A DNA stretch of 64,000 bases, taken from positions 1 through 64,000 of the forward strand of contig JAJDUA010000008.1 in assembly GCA_022826905.1 (NCBI GenBank), read 5' to 3'. Shown here piece by piece: positions 1-64,000 of this stretch. The notes below the pieces were generated by a model. The model was not told the origin of the DNA and made no database searches. It was given only the letters and a program-made list of their open reading frames with translations. The translations under genes and the position numbers were made by a program. Source of the DNA: Candidatus Dadabacteria bacterium (GTDB taxonomy: Bacteria > Desulfobacterota_D > UBA1144 > Nemesobacterales > Nemesobacteraceae). The first letter of the stretch is position 1; each line of letters opens with the position of its first letter.

Positions 1-135
1 GTGATGCCAGGGGACAATGTGAGTATGGAAGTGGAGTTGATAGCGCCAGTGGCGATGGAGGATCAGTTGCGTTTTGCGATAAGAGAGGGTGGAAGAACAG
101 TAGGTGCGGGCGTAGTAACTGAAATCATTGAATGA
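1..135 (+). CDS. tuf: Elongation factor Tu, C-terminal end (partial)
   Basis: The reading frame is open from base 1 and stops with TGA at 133-135, giving the last 44 residues of EF-Tu. The end of domain 3 is recognisable: [13 protein letters not shown] near the start, then [16 protein letters not shown] before the C-terminus. EF-Tu delivers aminoacyl-tRNA to the ribosome as a GTP complex. The 5' part lies outside the window. Placement directly before tRNA-Trp and secE is the usual tuf-trpT-secE-nusG arrangement of many bacteria. Confidence 0.95.
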
Positions 136-156
136 TGAGTAATAGGGGAACTCTAC

Positions 157-229
157 AGGGCAGTAGCTCAATTGGTAGAGCAGCGGTCTCCAAAACCGCA
201 GGTTGGGGGTTCGAGACCCTCCTGCCCTG
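157..229 (+). tRNA. trpT: tRNA-Trp (anticodon CCA)
   Basis: A full cloverleaf can be drawn. Acceptor arms are AGGGCAG (157-163) and CTGCCCT (222-228), with discriminator G229. The D arm is GCTC/GAGC. The anticodon stem GCGGT/ACCGC encloses loop CTCCAAA with anticodon CCA at 190-192, and the T loop is TTCGAGA. The 3' CCA is not encoded. It lies between tuf and secE and is probably co-transcribed with them. Confidence 0.97.
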
Positions 230-243
230 CAGAAAACCGAATA

Positions 244-447
244 ATGGAAAAGTTTGACAGGATCAAAGTTGATACGACCAAGTATCTCAGCGGTGTTGCT
301 ACAGAGCTGAGAAGAATAACCTGGCCCGAGCGTAAGGATACGGTTAAATCAACCTTAGTGGTTGTTATTATTACCGCGTTTTTTGCACTCTTTTTTATGC
401 TGGCCGATTACGTGTTCTCTTTTCTGTTTGGTCTTATACTGAGTTAA
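244..447 (+). CDS. secE: Preprotein translocase subunit SecE
   Basis: A 67-residue protein, typical of the short single-span SecE. It has the conserved amphipathic segment ELRRITWPERKDTVKST (about residues 21-37), then one hydrophobic span (about 38-63). SecE clamps SecY in the inner-membrane SecYEG channel. The frame is open further upstream into the tRNA, but the ATG at 244 is chosen because it starts just after the tRNA gene and gives the family's usual length. nusG follows 25 bp downstream, the classic secE-nusG pair. Confidence 0.95.
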   Translation: MEKFDRIKVDTTKYLSGVATELRRITWPERKDTVKSTLVVVIITAFFALFFMLADYVFSFLFGLILS

Positions 448-472
448 AAAACGAATCGGGAGCAGTTTTCGG

Positions 473-1033
473 ATGCCGAGCAAGTGGTACATAGTACACG
501 TAAATACCGGTTTTGAGGAAAGGGTTAAAACCCAGATAGAAAACGGGATAGAGAGTATGAACAATGAAAACCTTGCCATTGACGAGGTTTTTATTCCTAC
601 TGAAACAGTAGTTGAAACACAGAAGGGCGGGAGGAAGAGAACATCTATTAGGAAATTCTTTCCCGGATATATAATGCTTAAAATGGAGCTTAACAAGGAA
701 ACCTTGGATTTTGTACGGGAGATACCGAAAGTCATAAGTTTTGTTGGAGGCCGCCCGGTTGATGGAAAGATAAATATTGATTCCATTCCTGAAGTTGACG
801 AAGAAAAAGTTAATGAGATAAAGACAAGGGCAAAAGAGGGCACGCTCAAACCCAAACCGAGTGTCGCTTTTGAGAAAGGAGAATCCATAAGAGTTATAGA
901 AGGTCCTTTTGCCAATTTCTCTGGAATTATAGAAGATGTAAAACCCGAAAAAGCCAGGGTGCAGGTGCTGGTGAGCATTTTTGGCAGAACCACACCCATA
1001 GAGCTTGATTTTAATCAGGTGGAGAAAATCTAG
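473..1033 (+). CDS. nusG: Transcription termination/antitermination protein NusG
   Basis: 186 residues, normal for NusG. The N-terminal NGN domain opens with KWYIVHVNTGFEERV and contains the FPGYI motif (about residue 63) and the VGGRPV segment. The C-terminal KOW domain (about 130-186) includes GESIRVIEGPFANFSGII. NusG binds the RNA polymerase clamp and couples it to Rho or ribosomal S10. Its stop codon is immediately followed by the rplK start with no gap, so the two are co-transcribed. Confidence 0.97.
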   Translation: MPSKWYIVHVNTGFEERVKTQIENGIESMNNENLAIDEVFIPTETVVETQKGGRKRTSIRKFFPGYIMLKMELNKETLDFVREIPKVISFVGGRPVDGKINIDSIPEVDEEKVNEIKTRAKEGTLKPKPSVAFEKGESIRVIEGPFANFSGIIEDVKPEKARVQVLVSIFGRTTPIELDFNQVEKI

Positions 1034-1453
1034 ATGAAGAAAATAAGCGGTTACATAAAATTGCTGATTGAGGCGGGAAAGGCATCCCCATCGCCTCCTG
1101 TGGGTCCCGCACTCGGACAAAGAGGCGTGAACATAATGGAATTCTGCAAGGCTTTTAATGCCCAGACATCCTCTTCCGAAGGGCTTCTTCCGGTTACGGT
1201 GACCGTTTACTCGGACAGATCTTTTGATCTTCAGATAAAAACTCCCCCTACTTCTTACCTTCTGAAAAAAGCTGCGGGCGTGGAGAAAGGTTCGGGATCC
1301 ACTCCGAGGACCAAAGCCGGCAAGATTACAGAGGAACAAGCACGGGAGATAGCGCAAAGAAAGCTTGAAGATCTCAATACTGATGAAATTGATGCAGCCT
1401 TGATGGTTGTGCGTGGTACCGCAAGAAGCATGGGAATTGATATAGAAGGATAA
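1034..1453 (+). CDS. rplK: 50S ribosomal protein L11
   Basis: 139 residues. The L11 N-terminal signature [18 protein letters not shown] and the C-terminal rRNA-binding domain ([24 protein letters not shown] at the end) are present. L11 binds 23S rRNA at the GTPase-associated centre. The start ATG abuts the nusG stop; rplA follows 16 bp after its stop. Part of the rplKAJL run. Confidence 0.97.
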
Positions 1454-1469
1454 AGTTTGGAGAGACTTC

Positions 1470-2195
1470 ATGACCACCAGAGGAAAAAAATATATTGACG
1501 TAAGTACCAAAGTAGATTCCCGCAAAGAGTATACGGTTGATGAGGCCATGGAACTGGTGGCGCAGGCCCACTATGCGAAATTTGATGAAACGGTGGATAT
1601 AGCTGTAAATCTCGGCATAGATCCCAGACATGCAAACCAGCAGATTCGTTCCGCAATCGTGTTGCCTCACGGTCTCGGGAAAAAAATGACGGTCCTTGTG
1701 TTTGCAACGGATGACAAGGCAGTCGAGGCAAAAGAGGCCGGGGCCGATTATGTGGGCCTTGACGATATAGTGGGGAAAATTTCTAAGGAGAACTGGCTTG
1801 ATTTTGACGTGGCTATAGCAACTCCTGATGTGATGTCAAAAGTTGGCAGACTGGGAAAAATTCTGGGGCCAAGAGGGCTGATGCCTAGTCCGAAGGTAGG
1901 TACTGTAACTTTGGATGTTGCTAACATGGTTAAGGAATCAAAGGCCGGTCGTGTTGAAATCAGAAATGACAAAAGCGGTGTAATACACGCTCCTGTTGGA
2001 AAAGTGTCCTTCGGAAAACAGAATCTGAAAGAAAACTTTCTTGCCTTTATGGGCTTTGTGATCAAAGAGAAACCTGCTGCTTCTAAGGGGATTTTTCTGA
2101 AGAGAGTTTCGGTGTCGGCGACCATGGGTCCCGGTATCGGAGTGAGTGTGCCGGATATTAGAAATGAACTTAAAAGTATAGGAATTGCAGCGTGA
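1470..2195 (+). CDS. rplA: 50S ribosomal protein L1
   Basis: 241 residues, slightly longer than the E. coli protein (234). Clear L1 motifs: YTVDEAMELV near the N-terminus, VNLGIDPRHANQQIR, LGPRGLMPSPKVGTVT (about residues 132-147), and the C-terminal ATMGPGIGV. L1 forms the ribosomal L1 stalk and in many bacteria represses its own operon by binding its mRNA. AGAGACTT precedes the ATG at 1470. Confidence 0.97.
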   Translation: MTTRGKKYIDVSTKVDSRKEYTVDEAMELVAQAHYAKFDETVDIAVNLGIDPRHANQQIRSAIVLPHGLGKKMTVLVFATDDKAVEAKEAGADYVGLDDIVGKISKENWLDFDVAIATPDVMSKVGRLGKILGPRGLMPSPKVGTVTLDVANMVKESKAGRVEIRNDKSGVIHAPVGKVSFGKQNLKENFLAFMGFVIKEKPAASKGIFLKRVSVSATMGPGIGVSVPDIRNELKSIGIAA

Positions 2196-2231
2196 ACATA
2201 GCGCGAAACTAGATATGAGAAGAGAGAAACT

Positions 2232-2753
2232 ATGCTCAGTAAAGCCGAAAAGCAGAAAGTAATTGACGACTTGGCGTCTAGGTTTCATTCCGTTTCCTCG
2301 GTGTTCGTTGTTGAATACCAAGGACTTAAGGTGAAGGAGCTAGATGTTCTGAGGAAAAAACTCAGGCAGACCAATACAGAGTTTAGGGTTGTAAAGAACA
2401 CCCTTCTGGAAAAAGCTTCATTAGGAACGGACATAGAAAAAATGAAAGATCTTTTTTCGGGTCCCACAGCGATCGCTATTTGTGAGGGGGAATCTTCCGC
2501 GGCAGCGAAGGTTTTTATTGATTACGGCGAGGATTTTCCGGAAATCAAAGTGAAAGGCGGGGTATTTGAAGGAGAGGTAGTCGATGTATCCAGAATAGAG
2601 CAGATAGCAAAGCTTCCCTCAAGACAGGAGCTTATCTCCGAGTTTGTGGGGCTGCTTAGTGCTCCGATGGGCAACCTTGTGGGGGTCTTGGAGCAGACAC
2701 GCTCGAACATTGTCAATGTGTTAGAAGGTTTAAAAGAAAAGAAGACTAAATAA
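2232..2753 (+). CDS. rplJ: 50S ribosomal protein L10
   Basis: 173 residues. The N-terminal rRNA-binding part contains VEYQGLKVKELDVLRKKLR and the stretch NTEFRVVKNTLLEKA typical of L10. The C-terminal helix that binds L7/L12 dimers ends in GLKEKKTK. L10 anchors the stalk. The rplA-rplJ gap is only 36 bp, so the long L10 leader known from E. coli is absent here. A purine-rich AGAAGAGAG precedes the ATG. Confidence 0.95.
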   Translation: MLSKAEKQKVIDDLASRFHSVSSVFVVEYQGLKVKELDVLRKKLRQTNTEFRVVKNTLLEKASLGTDIEKMKDLFSGPTAIAICEGESSAAAKVFIDYGEDFPEIKVKGGVFEGEVVDVSRIEQIAKLPSRQELISEFVGLLSAPMGNLVGVLEQTRSNIVNVLEGLKEKKTK

Positions 2754-2789
2754 AAAACTGTAGAACTGTTTTATCAAGGAGGAGTAAAA

Positions 2790-3173
2790 ATGCCCGATAT
2801 TAGTAGAACAGACGTTGTTAACTATCTTGAACAAGCCAGCATGCTTGAGATATCTGAACTGATAGAGGAAATAAAGGAAAAGTTCGGTGTTCAGGCCGCT
2901 GTGCCTCAAGTTGCTGTTACCGCTGCTGCCGGTGCCGAAGCGGCTCCTGCGGCCGAAGAGAAGACTGAGTTTAATGTAATTCTCAGTTCTTTCGGAGACA
3001 AGAAAATACAGGTGATAAAGGTGGTAAGGGAGATTGCCGGTCTTGGACTCAAGGAGTCCAAAGAACTTGTTGAAGGAGCTCCCAAACCTGTAAAAGAAGG
3101 AGTTAGCAAGGATGAGGCTGAAGATATCAAGAAAAAGCTTGAAGACGCCGGGGCGACCGTTGAAGTTAACTGA
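2790..3173 (+). CDS. rplL: 50S ribosomal protein L7/L12
   Basis: 127 residues. An N-terminal dimerisation helix is followed by an Ala/Pro-rich hinge (about 42-57) and the C-terminal factor-binding domain with [20 protein letters not shown] and GATVEVN at the end. Several copies per ribosome recruit translation GTPases. A strong Shine-Dalgarno AAGGAGG lies just upstream of the ATG, fitting its known high expression relative to L10. Confidence 0.97.
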
Positions 3174-3226
3174 CCATAATCTTCTTCGGTTATTTCCACT
3201 TAAACTAAAAAACGAGGGGGTGCGCG

Positions 3227-6200
3227 TTGAGCATAGAGAATATAGAGTCTCAGGAGTTAAGGAAAGATTTTTCGAAGATCCCCCAGGTTCTGGATATCCC
3301 CCACCTGCTTGATGTACAGATAAGATCGTACGAAGATTTTCTGCAGGCCGATGTTCCTCCTGATGAGCGTTCGGACACCGGCCTCCACGGAGCCTTCAAG
3401 GCTGTTTTTCCTCTTGAGGATTATAATGGCAAGGCTTCTTTGGAATATCTCAGCTACAGGCTGGACGAACCCAAGTATGATTTCGCCGAATGCAGACTTA
3501 AGGGCTATACCTATACTGCTCCTCTTTATGTAACTTTCCGTCTTATTATCTGGGACATTCCTGAGGGTGAAAAAGGGCAGAAAGACACCGAAAGACAGTT
3601 CCGCGATATTAAAGAACAAGAAATATACTTTGGGGAAGTACAGCTTATGACCCTCAGCGGTTCTTTTATAGTAAACGGAACCGAAAGAGTAATAGTAAAC
3701 CAGCTCCACAGATCTCCCGGAGTGTTTTTTGATCGGGACAAAAGCAAAAACCAGTTGTCCGGAAAGGAAGGATCTTTTATAGCGAGAATCGTTCCCCAGA
3801 ACGGTCGCTGGCTTGATTTTGAATATGATCTGAAAGACATGCTCCATGTCCGCATAGACCGAAAGAAAAAATTCCACGTCACTGTCCTTCTTAAAGCCAT
3901 GGGTTATGACGAGCAGCAGATAATGGACTTTTTCTATCCCGTGGAAACTTTTCATATAGAACCGCAAGAACTCCGCAAAGAAGTAACCGCGGAAGTTTTC
4001 AACGTGGGGAAGGATGGTTTTAAAAGGGAAGCGACCACCGAAATAATCTCCTATCAAAAAGCGACTGTGGACATAAACCACCCGGAAACGGGTGAACTTA
4101 TAGGTAAAAAGGGGAGAAGGCTGAAAAATCTTCTTTCGAGATTGGAAGAGGCCGACATGACTTCCATACCCGTTTCGGATGAAGAGATAATGGAGAAACC
4201 CTCGGCCGAAGTGGTTTCCGACCCCGAAACAGGGGAAGTAATACTGGATTTCAACGAAGAAGTAACGGAAGAAAAATTCGAGGAGTTGCGCAGAATTGGT
4301 AAAAAGACCCTCAGAGTCTACTACATAGACAAGACCCTGTTCGTGAGTTCTCTTCGGACCACACTTCTTTCCGATAAGGTGGATTCATGTGAGGAAGCCA
4401 TAACGGAGATATACAAGAAATTCAGGCCTACGGATCCTCCTTCTAATGAAGTCGCGCGGACTTTCTTTGAAAACATGTTCTTCACTCAGGACGCGTACAG
4501 ACTCTCGAAGGTAGGTCGGATTAAGATCAACTACAAGCTTAAGAGGAAGGGTGTGAGCGATGATCATCTTACTTTGGACAGAGAAGATATACTCCTGACA
4601 GTGAAGTACCTGCTTGATTTGAAAGGTGGCAGGGGGTCTACCGACGACATAGACCATCTTGGCAACCGAAGGGTCAGAACTGTTGGGGAACTAATAGAGG
4701 ACCGTTTTTATCACGGTCTTGAGAGATTAGCCCGGTTCGTAAAGGAAAAAATGGGGTACCAGACCATAGAGAACCTCATGCCTAATGAAGTACTCGTTCC
4801 GAAAACCGTTACATCGGTTCTCAAGGAGTTTTTCACCACGGGTCAACTTTCTCAGTTCATGGATCAGACTAACCCTCTGTCGGAAATAACCCATAAAAGA
4901 AGACTGAGCGCACTTGGTCCGGGTGGTCTTACCAGAGAGAGAGCGGGGTTTGAGGTAAGGGATGTTCACTCTTCCCATTATGGAAGAATATGCCCTATAG
5001 AAACTCCCGAAGGTCCTAATATCGGACTTATATCCAGCTTGAGCACTTATGCCAAGATAGATGAATCCGGATTTATTCGGACTCCTTACAGGAAAGTGAA
5101 GGACGGGCGTGTTACGGACGAAATAGTTTATATGAATGCCCTTATGGAAGAAGATTACATTGTAGCCCAGGCAAATGCCCCTCTTGAAGAGGACGGGTCT
5201 TTCAAACTGCCCCTTGTCTCCGCTAGGGGAAATGGCGAATTTATGATGGTTGAGAGGGAGAAGGTTGAGTTTATGGATGTATCCCCTTCGCAGCTTGTGT
5301 CAGTTTCGGCTTCTCTGATTCCCTTTCTTGAGCATGATGACGCGAACAGGGCCCTTATGGGTTCCAATATGCAGCGCCAGGCCGTGCCGTTGATAAAGAG
5401 CGTCTCGCCGCTTGTGGGAACGGGCTTTGAAAGCAAGGTGGCCAAAGACTCCGGAGTTACGGTTGTCGCGCGCAGAGATGGTGTAGTGGAGTCTGTAGAT
5501 GCGGTTAGGATTGTAGTTAAGTCTACGGAAAGAAGTCGTGAAGGCGGAGTGGATATTTATAACCTGATAAAATTCCACCGCTCGAACCAGAGTTCCTGCT
5601 GGAATCAGAACCCTATAGTTCGCCAAGGGCAGCGGGTGAAGAAAGGGCAGGTAATAGCTGATGGATGTTCGACGGATCGTGGCGAACTCGCGCTCGGACA
5701 GAATATGGTTGTCGCTTTCATGCCATGGGGGGGATATAACTTTGAAGACGCAATCTTGATATCCGAGAGAGTTGTAAAGGACGACGCATTTACTTCAATC
5801 CATATTGAGGAGTTTGAGTGTACGGCAAGGGAGACAAAACTCGGGAGAGAAGATATAACCCGGGATATACCTAATGTGTCCGAAGAGTCACTGAGGAATC
5901 TGGATGAAAGCGGAATAATAATGATAGGTGCCGAGGTCGAGCCAGGAGACATACTGGTTGGAAAAATTTCTCCGAAAGCCGAAACTCAGCTTTCTCCGGA
6001 GGAGAGGCTCTTAAGGGCGATTTTCGGAGATAAAGCCGGGGATGTCAAAGACTCATCCCTCAAGGTTTCTTCCGGAGTATACGGTACCGTGATAGATGTT
6101 GAAACTCTCGTATCCCGCTCCATAGATAAGGACGAGAGGAGTAAGGACATTGAGAACCAAGAAATCTCAAAATTGATGGAAGAGAAAGAAAACGAGGTAA

Positions 6201-7417
6201 CTATTCTCAGGCGGGATGCGGTTGACAGAGTAAAGCATATTGTTCTCGGCAAAACTTCGCTTTCCAAAATAACGGTTAACAGAAAAACGATTCTTAAAAG
6301 CGGACAGAAAATCACCGAAGAGATTCTTGACGCTACTCCCTTAGAAAAGCTTGTTGATGTCAGGATAAAGGATCTTCCCGAAGCGGGTGAAGAGCTGGCT
6401 GGAATAATTGGCAGAGTTCTCAAACGCATTGATTACGTGACCGCTGCCTATGAACAGCGCATAGAAAAACTGAAAAAGCCCGATGAGTTGCCTCCTGGAG
6501 TTTTGAGAGTGGTTAAGGTCCGCATTGCGGTTAAAAGAAAGCTTCAAGTCGGTGACAAAATGGCGGGACGGCATGGCAACAAGGGTGTCGTATCGAAAAT
6601 ACTTCCACAAGAAGATATGCCTTATCTTTCTGATGGAAGGCCTGTTGATATGGTGCTTAATCCACTCGGCGTGCCTTCAAGGATGAATGTTGGCCAAATA
6701 CTGGAGACCCATCTGGGATGGGGCGGCAGAGAACTGGGAAGACAGCTTAATGAGTATATTGAACAGGAATTTAACGATGAAGCCTTAAGAGAAAAGCTTC
6801 TGGAGATATACTCGAGTTCTTCGCAGGTACGCAAGCTTGTTGAGTCGCTGGACAGAGAGGGTCTTGTTGAGTTGGCAAGAGAGCTTAAAGACGGAGTGCC
6901 TGTGAAATCCCCGGTCTTTGACGGGGCCCACGAGGCTGAAATCGCGCGGATTCAACACCTTGCTGGCATTGACGAAGACGGAAAGACTATTCTTTTTGAT
7001 GGTCAGACTGGCGAACCTTTTGATCAGAAAGTGTGCGTTGGGATAATGTACATGTTGAAACTGCATCACCTTGTTGAAGAGAAAATTCATGCCAGGGCAA
7101 TCGGACCTTATTCACTGGTAACCCAGCAACCCCTTGGTGGAAAGGCCCACTTCGGTGGACAGAGACTTGGAGAAATGGAGGTCTGGGCGCTTGAAGCTTA
7201 TGGGGCCGCTTACACTCTTCAGGAATTTGTCACCATAAAATCAGACGACGTAGCGGGACGAACGAGAATATTCGACTCGATCGTGAGAGGTGATATGAAT
7301 TTTGAACCAGGTCTTCCTGAATCTTTCAAAGTGTTGCGCAAGGAACTGCAGGCTTTAGGACTTGATGTGGATCTTATTGAGCAGGAAGCGGAAATTGAGC
7401 CGCTTCCGAAATATTAA
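3227..7417 (+). CDS. rpoB: DNA-directed RNA polymerase subunit beta
   Basis: 1396 residues, a typical proteobacterial-size beta subunit. Conserved segments include HRSPGVFFD, the rifampicin region ([17 protein letters not shown], then [19 protein letters not shown]), [13 protein letters not shown], and the C-terminal [15 protein letters not shown]. The start is TTG at 3227, supported by GAGGGGG six bases upstream; no in-frame ATG fits better. It forms the catalytic core with beta'. rpoC follows after 18 bp. Rifampicin-site residues look wild-type. Confidence 0.97.
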
Positions 7418-7435
7418 TTTGGAGGGAATCATACC

Positions 7436-10400
7436 ATGGACATAGACACGCTTTTTGAAAAGCCGAAAAACCCTTCTGATTACTCGACCATAAAAATTTC
7501 CATAGCTTCTCCGGAAAAAATTAGGTCATGGTCAAACGGAGAGATAAAAAAGCCTGAAACCATAAACTACAGGACTTTCAAACCCGAGAGAAACGGTCTT
7601 TTTTGTGCCAAAATATTCGGGCCCGTGAAAGATTACGAATGCACCTGCGGAAAATACAAAAGACTTAAGCACAGGGGAATAACGTGTGAGAAATGCGGCG
7701 TAGAAGTAATTTCCTCTAAAGTGAGAAGGGAGAGAATGGGTCATATAGAACTTGCTTCTCCCGTTGCGCACATATGGCTTCTTCGCAGTATTCCCAGCAG
7801 AATAGGAATGCTTCTTGACATGACTTTGAAGGATCTTGAAAGAGTGCTCTACTTCGAGGCTTACATAGTTATGGATCCAGGGGCTTCCGATCTCAAGTTT
7901 GCCCAAGTAATAACAGAAGATGAGTACAGAGACGAGCGCGAGCGCTTCGGTTCCGAGTTTGTCATCGGTATGGGGGCTGAGTCGGTACGGGAAATGCTGA
8001 AAACCATAGATTTAAATGAGCTCTCTCAGGAACTCAGGATAAGTATGAAAGAGACCAAGTCTCCGATCAAAAAAGCCCGTATTGCGAAGAGACTGAGGAT
8101 ATGTGAAGCGTTTCGCAAGTCCAAAAACCGTCCGGAATGGATGATTCTGACCACTATTCCTGTTCTGCCACCTGATCTCAGACCCCTTGTTCCTCTTGAT
8201 GGAGGACGGTTTGCCGCCTCTGATCTCAACGATCTCTACAGAAGGGTTATCAACAGAAACAACAGGCTGAGAAAACTCCTTGAGCTCGGCGCTCCAGACA
8301 TAATAGTCAGAAATGAAAAGAGGATGTTGCAGGAGTCCGTCGACGCGCTTTTGGAGAACGGGAGAAGGGGAAGACCCGTTTTGGGCCATAACCACAGGCC
8401 ACTTAAGAGTCTGAGTGACATAATAAAAGGTAAACAAGGCAGATTCAGGCAAAATCTTCTGGGAAAAAGAGTTGATTACTCGGGTCGGTCGGTGATTACC
8501 GTAGGCCCCGATCTGCGTCTTCACCAATGCGGAATCCCCAAGCAGATGGCGCTTGAACTTTTCAGGCCCTTTATCTACCAGAAGCTTGAAAGATGGGGTG
8601 AGGCGGCAACGATAAAGATAGCTAAGAAACTGCTCGACAGCGAAGCTCCAGTAGTGTGGGATGCTCTTGACGAGGTGATAAAGGAGCATCCGGTGCTTCT
8701 TAACAGAGCCCCGACTCTTCATCGTCTGAGCATACAGGCTTTCGAGCCGGTGCTTATTGAAGATAAAGCCATTCAGCTTCATCCTCTTGTATGCCCTGCC
8801 TACAACGCGGATTTTGACGGCGACCAGATGGCGGTTCACGTTCCGCTTTCAATTGAGGCTCAGACCGAATGCCGCTCGCTCGTTATGTCGACGAACAATA
8901 TTCTTTCTCCCGCACACGGAAAGCCGATAATACTTCCCACTCAGGATATAGTTCTGGGGCTTTACTATCTCACAAGGGATACAGCTTCGGATAAAAGTTC
9001 TGATCCGGGTCGCGTTTTTTCAGTACGCGAGGTGGTTTTTGCGTATGAGCTGGGAAAGATCAGTTTGCATGATAGCGTAACCGTAAGGATTGAAGGGCAG
9101 AACTATCTGACGACCGTCGGAAGAGTATTGATGTACGAAGTTGTTCCCGAAGGTGTTCAATTTGAACTTATAAACAAGCCAATGACTAAAAGAGCTATAG
9201 AAGCCCTTGTGGATGAGTGTTTCAGGAAAACCGGCGGTAAAAGCACAGTTTTGCTTGCTGACAGCCTGAGGACTCTAGGATTTAAGTATTCGACAAAGTC
9301 TGGAGCTTCTATTTCAATCACGGACATGATCATTCCTGAATCAAAGAAGGATCTGCTGGAAAATGCCCAAGAGGAAGTTATGAAAGTGCAGGGCCAGTAT
9401 TCTCAGGGGCTGATAACCGATGGAGAGAGATACAACAAGGTAATAGATATCTGGGCAAAAACAAGCGATGAAGTTGCTCAGGCAATGATGGAAAAGATTT
9501 CTTCAGAACAGGTCCAGACTGGTAAGAACAGTAGAGTTCTGGGACCGAGTTCGAACCCAATATACATGATGATTGATTCTGGGGCGAGAGGGAGCCAGAC
9601 GCAGGTAAGGCAGCTTGCGGGCATGAGAGGGCTTATGGCGAAACCTTCGGGAGAAATAATAGAAACCCCTATCACATCCAATTTCCGTGAGGGGCTGTCG
9701 GTGCTCCAGTATTTTATTTCTACCCACGGTGCGAGGAAGGGGCTTGCGGATACAGCCCTGAAAACGGCAAATGCCGGTTACCTGACGCGGAGGCTGATTG
9801 ATGCCGCTCAGGATGTAATGATTACCGAGCTTGACTGCGGTACCATAGAGGGAATTAAAGTCAGTGACTTGGTGGAAGGTGGAGAAATAATCGAAAAAGT
9901 GGGAGAGAGGGTGCTTGGAAGGGTGGTACTTGAAGATATAGAGGATCCTCAGACCGGAAATATTATTGTTCGCGCAAACGAGGAAGTTGACGAGGCCGCA
10001 GTTCTTAAGATAGATGAAGCCGGTATAGGCGAGGTGAGTATCCGCTCCGTTCTTACCTGTGAAACTAGAAGCGGTGTCTGCAGACTCTGCTATGGAAGGA
10101 ACCTCTCAACTGGAAAGCTTGTGAACATGGGTGAAGCCATAGGTATTGTCGCGGCCCAGTCAATCGGGGAACCCGGAACCCAGCTTACCATGAGAACGTT
10201 CCATATAGGTGGTGCCGCGAGCCAGAGAGCGGCCGAGAGCACCCTTGAGAGTCAGCACGAGGGCATAGTCAGGTTCAAGAACATAAAGGCCGTCAAGGGA
10301 CGCGATAACAAATTGGTTGTTATCAGCAGAAGCGGGGTGCTCTCAATTGAGGATAGCAAGGGATATGAAAGGGAAAAATGTCCTGTTGTACTTGGAGCCA

Positions 10401-11581
10401 GACTTAATGTAAAGGAAGGGGACAAGGTGAAGAAGGGGAAGATACTTGCTGAGTGGGATCCTTACACAACCCCCATAATTTCGGAGATTCCGGGTGTTGT
10501 AAAGTTCAAGGATCTTGAAGCCGGAGTTACTTACAAGGAACAGGTGGATGAAGTCACGGGTGTTCTCATGAGAGTGGTGGTTGAGACCAAGGATCTGGAA
10601 ATGCACCCCACTCTGGATGTCGAGGTGAGAACGGAGGATTTAGAGTCTCTGGAAATCGATTCTTTGCCGAAGGACAAGAAAGTGCCTTACTCGCTTCCCG
10701 TAGGCGCTATAATAGAAGTTGGCGACAGAGATAATATAGAGGCGGGGGACGTACTTGCCAAGATTCCTAGAGCGACCTCGAAAACAAAGGACATTACCGG
10801 AGGCCTTCCCAGGGTTGCTGAGCTTTTCGAAGCCAGAGTGCCCAAAGATCCGGCCGTTGTAAGTGAAATCGACGGAATTATATCTTACGGAAAAGATGTA
10901 AAGGGTAAGAAGAGGGTTGTGGTAACTCCAGAGATGGGAGAGCCTAAAGAATATACGGTCCCCAGGGGAAAGCATATCTTGGTCAGGGAAGGAGAGTTTG
11001 TTTCTTCCGGTGATCAGCTTGTCGACGGTGCGGTTAATCCTCACGACATTCTGAATATCATGGGAGAAAAAGCTCTCGCCAACTATATGGTTAATGAAAT
11101 TCAGGAAGTCTACAGACTTCAGGGTGTGAAGATTAACGACAAGCATATCGAGGTTATAGTTAAGCAAATGCTGAAAAGGGTGAAGATAAAAGATCCGGGT
11201 GACACTACTATGCTTGTCGGCGAAGCTATAGAGAAAAATGTTTTCTTTGAGGAAAACGAGAAGATTGTCGAAGAAGACGGAACCCCGGCAGCGGCCGAGC
11301 CGCTTCTTCTGGGTATAACCCGCGCCTCGCTTAGCACGCGCAGCTGGCTTTCCGCCGCTTCTTTTCAGGAAACAACCAGGGTTCTTACCGAGGCCTCCTG
11401 CGAGGGCAGGGAAGACGATCTCAGAGGGCTTAAGGAAAACGTTATCGTGGGCAGGTTGATTCCGGCTGGCACGGGCCTTCCCATGTACAGGGACATAAGC
11501 ATAGAGACTGAGGCACCGGAAATACCCGTACCCGTACCGGAAGCCGAAGAGAAGAGCGAAGACGTATTGCTGGAAAGCTAA
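7436..11581 (+). CDS. rpoC: DNA-directed RNA polymerase subunit beta'
   Basis: 1381 residues. The N-terminal zinc site is C69, C71, C84 and C87. The catalytic Mg2+ motif NADFDGDQM carries Asp459, Asp461 and Asp463. The bridge/trigger region shows [17 protein letters not shown], and the second zinc site is [11 protein letters not shown]. The C-terminal tail is acidic. GGAGGG precedes the ATG at 7436. It is separate from rpoB, unlike the fused rpoBC of some epsilonproteobacteria. valS follows 40 bp downstream with no evident terminator. Confidence 0.97.
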
Positions 11582-11621
11582 TATTCCCCCTGCGGTCTAT
11601 TCTTTCTTTTGATCAGTAGCC

Positions 11622-14306
11622 ATGGAGAAAAGCTACAACCCTGCCGAGGTTGAACGGAGAGTTTATGATTTCTGGATCTCATCGGGACTTCATAAATCCG
11701 AAATAAAAAACTCGGCTGAGGTTTTCTCAATTGTCATCCCCCCGCCCAACGTAACGGGATCGTTGCATATAGGCCACGCTCTTAACAACACCATTCAGGA
11801 CATTCTCGTCAGGTACAAGAGAATGAACAGTTTCGATGTTCTATGGGTTCCGGGCACCGACCACGCGGGTATTGCTACCCAGATGATGGTTGAAAAAGAT
11901 CTTGCCTCCGAAGGACTCACGAAAACCGATTTGGGCAGGGAAAAATTCCTTGAACGAATCTGGCAATGGAAAGAGAACTCCGGCAGCCGAATAACGGAAC
12001 AGTTAAAAAGACTCGGAGCTCTTCCCGACTGGGAGATGGAACGGTTCACCCTGGATGAAGGTCTTTCAGAAGCGGTGAGAAAAGTTTTTGTCGATCTTTA
12101 CTCTCAAGGGCTTATTTACAAGGATAAAAGACTTGTAAACTGGGATCCCGAGCTTCGTACGGCCATATCGGATCTGGAAGTGGAGCAGAGAGAGACTCAA
12201 GGGAACTACTGGCATATAAGATATCCGATAGAAGGGAACGATGGCCAGTTTGTTACTGTGGCTACAACGCGTCCTGAGACCATGCTTGGAGACACCGCAG
12301 TCGCAGTTCATCCTGAAGATCCGAGATACACCGATTTAGTGGGGAGAAAAGCTGTTTTGCCTCTTGTGGGAAGAAGGATCCCTGTAATAGCTGATGAGTA
12401 CAGCGATCCGGAGAAGGGTACGGGAGCAGTAAAGATAACTCCGGGACATGATTTTAACGATTTTGAAGTCGGAAAGCGTAACGGTCTCGATATATTAAAT
12501 ATTCTTGACGAGCGGGCGCACATAAGAGGTGATGTTCCGGAAAAATACGTGGGGCTTGAAAGATTTGAGGCTAGAAAAGCTATAATTCAGGATCTTGAGG
12601 AAGGAGGCTTTCTGGTAGAGGTTGAGCAGACCGCCCACACTGTTCCCTACGGTGACCGCTCTGGGGTGGTCGTAGAACCTTGGTTGACCGATCAGTGGTA
12701 CGTAAACACGGAAGAACTTGCCGCCCAAGCCATTTCATATGTGGAACAAGGTGAAATACGTTTTTATCCAGAGTTCTGGAAAAACACTTATTTTGAGTGG
12801 ATGAGAAATATAGAACCTTGGTGTATCTCAAGGCAGCTCTGGTGGGGTCACCGGATACCCGCATGGTACGGACCTGACGGGAAAATTTTCGTTGCAATGA
12901 ATGAGCACGAAGCTGCCGCTTCCGCAAAGAAACATTATGGTGAAGAGGTCAAACTTGCCAGGGACCCGGATGTACTGGATACGTGGTTTTCTTCCGGACT
13001 CTGGCCTTTCTCCACCCTTGGATGGCCAGTTGAGACTGAAGCTCTCAAGCATTATTATCCGACATCATGTCTGGTTACCGGATTTGACATTATCTTCTTC
13101 TGGGTCGCAAGAATGATAATGCTGGGACTTAAATTCAGGAAGGATGTGCCTTTCAGGGATGTTTATGTGCATGGTCTCATAAGGGACGCAAAAGGACGCA
13201 AAATGAGCAAGACGACGGGCAACGTAATTGATCCTATTGATGTGATCGAAAAATACGGTGCCGACGCGCTTCGTTTCTCGCTCGCGGCGCTTGCTGCCCA
13301 AGGAAGGGATATAAAGCTTACCTTCCCTGTTATAGAGGGATACAGGAACTTTATGAACAAGATATGGAATGCTACCAGATTTGTGTTTATGAACCTTGAA
13401 CCGGGGATGATTCACGACTCTCCCCTCGACACGTTTTGTCTGAGTGTTCCTGACCGATGGATTCTCAGCAGGCTCAACTTTACTCTCGGCGAAGTTGAAG
13501 AATTTATTGAAAACTACGAATTCGACAAGGCTTCCCAGGCGCTTTATCACTTTGTATGGGATGATTACTGCGATTGGTATCTTGAAATATCCAAGTTTTC
13601 TCTTTACGGAGACGACAACGAGTCTAAAAAAACCACTCTTAACGTACTCGTGCGGGTTCTGATCCGCTCCCTGCGAGCACTTCATCCTTTTACTCCCTAT
13701 ATTACGGAGGAAATCTTCCGAATATTCAGAGAAAAGGGAATCAATCTTCCTGAGGGAGAAGGTCTTGATTCAAAGAGCATTCTTGAAGCCCAGTACCCGA
13801 AGCCGGACGAAAGCGAGATATTTAAAGAAGAGTCCGAGCAGATTGAGCTTATAAAAAGTGTTGTAACTGGAATAAGAAACCTGCGTGCTATTGTGGGGGT
13901 TCATCCTTCAGAGAAGGTATCAATTCATCTTAATTCCGAAAGTGAAGAGGTAGGGAATGTTTTAAGGGAGAACCTTGAAATTATCCTAGGCATGGCTTCT
14001 CTTGGGGATTGCGTTGTTTTCGGAGGGGATATTCAGGGCAAAACGGTCTCGGAAGTTGTTTTGGGGGTAGAAATAATTATGCCGGTCGAGGGTCTGCTTG
14101 ATCTTGAGAAGGAAATTTCCAGATTGAGCAAGGACTTGGCAAAAGTTTCGCAGGAACTTAAAAAAACCGAGGGTAAGCTTGCAAACAGGGATTTCATCAA
14201 ACGCGCTCCCGAAGATGTTGTGGAAAAGGAGAAGGAAAAACTGGATGAATTTCAAAGCCACAAGAAAAAGCTTGAGGAAATTCTTGAGAAGCTTCAGGAT
14301 TCGTAA
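11622..14306 (+). CDS. valS: Valine--tRNA ligase
   Basis: 894 residues, normal for class I ValRS. The HIGH motif appears as LHIGHALNN (about 47-55). An editing domain with TTRPETMLGDTAV follows. The KMSKS loop reads KMSKT (about 527), a small departure from the usual final Ser. Anticodon-binding and C-terminal coiled-coil (about 825-892, Lys/Glu-rich) regions are complete. It charges tRNA-Val and hydrolyses mischarged Thr-tRNA. Its position after rpoC is not the commonest order, and shared transcription is possible. Confidence 0.96.
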   Translation: MEKSYNPAEVERRVYDFWISSGLHKSEIKNSAEVFSIVIPPPNVTGSLHIGHALNNTIQDILVRYKRMNSFDVLWVPGTDHAGIATQMMVEKDLASEGLTKTDLGREKFLERIWQWKENSGSRITEQLKRLGALPDWEMERFTLDEGLSEAVRKVFVDLYSQGLIYKDKRLVNWDPELRTAISDLEVEQRETQGNYWHIRYPIEGNDGQFVTVATTRPETMLGDTAVAVHPEDPRYTDLVGRKAVLPLVGRRIPVIADEYSDPEKGTGAVKITPGHDFNDFEVGKRNGLDILNILDERAHIRGDVPEKYVGLERFEARKAIIQDLEEGGFLVEVEQTAHTVPYGDRSGVVVEPWLTDQWYVNTEELAAQAISYVEQGEIRFYPEFWKNTYFEWMRNIEPWCISRQLWWGHRIPAWYGPDGKIFVAMNEHEAAASAKKHYGEEVKLARDPDVLDTWFSSGLWPFSTLGWPVETEALKHYYPTSCLVTGFDIIFFWVARMIMLGLKFRKDVPFRDVYVHGLIRDAKGRKMSKTTGNVIDPIDVIEKYGADALRFSLAALAAQGRDIKLTFPVIEGYRNFMNKIWNATRFVFMNLEPGMIHDSPLDTFCLSVPDRWILSRLNFTLGEVEEFIENYEFDKASQALYHFVWDDYCDWYLEISKFSLYGDDNESKKTTLNVLVRVLIRSLRALHPFTPYITEEIFRIFREKGINLPEGEGLDSKSILEAQYPKPDESEIFKEESEQIELIKSVVTGIRNLRAIVGVHPSEKVSIHLNSESEEVGNVLRENLEIILGMASLGDCVVFGGDIQGKTVSEVVLGVEIIMPVEGLLDLEKEISRLSKDLAKVSQELKKTEGKLANRDFIKRAPEDVVEKEKEKLDEFQSHKKKLEEILEKLQDS

Positions 14307-14323
14307 TATCTACGAAGTGAGAT

Positions 14324-15106
14324 ATGATCGGCGCCATTATAGGTGACATAGTGGGTTCCATCTACGAATGGGACAGGATAAAGACCAAGGAATTCGAGTT
14401 CTTCGGCGAGGGATGCCATATCACGGATGATTCCGTCTGCACAGCCGCGGTGGCGGATATTCTGCTGCATGACCTCCCCGCGGTCTCAACCATGCAGCAG
14501 TGGTGCCGCAAATACCTTGGCGCGGGCTACGGCGGATTGTTTGTGGAGTGGATTGTGATCGATAATCCCCAACCTTACAGAAGCTTCGGCAATGGTGCCG
14601 CGATGCGCGTTTCGCCTGCGGCGTTTCTTAACCGCAAAGCCGACCTGTCTCTGGCGCTCGCCGCAGCGGACAGGGTTACCACGATCACCCATGATCACGA
14701 TGAGGGAATAAAGGGCGCCCGGGCCACGGTCCATGCAATCTGGCTTGCTTACAGGGGCGAGGACGTGAACCGGATTCGCGAGATTATCTCTTCTGTCTAC
14801 GGCTATGACCTCTCAAGAAGCGTAGACGATATTCGCCCCGGCTATACATTTAACGAAACCTGCCAGCAAACGGTGCCCGAAGCGCTTACCTGCGCTCTGG
14901 AATCGGAGAGTTTTGAAGATGCGGTCAGAAACGCCGTTTCGCTTGGTGGTGATTCGGATACCCTTGCCGCAATTGCCGGTTCCATCGCGGAGGCGGTGCA
15001 CGGAATTCCTCGGAAAATCCGGGAATTTGCGGAGGAGACCTACCTTACTCACCACCCCGATATCCACGCCGTCATCATGGAGATGTACGGTACGCGCGAA
15101 GGCTGA
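14324..15106 (+). CDS. ADP-ribosylglycohydrolase family protein
   Basis: 260 residues with the DraG/ARH fold signatures: GDIVGSIYEW at the N-terminus, TDDS (metal-binding, about 36-39), GNGAAMRVSP, THDHDEGIKGA, and GGDSDTLAAIAGSIAEA near the C-terminus. These supply the Asp/Glu/Thr ligands for the two Mg2+ ions. The family removes ADP-ribose from proteins, nucleic acids or small molecules; the substrate here is unknown. No DraT or other ADP-ribosyltransferase is seen nearby. The gene is visibly more GC-rich than rpoC/valS, hinting at acquisition. It starts 17 bp after valS. Confidence 0.9.
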   Translation: MIGAIIGDIVGSIYEWDRIKTKEFEFFGEGCHITDDSVCTAAVADILLHDLPAVSTMQQWCRKYLGAGYGGLFVEWIVIDNPQPYRSFGNGAAMRVSPAAFLNRKADLSLALAAADRVTTITHDHDEGIKGARATVHAIWLAYRGEDVNRIREIISSVYGYDLSRSVDDIRPGYTFNETCQQTVPEALTCALESESFEDAVRNAVSLGGDSDTLAAIAGSIAEAVHGIPRKIREFAEETYLTHHPDIHAVIMEMYGTREG

Positions 15107-15156
15107 AGGTAGGAGATAAAGATTTCAGTAATCCGGGGATTTAAGTACGTTCCGGC

Positions 15157-16569
15157 CTAAAAAAGGTCCATTTGCTGATGGGATATCTTCTCATCCGTTA
15201 TTTCTACCGGATAATTTCCGTCAAAGCACGCGAAACAGTAGCTGGATTTTCCGTTAAGGGATTTATTGCCGTTCGTTACGGCCTTTACGATTCCTTCTTG
15301 GCTCAGATATCCAAGGGTATCTGAAGTTATATAGTCCTTTATCTTTTCCACTTCCAGTGAATGCGCTATCAGCTCTTCCTTGAGGGGTGTATCTATTCCG
15401 TAGTAGCATGAAAACTTCATTGGAGGAGAGCTTATTCTCATGTGAACTTCCTTGGCCCCCGCATCGCGTATCATTCTGATGATTTTTCTGCTGGTTGTAC
15501 CCCTTACTATGGAATCATCGACTACCACCACCTTTTTCCCGTTTATAACCTCTTTTATCACACTGAGCTTAAGTTTTACTCCGAAGTTTCTTATTGACTG
15601 CTGGGGTTGAATAAAAGTTCTTCCTATATAGTGGCTTCGAAGCAGTCCTGTTTCAAAAGGGATTCCGAGTTCTTCGGCATATCCCATGGCCGCAGGCAAC
15701 CCAGAATCAGGTACGGCTACGACAATATCCGCGTCTGCCGGACATTCAATAGCAAGCTGGCGACCCATGTTTTTTCTCATCTGATAGACGTTTTTTCCTT
15801 GGAAGAACGAGTCGGGTCTTGAGAAATATATGTTCTCAAACACGCAGTATTTATGCCGCTCTTTTGGGAACGGATTAAACGACCTGATCCCGCTCTCATT
15901 TATGAACACTATCTCCCCGGGCGCTATCTCTCTTACGTAATCGGCTCCTATTAGCTCGAAAGCGCATGTTTCGGATGCCACAACGTAAGAGTTCTCAATC
16001 TTTCCTAAAACCAGGGGTCTAAATCCATGAGGGTCGCGAGCGGCCACCAGTCCTTTAGGAGTGAGAAACACAAGAGAGTAGGCCCCCTTGCATTCAGTAA
16101 GGGCTTCTATGGTTCTTCCCAGGAAGGTTTTTTCCTTAGATCTCGCTATGAGGTGTACGATTACCTCGGTATCCGTTGTTGACTGGAATATGGAACCTTC
16201 TTTTTCAAGCTTGTGTCTGAGTGCTCTCGCGTTTGTAAGATTGCCGTTGTGCCCGACGGCTAGTTCCCCTTTTTCATAATTCATCATGAGGGGCTGGGTA
16301 TTCTTGTTGTTGCTTGAACCGGTTGTGGAGTATCTTACGTGGCCGATCGCGGTGGTGCCTTTGAGCTTCAATATGGATTCTTCATCGAAAACATCGGTTA
16401 CAAGACCCATTTCGCGGTGAGAGTACAGTTTTTCACCGTCTGTTGACACTATGCCGGCACTTTCCTGTCCTCTGTGCTGAAGAGAGTAAAGGCCCAGATA
16501 GGTAAAATTGGAGGCAGCCGGATGATCGTATATTCCAAAAACTCCGCACTCTTCGCGTAGCTTCGCCAT
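15157..16569 (-). CDS. purF: Amidophosphoribosyltransferase
   Basis: 470 residues. The N-terminal nucleophile Cys8 follows a short propeptide (MAKLREE), then the class II glutaminase domain and a C-terminal phosphoribosyltransferase domain with VVVDDSIVRGTTSRKI (PRPP loop). Cysteines in KYCVFEN, FSCYYG and SYCFACFDG match the four [4Fe-4S] ligands of the Bacillus-type enzyme. It makes 5-phosphoribosylamine from PRPP and glutamine, the first step of purine synthesis. Two bases separate it from purL, so the genes are co-transcribed. Last gene of the minus-strand unit. Confidence 0.96.
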   Translation of the reverse strand: MAKLREECGVFGIYDHPAASNFTYLGLYSLQHRGQESAGIVSTDGEKLYSHREMGLVTDVFDEESILKLKGTTAIGHVRYSTTGSSNNKNTQPLMMNYEKGELAVGHNGNLTNARALRHKLEKEGSIFQSTTDTEVIVHLIARSKEKTFLGRTIEALTECKGAYSLVFLTPKGLVAARDPHGFRPLVLGKIENSYVVASETCAFELIGADYVREIAPGEIVFINESGIRSFNPFPKERHKYCVFENIYFSRPDSFFQGKNVYQMRKNMGRQLAIECPADADIVVAVPDSGLPAAMGYAEELGIPFETGLLRSHYIGRTFIQPQQSIRNFGVKLKLSVIKEVINGKKVVVVDDSIVRGTTSRKIIRMIRDAGAKEVHMRISSPPMKFSCYYGIDTPLKEELIAHSLEVEKIKDYITSDTLGYLSQEGIVKAVTNGNKSLNGKSSYCFACFDGNYPVEITDEKISHQQMDLF

Positions 16570-16571
16570 CT

Positions 16572-18806
16572 TTACCCTTCTTGGAGTGAAAGGCTTTTCT
16601 CAAAGCCCGTAGACCATGCGTCATGAACTGCCGAGATTTTCATGTCAATCAAATCTCCTATACAGAACCTGTCGTCATCAACGACTACCCCGGCACGCAG
16701 CACGGGGACGCCGTAATCGTTTGCCATCTCTTCTATCTTTCCCCAGTTTTTACCGCTTATGCTTGCTATTACCCTAGATTGCGTTTCGGAGAAAAGAAAC
16801 AGATCGTCTCTAAGAGAGTTTTCATTTATGCCGGGCGCTTCTGCCAGCACCCCCCTTGTGCCGTCTGAAGAGAAGCAACATTCCGCGAGCGCAACGGCAA
16901 ACCCGCCCTCGGATATATCATGCGCCGACTTAATTATACTTTGAGAAGCGCAGGCAATCAACATTTCGGCAAGTCTTTTTTCCTTGTCAAGATCTATTGA
17001 GGGTGCTTCCCCGCCGATTATACCATGTTCAGCTTTAAGATACTCGCTTCCTCCTATATCTTCTTCTATTACCCCTCCCAGCAGTATCACCAAGTCTCCG
17101 GGGTCACGGAACCAGGGAGTGAGCATCTTCTCCGTATCTTCTATGAGACCCACCATGGCCACAGTCGGGGTGGGGAATATGGCGACACCTTCGGTTTCAT
17201 TGTAGAGACTGACGTTGCCGCTTACAACGGGCGTATTAAACACCTCTGCGGCTTCCGACATGCCCTCAACGCTTTCTTTGAACTGCCACATTATCTCGGG
17301 ATTCTCAGGGTTTCCAAAATTAAGACAGTCAGTGATCGCGAGAGGAAAAGCCCCGCAGCAGGCAAGATTTCTCATGCTCTCCGCGACAGCTATTTTGCTT
17401 CCATTTCTGGGATTTAAATAGCAATATCTAGAATTCACATTAGATGTCATGGCAATTGCTTTGCGCGTTCCCTTGAGCCTTATTATTGCAGAGTCAGCCC
17501 CCGGTCCCAGAACACTGTCAGTTCTTACCATGTGATCGTACTGCTCGTACACCCATTTCTTGCTGGAGACAGTGGGAGAAGAAAGGATTTCAAGAAACAC
17601 TCTTTCGAGGTTTTCAGGTTCGGGAATATCCGCCGGACCCAGTCTCGTTATCTTTTCAAGATATGAGGGTTTCCTGACCGGTCTTGTGTAGATGGGAGCT
17701 TCTGAGGTTATAAGACTCACCGGCAGGTCCGCGACTGTGGCTTCGTCTTCAGTGACGGTCAGTTTTCCGGAGTCGGTCACCTCGCCGATAACCGAAAAAT
17801 CAAGGTTCCATTTGTTGAAAATATTCCGGGCCACGTCTTCTTTTCCTTTTTCGAGAACCACGAGCATTCTCTCCTGCGACTCTGAGAGCAGAACTTCATA
17901 GGGCGTCATATTCTCTTCCCGTCTCGGGACTTTTTCGATCTCAATTCGGAGACCTGTTCCCGCCCGGTCGGCCATCTCCGTTGAAGAAGAGGTAAGTCCC
18001 GCGGCTCCCATATCCTGTATCCCCACGACGCAGTCTGTCTCAAACAGCTCAAGGCAGGCTTCAAGGAGAAGTTTTTCCGTAAAGGGGTCTCCCACCTGCA
18101 CGGCAGGCCTTTTTTCTTCACTCCCCTCGGTAAATGTGTCAGAGGCCATGATGGCTCCCTGTATTCCGTCTCTTCCGGTTTTCGATCCGACGTATATTAC
18201 AGGGTTACCCTTTCCTGAGGCGTATCCGCGGAAGATATTATCTTTTTTTGTTACTCCGAGAGCGAAGGCGTTTACCAGAGGGTTTCCATTGTAGCAGTCA
18301 TCAAAGTATATCTCCCCTCCTATCGTAGGAATCCCCATGCAGTTTCCGTAACCCGCTATTCCCGATACAACTCCCTCAACTAGGAATCTGGTTTTCTGAA
18401 GACGGGGGTTTCCAAAACGCAGGGAATCAAGCAGCGCCACAGGTCTCGCGCCCATGGTGAATATGTCCCGGAGTATTCCCCCGACCCCTGTCGCGGCACC
18501 TTGGTAAGGCTCTATGAAGGAGGGATGGTTATGGCTTTCCATCTTGAAAACGACGCAGTCGCCATCCCCTATGTCAACCACCCCCGCGTTCTCCCCCGGT
18601 CCCTGTATTACCTGCTCTCCCGTAGTGGGAAATTTTCGAAGATGCACCCTGGAGCTTTTATAGGAGCAGTGTTCAGACCACATGGCTCCGAGAATTCCGA
18701 TTTCGGTTAAATTCGGCTCCCTTCCCAGGGCTTTGACTATTTTTTCGTATTCGTCTCCGGTCAGTCCGTGGTCCATGGCAGACTGTAGAGATGCCTTGTC
18801 TTTCAT
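16572..18806 (-). CDS. purL: Phosphoribosylformylglycinamidine synthase subunit PurL
   Basis: 744 residues, the size of the small PurL that needs separate PurS and PurQ (neither is in the window), not the ~1300-residue fused form. Motifs: [38 protein letters not shown], and [17 protein letters not shown] near the C-terminal ATP-binding half. It converts FGAR to FGAM. Its ATG overlaps the stop of the upstream acyl-CoA synthetase gene by 4 bp (ATGA type), indicating translational coupling. Confidence 0.96.
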
Positions 18807-20482
18807 TTGTCCTCCGGGGGATGGATGAACTTTGTTGTCCTGGGTATGTCCATACCTCTGAAAAGGTATCTTTTCACTTTTCTTGTGGTTGTTTTTGGCA
18901 GTTCTTCTCTGGCTACGGCGAAATGGCTGATTCTCTTATGCGGTTCGAGCCGGCGGTTTATCCCCGTTATCTCGGTTTTAAGGATGTCCCAGATTCTCTC
19001 GTCGTCCCCACTTCGCGGCGCCTGTCCAAGCTTCTTGGAAACCCTCTCCGCCTCAGGAAATATAACGGCCTGTATCCTTTCATCATCCGGGCTGAACACA
19101 ACAGCTTCTTCAACTATTTCAAGCGGGGTGAGTTTTTCCTCTATCTCCTCGGGAGAGATGTTCTTTCCTCCCTTGGTTACGATAACCGATTTTTTTCTTC
19201 CCGTTATGTAGAGATAGCCTTCCTGATCGAAATAACCGAGGTCGCCGGTTCTGAGCCAGCCGTCACGGGAGAGAATCTCGTTTGTGGCGTCGGGATTTTT
19301 ATAGTAGCCCCGCATTACGCTTGGACCCCTGGCGCATATCTCCCCGACCCCCTCTGAGTCTTGGTCTCTTATTTCGACCTCGGTGTTTTCAAGCACCATG
19401 CCGCCGCTCGCGTTTTTAGGTCTTGAGAAAGGGTTTGCGGATATGACGGCGGATGTCTCGCTCATTCCGTATCCCTGAATAAGGGGGAATCCGTATTTCT
19501 CAAGCCCCACGGAAGCCGCCGGGGAAAGGGCGGCCCCACCGCTTACTATGAGCCTCAGACGGTCAAGGCCGAGACGTTTTTTCGCAATCTTTCCGAAAAG
19601 TCCTGAGGGCAGGGCTCTTGTAAGGAAATTCTTCGCCTTGGCCTGCTCGACTCTTCCGAGCAGTCTCTCAAGTATCAAAGGGGTGTTAAGCCATACGGTG
19701 GGTCTTGCCACCTTGAGGTCTGAGAGCATTTCCCTGGGTTTTATGCCTCTTGAGAAAAACACTCTCTGCCCGCAGTAAAAAGACAGCAGTATTCCTCCTA
19801 TTCTTTCGTACACGTGGTGGATGGGCAGTATGGAAAAAGCGGTATCTCTGTCCGTTATCGGAAAGGCGCTGTAAAGAGTTTCAAGGTTCGACATTATGCT
19901 TGCGTGGGAAAGCATTACCCCCTTGGGATTGCCCGTGGTTCCGGAGGTGAACACTATGTCCGCTATGTCCCGGGGCTCCAATTTTTCCGCCGCCGCGGTT
20001 TTCTCCGTATCCATCGGGCCGGACAGGGCTTCCTCCATCGGTATTACATGCTTAATCGTTCCTGTGTCGCGAAGAACCCCGGCGAACTGCGCAGATGGAA
20101 TAAGGAATTCCGAATCAGAGAGCCCGAGTACCTGTTTGATGTGTTCAGTCCTCGCCCTCGCGTCAACGGGGACGGCTATGGCGCCCGCCCAGATTACGGC
20201 GAAGTAGGAAATAGCCCACTGGGGGCTGTTTTCCCCCACTATGGCCACGTGTTCTCCTTTTTTAAGGCCGAGAGCCCTCAGGCGGGCCGAGAAATTGGTG
20301 AAAAGGGTGAAAACTTCGCTGAAGGTAAGAGAACTTACGGACAGATCCTTTTTTCTTACGGAGTATGCGACCTTGTCTGCGTAAAGAGAAGACTTTTTCT
20401 CAAGCATCCGCTGTATCGTGGCTATCCGGTCTCCGCTTCTTATGGAGGGAAGTCTTTTTTCAGTGCGCGTGAGTCTTTTCAT
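18803..20482 (-). CDS. AMP-dependent long-chain acyl-CoA synthetase/ligase
   Basis: 559 residues of the ANL superfamily. The phosphate-binding motif is [16 protein letters not shown] (about 183-198). [35 protein letters not shown] and [12 protein letters not shown] are the later adenylation motifs. It probably activates a medium/long-chain fatty acid to acyl-CoA through an acyl-AMP intermediate; the exact substrate cannot be read from sequence. No clear signal peptide or membrane span. Overlaps purL by 4 bp and lies 15 bp after the HAD gene, so it belongs to the same operon. Confidence 0.9.
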
Positions 20483-20497
20483 GGAAACGGTGTTTTC

Positions 20498-21226
20498 CTA
20501 GAGTATATCCCTTAGTTCTCTCAGGTTTTTTATAGTGAATTTCGCCTCTGTTCCACCGGGTTGTTCTTTTCTATTTACCCACACGGAATCAATTCCGAAT
20601 TCTGAAGATCCTGTTATGTCAGCTTCGGGATTGTCCCCTATGAAGATGGCGTTCTGTGGGCTCTCAGCGAGTCCGGCGAGAGCAGATTCAAATATCTTCC
20701 TGTGAGGTTTTCTCCAGCCCACTTCTTCTGATATCACTATATCTTCAAAGAAATTCGCGATCCCGAACTTCCCGAGCAGTTCCCTCACCGTGGGAGCATG
20801 ATCGAAATTTGAGACCAGAGAAAGTCTGTATCCTTTTTTCTTAAGATAGGAAAGAACTTCCGTATGGTGTTCGGGATATACCACCGCTTTGCAGAGACTT
20901 TGCATGTGTGAGCGTACAAACCTGTCAGGCAAGTCTTCATCTCCCTTGATGCCTGTTTTCTCAAGAAATATCTCAAACCTTTTTCTGTTCGGATATTCTT
21001 TCAAATTTTTTTTCCTGAGATCAAGAAGTTCTGTGTAGCTTTCAACAAAAGGCGTGTAGAAGTCCGAAAATTCTATTCCTCCGAGACTTGATTGCATTTG
21101 CGTGAAGACGTGTTTTGCGGTTGAGTTGCGGATTTCTCCGTTAATAGTTACTTCAGGAAGAAGGGAAGGTTCGAACATGACAAGCGTGTCGAAAAGGTCA
21201 AAAAACACCGCTGAATATTTTTCCAT
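20498..21226 (-). CDS. HAD-superfamily hydrolase (haloacid dehalogenase-like, subfamily IA)
   Basis: 242 residues. HAD motif I is FFDLFDTLV (nucleophile and acid Asp, residues about 9-17), motif II is LVSNFDH, motif III Lys is in WRKPHRKIF, and motif IV is IFIGDNPEADITGS. The large helical cap after motif I marks subfamily I. Such enzymes dephosphorylate small phosphometabolites; the substrate is not identifiable. It sits 17 bp downstream of the CbiX-like gene within the six-gene minus-strand unit. Confidence 0.88.
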   Translation of the reverse strand: MEKYSAVFFDLFDTLVMFEPSLLPEVTINGEIRNSTAKHVFTQMQSSLGGIEFSDFYTPFVESYTELLDLRKKNLKEYPNRKRFEIFLEKTGIKGDEDLPDRFVRSHMQSLCKAVVYPEHHTEVLSYLKKKGYRLSLVSNFDHAPTVRELLGKFGIANFFEDIVISEEVGWRKPHRKIFESALAGLAESPQNAIFIGDNPEADITGSSEFGIDSVWVNRKEQPGGTEAKFTIKNLRELRDIL

Positions 21227-21243
21227 CAGATTTTATACGAGAA

Positions 21244-21606
21244 CTACCCGAGTGATCTTTCAAATATGACTTCTATTATCTTGTCATGAAGCCCCAGTGG
21301 TTCTGTGACCCTGTAGTTTACTTGCGGAAAATCTCGGGCTGCCTCCGCTACCATCCTGGGTATGTCGGATTTTGAGTGTCTTCCCGGTACGAGGAAGTAC
21401 GGGTGGACCGTTATGTCGCTCGCCCCTGCCGCGACGCATTTGCGGAAAGCATCCCTTATTGACGGTTCGCAAAGTTCCATGTGGCAGTGCTCAACAATGT
21501 CAAACGGCGAGTCCTGGTAGGCTTTTGCCTTGTCGGCTACGTCTTCGAGAAGGGCGTTTGCTTCTTCTACCGTGCTTCCGTGATCAACCAGAATTAGAGC
21601 CTTCAT
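21244..21606 (-). CDS. Small CbiX/SirB-type sirohydrochlorin chelatase-like protein
   Basis: 120 residues, the size of the short CbiX form that acts as a homodimer. Conserved VDHGS (His9) and HPYFLVPGRHSKSDIP carry the metal-binding histidines. The family inserts Co2+ or Fe2+ into sirohydrochlorin for cobalamin or siroheme. The B12-dependent MetH encoded at 45775-49545 would be a consumer of cobalamin, although no other B12 gene is seen here. Only 3 bp separate it from the upstream peptidase gene. Confidence 0.85.
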   Translation of the reverse strand: MKALILVDHGSTVEEANALLEDVADKAKAYQDSPFDIVEHCHMELCEPSIRDAFRKCVAAGASDITVHPYFLVPGRHSKSDIPRMVAEAARDFPQVNYRVTEPLGLHDKIIEVIFERSLG

Positions 21607-21609
21607 CGC

Positions 21610-22758
21610 TCAGCTTCTTTCCGAATGGAGCTTTATTGTCTCAAAAACTATCTCCGCTGACCTGCGGAACTCATCGAGCAGAAGATACTCGTTTACAGTA
21701 TGAAGCTCGTACATTCCCGTTCCGAGGTTTACGCACTCGATTCCCTTTTCGTTTATGAAGTTAGCGTCGCATCCTCCGCCGCTTGTGTGGAGCTCTATGT
21801 CGTGGTCAAGGTTCGCCGCGGCTTCAAGCACGAGTTTAGTCACAATCGCCTCCGGGGAGACATTCATTACGGGATACACGCGTTCTATCTCGATCTCCGC
21901 GCGCGCGCCGAGCCGTTCCCCGTCAAGGAAAAGTTCCCTGCTTTTTGCCGCTTCCAGAAAGCACTCGCGCATGTGCTGTGTCTGCGCGTCAAGTTTCCCT
22001 TCATCGTGGCTTCGGGCCTCGGCCTTCACTTCGACGAGACCGGGAACTATGTTTATTGCAGATCCCCCCTTTACCTTTCCTATGTTTGCCGTTGTCTCGT
22101 GGTCTATCCTTCCGAGCTTCATTTTCGAGATCGCATCACTCAATATTTCCAGGGCACTTATCCCGTTTTCGGGGCAGAGTCCCGAATGCGCCTCGACGCC
22201 GTGTATTTTTACACCCATGATGTCGGAGCAGGGACACCTGAGCACAAGCCTCTCTGGTGTGCTGCTGTCAAGAACTATCCCGTAAGGGCTTTTAAAGCCT
22301 GAAGGGTCAAGGAACTTCGCCCCGAGAAGGCCGACTTCCTCGCAAATGGTAAACGCGACTTCTATGTCTCCGCAGGGAATATCGTTTTCCTTGAGCGCTC
22401 GAAGTACTTCAACTATGATGGATACGCCGCTTTTATCGTCGCTTCCCAGTATCGTCGTACCGTCGCTTCTCATCACGCCGTCTTCCACTCTCGGTTTTAT
22501 TCCCTCTCCAGGGCTTACGGTATCCATGTGAGAGCAGAGAAAAAAGGGCGGGACATCTTTCTTCGTTCCGGGAAGCTTGACTATCAGGTTGCCAATGTTT
22601 CCCTCGACCTTGTCTCCCGCATCGTCGTAGAAACAGTCAGCACCTAGGTCCTTCATTTCTTCCTCGAGCCTCAGGGCTACATCCTTTTCCTTTCTTGATG
22701 GACTATCTATCCGTATGATGTCCATCAGGTGACGGGTCATTCTTTCTTCTTGAATCAT
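21610..22758 (-). CDS. M20-family peptidase (PepT-like)
   Basis: 382 residues. Zinc-ligand motifs of M20 peptidases are seen: CSHMDTVSPG (His/Asp, about 76-85), GSDDKSGVS (about 105-113, bridging Asp), ICEEVGLLGAKF (Glu-Glu), and a late His in MYELHT. The central insert (about 170-290) matches the dimerisation domain. It resembles the tripeptidase PepT/YqjE group, so the likely role is cytosolic peptide hydrolysis. First gene of the minus-strand unit, which then runs through to purF. Confidence 0.9.
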   Translation of the reverse strand: MIQEERMTRHLMDIIRIDSPSRKEKDVALRLEEEMKDLGADCFYDDAGDKVEGNIGNLIVKLPGTKKDVPPFFLCSHMDTVSPGEGIKPRVEDGVMRSDGTTILGSDDKSGVSIIVEVLRALKENDIPCGDIEVAFTICEEVGLLGAKFLDPSGFKSPYGIVLDSSTPERLVLRCPCSDIMGVKIHGVEAHSGLCPENGISALEILSDAISKMKLGRIDHETTANIGKVKGGSAINIVPGLVEVKAEARSHDEGKLDAQTQHMRECFLEAAKSRELFLDGERLGARAEIEIERVYPVMNVSPEAIVTKLVLEAAANLDHDIELHTSGGGCDANFINEKGIECVNLGTGMYELHTVNEYLLLDEFRRSAEIVFETIKLHSERS

Positions 22759-22900
22759 GGGTGGTTTTCTCTTTCTAGTTGGATTAGATGGTTAAATCAT
22801 ATTTGAAAAACCCCGATATTAAAAGATTAGTTGTACGCTGTAAGAGATTTAGGACTGAGTATTAAGTAAAATATCCCGAAGTTCTTTTGAGGGGAATAGG

Positions 22901-25900
22901 ATGACTAAACGCCCAATTTCAAAGCGCAGGGTCAGCGGTTCATCGGACACTGGAACTGACGAAAGCGCAGGAATTCCTCAAAACGAAATCGGAGCTTTTT
23001 CGCACCCCTGTGTTTCACTTGACCTTGAAGTTGGGAAACATAACAACCGAATTCACGCCTTCGCAGCGGTGCGCCCAGATACCGGTCAATCTATTCTTTT
23101 CCGAGATGGAGATTTGCTGGCTGAACTGTCGAAATTGGATGACCTTGCGGACGAGGCATCTTTCCTCCTTGGTCACAATCTAATCGATTTTGACCTGCCT
23201 CGCCTAGCTGCCGCAAAACCCGATCTACGGTTGTTGAAACTTCCTTCGATCGATACGCTTTGGCTAAGTCCTCTGGCTTTTCCCCGCAATCCTTATCACA
23301 AGCTTGTAAAGCACTATCAGGATGCTGGACTGAAACGCGGACAAAGAAACAACCCTGAACTTGATGCCAAGATCACGGTTGAACTTTTCAGTAGCGAATG
23401 GGAGGCTCTGCGAAAAACTTCCCCGAACCTGCTTGCAGCGTGGCACTGGTTAACCACTGCGGGAGATAGGATGTCTGGTTTTGACATGTTTTTCTCTGAT
23501 CTCAGGCTCTCACGCCGTCCTTCGGATAAAGAAGCCCGTACGGCGATACGCAAGCAGTTAAAGGGTAAGGCCTGCCGTACCCACGCCCTTAATATCGTAA
23601 AAGACGTTCACCGCTTTGGCTGGGCGTTTGCTTACGCTTTGGCGTGGCTTTCTGTATCTGGGGGCAACTCCGTTATGCCACCTTGGGTCCGTCATCAATT
23701 TCCCAAGGCAGGTCATTTAGTTCACCAGTTGCGCGATACCGCATGTGCAGATTCTGCCTGTAATTGGTGCCGTGAAAGACATGATGCCCGCAAGGAACTT
23801 GCCCGCTGGTTTGGCTTTTCCGATTTCCGCCGGGAACCGCTCGATGCTGACGGTAGACCAATGCAACGATCAATAGTTGAGACGGTTATGGCGGGGGACC
23901 ATGTTCTTGGTATTATGCCCACTGGTGCGGGCAAGTCGCTTTGCTATCAGGTCCCGGCCCTCTCGCGCTACGATAAGACTGGTGCTTTGACAGTTGTAAT
24001 TTCCCCCTTGGTTGCTCTCATGGCTGATCAGGTAGCGGGACTTGCATCCAAGGGAATTATTTCGTGTGTGACCATAAACGGATTGCTGTCCATGCCCGAG
24101 CGGGCAGAGGCTCTGGACAAGGTAAGACTCGGGGATGCAAGCATGCTCATCATTTCTCCTGAACAGTTACGCAGCCGTTCCCTTCGGCGAGTACTTGATC
24201 AGCGAGAGATTGGTGCGTGGGTGCTAGATGAGGCTCATTGTCTCTCAAAGTGGGGGCATGATTTCAGGCCCGATTACCGTTATGTGGGACGTTTTATCCG
24301 CCAAAGGGCCAAAGGGGAGCCGATACCTCCCCTGCTTTGCCTTACCGCGACTGCGAAGCCCGATGTCATAGAGGAAATCACTCTTTATTTCCGAGAAGAG
24401 CTGGGAGTTGATCTCGCTGTCTTTAACGGAGGAGCCGATCGTCCCAACCTGACGTTCGAAGTCATACCGACGAATGAGGCGGAGAAATTCTCCCACATAT
24501 ACCAAGTTATTGAAAATGCCCTGCCGGCAGATATGCCAGGAGGCGTAATCGTGTACTGCGCGACGCGTAGACAAAGCGAAGAGGTGGCTGAGTTTCTTTC
24601 GAACAAGGGTCTTGAAGCGGGCCATTTTCATGCCGGACTGCCGCCGGAAACCAAGAAAAACGTACAGCAGAGTTTCATTGAAGGAGATTTACGCGTTATT
24701 GCTGCCACAAATGCGTTTGGCATGGGTATTGACAAGCCCGATGTGCGCCTTGTGGTTCATTCGGATATACCGAGTTCGCTTGAGAACTACTTGCAGGAAG
24801 CGGGTAGGGCAGGGAGGGATCAGAAACCTGCGCGTTGCGTTATGCTCTACGCTAAAGAAGATGTAGAGAGGCAGTTTGGAATGTCCGCGCGTTCGCGACT
24901 CACTCGCAGAGAGATTCACGGTATCCTGAGGGCCTTGCGCAGGCTGGATCTGAAGAAACGTCTGGATGGTGAAATTATAGCCACTGCCGGGGAAATACTG
25001 ATTGAGGATGAGGATAACGAGTTTGTTAGAGACTCTGCTACCGACGATACCCGGGTGCGGACCGCCATCTCCTGGCTTGAAGAAGCCGTACTGCTTTCCC
25101 GGGAAGAAAATCTGGTTAACGTGTTCCCCTCGTCCCTTCAGGTCGACTCGCTGAAGGAAGCTCTGGACAGGCTTGAAAAAAAATCTTTTGGGGATGCGAA
25201 TCGTCGTCAACTTATGTCAATTGTTGAGGCGATAATGGATGCGGACATGGATGAAGGCATTTCCACAGACCAACTCATGTACGTATCGGGTCTTAGTGCT
25301 GAGGGTGTTAGTGCCGCTCTTTATGACCTTGAGCAGCTAGGCATAGCTAGTAATGACGTCATACTGACCGCCTTTGTGCATTCAGGTGTGGAACACTCAT
25401 CGCTTAGACGCTTTAAGGAAACGCAGGATCTTGAGATCGCTCTGATTAGTTATATGCGAGAAATGGAACCGGATATTAAAAAAAGAGGGAAATTTACGCT
25501 GCTTTTACGGGCGGCGGCGCAAAAACTTCGGGAACAAGGAATGGTAAACTCCTTGCCGCAGCGGTTGCTGGGCCTGCTGCGCAGCATAGCTTACGACGGT
25601 CGGGGCGAAGGGGGCGACGCGGGAAGTCTGGGAGTGCGGAATCACGACGGGGACACTGTACGGGTGACGCTTCGGAGGGAATGGAATGCACTTGAGAAGA
25701 CTGCGGAGGTCAGACGTGCCGCGGCGAACCTCCTGCTTGGACACCTGCTGGGCTGTGTGCCGAAGGGGGTGCGTGGAACTGATATTATGGTGGATACAAC
25801 CCTTGGGAAACTGTTAGAAGCAATTACTTCTGATCTAGCCTTAAAGAGCGAAGTCAAGGATCCCGTCAGATTACAAAACCGTGCTTTGCTTTGGCTTCAC

Positions 25901-28090
25901 GAACAGGAAGTCATTCGTCTTAACAAGGGTCTTACGGTGTTCCGTATGGCCATGACTATCCGCTTGAAACAGGAGAGACGAGGATTTGCCAAGGTTGATT
26001 TCGAACCGCTTGCCCTGTACTACAGGGGACGGGTTCAGCAGATACATATAATGGCCGAGTTCGCGCGCAGGGGACTTGATTCCATTTCCGAGGCCCAGAA
26101 GCTGGTCTCTGACTACTTTAGCCTCAAGCAGGATGACTTCCTTAGCAACTGGCTGCCTGGACGCCAAAGGGAACTTGGCCGGGAAACCACGCCCGAGTCG
26201 TGGCGGGCAATAGTGGAGAGCTTGAACAGTCCCGCTCAGCAGCGGATCGTTGCGGATGACCGGGAACAGACAAACGTACTGGTGCTTGCCGGTCCCGGTT
26301 CCGGCAAAACACGGGTGCTGGTGCATCGCATCGCCTACCTGCTGCGCGTCAGGCGGGAGAACCCCCGCAGCATCATGGCCTTGGCTTATAACCGCCACGC
26401 GGCGGTCGACATCCGCCGCCGCCTGAGAGATCTTGTTGGTAACGATGCCTTGGGAGTGACGGTGCTTACGTGCCATGCTCTAGCTATGCGCCTGGTTGGC
26501 GCCAGCTTCGCCGAAGCGTCGGAGTCTCCGGACGACGCATTTTTTCGGGAAATGCTACGTCAGGCGATAGCTTTGCTCCATGGGGAAGGGGTACCGCCGG
26601 AACAATCGGATGAGCAGCGGGAACGGCTACTTGCCGGTTTTCGCTGGATACTGGTTGACGAATATCAGGATATCGGCGCGGACGAGTATGAATTGATATC
26701 GGCTTTGGCCGGGCGAACACTCGATGAGGAGGAAGGCAAGCTTACACTTTTCGCAGTAGGCGACGATGATCAGAATATCTACGCTTTTAACGGCGCTTCA
26801 GTGGAATTTATCCGTCGTTTTGAGAAAGATTACAAATCCCGCCCCGCTTTTCTGATCGAGAACTACCGCTCTACCCATCACATTATCTCGGTAGCAAACG
26901 CCGTGATCGAACCTGCGCGGGAACGTATGAAGGTTGATAAACCCATCCGTGTTAACCACGCGCGTTCAAGGGATCCGCGGGGAGGTGAATGGGAGAAACT
27001 GGATCCGGTAGCGCGGGGCAGAGTACAGATTCTACCCGCGGGTCGTGACACGGTCTCCCAGGCACTGACTGTGATGACAGAGTTTCAGCGTCTTCAAAGA
27101 CTTTCATCAGATTGGGACTGGTCGAAGTGTGCTGTAATAGCGCGAAAGTGGGAAGACTTAGTTCCGGTCCGTTCTTTCTGTGAGATTAACGGTATCCCTG
27201 TACAGATGGGAAATGAGGACATTCCGAGTTTTTGGCGTCTGCGAGAAACTCAAATTTTTGTCGAATGGTTGCGCAGACAGGAAACCGGTATTGTTGCTAA
27301 TACCGAGCTTGAAAGCTGGTTAGATACACAGACATCTGGCTACTGGAATGACCTTCTGCGACAAGCTGTCGAGGAATATTCTCTGGAAACCGGCGATGCG
27401 GAAACACCGATTGCTCGCTTGATTGAATGGCTTGCTGAATGGGGTCGGGAGATACGTCGTCGGCAGCGTGGACTGCTGCTGCTTAGTGCGCATGGTGCCA
27501 AAGGACTTGAGTTTGACCACGTGATTGTGCTTGACGGTGGTTGGAATCACACCATAAATAATAACAACGTGGATGAAGAGCGCAGGTTGTACTATGTAGC
27601 CATGACGCGCGCAAAAAAGACTTTGGCTCTTGCGCGTCTTGAGAAACCCAATCAGCTACAAGATGCGTTGCTTGGTAATTCCTCGATGATGCTCCGCGAG
27701 CCGACAGGGTTGCTAGATGAATCTGAGGAGCTTAGAACCCGCTTTAGTAGGCTTGGTCTTTGCGATGTGAACTTGGGTTTCGCTGGGTCTCGAGATGCAC
27801 GTAATCCGTTGCATCGCTCTATTTCTGCGCTGTCCCCCGGAGACTCGCTTCAAACGCGGATTGTAAATGAACGCTGGGAATTGCTGGACCAGTCGGGGAC
27901 GGTAGTGGGGCAGCTTGCCAAGAAATTTACACCTCCAGATGGAATGCGCTGTGATTCCGCAACCGTTTTTGCCATCGTAGTTTGGAGCCGGAACGATTCA
28001 GACCCTCAGTACCGGGATAGAATAATGTGCGATAAGTGGGAAGTAGTGGTGCCGGAGCTAGTGTTTGAATCTAAGCAAGTGGATTCCTAG
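22901..28090 (+). CDS. Exonuclease-like / RecQ helicase / UvrD-type helicase fusion protein
   Basis: 1729 residues in one uninterrupted frame. (1) Residues about 35-170: DnaQ-like 3'-5' exonuclease fold with DLE (Asp41, Glu43), GHNLIDFD (Asp96/98), Asp118 and Asp155. (2) About 282-294: Cys282, Cys287, Cys290 and His294, a possible zinc site. (3) About 315-660: RecQ-type SF2 helicase with TGAGKS (Lys345), DEAH (443-446), LTATA (481-485) and QEAGRAGRD. The usual RecQ zinc-binding cysteines are missing afterwards. (4) About 1115-1620: SF1A helicase with AGPGSGKT (Lys1136), DEYQD (1253-1257), GDDDQNIY (1287-1294), HGAKGLEFD (1531) and YVAMTR. GAGGGG precedes the ATG. It stands alone between oppositely oriented housekeeping units. 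Probable roles are DNA repair or defence against foreign DNA; this is inference. Confidence 0.9.
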   Translation: MTKRPISKRRVSGSSDTGTDESAGIPQNEIGAFSHPCVSLDLEVGKHNNRIHAFAAVRPDTGQSILFRDGDLLAELSKLDDLADEASFLLGHNLIDFDLPRLAAAKPDLRLLKLPSIDTLWLSPLAFPRNPYHKLVKHYQDAGLKRGQRNNPELDAKITVELFSSEWEALRKTSPNLLAAWHWLTTAGDRMSGFDMFFSDLRLSRRPSDKEARTAIRKQLKGKACRTHALNIVKDVHRFGWAFAYALAWLSVSGGNSVMPPWVRHQFPKAGHLVHQLRDTACADSACNWCRERHDARKELARWFGFSDFRREPLDADGRPMQRSIVETVMAGDHVLGIMPTGAGKSLCYQVPALSRYDKTGALTVVISPLVALMADQVAGLASKGIISCVTINGLLSMPERAEALDKVRLGDASMLIISPEQLRSRSLRRVLDQREIGAWVLDEAHCLSKWGHDFRPDYRYVGRFIRQRAKGEPIPPLLCLTATAKPDVIEEITLYFREELGVDLAVFNGGADRPNLTFEVIPTNEAEKFSHIYQVIENALPADMPGGVIVYCATRRQSEEVAEFLSNKGLEAGHFHAGLPPETKKNVQQSFIEGDLRVIAATNAFGMGIDKPDVRLVVHSDIPSSLENYLQEAGRAGRDQKPARCVMLYAKEDVERQFGMSARSRLTRREIHGILRALRRLDLKKRLDGEIIATAGEILIEDEDNEFVRDSATDDTRVRTAISWLEEAVLLSREENLVNVFPSSLQVDSLKEALDRLEKKSFGDANRRQLMSIVEAIMDADMDEGISTDQLMYVSGLSAEGVSAALYDLEQLGIASNDVILTAFVHSGVEHSSLRRFKETQDLEIALISYMREMEPDIKKRGKFTLLLRAAAQKLREQGMVNSLPQRLLGLLRSIAYDGRGEGGDAGSLGVRNHDGDTVRVTLRREWNALEKTAEVRRAAANLLLGHLLGCVPKGVRGTDIMVDTTLGKLLEAITSDLALKSEVKDPVRLQNRALLWLHEQEVIRLNKGLTVFRMAMTIRLKQERRGFAKVDFEPLALYYRGRVQQIHIMAEFARRGLDSISEAQKLVSDYFSLKQDDFLSNWLPGRQRELGRETTPESWRAIVESLNSPAQQRIVADDREQTNVLVLAGPGSGKTRVLVHRIAYLLRVRRENPRSIMALAYNRHAAVDIRRRLRDLVGNDALGVTVLTCHALAMRLVGASFAEASESPDDAFFREMLRQAIALLHGEGVPPEQSDEQRERLLAGFRWILVDEYQDIGADEYELISALAGRTLDEEEGKLTLFAVGDDDQNIYAFNGASVEFIRRFEKDYKSRPAFLIENYRSTHHIISVANAVIEPARERMKVDKPIRVNHARSRDPRGGEWEKLDPVARGRVQILPAGRDTVSQALTVMTEFQRLQRLSSDWDWSKCAVIARKWEDLVPVRSFCEINGIPVQMGNEDIPSFWRLRETQIFVEWLRRQETGIVANTELESWLDTQTSGYWNDLLRQAVEEYSLETGDAETPIARLIEWLAEWGREIRRRQRGLLLLSAHGAKGLEFDHVIVLDGGWNHTINNNNVDEERRLYYVAMTRAKKTLALARLEKPNQLQDALLGNSSMMLREPTGLLDESEELRTRFSRLGLCDVNLGFAGSRDARNPLHRSISALSPGDSLQTRIVNERWELLDQSGTVVGQLAKKFTPPDGMRCDSATVFAIVVWSRNDSDPQYRDRIMCDKWEVVVPELVFESKQVDS

Positions 28091-28225
28091 TTAGCTTGCA
28101 TTCTTAACAAAAACCCATATAAGAACCTAATACCAATTAATTCTTTTTGTTTTACCGGGCATTGGTAGTGTAGAATTACTTCTCTATTAAAATATCAATA
28201 CTTTGGCCGTGTTTCTAAATCTAGA

Positions 28226-29710
28226 TTGAGTGGAGAAGAAATGGAATTTTTTCTTGTAAGAGATGATGTTACAAATATTGAGTCGGATTCAGTTGTTTTT
28301 CTATGCCATGAAGGGCAGAGGCTTCCCGCCGCTGCCAAGAAAATTGACGGTAAGCTCGGAGGTTTTCTTTCAGACAAGGTGAAGTCATCCGACTTCAAGG
28401 GCGCCTTCGGTAAAACGGTTCTTGTTGATACACCTGGAGACTTTAATACAAAAACGGTCGTTCTCCTCGGCCTCGGGAAAAAAGAGAATTTCGGTTCGCT
28501 TGAGGCTTTTCGCGCCGCAAACATCGCGGTTGCGAGAACCGGCCAGCGCTCCCGCACGGTTTCGGTCGATTTTTCCAACATGGACAGGGGCTTTCTTAAA
28601 GTTTTTCTTGAGGGCATGGCCTGCGGTACATATGAATACGGAAAGCTCAAGTCCTCGGGGAAAAAGAGGAACCGCATAGAGAAGATATGTGTAGCCTCAA
28701 GAAGAATCTCGGCCGATTATTTCAGCACGAAAGCCGCGCAGGCAAGCGCCATTTCAAAGAGCGTGGCTTTCTCAAGAGACCTTGTGAATGATCCTCCTAA
28801 TATGCTTACGCCCTCAATCCTCGCGGAGCATGCGCTTTCGATTTCCGAAGGGTCAGAACACCTCAGTTGCAAGATTCTCGGCAAGGAAGAGATAAGGGAA
28901 ATGGGAATGGGAGGACTCTCTGCGGTTTCTTTTGGAAGCAGCGAGCCCCCGAGGTTCATCCATCTTTCCTATTCACCTCCGGTAAAATCCCGCAAAAAGG
29001 TCGCTATTGTCGGCAAGGGTATAACTTTTGATTCGGGGGGACTCTGCCTTAAGCCAGCGGACAGCATGAGAACGATGAAGATGGACATGTCCGGTGCCGC
29101 GGTCGTACTCGGCACCATGAAGGCGCTTGGGGAACTGACTCCCAGCATTAACGTTCACGGTATTGTCCCGGCCACTGAAAACATGACCGGAGCCTCGGCC
29201 TACAAGCCTGACGACGTGGTGACAGCTCTTAACGGCAAGACCATAGAAATCATAAACACCGACGCGGAGGGCAGGGTGGCGCTTTCCGATGCGCTTAGTT
29301 ACGCGGTCCGCCTAGGGGTTTCCGAGATAGTGGATCTCGCAACGCTTACCGGCGCCTGTATAGTCGGGCTCGGACTTCACAACGCCGGGGTTATGGGCAA
29401 TAACGCGAATCTTGTGAAGTTGGTTCTTAACTCCTCGCGCGATGTCGGCGAGAAGATGTGGGAACTTCCCCTTGACGCGGAGTTAAGAGAGGAAATAAGA
29501 AGCCGCGTGGCTGACGTTAAAAATGTCGGAAGCAGGTGGGGTGGGGCGATAACCGCGGCGCTTTTCCTCGAGAATTTCGTTTCGGATGTTCCGTGGGTTC
29601 ACATCGATATAGCCGGTCCCTCATACGTGGAGAAATCTTCTGACTGGTATCAGTACGGGGCGAGCGGGTTCGGAGTGAGAACCATAGTCAACTACCTTAT
29701 GAAAAGATAG
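28226..29710 (+). CDS. pepA: Leucyl aminopeptidase (M17)
   Basis: 494 residues, the normal size. The C-terminal catalytic domain has VGKGITFDSGG (Lys and Asp ligands), MKMDMSGAAVV and the family signature NTDAEGRVALSDAL, which give the two-metal site. The N-terminal domain (about 1-170) is the more variable macro-like part. It removes N-terminal residues from peptides and forms cytosolic hexamers; some homologues also bind DNA. The ATG at 28241 is an alternative start, as ATGGAATTTTTTC follows GGAGAAG closely. The longer frame start at 28226 has a weaker site. Confidence 0.94.
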   Translation: MSGEEMEFFLVRDDVTNIESDSVVFLCHEGQRLPAAAKKIDGKLGGFLSDKVKSSDFKGAFGKTVLVDTPGDFNTKTVVLLGLGKKENFGSLEAFRAANIAVARTGQRSRTVSVDFSNMDRGFLKVFLEGMACGTYEYGKLKSSGKKRNRIEKICVASRRISADYFSTKAAQASAISKSVAFSRDLVNDPPNMLTPSILAEHALSISEGSEHLSCKILGKEEIREMGMGGLSAVSFGSSEPPRFIHLSYSPPVKSRKKVAIVGKGITFDSGGLCLKPADSMRTMKMDMSGAAVVLGTMKALGELTPSINVHGIVPATENMTGASAYKPDDVVTALNGKTIEIINTDAEGRVALSDALSYAVRLGVSEIVDLATLTGACIVGLGLHNAGVMGNNANLVKLVLNSSRDVGEKMWELPLDAELREEIRSRVADVKNVGSRWGGAITAALFLENFVSDVPWVHIDIAGPSYVEKSSDWYQYGASGFGVRTIVNYLMKR

Positions 29711-29867
29711 GTTCTTCGCCGGTTACTGGTTTCCGGAAGAAAAAGACGATTCGGGTAACGCAATCAAGCCAGCACCTGGATTTTGTCTCCTGTTTTTGAG
29801 TTTGTGTACCCAGCGATTTTTTATGTTAGCCTATACCCCCCAATCCTGAATATACTGGAGAAGACCC

Positions 29868-30488
29868 ATGTTGACCCTTTACGACGACCCGATTTCCAGC
29901 AATGGCTATAAGGTCCGGCTGATCCTTCTGCTCACCGGCAAGCCTTTTCGAGTAGTCAATCTGGACATCTTGAATGGCGAGACCCGAACCCCTGAATTTC
30001 TGGCAATCAACCCGAATGGAAAGATCCCGACCTTGGTATTTGAAGATGGTCGCGTGCTCTCGGAATCAAACGCAATCCTGTTCCATTGCGCAGAGGGAAC
30101 CGACTATCTGCCGTCCGAGCCCTTCAAGCGAGCTCAGGTTCTTCAGTGGTTATTCTGGGAACAGTACAGCCATGAGCCAAATATCGCCACTTCACGTTTT
30201 CTGCGCCAGCATCGTGAGCTGACGGAGGACGTGCTGGCTATGCTGGAAGCCAAGAAGGCTCCCGGTGAAGCCGCGCTGGCACTTATGGAAAGGCATCTGA
30301 CTTCCCATATCTTTCTGGTTGCCGAGAGTTTCTCAATCGCCGATATTGCGCTCTATGCATACACTCATGTGGCTGAGGAAGGTGGGTTTGCTTTAGACGG
30401 ATATTCTGCAATCCGGGCTTGGATCAAGCGCGTTGAGAATGTTCCCGGATTCATATCCATGAGCGAGGCAAGCGGGGGAGCGGTTTAG
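29868..30488 (+). CDS. Glutathione S-transferase family protein
   Basis: 206 residues. The N-terminal thioredoxin-like domain has DDPISSNGYKVRLIL with the catalytic-site Ser/Asn region, the cis-Pro segment GKIPTLVFEDG and the glutathione-binding ESNAI. The helical C-terminal domain contains FSIADIALYAYTH. GGAGA precedes the ATG. It probably conjugates glutathione to electrophiles or acts as a thiol reductase. Its stop overlaps the ilvE stop tail to tail by 3-4 bp. Codon use looks GC-richer than neighbours, so transfer is possible. Confidence 0.9.
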   Translation: MLTLYDDPISSNGYKVRLILLLTGKPFRVVNLDILNGETRTPEFLAINPNGKIPTLVFEDGRVLSESNAILFHCAEGTDYLPSEPFKRAQVLQWLFWEQYSHEPNIATSRFLRQHRELTEDVLAMLEAKKAPGEAALALMERHLTSHIFLVAESFSIADIALYAYTHVAEEGGFALDGYSAIRAWIKRVENVPGFISMSEASGGAV

Positions 30489-31405
30489 GGGATGTAATCA
30501 AGCCAGTCTCTGAACTTCTCATCCTCTCCTTTTATTACGGCGAAATACCTTTTCTGGAGAGTTTTCGTTATTTCTCCGGGCTTTCCTGAACCTATTTCCT
30601 TGCCGTCAACTTCCTTGATAGGGGTCACTTCAGCTGCGGTACCGGTGAAGAAGGCCTCATCCGCGATGTAAAGCTCATCTCTTGTGAAACGCTGTTCTTT
30701 TACAGCAATACCTTCGTCGTCGGCGAGATCCAGAACGCACTTTCTGGTTATCCCTTCCAGTATGGAAGTCAGAGGGGGAGTCTTGAGAGCTCCGTTTCTT
30801 ACGATGAAAATATTCTCACCGCTTCCTTCGGCCACGTAACCTTCCGAGTCAAGCAGTATTGCCTCATCAAAGCCGAGGTCGGCTGCCTCCTGCCTGGCCA
30901 TTACCGAATTTACGTAATTTCCGCATATCTTGGCCTTAGTCATAAAGGAGTTGACGTGCATCCTCGTATAGGATGATATCTTTACCCTGATTCCCTTGGC
31001 AATCGCTTCATCGCCCAGATACGTCCCCCACGGCCACACGGCTATCGCCACGTTTACGGCGTTATCTCCCGGAAGTATTCCTTTCTTTCCCGGTCCGATA
31101 AAAGCTATGGGCCTGATGTAGGCTTCTTCAAGTTCGTTCTCGCCCAGAAGATCCGTCACCGCGCCGCAAAGGGTCTGCAAGTCATATGGAATTTCTATGC
31201 CGGCCACATGCGCCGAGGTATAAAGCCTTTCCATGTGTTCTGTGAGCTTTAAGACGGCTGATTTTCCGTTGGAGCACTTATAGGCCCTTATGCCTTCAAA
31301 AACGCCTAGGCCGTAGTGCAGGGTGTGGGTGAGTACGTGTACGTTCGCCTCATCCCAAGGCACTGTTTCTCCGTTAAACCATATTTTGGATTGGTCGTCT
31401 GACAT
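30485..31405 (-). CDS. ilvE: Branched-chain amino acid aminotransferase
   Basis: 306 residues of fold-type IV PLP enzymes. Visible are VHVLTHTLHYGLGVFEG near residue 23, the PLP lysine in SFMTKAKICGNY, DEAILLDSEGYVAEGSGENIF, and FFTGTAAEVTPI. It catalyses the last step of Leu, Ile and Val synthesis with glutamate as donor. A consensus-like promoter (31445-31473) lies 40 bp upstream. An insertion sequence has landed just beyond it. It converges on and slightly overlaps the GST gene. Confidence 0.95.
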   Translation of the reverse strand: MSDDQSKIWFNGETVPWDEANVHVLTHTLHYGLGVFEGIRAYKCSNGKSAVLKLTEHMERLYTSAHVAGIEIPYDLQTLCGAVTDLLGENELEEAYIRPIAFIGPGKKGILPGDNAVNVAIAVWPWGTYLGDEAIAKGIRVKISSYTRMHVNSFMTKAKICGNYVNSVMARQEAADLGFDEAILLDSEGYVAEGSGENIFIVRNGALKTPPLTSILEGITRKCVLDLADDEGIAVKEQRFTRDELYIADEAFFTGTAAEVTPIKEVDGKEIGSGKPGEITKTLQKRYFAVIKGEDEKFRDWLDYIP

Positions 31406-31444
31406 AAGCTGCTACCACGGTTGGGGAAAGAAAAGTTTGGAAAC

Positions 31445-31473
31445 ATTATTCTTATTCCCCTTTTCATTGTCAA
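31445..31473 (-). promoter_or_regulatory. Sigma-70-type promoter for ilvE
   Basis: Read on the minus strand: -35 TTGACA (31473-31468), 17-bp spacer, -10 AATAAT (31450-31445). This is 11 of 12 consensus positions at ideal spacing. Predicted transcription would start near 31438, leaving a leader of about 33 nt before ilvE. The target duplication of the insertion sequence begins 8 bp upstream of the -35 box. Confidence 0.65.
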
Positions 31474-31481
31474 GGTTGGTT

Positions 31482-31492
31482 GGGGATTGGAC
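31482..31492. repeat. Target-site duplication, left copy (11 bp)
   Basis: GGGGATTGGAC directly abuts the left terminal inverted repeat, and an identical copy abuts the right one at 33581-33591. This is the mark left by staggered cutting during transposition. ISAs1-family duplications are usually somewhat shorter (about 8-10 bp). Confidence 0.8.
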
Positions 31493-31502
31493 AAGGCTCT
31501 CT
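31493..31502. repeat. Left terminal inverted repeat of the insertion sequence
   Basis: AAGGCTCTCT is the exact reverse complement of the bases at 33571-33580 and lies immediately inside the target duplication. Confidence 0.8.
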
Positions 31503-31700
31503 TATTCTTGAAGCGAATTGCGGAGCTGATACCGGGGAGCAAACAATTTGTCGGCGCAGAACAGGGGTTTGTGCCGGAAAGCCGCCCTCCCGGACATTGC
31601 CGGCACGCGTACCGGTACTTTTTGACGTCTGCCGGCGAAGTGTCGCCTTGAGATTCCGGATTTTTATGGAAATGAAGATGGCGGGGAATATTCTGCCAGG

Positions 31701-33482
31701 CTAACCCGGTGAGAACAGGGCTTCAAAAGCCGCTTCCCTGTTCAGCGCGAAGTGTCTGGTGGCCTCGGCAGCGCTTTTGAACTTGTTGTGGAAAATAACC
31801 GCCAGCGCTATGTTGGCGCACGCGGCGTTGTTGGCGGGAGCGCCGCCCACGCGAGAGAGACATCTGTCTTCTCCGAAGGTTGTGTCGCGTATGAGGTGAT
31901 TTCTGGTCTCCACTGACCAGTGTCCCCTGTTCCAGGCAAGCAGTTGTTCGGGAGTGCCCCTGCGCTTGTCAACCGACGTAATCCCGAAAGCGTATTCAAC
32001 AGTCTCTTTACGTGTCTTCATATCCTTGCGCCATCGCCTCACCCGAAACACCTGTTTCACGCAAGGGTAATTGATCATTCTCCTGTAGGCGTCCATAACC
32101 TCTATGGAACGCCGCTCCATACGCCCATGCTCCTTGTTCAGCGCCTCGGCGAAACGTCTCTCGGCGTCCCGCTCCCAGTTCACCGAACTCAGCACCTCGT
32201 AAGTGCGCGGACTGTTGCCCTTAACCGTGAACAGGTAGTCCGCGCCATGGGTCTCCACGATGGAGCGGGCGGTGTTTCTCGTGGTATGCAGGGCGTCAAG
32301 CGTTATGATCCTCCCCTCTATGGAGACTTCTTCGAGCAAAGCCGCGACCGCTGCTCTCTCCCCGCCTTCTTCCCTGAAGTTAAGACTCCCCAGAGGCGCC
32401 CCGCTCCCATGTTCCACCAGAGTTACAACCTCATAATGCTCATCCCCGTTTCTGTTGGCCCCCCGTATCCGTTTGCCGTCCGCTGCCACAGCCTCCCCGA
32501 AACGTACCCGCGCGGAGGAATAACGCGCGAGCGTTTCCTCAAGCTCCCTGGGGTCCAGGCGGCTTATTACCCTGTGCATAGTGGCCCTTGAAACTGCGTC
32601 GTAGCGGCCCGTCTTCCTGTTGTACCATCCCCCAAGAGCCTTAAGCTCATTCTGGGAGAGACTCTTTGCGTACTGCGCCGCCGCGTCACCACCCCTCATC
32701 CCCGAGAGAAACGAGAGAATGTATATAGCCACAACGCACGCCACGCTGTGCTTTCTGCCCTGGGCCCTGCGGAAATCCTCCACCTCCCCCAATTCATCGT
32801 AAAGCGAACGCAGCGCCTCGTCCGATCTGCGGGTGCCCGCCCTCTTCGCTCTCCACCGCTCTCCCAAAGCGTTGCCGCGGCGAAGCATCCCGCGGGCCCC
32901 TCGCCTCAGAGGATATACGTACAGCTCCTTCCTGTTCCCATGGGGCTTCCTGTAAGCTCCGTTTGACCGGGGATATCCCCTGCTTAAACCCACGTACTTC
33001 CAGTTAGACGCCTTGTACATAGCTCCCGAAAAATGCCTGGGGTCCACGAAACTCTCCGCCAGAAGCAGACCGTGCCCGTAACGCTCCTCCCAGTCCCCGC
33101 TCAGCCGCTTCGTCATGGACCCCATGAAGTACGAGGCCAGGTTGGGAAACTCTCCCGCCTCGCCCAGAACCAGAAACCGGGTGTTGTTGCCTATGAGATG
33201 AAGATTGCGGAACTGACACTCCGGCTTCCACCCCACCCAGCGGTCCCGCGGAGCGCACTTGAAAGCTCCCGCCTGCCATCCGGCGATCGCTATCCATCGC
33301 CCCTCGTACTCCGCCACGTACCGAAGACCCCGACCCGCAAACTGCTTGAACCCAAGATAGTGATTCTCGTTCATAAGTTCGTTCCATCTGGGAACTTCGT
33401 CACAACGCGCAACTCTCACGGCAACGTCCTTGAGAACGAACTTCGGAGTTGGAACCGATAATGACCCCTTGCTCATAAACAC
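31701..33482 (-). CDS. ISAs1-type DDE transposase with N-terminal DruA-like (DUF4338) domain
   Basis: 593 residues from a GTG at 33482; the ATG at 33476 is an equally good start. Residues about 15-195 resemble DUF4338, the domain of Druantia protein DruA: WNELMNENHYLGFKQFAGRG, GRWIAIAGW, RFLVLGEAG, ESFVDPRHFSGAMYKASNW. Residues about 222-590 are an ISAs1/H-repeat transposase: DFRRAQGRKHSV, then a DDE triad of Asp335 (VAADGKRIRG), Asp396 (ITLDALHT) and Glu525 (GHWSVETRNH). Standard ISAs1 transposases (about 370 residues) lack the N-terminal part. It moves the element at 31493-33580. No druB-E genes are nearby, so this is not a Druantia system. Confidence 0.88.
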   Translation of the reverse strand: MFMSKGSLSVPTPKFVLKDVAVRVARCDEVPRWNELMNENHYLGFKQFAGRGLRYVAEYEGRWIAIAGWQAGAFKCAPRDRWVGWKPECQFRNLHLIGNNTRFLVLGEAGEFPNLASYFMGSMTKRLSGDWEERYGHGLLLAESFVDPRHFSGAMYKASNWKYVGLSRGYPRSNGAYRKPHGNRKELYVYPLRRGARGMLRRGNALGERWRAKRAGTRRSDEALRSLYDELGEVEDFRRAQGRKHSVACVVAIYILSFLSGMRGGDAAAQYAKSLSQNELKALGGWYNRKTGRYDAVSRATMHRVISRLDPRELEETLARYSSARVRFGEAVAADGKRIRGANRNGDEHYEVVTLVEHGSGAPLGSLNFREEGGERAAVAALLEEVSIEGRIITLDALHTTRNTARSIVETHGADYLFTVKGNSPRTYEVLSSVNWERDAERRFAEALNKEHGRMERRSIEVMDAYRRMINYPCVKQVFRVRRWRKDMKTRKETVEYAFGITSVDKRRGTPEQLLAWNRGHWSVETRNHLIRDTTFGEDRCLSRVGGAPANNAACANIALAVIFHNKFKSAAEATRHFALNREAAFEALFSPG

Positions 33483-33570
33483 TGTTTATAACAGCATTTA
33501 TGGAAAAAAGCCAGCAATATCTTTAAACCCCCGCCATCCCTCAATAATGCTAACCCCTCTCCTTAGCGTG

Positions 33571-33580
33571 AGAGAGCCTT
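33571..33580. repeat. Right terminal inverted repeat of the insertion sequence
   Basis: AGAGAGCCTT, reverse complement of 31493-31502. It lies about 95 bp upstream of the transposase start, the side where its promoter would be expected. Confidence 0.8.
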
Positions 33581-33591
33581 GGGGATTGGAC
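33581..33591. repeat. Target-site duplication, right copy (11 bp)
   Basis: GGGGATTGGAC, identical to 31482-31492. Removing one copy with the element reconstructs an uninterrupted upstream region of ilvE. Confidence 0.8.
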
Positions 33592-33643
33592 GGTGGTTAT
33601 AGACGGAATATGAATTTCCGGAGATTTTCGCCCGTGTATTCCC

Positions 33644-34024
33644 TTACTGCTGTTGCAGATGCTCTTTGATTATTGCACCCATTTCCCGTGAAAACTTCGA
33701 CCTTGGAATAACAAGGTCCATTCCCTTTTCCCTGAACTTGCTGGCAAGTTCACGTTCCACATGTGGCAGATATCCTATGCAGAAGACGTTTTTGTGTTCC
33801 GTAGAGCTTCTAAGTTCGGTGAAGACCTCTTCGGCGTCAATTTTTCTCGAGGCAAGATCAATAATCACAAGATCAATGGTTTTTCCTTGGATTTTGTCTT
33901 GAAATTCCTCACCGTTCTTTATCTTTACCGTAGCGATATCAAGGTTTTTGGCGGTGTTTTCAATCTTTGACGAGAAAAACATGTCGTCAGCAATCACACA
34001 GACTGTTTTTTTCGAGATTCTCAT
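33644..34024 (-). CDS. Degenerate response-regulator receiver domain protein
   Basis: 126 residues from the ATG at 34024 (MRISKKTVCVIADD). The pattern is that of a CheY-like receiver: acidic pair Asp13-Asp14 after strand 1 and a possible phospho-acceptor Asp56 in LVIIDLAS. The usual Thr/Ser after strand 4 is replaced (FCIGYL), and the usual Lys-Pro after strand 5 reads IPRSKF. It may therefore be a pseudo-receiver. No kinase or output domain is seen. The frame can be read upstream to 34081, but this would overlap the toxin gene. Function unknown. Confidence 0.65.
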   Translation of the reverse strand: MRISKKTVCVIADDMFFSSKIENTAKNLDIATVKIKNGEEFQDKIQGKTIDLVIIDLASRKIDAEEVFTELRSSTEHKNVFCIGYLPHVERELASKFREKGMDLVIPRSKFSREMGAIIKEHLQQQ

Positions 34025-34077
34025 TACATGAAGTAAAGACTGGTGGATTCCGACTCGGTTTCGCGAGAGACAAATTA

Positions 34078-34353
34078 TCAATTCCAGTCAACTTTAGTTC
34101 TGTAGATGTTTTTTCTATGTCCGACGGCAATGACAGCTATAACGAGCTCTTTGTCCAGTTTGACGCAAAGAAGCCTGTAATCGTTAACCCTGAACCTGTA
34201 GTAGTTTTTCATGTGGCCCGACAGGCGGGAAAGATAGAGGTCGGGGTCAATCGACAGTTTTTCCCTTATCGCCTTGGCAATATTCTCCTTAATGTTTTTC
34301 GGCAACTTGGAAAACTGTTTCTCAGCTTTGCCGGTAAACTTAACTTCCCACAT
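34078..34353 (-). CDS. RelE/ParE-family toxin
   Basis: 91 residues, typical for the superfamily. The pattern WEVKFTGKAEKQFSKLPKNIKENI at the start, LSGHMKNYYRFRVNDYRLLCV in the middle and AVGHRKNIYR at the end is characteristic of RelE-type toxins: a basic, compact fold with late Arg/Tyr residues used in mRNA cleavage. The gene starts 4 bp after the antitoxin stop, the usual antitoxin-toxin order. Toxicity depends on these late residues being functional, which cannot be tested here. Confidence 0.88.
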   Translation of the reverse strand: MWEVKFTGKAEKQFSKLPKNIKENIAKAIREKLSIDPDLYLSRLSGHMKNYYRFRVNDYRLLCVKLDKELVIAVIAVGHRKNIYRTKVDWN

Positions 34354-34357
34354 AGGG

Positions 34358-34627
34358 CTAGAGGTCGTGTTTCTTCTCTATTTCGGAAAAAGGAATCAAC
34401 TTTTCTCCGGAAGCGATGAATTCCCTGTAAGACCTGTCGGCTTCTTCATAATCTTCAATGTCTTCGAGCTTGTTCATCAAAAACAACTCCAGAGACTTTT
34501 TTATGTAGTAGCTCTTTGATCTTTCCTCCGCTCTTGAAATCCTGCTGAGCATTTCACCGAGCTCCGCGGGAATCTGCGCCGATATGCTGACCGTATTGCG
34601 ACGGTTGGACTCAATTTCCTTGGCCAT
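34358..34627 (-). CDS. RelB/CopG-like ribbon-helix-helix antitoxin
   Basis: 89 residues from ATG at 34627. The N-terminal segment NTVSISAQIPAELGEMLSRISRAEERSKSY (residues 10-39, given here in part) fits a ribbon-helix-helix DNA-binding domain. The acidic C-terminal half would wrap the toxin. An upstream TTG at 34645 overlaps the ribosome-binding site AGGGGG (34641-34636), so the ATG is preferred. It likely represses its own promoter at 34649-34677 together with the toxin. Confidence 0.85.
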   Translation of the reverse strand: MAKEIESNRRNTVSISAQIPAELGEMLSRISRAEERSKSYYIKKSLELFLMNKLEDIEDYEEADRSYREFIASGEKLIPFSEIEKKHDL

Positions 34628-34648
34628 ATCAATTACCCCCTGCAAGTG

Positions 34649-34677
34649 AATATAATAAACTTTAATAGTTTTTGCAA
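34649..34677 (-). promoter_or_regulatory. Promoter with embedded operator for the toxin-antitoxin operon
   Basis: On the minus strand: -35 TTGCAA (34677-34672), exactly 17 bp, -10 TATATT (34654-34649). The spacer contains an inverted repeat, AAACT-N5-AGTTT (34671-34657), as expected for a ribbon-helix-helix repressor site. Predicted transcription starts about 15 nt before the antitoxin ATG. Confidence 0.6.
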
Positions 34678-34777
34678 TTTTTTATAGATATTATTAGCTT
34701 TACGAACCTTGAATAAAGCTGAACACATCTGCCGTAATGTATAATAAAAAAGCTAAAAAAACCGCAAGGAGAATAAA

Positions 34778-35212
34778 ATGAAAGCTACTTTGATCGCTTT
34801 TCTCGTGGCTATGATATTCGGAATTAACCCGATCTTTGAAAAACTGAGTCTGAAGGATGCCTCTCCGCTTTCGGTAATCACGATAAGGTTCATTTTCACC
34901 TCGCTGTGTCTCGTGTTTTTAGTGCTGGCGACGGGCAAATTCGCTCAAGTCGTTGATGTCGACGGCCGGACACTTTTCTGGATACTTCTGTCGGGGTTGA
35001 TCGGGGGGTTGATCGGCCTTTTCCTCTATTTCACGGCTCTTCAGATGGCCGATACGTCAAAAATTGTCGCCATAGTGGCCACTTTCCCCATGTTTACGGC
35101 CATCTATGCTTATCTTTTTCTGGGAGAAAGCCCGGGGCCGATGAGGGTTACGGGAATCGCTTTTATAGTTATTGGTTCAATACTGATTGAGTGGAATCTG
35201 CTTGCAGACTAG
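34778..35212 (+). CDS. EamA-type (DMT superfamily) transporter, half-size
   Basis: 144 residues with about five hydrophobic spans: a single EamA repeat. It opens MKATLIAFLVAMIFGINPIFEKLSLK and ends with FLGESPGPMRVTGIAFIVIG, the conserved EamA end. Full-size DMT transporters have two such repeats (about 300 residues), so this one probably dimerises, as small DMT proteins do. Substrate unknown. A TATAAT at 34740-34745 may be its -10 box, without a good -35. AAGGAG precedes the ATG. It converges with the TPR gene. Confidence 0.85.
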   Translation: MKATLIAFLVAMIFGINPIFEKLSLKDASPLSVITIRFIFTSLCLVFLVLATGKFAQVVDVDGRTLFWILLSGLIGGLIGLFLYFTALQMADTSKIVAIVATFPMFTAIYAYLFLGESPGPMRVTGIAFIVIGSILIEWNLLAD

Positions 35213-35218
35213 GGGCGT

Positions 35219-35536
35219 CTAGAGATCCAGGGATTCTAGGTAGTCGCGGAATTCCTCAGCCATGTCAGGATGTCCGTGTCTTGATGCCGCCTGGATGCCT
35301 TTTTCATAGGCATCTTTTGCACTGTCCTCCATTCCAAGTTCAGTGTAGCAATGGCCGAGTATCCTGTAAGCGGCTCCTTCGTCGTCTTTAAGTTTGAGGT
35401 AGGCGTTAATTGTCTCTATGGTTTCCTCGTAACGGTTAAGCTTGAAATATTCATTTGCAAGACTGTAGTGAACAAGGGGGTTTGCAGAGTTTTTCTCAAG
35501 TAACTTCTTAAACTTCTGAATTCTTTCTTCTGACAT
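35219..35536 (-). CDS. Small tetratricopeptide-repeat protein
   Basis: 105 residues with roughly two and a half TPR units: NPLVHYSLANEYFKLNRYEE, GAAYRILGHCYTELGMEDSA and a partial third. TPR proteins are protein-binding scaffolds; the partner is unknown. It is the last gene after lipB (32-bp gap) in a minus-strand unit, so it may be co-expressed with lipoate metabolism without necessarily being part of it. Confidence 0.8.
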   Translation of the reverse strand: MSEERIQKFKKLLEKNSANPLVHYSLANEYFKLNRYEETIETINAYLKLKDDEGAAYRILGHCYTELGMEDSAKDAYEKGIQAASRHGHPDMAEEFRDYLESLDL

Positions 35537-35568
35537 TTTCTACCTACCTGCCCCGATTCTGAGAATCC

Positions 35569-36246
35569 CTAGTTTATTTCTTTTTCGTCTTTCAGGATGA
35601 AGTCTTCGAAACCGAAGATACCCATGAAGTTTTTTATTACGGACTGCGTGACATCATCCATTCCAATGCTCTCTTCGTTTCCAAGCCAGCTCCCTATGGA
35701 CGTTATTCTCACATCCGTTATTCCGCAGGAGAGTATCAGCTCAAAATAATCAAGATTTGTGCTGACGTTAAGGGCAAACCCATGGTAAGTCACCCATTTC
35801 CTGATGGCTATTCCTATTGATGCTATTTTGCTTCTTTTTACCCAGACTCCCGTGACCCCGTCTATTCTTCTGCCCTCGATCTCAAAGTCACCAAGCGTCT
35901 GGATTATTACTTCCTCAATGCTTCTCAGGTGCTTTCGAATGTCCATCTCGTGATCCTTGAGATTCAGTATGGGATAGCCGACGATCTGTCCCGGACCGTG
36001 AAAGGTTATGTCTCCTCCCCTGGATGCGTGTACGAAGGAGATCCCGTGTTTTTCAAGATATTCCTTTCTTACAAGCAGGTTTCCGGTGTTTCCCTTCCTC
36101 CCGGTAGTGATAGTCGGCGGATGTTCAAGCAGAATAAGGGAGTCCGGTATTTTTTCCGCGATTCTTTTGGCGAGAAGACTTTCCTGATACTCAAGCGCCT
36201 TCTCGTAGGGAACCGTCCCGAGTTCGTATATATCCAGGGTACTCAT
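35569..36246 (-). CDS. lipB: Octanoyl-[acyl-carrier-protein]:protein N-octanoyltransferase
   Basis: 225 residues. LipB motifs are ASRGGDITFHGPGQIVGYP (residues 74-92), the catalytic Cys174 in LSCGITD and Lys140 in VKRSKIASIGIAI. It transfers octanoyl groups from ACP to lipoyl domains, the first step of lipoate assembly; LipA is not in the window. It lies 27 bp downstream of lpdA, whose product uses lipoylated partners. Confidence 0.95.
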   Translation of the reverse strand: MSTLDIYELGTVPYEKALEYQESLLAKRIAEKIPDSLILLEHPPTITTGRKGNTGNLLVRKEYLEKHGISFVHASRGGDITFHGPGQIVGYPILNLKDHEMDIRKHLRSIEEVIIQTLGDFEIEGRRIDGVTGVWVKRSKIASIGIAIRKWVTYHGFALNVSTNLDYFELILSCGITDVRITSIGSWLGNEESIGMDDVTQSVIKNFMGIFGFEDFILKDEKEIN

Positions 36247-36273
36247 TGGGGCAATGATAAGATGTTTCTTACC

Positions 36274-37704
36274 TCAGAAATTCCTTACCCTTCCAAGCGC
36301 GTCAAGGGCCGCTTCCATTACGGCTTCAGAGAGAGTGGGGTGGGCGTGCTGGGTAGTGGCTATCTCATAGGGAGTTGTCTCCAGGGTTTTTGCCACTCCG
36401 ATTTCCGCGATCATCTCGGTCGCTCCATGGCCTATTATATGGCTTCCGAGAAGTTCTTTTGTCTTCGAGTCAAAGACCATTTTTACAAAGCCGTCCGTTT
36501 CCCCGACCGCGACCGCCTTTCCGGCGGCCCTGAAAGGAAATTTCCCTATGTCTACATCATAACCCTGGTCTTTTGCCTGTTTCTCCGTAAGGCCGATCAT
36601 GGCGACTTCCGGCTGACAGTAAACGCAGCCTGGAATGGAGTCGTAATGCACTTTGGAGTTCATTCCCTTCATCCGCTCAACCGCGACGACTCCTTCCTCA
36701 GAAGCCTTGTGCGCGAGCATGGGGCCTCCGATCACGTCCCCGATAGCATAGATATTGGAGCAGGTGGTCATGTAGTTCTCGTCTGTCTTTATGAATCCTC
36801 TTTCATCGAGCTCAACGCCCACGTCTTCAAGGCCCATGCTGTCGCCCGTTTCGTAGAAGGCAAAAGAAGTCGGCGCCGCGTTTGCGATGGCCCTTCTTCC
36901 GACCGACACAAGCACCATGTCAGCCTTCAGAGTGGTCTGCTCACCCGAAACCGTGCTTTCTACCGTTACGGTTGCGGAACCTGAGGTTTTCTTAAGGGAT
37001 TTGTACACGGTCTCGTTGAGAATAGTCATTCCCTGCTTCGTGAAAATTTTCTTTGCCTCTTTCGCTACTTCCTCGTCGGCTCCGGGCAGGATCTGTTTTT
37101 CCATCTCCACTATTGTTACCTTGCTTCCGAAAGAGTTGTATACGTAGGCAAACTCCATTCCTATGTATCCCCCGCCTATGATTACGACGGAGCGGGGAAC
37201 CTCGGGGTGCATTATCGCCTCATCGCTTGTCATTACCACTTTCCCGTCAATCTTTAGGCCGGGAAGAGTTCTGGGGACAGAACCCGTGGCAAGAAGTATC
37301 CGTTCGCTCTCTATATCCTGTGATTCCTTGCCTATAACTGTGATTCCGTGTTTTGACGTAAGCCTCCCGGTGCCGCTTATAAGGGTGATCTTGTTTTTCT
37401 TGAAAAGCCCTTCTACGCCCCTGTTGAGAGAAGTCGAAGCTTTTCTGCTCTTTTTTATTACTTCTGCGTAGTCAAAAGAAAGTCCCTTGTGGGTAATTCC
37501 GTAACTCTCCGAGTCAAGGAAATGTGAGTACATCTCGGCGCATTTGAGGATTGCCTTTGAGGGTATGCATCCCCAGTTAAGGCATACTCCGCCTGGCTTG
37601 TCCCGCTCGATGACGGCAACTTTCATCCCCATCTGCGCGGCTCTTATTGCCGATATGTATCCCCCGGGACCGGACCCTATGACTGTGAGGTCAAATTTTT
37701 GCAT
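36274..37704 (-). CDS. lpdA: Dihydrolipoyl dehydrogenase
   Basis: 476 residues. The FAD-binding GSGPGG is at 10-15 and the redox disulfide is Cys41/Cys46 in GGVCLNWGCIPSK. The NAD-binding GGGYIGMEFA (about 155-175) and the C-terminal dimer motif HAHPTLSEA with the active-site His/Glu are present. It reoxidises dihydrolipoamide as E3 of 2-oxoacid dehydrogenase or glycine cleavage complexes. Other complex subunits are not in this window. Grouped with lipB. Confidence 0.95.
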   Translation of the reverse strand: MQKFDLTVIGSGPGGYISAIRAAQMGMKVAVIERDKPGGVCLNWGCIPSKAILKCAEMYSHFLDSESYGITHKGLSFDYAEVIKKSRKASTSLNRGVEGLFKKNKITLISGTGRLTSKHGITVIGKESQDIESERILLATGSVPRTLPGLKIDGKVVMTSDEAIMHPEVPRSVVIIGGGYIGMEFAYVYNSFGSKVTIVEMEKQILPGADEEVAKEAKKIFTKQGMTILNETVYKSLKKTSGSATVTVESTVSGEQTTLKADMVLVSVGRRAIANAAPTSFAFYETGDSMGLEDVGVELDERGFIKTDENYMTTCSNIYAIGDVIGGPMLAHKASEEGVVAVERMKGMNSKVHYDSIPGCVYCQPEVAMIGLTEKQAKDQGYDVDIGKFPFRAAGKAVAVGETDGFVKMVFDSKTKELLGSHIIGHGATEMIAEIGVAKTLETTPYEIATTQHAHPTLSEAVMEAALDALGRVRNF

Positions 37705-37759
37705 TTCGGGGTAAGTATATTTATAATCGGCGTGTCGTCAAAGCGCGCACTCCGACTCC

Positions 37760-38476
37760 TTAAATGGTGGGCGGGTTTTCTTTAAAGCTCGACCCGTATT
37801 TCCATATCGCATAGTCAAGAGATCTGGGAGTGACGCAAAGATGCTCGGCTGCCTTGCTGACAATCCGCTCAGCCTGACCCGGTCCAACATCTCTCTTCTC
37901 ACGTCCCAGGGCTTTGGCGACGAAAGCGCAAATGTGTACATCTCCTTTTACGTAATTCTCCTCACCGGTGTACATAAGGAACATGTGTGCTGTTCTTTCT
38001 CCGATTCCCTTTATCGAACAAAAGCTCTTTTTTATCTCGTCCGGGTGCGCTGAAGCCGTGTCCTGCAGGTTGTTGACTCCGATTTTCATCAATTCTCTCG
38101 CGGCCCAGTAAACATTGTCGGATTTGAAAATTTCTGTTCCCGGCGATTTGAACCGGGCTTCGAATACGTCTTCTCGCATGCGGTCAAAGCCGTAGTCATG
38201 GTAATGATCTGCAAGATCTTCTAGAGTTTCCTGCTGATGAGTCGGTGGAAGAAGATTCCGACTTCGCCCCGGCCGGGTTCGTTCTATCCCGAAGTGCTTG
38301 CAATATCTACGGATGACCGGCACAACATGTCGTTCGTAATGGCTTCTGGGTGTGAAAACCGCGTCAATCAAGGCAACCGACAGGTGCGCCGGATAAAACT
38401 CATTTCCCATCTCGGCGTTTTCAAGGAGTCCAAGTTGCTTTACCCTTTCGGCGACGTAATGGCTTTCATTTCTCAT
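37760..38476 (-). CDS. HhH-GPD DNA glycosylase-like protein
   Basis: 238 residues. The helix-hairpin-helix reads IKGIGERTAHMFLMY, followed by the Gly/Asp segment KGDVHICAFVAKAL with the conserved catalytic Asp. The lysine that makes endonuclease III a lyase (GRKTA in Nth) is Arg here (GERTA), and the C-terminal [4Fe-4S] cysteines are absent. The enzyme is therefore probably monofunctional and different from the true Nth encoded at 53501-54151. The damaged base it recognises is unknown. It lies 55 bp upstream of lpdA on the same strand. Confidence 0.75.
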   Translation of the reverse strand: MRNESHYVAERVKQLGLLENAEMGNEFYPAHLSVALIDAVFTPRSHYERHVVPVIRRYCKHFGIERTRPGRSRNLLPPTHQQETLEDLADHYHDYGFDRMREDVFEARFKSPGTEIFKSDNVYWAARELMKIGVNNLQDTASAHPDEIKKSFCSIKGIGERTAHMFLMYTGEENYVKGDVHICAFVAKALGREKRDVGPGQAERIVSKAAEHLCVTPRSLDYAIWKYGSSFKENPPTI

Positions 38477-38502
38477 CTTAAAATCCTTATCTCCTGTTCT
38501 AG

Positions 38503-38690
38503 TCTATATTTTAATTTGCGGAAGGCAATTCCGTTAGTTAGGATTAATTAACGGATTTCATTTCCGACAATCAAGACTAATTGAAGAGGTTCAGAAGCAG
38601 AAGTTAAACACTATGATTCCAAGAACGATAGATATAGAAAAAAATCTTGAGAGAAGCAAGGCTCTCGTTATTTACGGCCCACGTCAGGTC
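38503..38690 (+). repeat. Leader/5'-gene duplication, copy 1
   Basis: This stretch is about 92% identical by eye to 38722-38909 at a fixed offset of 219 bp. It covers an AT-rich leader with hairpins and the first ~75 bp of the ATPase gene. Differences are concentrated in a hairpin loop (38540-38545) and scattered single bases. The copies are in tandem, separated by about 30 bp. Confidence 0.9.
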
Positions 38691-38756
38691 AGCCAAGAAG
38701 TTCTTGTCGGAGACTTTCCGATCTATATTTTAATTTGCGGAAGGCAATTCCGTTAG
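38613..38756 (+). pseudogene. Truncated copy of the AAA/DUF4143 ATPase gene
   Basis: The frame starts MIPRTIDIEKNLERSKALVI and follows the intact gene at 38832 codon for codon as far as YGPRQV. There the bases encoding GKTT of the Walker A loop are missing (about 14 bp). The remaining homology (CAAGAAGTTCTTGTCGGA) is out of frame and ends at about 38717. Translation then runs into the second leader copy and stops at TAG 38754-38756. It cannot encode a working ATPase. A short peptide could still be made. Confidence 0.85.
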
Positions 38757-38909
38757 TTAAGCTAAATTAGCGGATTTCATTTCCGACAATCAAGACTAAT
38801 TGAAGAGGTTCAGAAGCAGAAGTTAAATACTATGATTCCAAGAACAATAGATATAGAAAAAAATCTTGAGAAAAACAAGGTTCTCATTATTTACGGCCCA
38901 CGTCAGGTC
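38722..38909 (+). repeat. Leader/5'-gene duplication, copy 2
   Basis: Second copy of the repeat at 38503-38690, serving as the leader and 5' end of the intact ATPase gene. A 26-bp imperfect palindrome (38749-38774) is kept in both copies. Confidence 0.9.
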
Positions 38910-39953
38910 GGTAAAACAACTTCGGTCAAGAAGTTCCTGTCGGAAACCTCCTTTAAGTACGCATCATACAGTGGCGACGATCTTGAATTCTCCTACAGCT
39001 TTTCAAGATGCAGTCTTGAGAGTACAAAAAGGATTGTCGGGGAAAACCGTCTGATATTTATTGACGAGGCGCAAAAAATCGAGAATATAGGAACGGCGCT
39101 CAAGCTTATCGTGGATAACTTTCAGGATATTTATGTTATCGCCACGGGTTCTTCCTCTTTTGATCTTGCCAATACAGCCGAAGAAACTCTGACAGGGAGA
39201 AAAAACCTTTTAGTGCTGTACCCAATTTCGATAGGCGAACTCCTGCTTCAGCAGACCCTGTATGAGTTTGAGGAAAAACTTGAAGAATATCTGATTTACG
39301 GCACTTATCCTGAGATTATCACGCATGAAGACCAGGCGCAGAAAGAAAAAAGGATTATCGAAATCAAGGATTCGGCACTCATTAAGGACCTGCTTGTTTT
39401 TCAGAGGGTGAAAAGGTCTCGTCTCGTAATTGATCTTCTTAAGCTGCTTGCATTTCAGGTTGGCAGTGAGGTTTCCTGTAACGAGCTTGGGGAAAGACTC
39501 GGGTTAAACGAGAAGACAGTAAGGCGTTATCTGGATTTACTTGAGAAGTCTTTCGTTCTTTTCAGGCTCGATGGGTTCTCCAGAAATCTCCGCAAAGAGG
39601 TAAGCAAGATGAGCAAGTACTACTTTTATGATCTTGGCATCCGAAACGCCCTTATCTCCAACTTCAATGATCTTGGTACCAGAAATGACGTCGGGCAGCT
39701 CTGGGAAAACTTCATGGTTCTGGAAAGAATCAAGAGAAACGCATACAGGGGGATTTCCGCAAACTACTACTTCTGGCGCACCTACGATCAGAAAGAAATA
39801 GATCTCATAGAGGAAAGAGGAGGTATGCTCTACGGATATGAGTTTAAGTGGAGAGACAACAAGAAAAAACCACCCAAGGACTGGCTCAAGACATATTCAA
39901 ACGCCACGTACGATGTCGTTACCCCGAATCAATACCTTGATTTTGTAACATGA
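38832..39953 (+). CDS. AAA_14/DUF4143-type ATPase
   Basis: 373 residues. Walker A is GPRQVGKTT (about 22-30) and Walker B is RLIFIDEAQ (about 74-82). ATGSSSFDL acts as the sensor region. A winged-helix-like segment (CNELGERLGLNEKTVRRYLDLL) follows, and the C-terminal DUF4143 part has YFYDLGIRNALI and an FKWRDNKK nuclease-like strand after YFWRTYDQKEIDLIEE (similar to the restriction-endonuclease fold, D-ExK-like). Such genes are often repeated in genomes; function is unknown, and DNA binding is plausible. The upstream region is duplicated with a broken copy. Confidence 0.88.
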   Translation: MIPRTIDIEKNLEKNKVLIIYGPRQVGKTTSVKKFLSETSFKYASYSGDDLEFSYSFSRCSLESTKRIVGENRLIFIDEAQKIENIGTALKLIVDNFQDIYVIATGSSSFDLANTAEETLTGRKNLLVLYPISIGELLLQQTLYEFEEKLEEYLIYGTYPEIITHEDQAQKEKRIIEIKDSALIKDLLVFQRVKRSRLVIDLLKLLAFQVGSEVSCNELGERLGLNEKTVRRYLDLLEKSFVLFRLDGFSRNLRKEVSKMSKYYFYDLGIRNALISNFNDLGTRNDVGQLWENFMVLERIKRNAYRGISANYYFWRTYDQKEIDLIEERGGMLYGYEFKWRDNKKKPPKDWLKTYSNATYDVVTPNQYLDFVT

Positions 39954-40006
39954 AACGCTGGGTCTGCCTAAACGTATTCGGGGTAAGGTAATTGCGACTA
40001 TCTCCG

Positions 40007-40035
40007 TTGACAACGTAGCGGGGTGAAATTATATT
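40007..40035 (+). promoter_or_regulatory. Sigma-70-type promoter for hrcA-grpE-dnaJ
   Basis: TTGACA (40007-40012), exactly 17 bp, TATATT (40030-40035): 11 of 12 consensus bases. The predicted start of transcription (about 40042) is two bases before the hrcA ATG at 40044, so the mRNA could be leaderless. No CIRCE inverted repeat (TTAGCACTC-N9-GAGTGCTAA) is seen here. Confidence 0.6.
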
Positions 40036-40043
40036 TCAGAAAT

Positions 40044-41078
40044 ATGACACAGCCAATCTCTCCAAGAAATGAGGCTTTTCTGGGCTTTGTAGTGGACCAC
40101 TTTATTGAGACGGGAAGTCCTATCGGTTCTTCGACCCTTATATCGAAATACGGTATAAAATGGTCTCCGGCCACGGTCCGCCAGGAGCTCAATTCACTTA
40201 TGGAAGCGGGTTTTCTCGCCCAGAGTCATGTTTCTTCGGGCAGATTCCCGACGGAGAAGGGAGTTAATTATTACGTAGAAAACATTCTCCGGGTGGAAAG
40301 CTCACAGGATTCCGGCGTAAGATCCCTTGAGAACAAATACGAGGGGATCGACGGCACGCTCGATCACGTGGTAAGCGCCACGAGTTCAATACTTTCCGAC
40401 TTTACGAAGCTTGCGAGTCTGGCGATGCTCCCACAGAGAAATACTCTCAGGGTTGAATCTGCCAAGCTTCTCAAGATGGGGGAGAAGGAATGTCTCATGT
40501 TCCTGGTGTTTGAGGGAGGGCTTACGGAAAAAACCTATATAAGGCTTGCCAAACCCATTCGGGACTCTCAAGTCGAGAGGATAGGTGGCTACCTAAATCG
40601 GCTGATTCTGGGTCTTACGATTGAGCAGGTGCGCAAGGTGGTGCTCGAGAAAATAAAGAGAACCACAACCGAATACAACGAAATCCTTGAAAAAGTGCTC
40701 AGGATAAGCAGCGAGCTTTTCGAGAGGGAGAGAAAAGTGGGGATATTCGTGGAAGGAAAAGCCTCAGTTATCGAGTCTCTGAGTTTTGGAGACTCGGGTC
40801 TCTATAAGACTATAATCGAGATACTTGAGGACCAGGAATTTCTCTCCAGCCTTCTGAAATCGGTCGTAAGAGATGGCCGCTCAAAAGTCTTTATAGGTTC
40901 AGAAAAAGGAATGCCCCGCGGTTTTAGCCTCGTGGCGGCGCCCTACTACAAGGGGAACAGTTACGGGAGCTTGGGCGTGTTCGGTCCCACGCGAATGAAC
41001 TATTCAAAAATCATCCCGCTTGTGAACTACACGGCAAAAATGGTCACAAAAAGGGTTAACGGAGAAATTACGGAATGA
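40044..41078 (+). CDS. hrcA: Heat-inducible transcription repressor HrcA
   Basis: 344 residues from ATG 40044. A GTG at 40023 in the same frame lies inside the promoter and is less likely. The N-terminal winged helix (FVVDHFIETGSPIGSSTLI; WSPATVRQELNSLMEAGFL; SSGRFPTEKG) is diagnostic, and the C-terminal GAF-like part ends with GSLGVFGPTRMNYSKIIPLV. HrcA represses heat-shock operons through CIRCE in many bacteria, helped by GroEL. No CIRCE is visible upstream. It overlaps grpE by 4 bp. Confidence 0.94.
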   Translation: MTQPISPRNEAFLGFVVDHFIETGSPIGSSTLISKYGIKWSPATVRQELNSLMEAGFLAQSHVSSGRFPTEKGVNYYVENILRVESSQDSGVRSLENKYEGIDGTLDHVVSATSSILSDFTKLASLAMLPQRNTLRVESAKLLKMGEKECLMFLVFEGGLTEKTYIRLAKPIRDSQVERIGGYLNRLILGLTIEQVRKVVLEKIKRTTTEYNEILEKVLRISSELFERERKVGIFVEGKASVIESLSFGDSGLYKTIIEILEDQEFLSSLLKSVVRDGRSKVFIGSEKGMPRGFSLVAAPYYKGNSYGSLGVFGPTRMNYSKIIPLVNYTAKMVTKRVNGEITE

Positions 41079-41677
41079 GTGAGAACACAATCGCAGACGT
41101 TGAAGAGAATAAAGAAGACAGTGTGGAAGATTCGCAAGAGCCTGAACTTCATGTAGCCGAAGGAGAGGGTGAAGAAACCGAAGAAGATCTCTCCGCGGAG
41201 CTTGAAGCTTTAAGGGAGAAGTATCTAAGGCTCTCGGCAGACTTTGATAACTACAAAAAGAGGCTTGCGAGGGAAAAGCAGGAAATACTTGATTTCGGAA
41301 ACACACAGAAGCTAAAGGAACTGCTTTTCGTTCTTGACAACATTGAAAGAGCCATTGAACTTTCTGAAGAATCGCACGGTGAAAAAACGGATTTCGTAGC
41401 TTTTCTTGATGGAATAAGGCTTGTTCACGCACAATTTCTTGCAGGTCTTGGGAATTTCGGTGTTACCACAATAGACTCAGGCAAGGGAAGCAGCTTCGAC
41501 CCCAATTATCACGAAGCTGTTTACAAGGAACACTCAGAAACTTACGAAAGCGGGACTATAATCTCAGAAGTCCAGAAGGGCTATCTTCTTAACGGAAGAT
41601 TGCTGAGACCCTCGATGGTATCCGTGTCTCAAGGCCCTGAAAAAACCCCCGAGGAAGATTCTGAAGAAAAAGACTGA
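41075..41677 (+). CDS. grpE: Nucleotide exchange factor GrpE
   Basis: 200 residues. The acidic, disordered N-terminus (about 1-45) precedes the long coiled coil ([25 protein letters not shown]) and the beta-domain with the signature [10 protein letters not shown] and [17 protein letters not shown]. It releases ADP from DnaK. The start ATG overlaps the hrcA stop (ATGA), so translation is coupled. dnaJ follows 26 bp later; dnaK, which often lies between them, is absent here. Confidence 0.95.
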
Positions 41678-41703
41678 CGAAAAGCTCGTCCCGCAATTCC
41701 CAA

Positions 41704-42783
41704 ATGGCTAAAGACTACTACGAAATACTTGGTGTTGAGAGAAATGCTTCACCTGAAGACATAAAAAGTTCCTACAAGGATCTTGCCTTCAAGTATCATC
41801 CGGATCGCAACCCAGGCGACGAGAACGCTGAAGAGAAGTTCAAGGAAATAAACGAGGCTTACCAAGTGCTCAATGACAGGGACAAAAGGGCCCGTTATGA
41901 CAGTTTCGGTCACATGTCGGGCGACGGCATGGGCGGTTTCTCGGGATTCGGTGATCTTTTCGGCGATCTTTTCGATGACGTCTTCACGGGAGGAATGGGC
42001 AGGAGGAGAGCCCGCCAAGGGCAGAATCTGCAATACAGCCTTGAAGTGGATTTTGATGAAGCTGCTTTTGGTACTCAAAAAGAGGTAAAAGTCAGAAAAA
42101 GAAAACTCTGCGATGATTGTTCCGGTTCCGGAGCCGAAGTGGGGGGAGAGTCAATTTGTGACCGTTGCGGAGGCAGGGGGTCAATTGCCTTCTCCCAGGG
42201 ACCGTTCTCGGTAAGCCAAAGTTGTCCTTCCTGCGGAGGAAGCGGAAAGATCATAACGAATCCCTGCAAGAGTTGCAGGGGTTTCGGGCTTACTCACACC
42301 GAAAAGGCGGTAAAGGTCAACATACCTGCCGGTATCTCAAGCGGAATGAGGCTTGTGATAAGAGGGGAAGGGGAACCTGGAGATCAGGGAGCCCCTCCGG
42401 GAGATTTGTATATACAGGTGGGCGTGAGGGAACACCCTATTTTCAGACGGGACGGAAATGACATCGTGTGCGAGTTTCCGATAAGCTTCACTCAAGCCGC
42501 CCTTGGGGACGAGGTTGACGTTCCGATTCTAAAAGGTACCACCAAAATGAAAGTTCCCGCCGGAACCCAGCCGGGACAGACCTTCAGGCTCAGAGGAAAG
42601 GGATTGGTTGATGTGGAATCGGGGAGTCTCGGCGATCAGTATGTCATGGTTAAGGTGGTAATACCTCAAAAGCTCACCAAAAAACAGAAGGAAACTTTAA
42701 AGGAATTCGCCGTAAATTACAACGAAGAGAAAGAACCTCTGATCGAGAAATACTTCAATAAAATAAGAGAGTTAATTCACTGA
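41704..42783 (+). CDS. dnaJ: Chaperone protein DnaJ
   Basis: 359 residues. The J domain (1-70) has the HPD tripeptide in [11 protein letters not shown] Gly/Phe-rich linker (about 75-105) is followed by four CxxCxGxG zinc motifs: [24 protein letters not shown] and CKSCRGFG. Two C-terminal substrate-binding domains end the protein. It stimulates DnaK ATPase and delivers unfolded proteins. Third gene of the hrcA-grpE-dnaJ unit. Confidence 0.96.
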
Positions 42784-42881
42784 AGCTGAAGTATTATCTA
42801 ATACTCCTAAAGCTCTTGTGAAGTTCTGACTTAGTGAGCGTTCCGACTCAGAAGAGAACAGTGCTGTTGCAGACGTCGGGT

Positions 42882-43013
42882 TCAACGAAGATTGCGACGC
42901 TCATGCAACTCTTTCCTCAAAGGCTTCCGGTCGTCGACCCATTTTAGTTTTCGAGGCTTTCTGGACAGAAAACGCTCCATAACGACTTCGTACTCATCTT
43001 CTCTGTTTTTCAT
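42882..43013 (-). CDS. Small charged open frame of unknown function, possible gene remnant
   Basis: This lies in the 345-bp stretch between dnaJ (ends 42783) and the MoaD-like gene, which otherwise holds a hairpin after dnaJ and nothing recognised. On the minus strand an ATG with GGAAGAG directly upstream gives 43 residues, starting MKNREDEYEVVMERFLSRKP and rich in Arg, Lys and Glu. The frame is open a few codons upstream of the ATG (KLLEE). It could be the 3' end of a decayed gene or a short basic protein. I do not recognise it. Confidence 0.25.
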   Translation of the reverse strand: MKNREDEYEVVMERFLSRKPRKLKWVDDRKPLRKELHERRNLR

Positions 43014-43128
43014 CTCTTCCAGAAGCTTGCCGACCCAACTTCAGAACCGCGAGCGCGGCGTATACATCAGGTGCGCCCTGCGTTCGGACGCAATGGGTCC
43101 GGAACCCGGACACGGTATTTTCGGAAAA

Positions 43129-43401
43129 TTACCCCCCGGCGATTGCCGGAATGATTGATACGACGTCTCCGTCGTTGAGTTTCGTGTCCATTCCCTCAAG
43201 AAACCTTATGTCCTCATTGTTCACGTAGAGATTTATGAATCTCCTTACGTTTCCGCTTTCATCGCAGAGTCGGTTCTTGATGCCTGGACATTCGCTCTCA
43301 AGTTCCTCTATGAGAACCGATACTGTGGATGCTTCTATGTCAAGCTCGTCCCTGTCTCCCGAGAGCTTTCTAAGAGGGGTTGGAATTCTTACAGATACCA
43401 T
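43129..43401 (-). CDS. MoaD/ThiS-family sulfur carrier protein
   Basis: 90 residues of ubiquitin-like fold ending exactly in Gly-Gly (PAIAGG), so it is ready for adenylation and thiocarboxylation without trimming. The N-terminus [19 protein letters not shown] and [16 protein letters not shown] fit the MoaD family. Such carriers supply sulfur for molybdopterin, thiamine, cysteine or homocysteine. No MoaE is nearby. It lies 75 bp downstream of thrC on the same strand, suggesting a role near threonine/sulfur amino acid metabolism. Confidence 0.88.
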
Positions 43402-43476
43402 GTTTTTCTCCCGTTTTTTCCTAGGTTTATCCGAAATTCTGCTTCTAACCGGATACTATGACTATAACACGTAACG

Positions 43477-44712
43477 CTAGAGTTGTTTATCGCTGTAGAG
43501 CTCTTCAAAATCTTCAAGGGTAGGACCTATCAGCGCGGGTTTTCCGAGACTTCCTTCAACGGCGTCTTGGGTTTTGAGACCATTGCCCGTTATTGATACC
43601 ACGATGGGCTCGTCGCGGGGAATTTTTTCTTGCTCTATGAGCTTTTTCGTTACTCCGAGCGTCACTCCGCCCGCGGTCTCGGTGTAAATGCCTTCGGTTC
43701 TCGCGAGAAGTTCTATTGCCTCCACTATTTCCTCATCACTCACGTCCTCCGCCGCTCCTCCACTCTCCCTTATTATATTCATTGCGTAGTACCCGTCGGC
43801 CGGAGTACCGATGGCAAGGGATTTTGCTATAGTGTTCGGTTTTACCGGTTTGAACATCTCCCAGTCGTTCTTAAACGCAGTTGATATGGGTGAACATCCC
43901 GTTGCCTGGGCGCCGTATATTTTTGAACCCTGAGGTTCCACGATTCCAAGCAGTTCAAACTCCTTTATGGCCTTCCAGACCTTGGTGAGAAGAGAACCGC
44001 TTGCCATCGGAACCACGATGTGCTTGGGGGCTTCCCATCCGAGTTGTTCCATCACTTCAAACGCATATGACTTGGAACCTTCGGAATAGTAAGGCCTCAT
44101 GTTTATATTCACAAAGGCCCAGTTGTATTTGTCGGCGATCTGGCTGCAGAGCCTGTTTACATCATCGTAAGTGCCTTTTACGCCTATGAGATTCGCTCCG
44201 TAGACTATGGTGTTGAGTATTTTCGACTGTTCAAGGTCGTGGGGAATAAGTATGAAGCTTTTCAGGTTTCCGGAAGCGGAGATCGAGGATACAGAGTTTG
44301 CCAGATTTCCCGTGGATGCGCATCCGGTCGTCTCGAATCCGAACTCCCTTGCTTTTGAGAGAGCCACGGATACAACCCTGTCCTTAAAGGAGAGGGTGGG
44401 GTAGCAGACCGCGTCGTTTTTTACGTAGATTTCGGAAACCCCGAGTTCCTTTGCAAGGTTCCTTGCCCGCACAAGAGGAGTGTATCCCACCTGGGTTCCC
44501 AGAGTGGGTTCGGAGTCGATTGGAAGAAGCTCTTTGTACCTCCATATGTTCTGCGGACGGGAGGCTATTTTTTCTCTTGAGATATGCTTTTTTATCTCGT
44601 CGTAGTTGTATACGGCTTCCAAGGGACCGAAACACGTCTCACAAACATGCTTTGGTTCCTTGGGATAAATATCGCTGCATTCCTTGCATTTAAGAGATTC
44701 TACGAAGCCCAT
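43477..44712 (-). CDS. thrC: Threonine synthase
   Basis: 411 residues. An N-terminal zinc-ribbon-like segment (CKECSDIYP, then CETCFGPLE) leads the PLP fold-type II domain. The PLP lysine is in TLSFKDRVV (about 108) and the phosphate loop in GCASTGNLANS. It converts O-phosphohomoserine to threonine. GGAGG lies 7 bp before the ATG, and TTGACA (44769-44764) about 50 bp upstream may be its -35 box. Divergent from the MBL hydrolase gene and followed by the sulfur-carrier gene. Confidence 0.93.
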   Translation of the reverse strand: MGFVESLKCKECSDIYPKEPKHVCETCFGPLEAVYNYDEIKKHISREKIASRPQNIWRYKELLPIDSEPTLGTQVGYTPLVRARNLAKELGVSEIYVKNDAVCYPTLSFKDRVVSVALSKAREFGFETTGCASTGNLANSVSSISASGNLKSFILIPHDLEQSKILNTIVYGANLIGVKGTYDDVNRLCSQIADKYNWAFVNINMRPYYSEGSKSYAFEVMEQLGWEAPKHIVVPMASGSLLTKVWKAIKEFELLGIVEPQGSKIYGAQATGCSPISTAFKNDWEMFKPVKPNTIAKSLAIGTPADGYYAMNIIRESGGAAEDVSDEEIVEAIELLARTEGIYTETAGGVTLGVTKKLIEQEKIPRDEPIVVSITGNGLKTQDAVEGSLGKPALIGPTLEDFEELYSDKQL

Positions 44713-44897
44713 GGTGCCTCCAAAAGGTCAATCGGGAGTAAAAACTACCCTAAAGGCTTTTGATGTCAAAGAAATTCTGGGACTCGCACTGCAAGTTTTT
44801 AAGAAGTTTTTGCTCACTTCATCCATAGTAAGAGACTCCGGTTTTTTTATTCGCAATGAGGCTTTCAGGTACACTTTCAGGCAAAAAGGAGACCCTG

Positions 44898-45689
44898 ATG
44901 AACGTAATTAGCGAGGACGGATTCTCAATACATGGCTTCAAAGTCGGCGAGAGCGACAGCAACTACAATTATCTGGTGGCGTGCGAGGAAACCGGGCAAT
45001 GCGTAGTAATAGACCCTCTTGATCCGATCACTCTTCTTGAAATCATAAGAAAGAGAGATTACAGGGTTAAATACGTCCTGAATACCCATGCGCATCCAGA
45101 CCATATTTATGGAAACAATCCCATAATAAAGGTTTTTCTCTCCTCGAAAATACTTATTCATCAAACGGCCCTTGACTACGTCGCTCCAAGAAGCGAAGGC
45201 ATAGAGGAAGGAGACGAGATAGATTTCGGGAAGCAGAGGCTTCAGGTGATTCATACCCCGGGACACTGCCCGGAACATGTCTCCTTTATAATCGGGGACA
45301 ATATTTTTCTGGGCGATACGGTATTTGTTTCAGGATGCGGAAACGTAAAGTTCAGGGGGAAAGTCGAAGATTTATACGAAACCTTCGCCTTCAAGCTCTC
45401 CAGGCTTCCCGGCGGCCTCAGGATGTTCTGCGGTCATGACTACGCAGAAACAAATCTCAAATTCACTCTTGAACTCGCACCGGAGAACGGCGCCGCGAAG
45501 AAAAAGCTCGAGGAAATCTCCGAGGACAAGTTTCCTCGTTCAACTCTGGAGGAGGAGAGAACTTATAATCCTTTTATGAGAACCGGTGATCCGGCCATTG
45601 TGGATTCGCTCAGGGAAAAGGACTCGTCTTTGGGAGGTGATCCGATGGCTGTTTTCATAAAATTAAGAGAACTCAGGAACATATGGTAG
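44898..45689 (+). CDS. MBL-fold hydrolase (glyoxalase II-like)
   Basis: 263 residues from ATG 44898, which has AAGGAG upstream. The longer frame from 44856 has no such site. The metallo-beta-lactamase motif [11 protein letters not shown] (about 70-80) gives the HxHxDH metal site. Later ligands are in [16 protein letters not shown] and FCGHDY. The C-terminal part ([13 protein letters not shown]) resembles hydroxyacylglutathione hydrolases. It probably hydrolyses a thioester such as S-lactoylglutathione; a glutathione transferase gene in the window makes glutathione use plausible. Confidence 0.88.
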
Positions 45690-45774
45690 ACTCCGTATCT
45701 TTCCTTGTTCCCGCAGAGCGGTGTTTGCTGGTAGGGAAAAGAAAAACATAAGGCCTCTCGAAAGGCTAGGGAGA

Positions 45775-48700
45775 ATGAAGACGGAAGATAACAACGAGAA
45801 AATCTCCGCGCAGCTCGAAGCTCTCTCGGAAAAGAGAATAGTTTTCCTCGACGGCGCCATGGGGACGATGATCCAAAGGCACAACCTCGAAGAAGAGGAC
45901 TTCAGGGGAGATCTGTTCCCTGACCCCCCCGTGGACCTAAAGGGCAATAACGATCTGCTTTCTCTTACCAGACCCGATGTTATCTATGAAATCCACAGAG
46001 AATACTTCGAGGCCGGCTGCGATATAGTTGAGACCAACACCTTCAGTTCCACCTCGATAGCTCAGGCCGATTACGGCCTTGAGAGCTGGGTGAGAGCCCT
46101 TAATGTCGAGTCGGCGAAACTCGCAAAGAAAGCGGCTTCTGACTTCGTGGAGAAAAATCCCGGGAGGGTTTGCTTTGTCGCCGGAGCATTGGGTCCGACC
46201 AATAAGACTGCATCAATATCCCCTGACGTGAACGATCCGTCGTACAGGGCGATTTCTTTTGACCAGCTAGTTGATGCTTACCGCGAGCAGACGGAAGCCC
46301 TTGTTGAGGGAGGGGTGGATATACTTATGCCCGAAACCACTTTCGACACGCTTAACCTGAAAGCGGCCATATACGCCATTGAAGGCTTCTTTGATTCGCG
46401 TGGAGGGAAAAGGATTCCGGTCATGATCTCCGTTACCATAACGGATCGATCCGGGCGCACTCTTTCAGGACAGACAGTGGAGGCTTTCTGGAACTCCGTT
46501 CGCCACGCCAAGCCTTTCAGTGTCGGTATAAACTGCGCGCTGGGGGCAGAAGAGATGCGTCCTTACATAGAGGAACTCTCGCGAATAGCCGACTGCCGCA
46601 TAAGCTGCTACCCGAACGCCGGGCTTCCCAACCCGTTGAGCGAAACGGGATACGACGAAACGCCGGAGATCACCTCTACTCTTCTTCTGGATTTCGCGGA
46701 AAGCGGTTTTGTCAACATGGTAGGCGGATGCTGCGGCACCACTCCCGAGCACTTGGAGATGGTGGTTGAAAGACTAAGGGATGTTCCGCCGAGAGAAATC
46801 CCAACTCTCAAGGACGCAACCAGGCTAAGCGGTCTTGAACCTCTTGCAATAACCTCTGATCCCGAGGGACCTTTCATAATGGTTGGGGAGAGGACCAATG
46901 TTACGGGTTCTCCAAGGTTCGCAAGACTTATAAAGGAGGAAGACTATGAGGGAGCTGTTTCGGTAGCTCTTCAGCAGGTGGAGAACGGGGCGAACATAAT
47001 AGACGTTAATTTCGATGAAGGGCTTCTTGACTCTGAAGCCTGCATGAATCGTTTCCTCAACCTTATCGCTTCGGAACCCGATGTGACTAGGGTTCCAGTA
47101 ATGATAGACAGCTCCAAGTGGTCCGTTATTGAAGAGGGACTTAAATGTATTCAGGGCAAGTGCATTGTAAATTCCATAAGCCTCAAGGAAGGCGAGGATG
47201 TGTTCTGCGAGCAGGCAAAAGCGGCAATGCGCTACGGTGCTTCAGTGGTGGTGATGGCTTTTGACGAAAAGGGTCAGGCAGCCTCAAAAGAGGACAAGGT
47301 GGAAATCTGCAAAAGAGCTTACCGCATATTAACTGAAAAAGTGGGCATGGACCCCTGCGACATAATCTTTGACCCGAACATACTTACTGTCGGAACCGGC
47401 ATCGAGGAACACAATTCCTACGCCGTGAATTTTATCGAGGCCGTCAGGGAAATAAAAAAATCCTGTCCCAAAGCACTCACAAGCGGTGGAGTAAGCAACA
47501 TATCCTTCTCCTTCAGGGGAAACAACGTGGTGCGTGAAGCTATGCACAGCGCGTTTCTTTACCACGCCATAAAAGCCGGGCTTGACATGGGAATAGTAAA
47601 CGCTGGGATGCTCACCGTTTACGACGACATTGATCCCGAGCTTCTTGAAAAGGTGGAAGACGTGCTTCTTAACCGTCGCCCCGACGCCACGGAGCGTCTT
47701 GTCGAGCACGCAAAACATTTTGAAGGTGTAAAATCCGCGAGTTCGGAAAAGGAAACTAAAGAATGGAGAGAATTTGGCGTTGAAAAACGTCTTGAACACT
47801 CTCTTGTAAACGGCATAGGGGATTTCGTTGAGGATGATACCGAAGAAGCCAGGGTCAAATACGGGTCCCCGCTTAGAGTTATTGAAGGTCCCCTAATGGA
47901 TGGAATGAAAGTGGTCGGCGACTTGTTTGGCGATGGGAAAATGTTTCTCCCCCAAGTAGTAAAAAGCGCAAGAGTAATGAAAAAGGCCGTTGCGTACCTT
48001 CAGCCGTTTATGGAAAAGGAAAAAGAGGGGAGCAGCGGAGTCAAGGGGAAGTTCGTTATAGCTACCGTGAAGGGAGATGTCCACGATATAGGAAAAAACA
48101 TCGTGTCTGTGGTTCTCGGTTGCAATAACTACGAGGTAATCGACCTTGGGGTAATGGTTCCCTGCGAGAAAATACTCAACGTCGCGAGAGAGAATCGAGC
48201 AGACTTCATAGGGTTAAGCGGGCTGATTACGCCCTCCCTTGACGAAATGGTGCATAACGCAAAAGAGATGGAACGGGAAGGTTTCAAAACCCCTCTTCTT
48301 ATAGGCGGGGCCACAACAAGCAGGGCTCATACTGCGATAAAAATAGCTCCCGGATACAGCGGCATAGTTGATCACATAGCCGATGCCTCGCTCGTGGTAG
48401 GTGCCTGCAACGAGATGCTGGACCCGGAAAAAGCCCGGCTTTACATGGAGAAACTGGAAAAAAGCAACCTGGAGCAGAAGCAGCGTTTTGAAAAAGCCCG
48501 TGGCCAGACGGAATATGCTTCCATGGAAAAGGCTAGGGAAAAAGCGTTTCCGACCGACTGGGATAATATTGCGATAGAGTGCCCCGGGCGGCTTGGAGTC
48601 TTTGTCTTCGACAGCATCTCTCTTGAAGAAGTCGCCGGTTACATCGACTGGTCTCCTTTTTTCTGGGCGTGGGAGCTTAAAGGAGTTTTCCCGAAAATAC

Positions 48701-49545
48701 TTGAGCACCCCAAAAGAGGAGATCAGGCAAAAAAACTTTACCGGGACGGCCAAGCACTTCTTAAGCGGATAATCCTGGAAAAAATCTTCACCCCCCGCGC
48801 TGTTGTCGGACTCTTTCGCGCAAACAGTGTCGGAGACGATGTTGAAGTCTATGGAGAAAAAAGAGAGGCTCTGGCAACCGGTAAGACGTGTAACTGCCAT
48901 GGTTCTTGTGAAATCCATGGAAGAGAAAGACAGGTTCTGGCAACGTTTCATTTTCTAAGACAGCAGGAGATGCGTTCTAAAGAGGGTCACTACTACTGTC
49001 TTTCAGATTTTATAGCGCCGAAAGTCTCGGGCAAAGAAGATTACATTGGAGGGTTTGTGGTGACCGCGGGTGAAGGAGTCGAGCAATTCTCCGAAGACTT
49101 TAAGCAAAAAGGGGATGATTACAATTCGATTATGGCAAGCGTGCTCGGAGACAGGATAGCCGAAGCTCTTGCCGAGATGATTCATAAGAAAGTAAGGGAT
49201 CTATGGGGTTACGGAAAAGAAGAAAAGCTCAGTTCCGAAGACCTGATAAACGAAAAATACAGGGGCATAAGACCTGCTCCCGGCTACCCTTCATGTCCGG
49301 ATCACACGGAAAAAAAGATTCTCTGGGATCTTCTCGAGGCAGAAAAACACACAGGTGTATCGCTTACTGAGAGCTTTGCCATGACTCCGCCAAGTTCGGT
49401 TTCAGGGTTCTACATGGCCCACCCCGAATCAAGATATTTCTTTCTTGGGAAAATACTGAAAGACCAGATTCTGGATTACGCGAAAAGAAAAACAATCGAT
49501 CCTGAGGAGGCGGAGAAATGGCTTCGACCGAATCTCGGATACTGA
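45775..49545 (+). CDS. metH: Cobalamin-dependent methionine synthase
   Basis: 1256 residues from ATG 45775 (AGGGAG just upstream); the frame is open to 45721. All four modules are present. The homocysteine domain has [11 protein letters not shown] and zinc cysteines in [10 protein letters not shown] and [10 protein letters not shown]. The pterin domain has [14 protein letters not shown]. The B12 domain has DVHDIGKN with axial His770. The C-terminal AdoMet reactivation domain has [15 protein letters not shown]. It methylates homocysteine from methyltetrahydrofolate. No cobalamin riboswitch fits in the 85-bp upstream gap. Confidence 0.97.
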
Positions 49546-49575
49546 GAATTTTCTTCGCAAAAATCGAGGGCTTAC

Positions 49576-49604
49576 TTGACAAACGGCTCTAAAATATCTA
49601 GAGT
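49576..49604 (+). promoter_or_regulatory. Sigma-70-type promoter for the IHF/HU gene
   Basis: TTGACA (49576-49581), 17-bp spacer, TAGAGT (49599-49604). The -35 box is perfect; the -10 matches 4 of 6. Predicted transcription starts about 33 nt before the ATG at 49644. Confidence 0.5.
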
Positions 49605-49643
49605 GAAAAATCAGGTTCTAACCTTGCTAATTTTTAAAACGTC

Positions 49644-49934
49644 ATGAAAAAATCGGACATTGAAAAGGAGCTTTCGCAGAAATTTGACCTTAATTCCGTA
49701 GAATCCAGAAAGGTTCTGGACGCCATAATTAACGCTATGACCGAGATGCTTCGTGACGGGGAAAGAATAGAAATAAGACATTTCGGAAGTTTCTTTACAA
49801 AAAATTACGAGCCTTATGAAGGGAGAAATCCCAGAACAGGCGAAAAAATATACATCGGCGAAAAGACCCTTCCACTATTTAGGGTAAGTAGCTGGCTTGC
49901 CCCGAAACTTACGGAAAAAAGCAGTGATAAATGA
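49644..49934 (+). CDS. IHF/HU-family DNA-binding protein
   Basis: 96 residues. The HU/IHF fold is clear: an N-terminal helical part (MKKSDIEKELSQKF), GERIEIRHFGSFFTKNYEPYEGRNPRTGEKI with the DNA-minor-groove arm proline, and a short C-terminal helix. IEIRHFGSF and the RNPRTGE arm resemble IHF subunits more than HU. It bends DNA and organises the nucleoid. Its own promoter lies at 49576-49604. Confidence 0.93.
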   Translation: MKKSDIEKELSQKFDLNSVESRKVLDAIINAMTEMLRDGERIEIRHFGSFFTKNYEPYEGRNPRTGEKIYIGEKTLPLFRVSSWLAPKLTEKSSDK

Positions 49935-49982
49935 CAGACCACCGCTTAGGTCTGCTAACCCCTTCTTTTATAAGCGTCGCAG

Positions 49983-50498
49983 ATGCCTTTGCTTGATATC
50001 CTTGTTTATCCCGCCCCCGAGTTAAAGAGAAAATCCCTGCCCGTGGAGGAACTAGGTGAGGATCTTGAGTGTCTTCTGGATGATATGACAGAGACGCTAC
50101 GCGATGCAGATGGCATCGGACTTGCGGCCCCACAGGTCGGCAGGAATATCCGGGTTCTAGTAGTTGATGTGCCTTTACCTGAGAGTGATGAAAGGGAGTT
50201 CTATGAGCTTGTAAATCCCGAGATTGTTTCCTCTCGGGGGTTCCAGGTAGGAGAGGAAGGTTGTCTCAGCATTCCTGGTTTTTTTGCGAATATAAGGAGA
50301 AAAAACCATGTTCATGTATCTGCCCTCGACAGAAAAGGAAAGCGTTTCACGATTGATGCGGACGGAATGCTATCAAGGGTGCTTCAGCATGAAATTGATC
50401 ATCTTGATGGTATATTGTTTTTTGACAGGCTAAGGCGACTTAAAAGAGATCTTCTTGTAAAACAGATCAACGAGCGGTTCGTCTCCGCACAGGATTAG
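49983..50498 (+). CDS. def: Peptide deformylase
   Basis: 171 residues. All three motifs are present: GIGLAAPQ (44-51), EGCLS (92-96, metal ligand Cys94) and HEIDH (136-140, His136, Glu137, His140). It removes the N-formyl group from new proteins at the ribosome. The methionyl-tRNA formyltransferase gene, often adjacent, is not here; an aminotransferase gene follows instead. Confidence 0.96.
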   Translation: MPLLDILVYPAPELKRKSLPVEELGEDLECLLDDMTETLRDADGIGLAAPQVGRNIRVLVVDVPLPESDEREFYELVNPEIVSSRGFQVGEEGCLSIPGFFANIRRKNHVHVSALDRKGKRFTIDADGMLSRVLQHEIDHLDGILFFDRLRRLKRDLLVKQINERFVSAQD

Positions 50499-50536
50499 TT
50501 TTTTGTCTTGCTTGATTCCAAAAGCGATTTCACGAC

Positions 50537-51676
50537 ATGATTTCAGATCTGGTTAAAAACATAGAACCTTTCTACGTAATGGACATCCTTGAGAGGGCAA
50601 AGCGCCTTGAGGGTGAAGGCCGGGACATCATACATTTCGAGGTTGGAGAACCCGATTTCAATACTCCCGATGAAATATGCTCCGCTGCTGCGAGGTGGAT
50701 AGAAAAAGGTTACACGAAGTACACAAGCAGTCTTGGAATTGATGAACTTCGAAAAAGCGTCGCGGAGGATTACAGCCGTACTTATGGGATACAAGTGGGG
50801 TATGAAAGAGTAATAATAACTATAGGTAGCTCCCCGGCACTTTTGCTGGCAATGTTGACCGTTCTTAACCCCGGCGATGAAATATTGATAACGGACCCGC
50901 ATTATGCATGTTATCCGCAGATAATAAGCGTTGCGAGAGGAGTCGCAAAGAAAATACCTGTTTACGAAAGTGACGGCTATCAGGTTGACCCGGCAGAAAT
51001 CAGAAAGAATATCGGCAGAAAAACAAAAGCTATCCTGGTGAATTCTCCGGCAAATCCCACCGGTGCCGTTATGGACAGAGAAATTCTCCGGGAACTGTCC
51101 GAGATGGGTCTTTTTGTGATTTCGGATGAAATCTACCACGGTCTTGTCTATGGAGCGCGCGTTAATTCCATTTTGGAATTCACTGACAACGCCATAGCGA
51201 TAAACGGCTTCGCTAAATTCTACTCCATGACAGGCTGGCGCCTCGGTTACATGATAGTTCCAAAAGACCTTGTGAGGTACGTGCAAAAACTTCAGCAGAA
51301 TCTTTTTATCTCCGCCGGATCTTTTGTTCAGAAGGCAGGAGTTGCCGCTATTGAAGAAGTGAAAAAAGGCGGCGGCAGCGAGGCAATGGTGACTGAGTTT
51401 GACAGAAGAAGGAAGGAGATGATAAAAGGGCTTTCCTCAGTTGGATTCGATATTTCGGTTGAACCCAAGGGGGCGTTTTACGTTTTTGTGAATTCCTCTC
51501 GATGGAGCCGAGACTCCTGGAGCCTCGCATTTGATATTCTTGAGAACTGCCACGTGGGCGTGACTCCCGGAATAGATTTCAGCGACAGGGGAAGGGATTA
51601 TCTCAGGTTCTCCTATACGACGTCGGTTGACTCTATACGGGAGGGAATAAGAAGGTTGGGTGAGTTCCTGGGTTGA
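50537..51676 (+). CDS. Class I/II pyridoxal-phosphate aminotransferase
   Basis: 379 residues of fold-type I. Motifs are FEVGEPDFNTP (about 35-45), TKYTSSLGIDELRKSVA, NSPANPTGAV, SDEIYHGLVY and the PLP lysine in INGFAKFYSMTGWRLGYM. It resembles aspartate aminotransferases of the AspC/AlaA type; the substrate cannot be settled by reading alone. It lies 38 bp after def and 94 bp before tpiA on the same strand. Confidence 0.9.
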   Translation: MISDLVKNIEPFYVMDILERAKRLEGEGRDIIHFEVGEPDFNTPDEICSAAARWIEKGYTKYTSSLGIDELRKSVAEDYSRTYGIQVGYERVIITIGSSPALLLAMLTVLNPGDEILITDPHYACYPQIISVARGVAKKIPVYESDGYQVDPAEIRKNIGRKTKAILVNSPANPTGAVMDREILRELSEMGLFVISDEIYHGLVYGARVNSILEFTDNAIAINGFAKFYSMTGWRLGYMIVPKDLVRYVQKLQQNLFISAGSFVQKAGVAAIEEVKKGGGSEAMVTEFDRRRKEMIKGLSSVGFDISVEPKGAFYVFVNSSRWSRDSWSLAFDILENCHVGVTPGIDFSDRGRDYLRFSYTTSVDSIREGIRRLGEFLG

Positions 51677-51770
51677 GTATTTAGGGAGAGAAAAGCTTGC
51701 ATTACTTGTGATAGGGGAGTAGGTTTCTCGGTTTTTCCGGGTAAGACGAATTTTCGTCATAGGGTGTTAA

Positions 51771-52568
51771 ATGGATAAAAAGCTTGTCGTTGGAAACTGG
51801 AAAATGAATTTGCTCCGGGAGGAAGCACTGGAGTTGTCCGGTGCGATAGTCAGCCTGCTTGGAGAGGACTACGATGCATGTCAGGTAGTGCTTGTGCCTC
51901 CCTATACGGTTCTTGACGTGGTAAGAAGAGGCATCTCGGGTTCAAACATAGATCTTGGGGCCCAGAACGTTTTCAGCAGGATGAGCGGGGCGTTCACTGG
52001 TGAAGTTTCCGCACCGATGCTTTTGGACGCCGGATGCAGCTGGGCTATTGTTGGCCATTCGGAGAGAAGGCACATAATTGGGGAGACTGATGAACAGATT
52101 CGTGAAAAACTTCTGCTGTCAATCTCCTGCGGGTTAAAAGTAATTCTCTGCGTGGGAGAAACCGAAGTCCAGAGAGAAGAAGCAATCCGCGAAAGTGAAG
52201 ACATTTCGACGAGAAAAGAGATGCTCTTTTCGCCGATAAAGACCCAGATAAAAAATGCGCTGCACGATCTGGATGAAGAGCGGATTTCAGAGGATATCGT
52301 CATAGCATACGAGCCGGTCTGGGCAATAGGGACGGGGAAAAACGCCACTTCTTCGGAAATAGCTGAGATTCACGGATATATACGGGAGCTCTTAACCGAG
52401 ATGTTTCCCCGTTTAGGCGATAGTGTGAAAATTCTATATGGCGGAAGCGTCAAAACGGGTAATATAAAGAGGATAATGTCTGTTGATGAAGTTGACGGGG
52501 TCCTGGTTGGAGGAGAAAGTCTTTCAGCTGACTCTTTTTTTAGAATAATAAAGTCTGTGGGGGTCTAG
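51771..52568 (+). CDS. tpiA: Triosephosphate isomerase
   Basis: 265 residues. It has VGNWKMN at the N-terminus (Asn/Lys active site), the catalytic His in IVGHSERR, the catalytic Glu in AYEPVWAIGTG with the flexible loop, and the phosphate-binding YGGSVKTGNI and GVLVGGESL. It interconverts dihydroxyacetone phosphate and glyceraldehyde 3-phosphate. The tpiA-secG pair downstream is a common bacterial arrangement. Confidence 0.97.
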   Translation: MDKKLVVGNWKMNLLREEALELSGAIVSLLGEDYDACQVVLVPPYTVLDVVRRGISGSNIDLGAQNVFSRMSGAFTGEVSAPMLLDAGCSWAIVGHSERRHIIGETDEQIREKLLLSISCGLKVILCVGETEVQREEAIRESEDISTRKEMLFSPIKTQIKNALHDLDEERISEDIVIAYEPVWAIGTGKNATSSEIAEIHGYIRELLTEMFPRLGDSVKILYGGSVKTGNIKRIMSVDEVDGVLVGGESLSADSFFRIIKSVGV

Positions 52569-52571
52569 AAA

Positions 52572-52922
52572 TTGGAGTTCTTAATACCGTCGATCAAAAT
52601 TATTCATATTATTGTCGCCATCCTTCTCGTGCTGATCATACTGCTTCAGCCGAGCAAGTCCGCAGACATAGGTTCAATGTTTGGAGGCGGAAGTTCGGAG
52701 TCGCTTTTTGGTTCAAGCGGTGCAATGCCTTTTCTCGTGAAGATGACCAGGCTTTTGGGGCTCATATTCGTAATTACCTCGCTTTTTCTCGGTTACACTT
52801 CAGTAAAATCGATATCGGGCTCGGTGGTGGAGAAATCGCCAATTGAAGTGTTTGAGGAACTCTCTCCGCCTGCCGAAGAGCCTTCAGGAGAAGCCTTGGA
52901 ACCTTCTCAGGGAGAGGAATGA
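52572..52922 (+). CDS. secG: Preprotein translocase subunit SecG
   Basis: 116 residues with two hydrophobic spans (about 5-25 and 55-75) joined by the SecG loop LLQPSKSADIGSMFGGGSSE with SLFGSSGA. The C-terminal tail is acidic and proline-rich. The start is a TTG at 52572, three bases after the tpiA stop; no ATG is available before the first span, and no strong ribosome-binding site is seen, so translation may be coupled to tpiA. It assists SecYE during protein export. Confidence 0.93.
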   Translation: MEFLIPSIKIIHIIVAILLVLIILLQPSKSADIGSMFGGGSSESLFGSSGAMPFLVKMTRLLGLIFVITSLFLGYTSVKSISGSVVEKSPIEVFEELSPPAEEPSGEALEPSQGEE

Positions 52923-53029
52923 GTATAGAGGGGCCAGTTTCCGGATGCCTTTTATTTGAAAGCACTTTAGTTTAATATAAACGCGATAAGCTAATACAGT
53001 AGTAGCGTGCCAATTCGGAGGTTTCAAAG

Positions 53030-53296
53030 ATGGCATACATAATTGCCGAACCATGTATCGGAGTGAAGGACAAGGCTTGTGTTGAGGCGTGCCCGGTTGA
53101 TTGCATATATGAGGGAGATGATCAGTTGATCATACATCCCGATGAATGTATAGACTGCGGAGCGTGCGTAGACCCCTGTCCGGTGGATGCCATATTTCAC
53201 GAAGATGAATTGCCCGAGAAATGGCAGAAGTTCATTGATATAAACAAAGACTTCTTTGAGGGTAAAGAAGGCCTCGAACCGGCCAGAAACGACTAA
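53030..53296 (+). CDS. 2[4Fe-4S] ferredoxin, FdxA-like
   Basis: 88 residues. The first cluster region is [21 protein letters not shown], where the missing second cysteine of a CxxCxxC motif suggests a [3Fe-4S] or seven-iron type cluster. The second is [17 protein letters not shown], a full CxxCxxCxxxCP. The C-terminal extension ([14 protein letters not shown]) is typical of the FdxA group. It is a soluble electron carrier. A strong ribosome-binding site (GGAGG) precedes the ATG, and a terminator follows at 53330-53369. Confidence 0.93.
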
Positions 53297-53329
53297 ACCT
53301 CAGCAAGTAAAGATAAAGACTTTAAAGAG

Positions 53330-53369
53330 AAAAAAGGGGGACTTGAGAGCTTCATTTCCCTCTTTTTTT
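53330..53369 (+). terminator. Rho-independent terminator after the ferredoxin gene
   Basis: The stem AAAAAAGGGGG (53330-53340) pairs with CCCTCTTTTTT (from 53358) over 11 bp with one G-T pair. The loop is about 17 nt and the stem runs into a run of T. It ends the ferredoxin transcript 34 bp after its stop codon. Confidence 0.8.
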
Positions 53370-53500
53370 ATGTTTTCGAGAAAGCACTTTTACGCTGATA
53401 AAGTGGTGGTGTGGAAAAAACTCAAAAGAGTTTTCCTTACACTTCAGACTGTATCAGTTTGTAGCTTAAAAAGTTTCACGTATATATTTTGCTGTTCAGG

Positions 53501-54151
53501 ATGAATCCCCAGGATGTAAAAAAGAAGGCGCGGAAGGTTCTTCAATTTCTGAAGAAAGCCTATCCCGACGCAAAATGTCATCTTGTTTTTAAGAGTGCAT
53601 CAGAGCTTCTGATCGGGTCTATTCTCTCCGCCCAGTGTACGGATAAACGAGTAAACATGATAACGCCGGGACTTTTCGAGAAGTACCCGGACCTAAGGGC
53701 GTTTTCTTGTGCATCGGAAGAAGAACTCCAAAACGACGTAAGATCAACAGGTTTTTACAGAAACAAGGCAAAAGCGATAATAAACTGTTCAAGTGAGATA
53801 ATACAAAAACATAAGGGAAAAGTCCCTTGCGAAATGGAAGAACTAGTCAAACTCCCAGGAGTCGGAAGAAAAACGGCAAATGTTATAATTGGCAATTATT
53901 TCAGAAAACCCGGAATAATAGTTGACACCCATATAATGAGGTTAAGCCGCCGACTTGGTCTTACATCGAATTCCGACCCCGTTAAGATTGAATTTGATCT
54001 TAGAAGGTGCATTCCGGAAAAAGACTGGACCTTTTTTTCAAATTCCCTGGGTGACCACGGAAGAAATGTCTGCAAGGCGAGAAAGCCCATGTGTTCAAAG
54101 TGCGGAATATCCCACGTATGTTTGTACTTTGAGGAGCTCTACGCATCGTGA
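53501..54151 (+). CDS. nth: Endonuclease III
   Basis: 216 residues from ATG 53501. The helix-hairpin-helix LPGVGRKTANVI carries catalytic Lys124, and VDTHIMRLSRRLG carries Asp142. The C-terminal [4Fe-4S] loop has cysteines spaced C-x6-C-x2-C-x5-C (CKARKPMCSKCGISHVC). It is a bifunctional glycosylase/AP lyase that removes oxidised pyrimidines. The frame is open to 53489 with a TTG, but the ATG gives the family's normal start. Confidence 0.96.
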   Translation: MNPQDVKKKARKVLQFLKKAYPDAKCHLVFKSASELLIGSILSAQCTDKRVNMITPGLFEKYPDLRAFSCASEEELQNDVRSTGFYRNKAKAIINCSSEIIQKHKGKVPCEMEELVKLPGVGRKTANVIIGNYFRKPGIIVDTHIMRLSRRLGLTSNSDPVKIEFDLRRCIPEKDWTFFSNSLGDHGRNVCKARKPMCSKCGISHVCLYFEELYAS

Positions 54152-54260
54152 GGGCTATTAGTGTTAAAGAATTTTTTGGAAAACGCTCCGGGCGCAGAAC
54201 AACTGGTTGTTCTCACCCGGTTTTCAAAGTAATTACGGAACACGAGCGGAGAAAAAACAG

Positions 54261-54497
54261 ATGAAGTCCGGCACTGATTATTCTGGATTTTTCCCTTTCG
54301 GATGGCTAAGAGAGTTCCGAGGGGATAACTGGCAGATTTTCTGGAACAAGAAAACTGGACACCTTTTTCTCAAATCCACCGTAGAAAACACGCTCATAAA
54401 GATTGGAGAGGCCTCGGACTGGATGGAGGCCAAGAAAAAAGCTGATCTTCTAATACAGAACCCTGATTCAGTCACAATAGAAACTGCAGATTGTTGA
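54261..54497 (+). CDS. Small hypothetical protein
   Basis: 78 residues from ATG 54261, with GGAG about 10 bp upstream. It has aromatic and basic residues (FFPFGWLREFRGDNWQIFWN) and a later helix (ASDWMEAKKKADLLIQ). It looks like a soluble protein with a short beta-meander. No family is recognised. It follows nth by 110 bp on the same strand and ends 142 bp before the first alpha/beta-hydrolase gene. Base composition matches its neighbours, supporting a real gene. Confidence 0.6.
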   Translation: MKSGTDYSGFFPFGWLREFRGDNWQIFWNKKTGHLFLKSTVENTLIKIGEASDWMEAKKKADLLIQNPDSVTIETADC

Positions 54498-54580
54498 ATT
54501 TGCCGCTTTTAGGCGAACGATTCGGGGCACCTCTTAATTCTAAGCCTCTTATCAATCATCAGAGTTCATTGCTATCGCTA

Positions 54581-54607
54581 TTGACTTGCCCGTGGGAGCT
54601 TTATAAT
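54581..54607 (+). promoter_or_regulatory. Promoter of the alpha/beta-hydrolase pair
   Basis: TTGACT (54581-54586) and TATAAT (54602-54607) with a 15-bp spacer; reading the -10 as TAATAT gives 17 bp. It lies about 33 bp upstream of the ATG at 54640. Confidence 0.45.
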
Positions 54608-54639
54608 ATCAGTACTTCTTAAAAAAACCGTGTCTAATC

Positions 54640-55542
54640 ATGAAATACGTAGAGCAGGAACTGATTTCCGTACCAGTCGGGAAAGGGAAGGTTAACGCCC
54701 TCTACTACAGAGCCCTTAATAACGACTCCGAAAAAAGAAAAACTATAATTATCCATGTTCACGGGTTCTTGGGGAACTTTCTTGACGGAAGCCAGAGATT
54801 CTTGCCGCCGATTCTTGCCAAGGCAGGCTACTCGTCCATTGCGATAAATACCAGACTGGCCAATTTCGGGCTTTTCTTCGGCTTTGGAATAGTGGACGAC
54901 ACTATTCCGCAGATAGACGGCGTAGTGAGGTATTTGGGAAAAATCGGTTACGAGAAAATTATTGTTTCCGGCTACAGTCTGGGTGGAGGGGTGATTCTCA
55001 GGTATCTCTCCGAAAAAAACCGCCAACAGGATTCCGATGAGTCGGAACTGCTAAAGGGTGTGATTGCCCTCGCTACTCCTTATTCTATTCCGGACTCAAT
55101 AAGAAGAAGGTGGAATAAGTGGGAAAGCCAGCCTTCCTACGATGAGGTGTACGAGGAAGCAAAGATTATACTTGGCGACAGTCCCCATGATTCAAAGCAA
55201 GACAGAACGATTCTTATTTTCAGGGCCAGAGGGAACTCCTACCGGCCGGAGCACACCGAAATATATACCTACAAGACATGGTGGTTTCTCGCCGGTCCAG
55301 AGGCAGAGCCTGTAAAGAGCTATAAGCAGATAAAGAACATAAAACTGCCGATTCTTTTAATCCAGGGCTGGAACGACACGTTTGTAAAACCCGATGAGAC
55401 CCATAATCTTGCGCAAATAGCCATAGATAACGGAAATGACGATGTTTCCGCATATTATCTCAATACCGGTCATACTCTCGACGGAAAGGAAGAGGAAATG
55501 GGCGATATTATAATAAGATGGCTTGACAGAAGATTCATCTGA
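54640..55542 (+). CDS. Alpha/beta-hydrolase, first of a tandem pair
   Basis: 300 residues. IIHVHGFLGNFLDG is the oxyanion-hole segment. The nucleophile elbow is VSGYSLGGGV (G-x-S-x-G), the acid is in QGWNDTFVKP and the late His in NTGHTLDG. No signal peptide. Substrate unknown; the family includes esterases, peptidases and thioesterases. The next gene is a clear paralogue, sharing YTYKTWWFLAGPEA-like and R-x-NSYRP-like stretches, so a duplication produced the pair. Confidence 0.85.
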   Translation: MKYVEQELISVPVGKGKVNALYYRALNNDSEKRKTIIIHVHGFLGNFLDGSQRFLPPILAKAGYSSIAINTRLANFGLFFGFGIVDDTIPQIDGVVRYLGKIGYEKIIVSGYSLGGGVILRYLSEKNRQQDSDESELLKGVIALATPYSIPDSIRRRWNKWESQPSYDEVYEEAKIILGDSPHDSKQDRTILIFRARGNSYRPEHTEIYTYKTWWFLAGPEAEPVKSYKQIKNIKLPILLIQGWNDTFVKPDETHNLAQIAIDNGNDDVSAYYLNTGHTLDGKEEEMGDIIIRWLDRRFI

Positions 55543-55549
55543 TTTTGCG

Positions 55550-56452
55550 ATGGTAAACGAACAGAAGAGTCTCCTTACTTACAAGACTGAAGATGGATTC
55601 CAAGTGAATTCTCTCCTTGTCACCCCGGAGTTTGCATCGGAAGAGGATCTTTACGAATCTCCCATAATTATAAACCTTTATGGAGTATTGGGGCATTTCC
55701 TCACGAGAGGAACTCCCGTCAGGCTTCCCCCTCTTCTCAAGGAAAAAAATATAAGCACACTTTCTGTAAATACCCGTATGGCGTTTATGGGTCAGATAAT
55801 GGGCGAGGGGATTTTTCCTGATACGATTCATGAAATGAAAGAATCGGTGAATATTCTTCAGAAAGAAGGATTTCGCAACATCTTCATGCTGGGTTACAGC
55901 CTAGGGGCCAACATGGCTGTCTACTATGCTTCCCAGACCGATTCTTTTGGGATAAAAGGGCTTATACTGGAGGGGTGTTCCTATTCTCTGCCATATTCAC
56001 AACAAAGAAGACTTGAGAGAAACGGAAGTATTCCATCCTATGAGGATATTTATCTGAAAGCCAGAGAAGTTCTGGGTCCAAATCCGGAGAAGAAGAAAAA
56101 CGACCAGCTATTTATCGTCTACAGGGCTTGGGGGAATTCCTTTAACCCGGTTGATGGGGAGATGTTTACTTACAGGACTTGGTGGTATATGAGAGGACCT
56201 CAAGCCTATTATGCAAAAACCTGTGAAATCATAGAAAAGGTGAAGGTTCCCGTTCTCTTTATCCACGGAGAAAATGACGACATTGTTGATGTGTGGGAGC
56301 CCAAGGAACTTAAGAATATAATGAATCAGTCGGGCAACGAAAATGTGATGCTACGCTATATACCGGGAGCGAAACACGACTGCGTAGAGAACCCCAAAGA
56401 CTCGATAGATGCCATAACGAAGTGGATATCGAAAGTTAACACAAAGATATAA
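55550..56452 (+). CDS. Alpha/beta-hydrolase, second of a tandem pair
   Basis: 300 residues from ATG 55550, 7 bp after the first hydrolase gene; a TTG at 55523 would overlap it. The nucleophile elbow is MLGYSLGANM, the acid is in HGENDDIVD and the His in PGAKHDCVEN. YGVLGHFLTRGTP corresponds to HGFLGNFLDGSQR of the neighbour. FTYRTWWYMRGPQA matches its partner's segment. Both copies keep complete triads. Function unknown; they are probably expressed together from 54581-54607. Confidence 0.83.
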   Translation: MVNEQKSLLTYKTEDGFQVNSLLVTPEFASEEDLYESPIIINLYGVLGHFLTRGTPVRLPPLLKEKNISTLSVNTRMAFMGQIMGEGIFPDTIHEMKESVNILQKEGFRNIFMLGYSLGANMAVYYASQTDSFGIKGLILEGCSYSLPYSQQRRLERNGSIPSYEDIYLKAREVLGPNPEKKKNDQLFIVYRAWGNSFNPVDGEMFTYRTWWYMRGPQAYYAKTCEIIEKVKVPVLFIHGENDDIVDVWEPKELKNIMNQSGNENVMLRYIPGAKHDCVENPKDSIDAITKWISKVNTKI

Positions 56453-56643
56453 GGTCGGATGAGCTCTCTATTTGGGCCTCGGGATTCCGGGAATTGAACC
56501 GGGATATGGTACCGAGTTTGTTTTTTATTCTTGCAAAAAGGGAAACTTTATATATCTTAGAATTCCTTTAATAAAACAGTTGACTTTTTCCTAGATTTCT
56601 ACTCATAAATCTGTAGGCAACAGGGAATTTGGAGGCGACAATC

Positions 56644-58203
56644 ATGTCTGAGAATTTTTCAATCGAAAAGGAGCTTTCAGAAAAACACCAGCTTAAGAAA
56701 ACTTCGGGAATATATTACAACCTCTCCGTTCCCAGGCTTTACGAAGAAGCGATAAAGAGAAACGAAGGACACATTGGTGAGAGTGGAACTTTTGTGGGCT
56801 TTACTTCTCCTCATACTGGAAGGTCACCTAAGGACAGATTTGTGGTAAAAGAGCCTTCCACGGAAAAAAATATAGATTGGGGAGCAGTAAACCAACCCGT
56901 ATCACCAGAGGTGTTTGACCATTTCTATGAGAAGGTGATGGATTATTTCGACGGGAAGGACGTTTTCGTGAGAGACCTGCAGGTCTGCGCTCATCCAGAC
57001 TACAGGACAAACGTAAGGGTGATAAATGAATTCGCCTGGCACAATATTTTCGTAAATAATCTTTTTATAAGACCTAACGCTTCTGGACTTCCACATAAGG
57101 AAGTGGGGTTTACCGTCATTTCCGCCCCGGGCTTCAAGGCAGACAACCCAGAAAAATACGGTCTTAACAGCGAAACCTTCATATTTCTTAACCTAGACCG
57201 AAAAATTGCTCTTATCGGTGGTACGCGCTATGCGGGAGAGATGAAGAAATCCGTTTTTGCCGCCATGAATTTTCTTTTACCGGAAAGAAATGTTTTTCCA
57301 ATGCACTGTTCGGCAAACATCGGAAAAGACGGAAATGTGGCGCTTTTCTTCGGATTGTCCGGAACTGGTAAAACCACGCTTTCTGCTGATCCAGAGAGGG
57401 CGCTTATCGGAGATGACGAACATGGCTGGTTTGATGAAGGAGTTTTTAATTTCGAGGGTGGGTGCTATGCGAAGACTATAAAGCTTAGCCCGACTACAGA
57501 ACCCGAAATTTATCAAGCGGCACTTAATTTCGGCTCGGTTCTTGAGAACGTCGAACTTGATCTAGAAACAGGAAAGATAGATTTTGACAGCGACAGGCAT
57601 ACGGAGAACACCCGCGGGGCATATCAGATTGATATGGTCGAAAATATTGTTCCGGAAGGAGTAGGCGGTATTCCCAAAAGTATTTTCATGCTGACCTATG
57701 ATGCTTTCGGAGTTCTTCCCCCTATATCAAAGCTTGATTCTGACCAAGCAATGCGTTATTTCCTTCTGGGTTACACGGCGAAAGTTGCTGGCACCGAGAG
57801 AGGAGTGAGCAAACCTCAAGCGACTTTCAGTTCATGTTTTGGATCTCCCTTTCTTCCAAGACCTCCGAAGTTCTACGGAGCGATGCTTAAAGAAAGGATG
57901 GAAAAGCATAAGGTGAACGTATGGCTTCTGAATACCGGGATTTCCGGCGGGCCTTTTGGGGTCGGTAAAAGAATGCCTCTTCCATCCACAAGAGCTCTTG
58001 TTACAGCAGCGGTAAGAGGTTTGCTTGACGACAGAGAGTTTGTCAAAACCCCTATACTTGATCTGTCAGTGCCTGTTGATTGTCCTGGAGTTGATTCAAC
58101 TCTTCTACAGCCTCGACTTTCATGGGATGATCCAGACGAATATGACCGCAAGGCTCGTACTCTTTCGGATCTTTTTGAGAAAGAGTACGAAAAGTATATC
58201 TAG
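56644..58203 (+). CDS. pckA: Phosphoenolpyruvate carboxykinase (ATP)
   Basis: 519 residues from ATG 56644, with GGAGG 8 bp upstream. The kinase loop GLSGTGKTT covers 237-245 (Lys243). FVGFTSPHTGRSPKDRFVV, MHCSANIGKDG and GDDEHGWFDEGVFNFEGGCYAK (the metal site, given in part) are typical of the ATP-using family. It converts oxaloacetate to phosphoenolpyruvate in gluconeogenesis. TTGACT at 56580-56585 may be its -35 box, with a poor -10 (TCATAA). About 210 bp after its stop hold nothing recognised before the broken MFS gene. Confidence 0.96.
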   Translation: MSENFSIEKELSEKHQLKKTSGIYYNLSVPRLYEEAIKRNEGHIGESGTFVGFTSPHTGRSPKDRFVVKEPSTEKNIDWGAVNQPVSPEVFDHFYEKVMDYFDGKDVFVRDLQVCAHPDYRTNVRVINEFAWHNIFVNNLFIRPNASGLPHKEVGFTVISAPGFKADNPEKYGLNSETFIFLNLDRKIALIGGTRYAGEMKKSVFAAMNFLLPERNVFPMHCSANIGKDGNVALFFGLSGTGKTTLSADPERALIGDDEHGWFDEGVFNFEGGCYAKTIKLSPTTEPEIYQAALNFGSVLENVELDLETGKIDFDSDRHTENTRGAYQIDMVENIVPEGVGGIPKSIFMLTYDAFGVLPPISKLDSDQAMRYFLLGYTAKVAGTERGVSKPQATFSSCFGSPFLPRPPKFYGAMLKERMEKHKVNVWLLNTGISGGPFGVGKRMPLPSTRALVTAAVRGLLDDREFVKTPILDLSVPVDCPGVDSTLLQPRLSWDDPDEYDRKARTLSDLFEKEYEKYI

Positions 58204-58709
58204 AGTTTAAGCGGGTTCTAAGTCATCGTTTTGCCAGAACTTGACTCCATAACATAGACCATTTAGCAAGCAAATATGTTGATTCGTCTGCTACTTATCA
58301 AGAGATCATCTCATCTACATAAATGGCCCGTAATTGCTGAAAACACTCTTAGCCAAACCAGGTTTCCGGAGTCATTCAGCTGTTCACACCGATAGGGATG
58401 GGGATGCTACAAAGCTGTAAAAAGCTATTCACCTTCTCCTGGACTGTTTCTCTTCAAGTGTGGTTTCACCTCGTTCTTTCTTCTGCCTCTTTTTATAAAC
58501 GATCTTGGATGTGATGCAGCATCCATAGGCTACGTTGTGGGGATTTTTGGAGTCGCCTCAGTTGGCACCGCTCTGGTTTCTGGTTTTCTGATAGACCGCT
58601 ACGGGCAGAGGATATTCATGCTTACTGGTTCTCTCAATGCCCCTGGCTTTCTTTGTGAGTTCCTTTCCACAACTGGTGCTGTTTTCTTTAGTTTTGGGAA
58701 TTATGTAGG

Positions 58710-59925
58710 AGAGTTGACAACTCCGTACACTACACTGTTCCTGGCCGAACGGGCCCTACTTCAGCCCGCTTCACTCTCATCCTTCCGGCCATGCGGGACT
58801 CTAAACCAAGCTTCCCACCCGCAATCGAGATGCCTCGATGAAGGATATTTATTGCTGCGTTTACGTCCCTGTCCATAACTACCCCACACTCACACCTGTG
58901 CGTCCTGACGGACAGAGACTTCTTTACCGTAGCTCCGCAACCTGAACACTCCTGAGATGTCCCCCGGGGATCAACCTCCACCACCCTAACGCCAGCACTC
59001 TCAGCCTTCTCGTTAAGCAGTGTTATCAACTTACCCCAGTTCTGCTCATGTATGCTCCTCGCAAGTTTACTGTTGCGAACCATGTTCTTTGTCCTAAGCT
59101 TCTCCACCACAATGAAGTCGTACATCTTTACTATCTCCGCACTCAGGCGGTGAAGATAATCTCTTTCCTTGTCACTTATCCTCTGCCACTCCCTGGCAAG
59201 CAGTAAAACTGCTTTTTTCCAGTTGTTGCTTCCCTTCTTCTTGCGGGACACAGAACGCTGAAGCCGTATTATCTTACTCCTGTCTATCACTCTCTTCTCT
59301 ACCGTCTCCCCGTCACTAAGCGTAAGACGCTTCGTTATCCCCATGTCTATGCCCACTGGATTGGTTATCTGTTCTGCGGCAGGAACATCATCTATTTCAT
59401 ACGACAGGGCCACTTCAGTGCGCAGCGCCTTCCTCGTAATGCGTATAGCTCTCAGAAGTCCGTTCGGTGGAAGTTCACGGGATGTCTTTACTTCAATACG
59501 GGGAAGTCCCTTTATCCTGAGAACAGTCTTGTTTCCCTCTCTCTTTAACATGTTCCCGCACTGATCGTTTACCTCTATGCTTCTCCACCTGCGAGAGCTT
59601 TTAAAGCGGGGGAAGCCTCCATGGGTAAAAAACTCTTGTACGCCTTGTCAAGCCTTGAGAGAACACCTCTAAACAGAATAGCGGATATATCTTTGAATTC
59701 CTGAATCTCAGCCCTGACCTCGGTTAGTTCCTTGCACTGATCAAAGTAGCTTCGGCTTTTGCCTGTTTTTTTGTAGCAGTCAATACGGGACTCAAGACCG
59801 GCGTTATAGAGTTCAGCGGACAGTCTCAGCACCTGATCAAGCCTGCTGTGCCCAGCTCTGGATATCTTGGTACGACACTTATAAGTCCTTATCATGACTA
59901 TGTATTATACCCAGCACCCTTCTAT
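58710..59925 (-). mobile_element. IS200/IS605-type element carrying only tnpB (IS1341-like)
   Basis: The element holds one orfB/tnpB gene and no tnpA, so it could only move with a transposase supplied in trans. Limits are approximate. At the tnpB 3' side a perfect 13-bp palindrome GAGTTGACAACTC (58711-58723) may be the right-end hairpin. The left end falls between the tnpB start (59895) and the resumption of MFS homology (about 59930). No target duplication is expected for this family. Confidence 0.7.
58730..59895 (-). pseudogene. tnpB: TnpB (OrfB) RNA-guided endonuclease gene with a frameshift
   Basis: The N-terminal part (from ATG 59895, MIRTYKCRTKISRAG) runs to YKSF; then a 1-base deletion in a T run (plus-strand A run 59627-59632) shifts the frame to an early stop. 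In the other frame the usual HGGFPRFK and RSIEVNDQ continue without a break to the stop at 58730. The repaired protein would have about 388 residues, normal for TnpB. RuvC residues are intact: Asp in VGIDMG, Glu in VVEKLRT and Asp in DRDVNAA. Zinc cysteines CSGC and CEC are also present. Confidence 0.85.
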
Positions 59926-60347
59926 ATGACTACTCAAATCTGGCACTGTCAACTTTCCTGCATAGTTCCCTTAGTTTTCAGTATAGGCTACGGATTTGCC
60001 TACCCCACGATAAATACGATGGTTATTGACAGGGCGCACCCCGGTGAGAGAGGCACCGCTGTGGGCATATTTAATATGTCCTACGGAATAGGGATAAACT
60101 CTTCGGCTATTGTTCTTGGGCTGATAGTGTGCGACTACGGTTTTTTCAGCATGTATTTATCAACCGCGCTGTTCTTGGTTGCCGGATGCGTTATCTTTTT
60201 GCCTATAAATACTATATAACTGCAATTATGGGTGAGCAGCCAGCATTAGAATAAGTGGAATATGCAGTTATAGAGAGCACTTAAGCAATCAGCTCTAACT
60301 CCCTATCTTTATTGTGATTTCCAAAATTGAAACCGGGAATTGCTCTA

Positions 60348-60425
60348 TGGCGTCCCCGAGGGGATTTGAACCCCTGTTACCGGCGTGAAAGGCCGATGTC
60401 CTAGGCCTGACTAGACGACGGGGAC
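60348..60425 (-). tRNA. tRNA-Glu (anticodon TTC), CCA encoded
   Basis: Acceptor GTCCCCG (60425-60419) pairs with CGGGGAC (60358-60352), followed by discriminator G and an encoded CCA (60350-60348). The anticodon loop CTTTCAC gives TTC, and the T loop is TTCAAAT. It lies 9 bp downstream of tRNA-Lys and is probably made from the same transcript. Confidence 0.96.
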
Positions 60426-60434
60426 GGCAAGAAT

Positions 60435-60507
60435 TGAGCCGTACAGGATTCGAACCTGTGACCCACTGCTTAAAAGGCAGTTGCTCTACCAGCTGAGCTA
60501 ACGGCTC
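60435..60507 (-). tRNA. tRNA-Lys (anticodon TTT)
   Basis: Acceptor GAGCCGT (60507-60501) pairs with ACGGCTC (60442-60436), with discriminator A. The anticodon loop CTTTTAA gives TTT (60474-60472), the D arm is GCTC/GAGC, and the T loop is TTCGAAT. CCA is not encoded, unlike the adjacent tRNA-Glu. A near-perfect promoter lies just upstream. Confidence 0.97.
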
Positions 60508-60519
60508 AGAAGATGCCGT

Positions 60520-60547
60520 ATTATATCACGGGCCTCTTTCATGTCAA
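60520..60547 (-). promoter_or_regulatory. Consensus promoter of the tRNA-Lys/tRNA-Glu unit
   Basis: On the minus strand: TTGACA (60547-60542), 16-bp spacer, TATAAT (60525-60520): 12 of 12 consensus bases. Transcription would begin near 60513, a few bases before the tRNA-Lys 5' end, as is usual for stable RNA. Confidence 0.75.
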
Positions 60548-60628
60548 AAAGATATAGTTGTCCTGATAGAAAGCATAAAATCATGTAGACTCCCTTTTTC
60601 ATTTTCTTTATTCAGGTCACCATTTAGT

Positions 60629-61795
60629 ATGCCTTTTGCACAAAAGTATAGAGATTTTTCCCTGGTCACTTTGGGAAACTTTTTCTTTTTCTGCAATTTT
60701 TCCTCTTTTTTCCTGCTTCCGCTTTTCATAAGAGACATCGGGGGTGACGAGGCCCGTATAGGGTATGTTATGGGAACTTTCGGTGTAACTTCAATAGCAG
60801 CTATCCCATTCGTAGCCTTTCTGATAGACCACTACGGGCGAAGAAGGTTCATGCTTGCGGGCTCTTCTTTGATGTTTTTGGTTTCCCTTCTCTATATTTT
60901 CATATCAGACATTGACGTGAAAATATTCCTCCTGCGACTTATGCAGGGAATAGCTTTCGCTTTTTTCTTCACTTCAGCCGCTACGGCGGTTTCCGATTAT
61001 GTTCCCAGTGAAATAAGGGCTTATGGACTCGGTATTTTCGGTGCCTTCACAATAGCTTCTTACTCTGTTGGACCTACTATTGGAGAATTTGTGATAGGAA
61101 GATTCGGCTACTCAATCTTCTTTCTTTACACTTCCCTTTTCAGCCTGCTTGCCTTTATTTTCTGTTTCCTCTCGCGGGAGGGAAACTTCAGGGTATCCGA
61201 AAAATCCATTTTCAGTGGCTTTTTTGACGTTGTTTTCTCCCCGAGGTTCCGCGTGCTTCTTCTGACCAATCTTATAATTGCCGTGGGGCTTGGAAGCATG
61301 CTTAATTTCTTCTCCGTTTTTCTTGAGGAGAACGGAATTCATGCATGGAGTTTTTTTCTTACATATTCCGTAACCGTGATATTAATCAGGGTCTTGGGAG
61401 GGAGGCTCCCAGATATTGTTGAGAGAAGAAAGATAGCCCTGCCTTCAATGCTTATCATGGTCTTGTCCCTGCTCATGGTTTTCTCCGTAGACTCCACTTT
61501 GAGTGCAGTTCTGGTTTCTTTTGTCTTCAGCCTGGGTTACGGGATTCTCTACCCAACAATAAGTGCAATGATTATCGACAGGGCGCTTGATGATGAGAGG
61601 GGAACAGCGATGGGTGCGTTTAACATGTCGTTTAGCATCGGGATAAACTTTTTTGCTTTCGGTCTCGGACTGATAGCGAGGGATTACGGTTTTTCGAATA
61701 TGTATTCGGTAACGGGAATATTCATGTTTACTGGATGCATTATCTTTACCTATAAATATTTTATGAGTGCAGGGAGAGTGAAACGTCTTTCATGA
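60629..61795 (+). CDS. MFS transporter
   Basis: 388 residues with about 12 hydrophobic spans. The MFS loop 2-3 motif reads FLIDHYGRRRFMLAG (about 65-79), and its counterpart in the second half is GGRLPDIVERRKI. FSLGYGILYPTISAMIIDRA and DDERGTAMGAFNMSF are shared with the broken paralogue upstream. Such proteins export or import small molecules by proton exchange; the substrate is unknown. Its stop overlaps the trmI start by 4 bp (ATGA), so it may be co-translated with the methyltransferase genes. Confidence 0.9.
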   Translation: MPFAQKYRDFSLVTLGNFFFFCNFSSFFLLPLFIRDIGGDEARIGYVMGTFGVTSIAAIPFVAFLIDHYGRRRFMLAGSSLMFLVSLLYIFISDIDVKIFLLRLMQGIAFAFFFTSAATAVSDYVPSEIRAYGLGIFGAFTIASYSVGPTIGEFVIGRFGYSIFFLYTSLFSLLAFIFCFLSREGNFRVSEKSIFSGFFDVVFSPRFRVLLLTNLIIAVGLGSMLNFFSVFLEENGIHAWSFFLTYSVTVILIRVLGGRLPDIVERRKIALPSMLIMVLSLLMVFSVDSTLSAVLVSFVFSLGYGILYPTISAMIIDRALDDERGTAMGAFNMSFSIGINFFAFGLGLIARDYGFSNMYSVTGIFMFTGCIIFTYKYFMSAGRVKRLS

Positions 61796-62583
61796 AAATA
61801 AAATCCGGTGATACCATTCTCCTCGTTTCACCTGACAACAAAAGCTTTATGGTTGTGGTAGAAGAGGGCAAGTCTTTTAGTTCTCACATGGGAATACTCG
61901 ATCTTTCCTCCGCGCTGGGGAAAAAATGGGGAGAAACAATAGTTTCAAGCCTCGGAAGCAATTTTGTACTTCTTAACCCTACCGTGGAACAAAAAATTAT
62001 GAAGGTGAGAAGGGCTACCCAGATTGTTTATCCGAAGGATGCGGCTCTGATTCTCTTTAAAACGGATGTGAGAGCGGGAGCTAGGGTTGTTGAAGCCGCG
62101 ACCGGTTCGGGAGCTCTTACCATTGCGCTTGCCAATTCGGTTGCCCCTTCCGGAAAAGTCTATACGTACGAGAAAAGAGAGCAGTTCATGAATAATGCCA
62201 AAGATAACGTACGGCGGGCGGGGCTTTCTGAATACGTGGAATTTAACTGCGGCGACGCCAGAGAAGGTTTTAAGGAAACAGACGCTGACGTCGCGATACT
62301 TGATCTCCCTTCTCCATGGTATGGGATTCCGGCGGCTTACGAGGCTCTTGCTTCCGGAGGGAGAATCGCAAGTATTTCTCCGACGTACAACCAGGTGGAA
62401 AGAACCGCGGAATCGCTTGAGGAAACGGGTTTTGTAAGAATCGAAACAGTAGAGCTTATAATGAGGAACTATCAGGTGAAAAAGGGGAAAACTCGGCCGG
62501 ATAACAGAACCGTGGCGCACACAGGATTTCTTACCTTCGCCTTCAAGGGAATAATGGATGTTGACGCTCACGAATTAAAATGA
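61792..62583 (+). CDS. trmI: tRNA (adenine(58)-N1)-methyltransferase TrmI
   Basis: 263 residues. A small N-terminal beta domain precedes the SAM-binding fold VVEAATGSGALTIALA (about 102-117). VYTYEKREQFMNNAKDNV is the next strand/helix, and DVAILDLPSPW is the catalytic Asp segment. TrmI makes m1A58 in the T loop of tRNA. It overlaps the MFS gene before it and rsmG after it by 4 bp each. Confidence 0.92.
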   Translation: MKIKSGDTILLVSPDNKSFMVVVEEGKSFSSHMGILDLSSALGKKWGETIVSSLGSNFVLLNPTVEQKIMKVRRATQIVYPKDAALILFKTDVRAGARVVEAATGSGALTIALANSVAPSGKVYTYEKREQFMNNAKDNVRRAGLSEYVEFNCGDAREGFKETDADVAILDLPSPWYGIPAAYEALASGGRIASISPTYNQVERTAESLEETGFVRIETVELIMRNYQVKKGKTRPDNRTVAHTGFLTFAFKGIMDVDAHELK

Positions 62584-63242
62584 CTAATGAACAACTTCTC
62601 AGAGAAGGCGCAGAACAAATAGGCATCAAGAACATCAGGGCCGATCTTTTCCTTTCTTATGTTGACCTGCTGCGCAAATGGGGCAGGCACATAAATCTAA
62701 GTTCGGTTCTCACCGACCGGGAAATCATAATCAAGCACCTGATTGATTCCCTCACAGTGGCTGAATTCATGCCTCCCGGCTCAAAGGTGATTGATATAGG
62801 TACCGGGGCAGGTTTTCCCGGAATTCCGCTTTCTATCTACGACCCGTCCCTTAATGTTACGCTTCTTGAGTCGGTTGGAAAGAAAGTTGCTTTTTTAAAG
62901 GACGTGAAAAGATCCCTGGGACTCGGCGGCATCGATATCCGCCACGGGAGAGCCGAGGAAATAGATAGAGGGATGAGAGGGGACTTTGACCGGGTGACGT
63001 TCCGGGCTCTTGGGAGCATTGGCGCCATAGTGCCTCTTGGCACCCCGTATCTGGATATAGAAGGGGAGATGGTTATAATGAAGGGGCCTCGGGGAAAGAA
63101 GGAATGGGAAGATTATACGAACCGGAATCCGCAAGATACGAAACTTCTTTTGACAAAAGAACTCGAATTGCCTTTCTCAGGTGAGAAAAGGGTGGTTATT
63201 GTCGCAAAGCCGATATCTCGGCGGATGGAGACGGAAACTTGA
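62580..63242 (+). CDS. rsmG: 16S rRNA (guanine(527)-N7)-methyltransferase RsmG
   Basis: 220 residues. The RsmG/GidB signature HLIDSLTV is followed by VIDIGTGAGFPGIPLSI (SAM site) and the DRVTFRALGSI segment. It methylates G527 of 16S rRNA; loss of this enzyme gives low-level streptomycin resistance in other bacteria. The gene is often beside mnmG/parA near the origin, but here it lies in a methyltransferase run. It overlaps trmI and the following phosphorylase gene. Confidence 0.93.
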   Translation: MTNEQLLREGAEQIGIKNIRADLFLSYVDLLRKWGRHINLSSVLTDREIIIKHLIDSLTVAEFMPPGSKVIDIGTGAGFPGIPLSIYDPSLNVTLLESVGKKVAFLKDVKRSLGLGGIDIRHGRAEEIDRGMRGDFDRVTFRALGSIGAIVPLGTPYLDIEGEMVIMKGPRGKKEWEDYTNRNPQDTKLLLTKELELPFSGEKRVVIVAKPISRRMETET

Positions 63243-64000
63243 AGACTATAGGAATAATGGGCGGAAGCGGTCTTTATGAGATGGAAGGCCTTTCGGACGT
63301 TAAAACCGTTTCTGTGGAGACTCCATGGGGCAAACCCTCCTCAAGTCTACTCACGGGAACCCTCGGCGGCGTGCGAATGGTTTTTCTTCCAAGACACGGT
63401 ACAGGACACACAGTATCTCCGTCTGAGATAAATTTCCGGGCGAATATATATGCAATGAAGGCTATGGGAGTTGAGCAAATTATATCTGTAAGCGCCGTGG
63501 GGAGTTTGAAAGAGGAAATAGAACCGGGGCACATAGTGATACCTGATCAGTTTATTGATAACACCAAGCGGAGGCCTTCTACGTTTTTTGAAGGTGGTAT
63601 AGTAGCCCATGTTTCAATGGCCGACCCGGTATGCTCCGTGCTATCAGATTGTCTGCGGGAAGCATCGCTTGGCTGCGGTGGGACGGTCCACTCGGGAGGA
63701 ACCTATGTTTGTATCGAAGGTCCTCAGTTCTCCACTAGGGCAGAGAGCTATCTGTACAGAGAATGGGAAGCAGACATAATAGGAATGACTGCAATGCCGG
63801 AAGCGAAACTTGCCAGGGAAGCGGAGATCTGCTATTCCACAATAGCCTTTTGCACCGATTATGACTGCTGGAAGGAAGACCATGACGACGTCACGGTCTC
63901 GGACATAATCGAAATCATGAATAAAAACGTTGAAACGGCAAAAAAAGTAGTGGCTGCTGTCGTTGATGCTATCCCTGAAGAAATGGAATGTCCTTGCGGG
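63239..64000 (+). CDS. mtnP: S-methyl-5'-thioadenosine phosphorylase (partial, runs off the window)
   Basis: 254 codons are visible and no stop is reached. It starts with TTG at 63239, overlapping the rsmG stop, and opens KTIGIMGGSGLYEMEG, the family's N-terminus. FLPRHGTGHTVSPSEIN is the phosphate site, SVSAVGSL and CIEGPQFSTRAES are nucleoside-phosphorylase motifs, and IIGMTAMPEAKLARE follows. It splits methylthioadenosine to adenine and methylthioribose-1-phosphate, feeding methionine salvage. It could also be a purine nucleoside phosphorylase of the same family. Confidence 0.9.
   Translation, partial: MKTIGIMGGSGLYEMEGLSDVKTVSVETPWGKPSSSLLTGTLGGVRMVFLPRHGTGHTVSPSEINFRANIYAMKAMGVEQIISVSAVGSLKEEIEPGHIVIPDQFIDNTKRRPSTFFEGGIVAHVSMADPVCSVLSDCLREASLGCGGTVHSGGTYVCIEGPQFSTRAESYLYREWEADIIGMTAMPEAKLAREAEICYSTIAFCTDYDCWKEDHDDVTVSDIIEIMNKNVETAKKVVAAVVDAIPEEMECPCG

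Follow-up and report, generated by a model that had tools for sequence, protein, structure and literature searches.

A widespread single-chain exonuclease-RecQ-UvrD protein, present as a one-gene insertion in Dadabacteria, with a possible role in protection against invading or competing DNA

Motors of the RecQ and UvrD families travel along single strands in the 3'-to-5' direction, DnaQ-type exonucleases trim 3' ends, and in RecBCD and AddAB a nuclease and helicase motors that act on DNA ends reside in separate subunits. DinG, as described in PMC12525004, couples an exonuclease to an SF2 helicase in a single chain and degrades linear single-stranded DNA in the 3'->5' direction. Many enzymatic domains are combined in one mobile-element-borne chain in the polyvalent proteins of conjugative elements, one of which, of 12,242 aa, has UvrD beside SWI2/SNF2 helicases; the passages concerned in PMC5512222 present such proteins as combining unrelated activities and as predicted to be injected.

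The window analysed here is a stretch of 64,000 nucleotides from a Candidatus Dadabacteria bacterium (contig JAJDUA010000008.1), in which the ORF list gives positions 22901-28090 of the forward strand as a single intact ORF with an ATG start, encoding 1729 aa. We refer to it as ERU, for the order of its main modules: a DnaQ-fold DEDD exonuclease, a RecQ core, a winged-helix-like linker of ~445 aa, a UvrD/Rep motor and a C-terminal domain. The gene, its parts and its insertion site are as follows.

22901..28090, + strand: exonuclease-RecQ-UvrD gene (ERU), 1729 aa; single ORF, aligned with 83 other full-length homologues
23009..23425, + strand: DnaQ-fold DEDD exonuclease domain, aa 37-175; fold matches, PHROG, invariant D41, E43, D98 and D155
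23426..23794, + strand: helical extension, aa 176-298; structure model, with C282, C287 and C290 conserved
23795..24874, + strand: RecQ-type SF2 helicase core, aa 299-658; Pfam, NCBIfam, alignments
24875..26209, + strand: linker region, aa 659-1103; winged-helix-like units with a long helix, where RecQ proteins have RQC/HRDC
26210..27670, + strand: UvrD/Rep-type SF1A helicase, aa 1104-1590; Pfam, NCBIfam, motif conservation
27671..28087, + strand: C-terminal domain, aa 1591-1729; matches no known family
22829..28139, no strand: inserted unit of ~5.3 kb with ERU as its only gene; both flanks aligned to empty sites of genus relatives
21610..22758, - strand: PepT-like M20 peptidase, flanking the insertion site on the left; Pfam, NCBIfam, flank alignment
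28226..29710, + strand: M17 leucyl aminopeptidase, flanking the insertion site on the right; Pfam, NCBIfam, flank alignment

At least 552 ERU-like stretches were confirmed by the exonuclease domain, and the best 80 were kept and examined further. An assembly or frame-fusion artefact was ruled out, as the ORF is single and full in 67 of these 80 loci (66 with an ORF >1550 aa, and L051, the contig of G008, also full); among the remaining 13, three are interrupted (L087, L120 and L125), one (L074), on a short contig, is split into two frames and in the rest the ORF ends at or near the contig end. The 83 further full-length homologues, from many phyla and from plasmids, were combined with the window protein in an alignment and tree of 84 rows, loci with an ORF <1550 aa being excluded; for structure alignments, nine plasmid rows and some near-duplicates were set aside and 65 of the 84 rows used. 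In three pairs, dN/dS was 0.06-0.19 in the exonuclease, extension, RecQ, linker and UvrD parts and 0.18-0.42 in the C-terminal domain; every module is under purifying selection. Consensus scans were uninformative: one promoter-like site was counted where shuffled sequence gave 4.3 on average, and eight terminator-like sites where it gave 5.9.

The N-terminal exonuclease has no Pfam match, and DNA_pol_B_exo1 was reached by one of 14 relatives (E 0.064). It does match PHROG 403, a DNA polymerase exonuclease subunit (E 1.8e-05), and its AlphaFold2 model (pLDDT 88) matched DnaQ-fold exonucleases in Foldseek/VIA, the best being S. aureus DinG (Z 14.5 over 230 residues, rmsd 4.8), with which VIA rows within 1 of that Z are tied, such as a DnaQ domain at 14.1. 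DinG was also the best profile match of the 65-row alignment (E 0.0045), and WRN was not among the 50 matches listed for the model. The acids D41, E43, D98 and D155 are invariant in all 84 full-length rows; the ERU N-terminus is a DnaQ fold with the four metal-binding acids of DEDD exonucleases. At position 150, five before the last Asp, where DEDDh enzymes have His, 82 rows have Asn and two Ser; at position 151, four before it, where DEDDy enzymes have Tyr, 75 have Asp and nine Asn, the window protein itself carrying N150 and N151. The usual general base of the exonuclease (His or Tyr) is absent throughout the family. In the helical extension that follows, C282 (82 of 84 rows), C287 (82) and C290 (83) could possibly form a metal site.

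Pfam identified DEAD (319-492) and Helicase_C (537-640) in the next module, whose best NCBIfam family is RecQ TIGR01389 (E 3.5e-104, residues 299-658), matched below the equivalog cut-off and up to family position 336 of 591. It is an SF2 core of RecQ type, in which Walker A, the DEAH box and the motif VI arginines are all found, and K345, D443/E444, R636 and R639 are present in 84 of 84 rows. Beyond it, neither a zinc-binding/RQC winged helix nor HRDC gave a Pfam match at E 0.1. The linker model (aa 655-1103; pLDDT 81, pTM 0.53) retrieved nothing at E<=0.001 in Foldseek, and many of its VIA rows, at Z 6.2-8.3, were winged-helix proteins. In the second motor, Pfam placed UvrD-helicase from residue 1112 and UvrD_C at 1525-1578, and SF1A motifs are present in both halves, with K1136, D1253/E1254, Q1256 and R1570 in 84 of 84 rows; the curated equivalog cut-offs of UvrD, PcrA and Rep were not reached (at best 178.6 bits, where 965 is required). 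The C-terminal domain also terminates a stand-alone UvrD homologue of Sphaerotilus. A HIRAN-like domain suspected there by eye found no support in Pfam or in a profile search of solved structures.

The sequence-only reading had described a single 1729-residue frame with a 3'-5' exonuclease-like domain and two motors with intact Walker motifs, all of which is borne out by the data above, although the linker (659-1103) and C-terminal domain (1591-1729) had gone unmentioned. It knew of no parallel in a characterised enzyme, and we likewise found exonuclease, RecQ and UvrD in no one described enzyme in the open-access literature, among the matches listed. The likeness to WRN that it drew holds for an exonuclease and RecQ in one chain and fails for the RecQ C-terminal part, which is undetected, and the DEDDy Tyr, which is absent, DinG being the best match. 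The search that it proposed for homologues of the same architecture, which yielded the 83 sequences and at least 552 stretches, gives no support to ERU being unusual and places it in a large family.

In the Dadabacteria genus, alignment of the flanks shows a clean single-gene insertion between the two peptidase genes, the ATT at 22826-22828 being repeated at 28140-28142 and occurring as a single copy in the empty site. Across 12 scorable genomes of the genus the gene is intact in three, broken in one (G011) and absent from the site in eight. Family members occur in six of 57 genomes of the phylum, all six in this genus, where no canonical RecQ was found (the best match other than ERU reached 52.7 bits, the cut-off being 640). 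No conserved mobile-element end was apparent, 12-mers within 250 bp of the gene being common to at most six of 84 loci; those six are Caldilineaceae.

By Pfam, the nine neighbours of ERU in the window comprise peptidases, a transposase and genes of metabolism, purine metabolism included, and PADLOC reported nothing in the three flanking proteins; neither a GajA partner nor other dpd genes were found among the nine (Pfam) or the three (PADLOC). The listed DpdF matches of ERU fall within its RecQ part. A partner gene was also rejected more broadly, as no neighbour family recurs across lineages (95 loci) or on nine inspected plasmids, and the commonest neighbour families are metabolic or housekeeping. 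PADLOC families, scored to see whether ERU belongs to defence islands, showed no visible excess near it (76 among 142 neighbours against 119 among 141 controls), in a comparison over the 25 families listed, without a per-protein count and with genes called by ORF length only. For this, 36 loci were taken at random from the 40 of 79 with two usable genes on each side, proteins >=1100 aa were excluded, and controls (one protein dropped) came from random stretches of 20 carrier genomes, 14 of them among the 36 loci. In Caldilineaceae and Nitrospirota, ERU occupies conserved chromosomal places. The earlier view of an acquired, stand-alone gene between housekeeping units agrees with the patchy ~5.3-kb insertion, its peptidase flanks and the lack of a partner; near-universal presence at one locus, which that view had weighed against itself, is not seen in Dadabacteria and is partly seen elsewhere, where some lineages keep the gene in a conserved place.

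ERU of the window shares 60-68% identity with copies in other phyla in 18 of 20 carrier genomes, whose RpoB (longest piece; protein confirmed as RpoB) gave 50-59% and whose PurL, matched in 13 of the 20, gave 34-58%. The ERU values are biased upward because the 20 carriers were drawn from the closest 80 of at least 552 stretches. Since the identity of ERU exceeds that of RpoB and PurL, ERU has crossed phyla. Within the genus ERU (84%) trails PurL (87%) and LAP (91-92%) in identity. On the tree of 84 rows, 14 changes of phylum label are required (minimum possible 12), so that cross-phylum transfer is not a frequent event among them. ERU has moved between phyla and afterwards mostly remained within them.

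Copies covering >=80% of the protein were found in 23 plasmid records (one interrupted), mostly annotated 'RecQ family ATP-dependent DNA helicase'; on an Aliarcobacter plasmid ERU has par genes on one side and a coupling gene of type IV secretion on the other. A phage-like 6.5-kb contig (L134) carries ERU with portal and terminase genes, the nearer one 1.5 kb away, and none of 50,697 phage records had a copy covering 80%. Of the 80 loci kept (the best of at least 552), 11 or more are on records titled chromosome. Sponge symbionts, reported in PMC8163846 to be enriched in CRISPR and restriction systems, make up a visible share of the carriers. A separate RecQ-type frame is present in 17 of 20 carriers; as these possess both, ERU as a RecQ replacement was rejected.

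We tentatively favour, at somewhat less than an even chance, the reading that ERU is a self-contained, horizontally acquired accessory DNA helicase-exonuclease, most likely protecting its host or carrier element against invading or competing DNA rather than serving core repair. Judging from known families, both motors would move 3'-to-5' on single strands and the exonuclease would trim 3' ends. ERU might engage DNA at a 3' tail or at a branch (a fork, a D-loop, or an intermediate of recombination or replication). Its motors, working in tandem along one strand or each on one of two branch arms, would open the branch while the winged helices gripped duplex DNA; the exonuclease would then strip the exposed 3' strand, and invading or competing DNA would be destroyed or dismantled. 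A protective role is suggested because one gene suffices and has crossed phyla, travels on plasmids and on phage-like contigs, varies in its presence at a single site and is in some cases disrupted. We counted for this reading the intact motifs, purifying selection, DinG-like fold, cross-phylum identity, patchy insertion, absence of a recurring partner, phage-like contig, separate RecQ frames and sponge-symbiont carriers; against it we counted the absence of a defence-family excess, housekeeping neighbours, conserved places (as a stably inherited repair gene might have), the 14-versus-12 tree labels, the upward-biased identity and the missing His/Tyr base. The tree labels lower its odds slightly because they show less frequent transfer between phyla.

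Defence against mobile elements is thus placed, unproven, slightly ahead of a role in repair. That ERU is an optional accessory repair or recombination enzyme, WRN- or DinG-like, clearing stalled forks, D-loops and toxic recombination intermediates, is a serious contender of roughly one chance in three: RecQ, UvrD and DinG-type exonuclease modules all belong to repair enzymes, the conserved places, housekeeping neighbours and tree-following phylum labels fit such a role, and in a genus without canonical RecQ, ERU could supply one. Nonetheless, seven of 13 genus genomes have neither a family member nor canonical RecQ, most other carriers already have a RecQ-type frame, and transfer across phyla with plasmid and phage carriage is unusual for core repair. 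Compatible with any of these readings, the N-terminal domain might be a metal-dependent 3'-end sensor, not a nuclease, that gates both motors; the replaced His and Tyr positions would suit this, whereas four metal-binding acids invariant in 84 of 84 rows would be more usual in a catalyst than in a sensor, and we consider it unlikely. That ERU is a mobile-element helper (helping to restart replication, to process strands during transfer or to disable host nucleases) with chromosomal copies as leftovers agrees with the 23 plasmid records, the Aliarcobacter context and the portal and terminase genes on L134, and seems improbable given nine plasmids without a conserved replication or transfer neighbour, the chromosomal records, full frames in 67 of 80 kept loci with purifying selection in the genus, and the empty phage search.

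Plasmid proteins of Rhodobacter and Hymenobacter have the RecQ-UvrD chassis with unrecognised N-terminal modules of ~270 and ~1210 residues. It is doubtful, though conceivable, that RecQ-(winged helices)-UvrD constitutes a new single-chain twin-motor class that accepts varied N-terminal modules and, as an immune cassette of one gene, spreads through sponge symbionts and further bacteria from many phyla. If ERU works as drawn, one gene would unite an SF2 motor, an SF1A motor and an exonuclease, and, the family being widespread under a bland automatic name, a function could be assigned to many proteins through it; ERU would also serve as a test of whether mobile one-gene helicase-nucleases of dense symbiont communities, those of sponges for example, act in immunity or in repair.

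Among known systems, DinG of Staphylococcus aureus and Bacillus subtilis likewise joins an N-terminal DnaQ-fold exonuclease to an SF2 helicase in one chain, but its SF2 part is XPD-like where that of ERU is RecQ, and ERU has a second, SF1A motor and a replaced Exo III His. Eukaryotic WRN shares the order of exonuclease and RecQ core (the ERU core aligns to it with E 1.3e-51), whereas ERU has no RQC/HRDC match or DEDDy Tyr, has the extra UvrD motor, and is bacterial and mobile. Bacterial RecQ has the same full helicase core, from which ERU differs in its truncated, sub-cut-off TIGR01389 match and in occurring beside a separate RecQ-type frame in 17 of 20 carriers. Among polyvalent proteins, the passages concerned in PMC5512222 describe none with RecQ joined to UvrD. 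SF1A motifs (ERU residues 1104-1590) are shared with UvrD, PcrA and Rep, under whose curated cut-offs ERU scores far, and with GajB of Gabija, but the ERU motor lies within a larger chain and GajA is not among the nine neighbours. Compared with RecBCD and AddAB, ERU has a different nuclease fold and holds everything, SF1 and SF2 motors included, in one chain.

The sequence-only reading had proposed that a single giant gene, here called ERU (exonuclease-RecQ-UvrD), joins a DnaQ-like 3'-5' exonuclease domain to RecQ and UvrD-type helicases, and this fusion proved real: one ATG-initiated frame at 22901-28090 of the window (+) encodes 1729 residues, in which Pfam places a DEAD/Helicase_C pair at residues 319-640 and the UvrD N- and C-domains at residues 1112-1578. 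In NCBIfam the first motor is nearest RecQ (TIGR01389, E 3.5e-104, residues 299-658), its 349 bits lying below the equivalog cut-off of 640, and the top scores of the second are UvrD, PcrA and Rep, all far under their cut-offs. These assignments agree with matches to solved structures (RecQ 4tmu, E 2e-67; UvrD 3lfu, E 2.1e-37).

The exonuclease domain went unrecognised by Pfam in ERU, and one of 14 relatives reaches DNA_pol_B_exo1 (E 0.064). Its DnaQ-like nature is backed by PHROG 403 (DNA polymerase exonuclease subunit; E 1.8e-05), by matches of its AlphaFold2 model (pLDDT 88.4, pTM 0.86) to chains bearing DnaQ-fold exonucleases in Foldseek (best E 6.5e-04) and by four invariant acids. A second look with the model (VIA) gave DinG at Z 14.5 over 230 residues and a DnaQ domain at Z 14.1. 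Searching the PDB with a profile of the 14 relatives found DEDD exonucleases weakly (best E 0.0031), the best entries being named exodeoxyribonuclease III there and TREX1 homolog Plex9.1 in their Foldseek title; with a 65-row profile DinG came first (E 0.0045). In an 84-row set (the window, 66 genome loci, nine plasmid, four viral-contig and four genus copies), D41, E43, D98 and D155 are present in all 84 sequences, the DEDDh histidine position holds N in 82 and S in 2, and the DEDDy tyrosine position holds D in 75 and N in 9. Cys 282, 287 and 290, which follow the domain, are kept in 82, 82 and 83 rows respectively.

Residues 659-1103 occupy the place of RQC and HRDC in RecQ proteins. A profile search with this linker returned nothing convincing, and a model of residues 655-1103 (pLDDT 80.9, pTM 0.53) had no Foldseek match at E<=0.001. 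Many of its second-look matches are winged-helix proteins, over several different stretches, and since their Z of 6.2-8.3 may, as the tool itself warns, reflect no more than a common arrangement, we consider winged helices in the linker likely rather than established. Residues 1591-1729 matched no family in family and solved-structure profile searches, and the C-terminal end recurs on a 684-aa stand-alone UvrD homologue from a Sphaerotilus plasmid (33.6% over residues 1104-1724). In three pairs, dN/dS was 0.06-0.19 in the exonuclease, extension, RecQ, linker and UvrD parts, 0.18-0.42 in the C-terminal domain and 0.05-0.07 in LAP, the adjacent M17 leucyl aminopeptidase, single values being rough because dS reaches 1.6 in some stretches.

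The protein is unusual but not solitary: it is one member of a large, apparently unstudied family. Scanning 84,980 species genomes with the exonuclease-domain alignment yielded at least 596 stretches, at least 552 of them relatives, and the best 80 of these, from 14 phyla by NCBI label, were retained; 67 of the 80 loci hold a full single ORF. Among 72,556 plasmid records 870 match ERU, 23 of them spanning 80% or more of the protein in a single stretch; of 50,697 phage records, 117 have a match, none reaching 80% coverage. A search of 2.9 million viral contigs gave five loci, one on a 6.5-kb contig with portal and terminase genes at least 1.5 kb from ERU (L134) and another with a minor-tail-protein match ~4 kb away (L131). 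Fifteen of the 80 titles carry RHO, COS or CAR bin names (14 bins), and one locus (L051) bears the label Candidatus Dadabacteria isolate RHO1_bin_23; we infer that these names denote the sponges Rhopaloeides, Coscinoderma and Carteriospongia, which are among the hosts in a sponge MAG study that also reports sponge symbionts enriched in CRISPR and restriction systems (PMC8163846).

The helicase pair also occurs behind other N-termini. A 1774-aa protein of a Rhodobacter sp. CZR27 plasmid (L157) has the RecQ (33%) and UvrD (28%) parts behind a module of ~270 residues, and on a Hymenobacter plasmid (L156) the RecQ core is split over two genes overlapping by 17 bases, possibly a frameshifted gene, the first bearing a 1210-residue foreign N-terminus; neither N-terminus was recognised in searches. 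Damaged copies include that of a Nostoc ATCC 53789 plasmid (L160, 4962-16595), with an IS1634 transposase gene inside ERU and a viperin-family gene ~4 kb downstream, and L087 (7974-16276), where ~3.7 kb interrupts the match between residues 617 and 704. Second UvrD/C-terminal fragments downstream of an intact copy (L068, 14792-15745; L127, 13827-14414) hint at turnover at the site.

Rather than being near-universal at one locus of its lineage, the family occurs in six of 57 genomes of the window's phylum, all in a single genus (6/13); among genomes of the order to which one Caldilineaceae carrier belongs, 15 of 46 have it, with 11 copies at 63-66% and four at 42% identity to the window's. LAP is present in all 13 genus genomes (G000-G012). 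ERU lies between it and a PepT-like M20 peptidase gene in G000, G007 and G008, and is broken at the same site in G011 (601-aa and 1115-aa frames, with a TAA within the match). A clean ~150-bp spacer without ERU is found in G001, G002, G003, G005, G006, G010 and G012, and G004 has a spacer of ~350 bp that also lacks the gene, its ERU copy being elsewhere, on a 6.3-kb contig beginning inside the gene; G009 could not be scored, its contig showing no PepT gene. Both flanks of G000 can be aligned with the empty sites as far as an ATT common to them, so the inserted unit spans ~5.3 kb and holds a single gene. A second, ~40%-identical member lies elsewhere in G011 (L049, contig C25) and G012 (L050, contig C81). 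In none of the 13 genus genomes does a RecQ pass the family cut-off, the strongest match outside ERU being 52.7 bits against 640, whereas seven of 14 control genomes pass.

Carriers and non-carriers interleave at the flanks, LAP of carrier G008 being 98% identical to that of G012 and 97% to that of G010 (both empty), and LAP of carrier G000 96% identical to those of G003 and G005 (empty). PurL of G008 is 97% identical to that of G010, but the closeness of G000 to G003 and G005 is local, because its PurL is just 82-88% identical to that of every other genome compared. In the window, PepT-like, LAP and ilvE (21610-31405) share 96-99% identity with their G003 and G005 counterparts, and purF, purL, AMP-ligase and HAD (15157-21226) share 72-90%; it is as if a block had been exchanged by recombination. 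Between G007 and G008, dS is 0.41 for ERU, lowest in the linker, UvrD and C-terminus (0.27-0.34), and 0.92 for LAP, so parts of ERU recombine in the genus too.

Of 20 carrier genomes from other phyla, 18 hold a copy with 60-68% identity to ERU across 1549 residues or more, and the copies in G069 and G077 are interrupted; these values are biased upward since the 20 were drawn from the 80 closest of at least 552 relatives; more distant members are 25-52% identical. Against the same genomes RpoB (query confirmed) gave 50-59% when only its longest alignment is counted and 43-68% when all pieces are taken, and PurL 34-58% in the 13 with a match. Among genus members the ranking is the opposite (ERU 84%, PurL 87%, LAP 91-92%), so the similarity across phyla is explained by transfer and not by slow evolution. 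In a FastTree tree, the three Dadabacteria rows belong to a set of 34 rows (SH-like support 99) whose other members include Latescibacterota, Nitrospirota, Acidobacteriota and Pseudomonadota. One change is nevertheless enough for each of Chloroflexota, Latescibacterota, Nitrospirota and a number of smaller groups, and all phylum labels need 14 against a least possible 12, Pseudomonadota alone taking nine; most copies therefore stayed in their phylum once they had entered it.

The absence of a partner gene, also remarked from the sequence, extends to the family: none recurred on nine plasmids, nor across lineages after clustering 1050 predicted proteins from 95 loci, where the biggest clusters of neighbours reflect synteny within one lineage or belong to generic families. 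Plasmid neighbours of ERU include the following.

Thiothrix plasmid: type I-D CRISPR locus, ~4 kb away
Allochromatium plasmid: type I restriction genes
Cereibacter and Sulfitobacter plasmids: toxin-antitoxin genes
Rhizobium plasmid: HipA
Aliarcobacter plasmid: par and transfer genes
Nostoc C052 plasmid (L012), 17125-19968, same strand: helicase with MrfA zinc-binding domain, ~100 bp downstream

As to whether homologues sit in defence islands, 142 neighbour proteins (36 loci) matched 76 PADLOC families at E<=1e-10 and 141 controls, taken at random positions in 20 carrier genomes, matched 119, which, counted in families and not proteins, shows only that no strong excess of defence families exists beside ERU. 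Neighbour matches include type IIG restriction enzymes, AbiEi/AbiEii, PifA and SoFic, and control matches Cas3, Cas5 and DndC. The 25 most frequent of 124 neighbour Pfam families include sulfatases, epimerases, tRNA modification, GatB and ATP synthase, together with two AbiEii and two NurA. In the window, a 593-aa protein at 31701-33482 (-), 3.6 kb from ERU, joins a DruA (Druantia) domain to DDE transposase domains.

RecQ and UvrD motors move 3'-to-5', and DEDD exonucleases trim 3' ends. ERU might thus load on a 3' tail or a branch and unwind it with two motors of like polarity, working one behind the other on a single strand or each on its own arm of a branch; placed on the two strands of one duplex, the motors would move away from each other. 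The exonuclease could trim the exposed 3' strand. No paper describing ERU was among the matches listed, by title and abstract start, in the open-access literature for RecQ-UvrD fusions, double helicases and defence candidates, and a description elsewhere is possible. The domains, motif residues, constraint and transfer are demonstrated here. ERU is best filed with the helicase-nuclease kind, a putative role in defence standing slightly ahead of one in repair, and DinG is a useful guide to its mechanism.

Follow-up and report, generated by a model that had tools for sequence, protein, structure and literature searches.

Insertion sequences of the ISAs1 family are usually about 1.2-1.5 kb long. 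The element considered here is 2090 bp, and its transposase carries about 200 additional residues ahead of the catalytic region. It is located in a 64,000-nucleotide stretch of DNA from a Candidatus Dadabacteria bacterium, which we refer to as the window. What is the additional domain, and what might it do in a transposase? The initial annotation of this DNA had read it as DUF4338, the DruA domain of Druantia anti-phage systems, and had suggested that DruA could stem from, or behave as, a DNA-recognition module of transposons.

A complete insertion sequence is present inside positions 31482-33591 of the window. Its boundaries are as follows:
31492..33581, minus strand: insertion sequence of the ISAs1 family, its transposase extended at the N terminus (terminal repeats, empty sites, single copy)
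33571..33581, minus strand: terminal inverted repeat at the transposase-proximal (5') end, CAAGGCTCTCT; CACGGC... likewise in the homologous loci L005 and L002
31492..31502, plus strand: terminal inverted repeat at the distal (3') end, CAAGGCTCTCT
31483..31491, unstranded: left copy of the target-site duplication, GGGATTGGA; single copy in the G019 and G018 empty sites
33582..33590, unstranded: right copy of the target-site duplication, GGGATTGGA; single copy in the G019 and G018 empty sites

The two 11-bp terminal inverted repeats are perfect, so that the element reads CAAGGCTCTCT...AGAGAGCCTTG, and it is flanked on both sides by the 9-bp duplication GGGATTGGA, a length within the 8-10 bp range used to recognize the family. 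Terminal repeats starting with CA and a 9-bp duplication are ISAs1 features beyond the family's sequence models. There is some ambiguity in putting the exact ends, as a direct repeat, TTGGGGATTGGAC, stands either side of the inverted repeat and its bases can be divided between element and duplication in several ways. A 2088-bp element with 10-bp repeats and an 11-bp duplication fits the same bases and is disfavoured by the ends of homologous elements. We prefer the 2090-bp/9-bp reading because the related Thiodictyon elements described below have unambiguous ends (CAGGG...CCCTG) with 10-bp duplications, and because the copies in two other genomes (G021 and G019) begin with CACGGC. The initial annotation was right to see a complete element, but its three lengths (2088, 10 and 11 bp) become 2090, 11 and 9 bp. 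A search for other copies, which it had proposed, yielded only this one in the genome assembly.

The insertion itself can be seen by comparison with genomes of the same genus. Two of them, G019 (94.5%) and G018 (93.2%), align across the junction of the window's joined flanks and lack there precisely the nine bases of the duplication's second copy. Another two (G020 and G026) can likewise be aligned over this point. These empty sites in four genomes prove insertion, and the most likely explanation is that the element arrived after the genus radiated. On one side of the insertion site is a branched-chain aminotransferase-like gene, recognized by eye, and on the other a response-regulator-like gene, whose PF00072 match is below the cut-off of that model. 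Within 34078-34645 (minus strand) there is a ParE-type toxin gene (PF05016, 46 bits) adjoining a small unclassified gene that probably encodes the antitoxin. In G018 and G019 the matches to the flank pass over 34078-34645, while alignments of some other genomes of the genus run through it.

The element encodes a single transposase with the following features:
31701..33482, minus strand: transposase open reading frame, 593 codons plus stop; start GTG 33482 or, likelier, ATG 33476
32523..32795, minus strand: DDE_Tnp_1-associated domain PF13808, residues 230-320 (Pfam)
31851..32438, minus strand: DDE transposase domain PF01609, residues 349-544 (Pfam)
32478..32480, minus strand: catalytic Asp335, motif DGKRIRG
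32295..32297, minus strand: catalytic Asp396, motif DALHTT
31908..31910, minus strand: catalytic Glu525, motif HWSVETRNHL

The family assignment already made for this element is borne out by the ISAs1 model NF033564, which scores 157.2 bits against a cut-off of 70. PF13808 (44.6 bits) and PF01609 (35 bits) are both recognized, and the DDE triad is intact, each residue being exactly where it had been placed (numbering from the GTG). The ATG at 33476 (residue 3) may be the true start rather than the GTG, and is favoured; it closes a hairpin described below. Thus, the element shares with the ISAs1 family the DDE triad, PF13808, terminal inverted repeats beginning with CA and a 9-bp target duplication, and differs in the roughly 200 extra N-terminal residues, which constitute a Mom/DUF4338 domain. 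These residues do precede the DDE region in one open reading frame, as the initial annotation had stated. A frame artefact joining two genes, which it had named as a possible refutation, is excluded by the stop-free frame and by the same fusion in a second genome of the genus (G021), where the protein has 594 residues and is 67% identical to the window protein over nearly the full length.

The genome-set search for further fusions covered the window's own phylum (58 genomes). PF14236, the Pfam model of the domain, occurs in four of these genomes, as three fusions and one stand-alone DruA (G012). At the G019/L002 locus the N-terminal part is kept at 75% identity and the transposase C-terminus is lost. 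A scan of genome contigs gave one relative, in a Dadabacteria MAG. At L002 (3016-3993, Dadabacteria MAG), the Mom-like domain occupies a 325-codon open frame without the transposase C-terminus, and a sequence resembling the 5' terminal repeat is still present upstream of it. A more distant case is an ISAs1 element on plasmids of Candidatus Thiodictyon syntrophicum (NZ_CP020371, NZ_CP020372), which has the same fusion at 39% identity to the window protein and is annotated merely as 'ISAs1 family transposase' plus a hypothetical protein. It is present as two transposed copies:
L003 2865-4921: Thiodictyon copy, 2057 bp
L041 3865-5921: Thiodictyon copy, 2057 bp, 100% identical to the former

Their 10-bp duplications differ by site (gataccctgg versus cctcgcaggc). 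Unlike in the window element, the Thiodictyon frame is interrupted: in both copies it changes near a run of six C, ahead of the DDE glutamate. Programmed frameshifting and mobilisation by another copy are suggested as possibilities. Searches of viral contigs with the domain and with its alignment found no relative, tblastn against phages was unproductive, and sequence searches of the PDB, whether by the protein or by the profile of the domain, returned only a chance-level dehydrogenase. Our literature search found no paper linking DUF4338 with ISAs1.

To characterize the additional domain, we mapped the following features:
32868..33449, minus strand: Mom/DruA-type GNAT domain, residues 12-205 (Pfam, PHROG Mom, hhalign, model plus Foldseek)
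32973-33401, minus strand: PF14236 core, residues 28-170 (Pfam)
33357..33362, minus strand: His41-Tyr42, aligned with the invariant His58-Tyr59 of Mom
33132..33134, minus strand: Ser117, aligned with Ser124 of Mu Mom (alignment to 8bv8)
33000..33053, minus strand: S144-F-V-D147...G153..Y156-K-A158-S-N160-W161, aligned with the signature SFAD...GxxYQASNF of Mom

The identification as DUF4338 survives a profile check: PF14236 ('DruA') matches residues 28-170 with 74.1 bits (E 1.4e-20; gathering score 27). Published work classes DUF4338 as a GNAT domain (PMC10853773). There was also a first hint of a different relationship, namely a weak match to Pfam Mom (PF25680; 14 bits against a cut-off of 27.1, E 0.034, in the window protein; E 0.015 in L002). 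Mom is a DNA-modifying GNAT enzyme acting at adenine N6 (PMC7824862), and it protects Mu DNA from restriction (PMC6483171).

Because of this weak match, we compared the domain with Mom directly. An hhalign comparison of four fused domains with ten phage Mom proteins gave a probability of 95.3% and a score of 58. None of 20 column shuffles was comparable (scores up to 18.4), the reversed profile scored 14.8, and the acetyltransferases SpeG and RimI reached 16 and 9, with probabilities below 1%. When 55 diverse Mom proteins were used, the alignment spanned residues 13-200 of the window protein. Mom and the fused domain are colinear over nearly all of the domain. With a Mom HMM, the fused proteins of the window, of G021 and of the two Thiodictyon copies ranked at the top of 847 entries (open reading frames plus 200 shuffles). 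Of three fused proteins compared with the PHROG 'Mom-like' profile, each gave a match (E 8e-4, 4e-3 and 1e-2). Identity between the window domain and viral Mom proteins is 15-24%.

The similarity extends to individual residues. Most of the Mom signature (HY, R, N..S, D within SF.D, G..Y.A.N) is kept in all four fused proteins. The ten Mom proteins share 16 invariant positions, the initiator not counted; 11 of these are identical in all four fused proteins (H41, Y42, L94, R102, N114, D147, G153, Y156, A158, N160 and G165) and two more in three of the four. The serine aligned with Ser117 is that replaced in the crystal structure of the Mu Mom mutant S124A (PDB 8bv8), a mutant recorded as inactive; the crystal sequence confirms the numbering. 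On the other hand, the window domain differs from Mom in its sub-cut-off Pfam score, in being attached to a transposase and in lacking equivalents of three of the 16 positions (I54, G81 and E108). In the Thiodictyon protein, Ser146 is replaced by Thr and Tyr217 by Leu. Judged by profiles and signature conservation, the domain belongs to the Mom/DUF4338 GNAT superfamily, and by profile it is closest to the Mom DNA-modification enzymes.

This closeness makes catalysis on DNA likelier than recognition alone. Most likely, the domain modifies DNA bases in connection with transposition and is not a part for recognizing DNA, with catalysis being what we infer from the sequence relationship. The main rival is that the domain is catalytically dead and serves as an extra module for DNA binding or target choice. 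Any enzyme of the Mom type has to bind DNA, the domain departs from Mom at three invariant positions, and many transposases have additional N-terminal DNA-binding domains. However, all four fused proteins keep the serine, the His-Tyr pair, the Asp and the Tyr that align with Mom. Moreover, the family's usual N-terminal domain, PF13808, is still present separately at 230-320, and hence nothing is missing for the extra domain to supply. We consider this rival, which is close to the DNA-recognition module of the initial annotation, less likely than a Mom-like enzyme, the leading hypothesis.

A protein-acting GNAT, which would acylate the transposase or a host factor and thereby regulate transposition, is another possibility. 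The predicted structure is relevant here. An AlphaFold model built from the protein and one relative only was discarded (pLDDT 33), and the one built with an alignment including 45 viral Mom proteins reached pLDDT 78 and pTM 0.76 and has the GNAT order of strands and helices. With the latter model, the best Foldseek match in the PDB is Mu Mom (8bv8, E 2e-8), followed by many GNAT acetyltransferases, and a Mom protein is near the top in the viral library. As the alignment behind the model consists mostly of Mom proteins, the predicted fold is consistent with Mom homology and does not constitute independent proof of it. The GNAT fold and the many protein and small-molecule acetyltransferases among the matches would suit a protein substrate. 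Nevertheless, the profiles resemble those of Mom but neither SpeG nor RimI, and the domain has the motifs specific to Mom, making this alternative improbable.

It might also be argued that the domain is a passenger that contributes nothing to transposition, since at G019/L002 the domain-bearing part persists without the transposase C-terminus. Sequence constraint argues against this. Between the window and G021 proteins, the N-terminal domain is 75% identical with a dN/dS of 0.07, compared with 65% and 0.16 for the DDE part, where only the direction of the difference is meaningful because dS is saturated in most comparisons. No other part of the protein is as conserved as the N-terminal domain, and in two species it is in frame with an intact transposase. 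A passenger role is improbable.

A further shared feature concerns the start of the gene:
33474..33502, minus strand: hairpin with a 13-bp stem, ending in the probable start ATG 33476

The G021 hairpin (L005 1448-1476) has a different sequence and the same geometry, and ends in its own ATG (z -7.1). The corresponding z values for the fold around the start codon are -3.2 in Thiodictyon and -2.3 in the window. Hairpins that block translation of transcripts entering from outside are a known device of insertion sequences. The one found here may do the same with read-in transcripts, or may be an operator.

The relationship to Druantia DruA is more limited than the Pfam name implies. The window domain and DruA share the PF14236 core (E 1e-20), but the match covers profile positions 60-220 of 297, leaving out the N- and C-terminal parts of DruA. 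The PADLOC DruA models (PDLC00001/2) gave no match at E<=1 to three fused proteins (P0001-P0003), compared with 295-720 bits for stand-alone DruA proteins. For profile comparison DruA cores were trimmed, alignment of the whole multi-domain proteins being unreliable. Genuine DruA cores match the fused domain moderately (58%), lack the Mom signature and reach a probability of only 0.2-0.3% against Mom profiles. The link to DruA is real at the level of the Pfam domain, and that to Mom, on the present alignments, is stronger and more useful. PADLOC analysis of eight nearby open reading frames showed no Druantia gene, druE-type neighbours included, among the matches listed. That the element captured DruA from a Druantia system and thereby gained an anti-phage role is very improbable: the Pfam name speaks for it, but the PADLOC models are negative, the terminal parts of DruA are absent, and seven of the eight nearest open reading frames scanned match no defence model, the eighth being a RecQ-UvrD helicase that matches general helicase models. 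In a separate case, a Hymenobacter plasmid (L037 3143-6301) encodes a 1052-residue protein with a DruA domain and a region matching SspF models, an unusual defence fusion.

Returning to a base-modifying module, we propose that an ISAs1 transposase acquired, and then long kept, an N-terminal Mom/DUF4338 GNAT domain. That a domain retained for so long would still modify DNA bases has, in our estimate, about an even chance. The base would most likely be adenine, as with Mom, in or close to the DNA to which the transposase binds. The modification could protect the element, after excision or on new insertion, against restriction by the host, as with Mu. An insertion sequence has no packaged genome, so the benefit seen in phage Mu is not directly transferable. 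Alternatively, marking of donor or target DNA could make transposition self-limiting. Control of IS10 and IS50 by adenine methylation provides an analogy. The recognition consensus of Mom is not enriched at the element ends, and this consensus is Mom's and may not be that of the fused domain. The more specific proposal, a self-marking transposon whose DDE transposase marks the DNA that it cuts or inserts by its own active Mom-like hypermodification domain, is tentative, its chances being somewhat below even.

Should the domain prove active, DNA cutting and base modification would be joined in one protein of a simple insertion sequence; in phage Mu these are known only as separate genes. The Pfam model ties the fused domain to DruA, and profile comparison ties it to Mom. 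Activity would also provide the DUF4338/DruA family with a definite biochemical hypothesis and with a small protein on which to test it, and a self-marking transposon, if real, would offer a route to what DUF4338/DruA domains do.

The RecQ-UvrD helicase mentioned above is encoded 3.4 kb away from the element, and its best matches are the DpdF and GajB models. This 1729-residue protein (22901-28090, plus strand) combines a RecQ/DEAD-type and a UvrD-type helicase in one chain. Its N-terminal segment resembles a DEDD exonuclease by eye, and the whole is an unusual DNA-processing enzyme.
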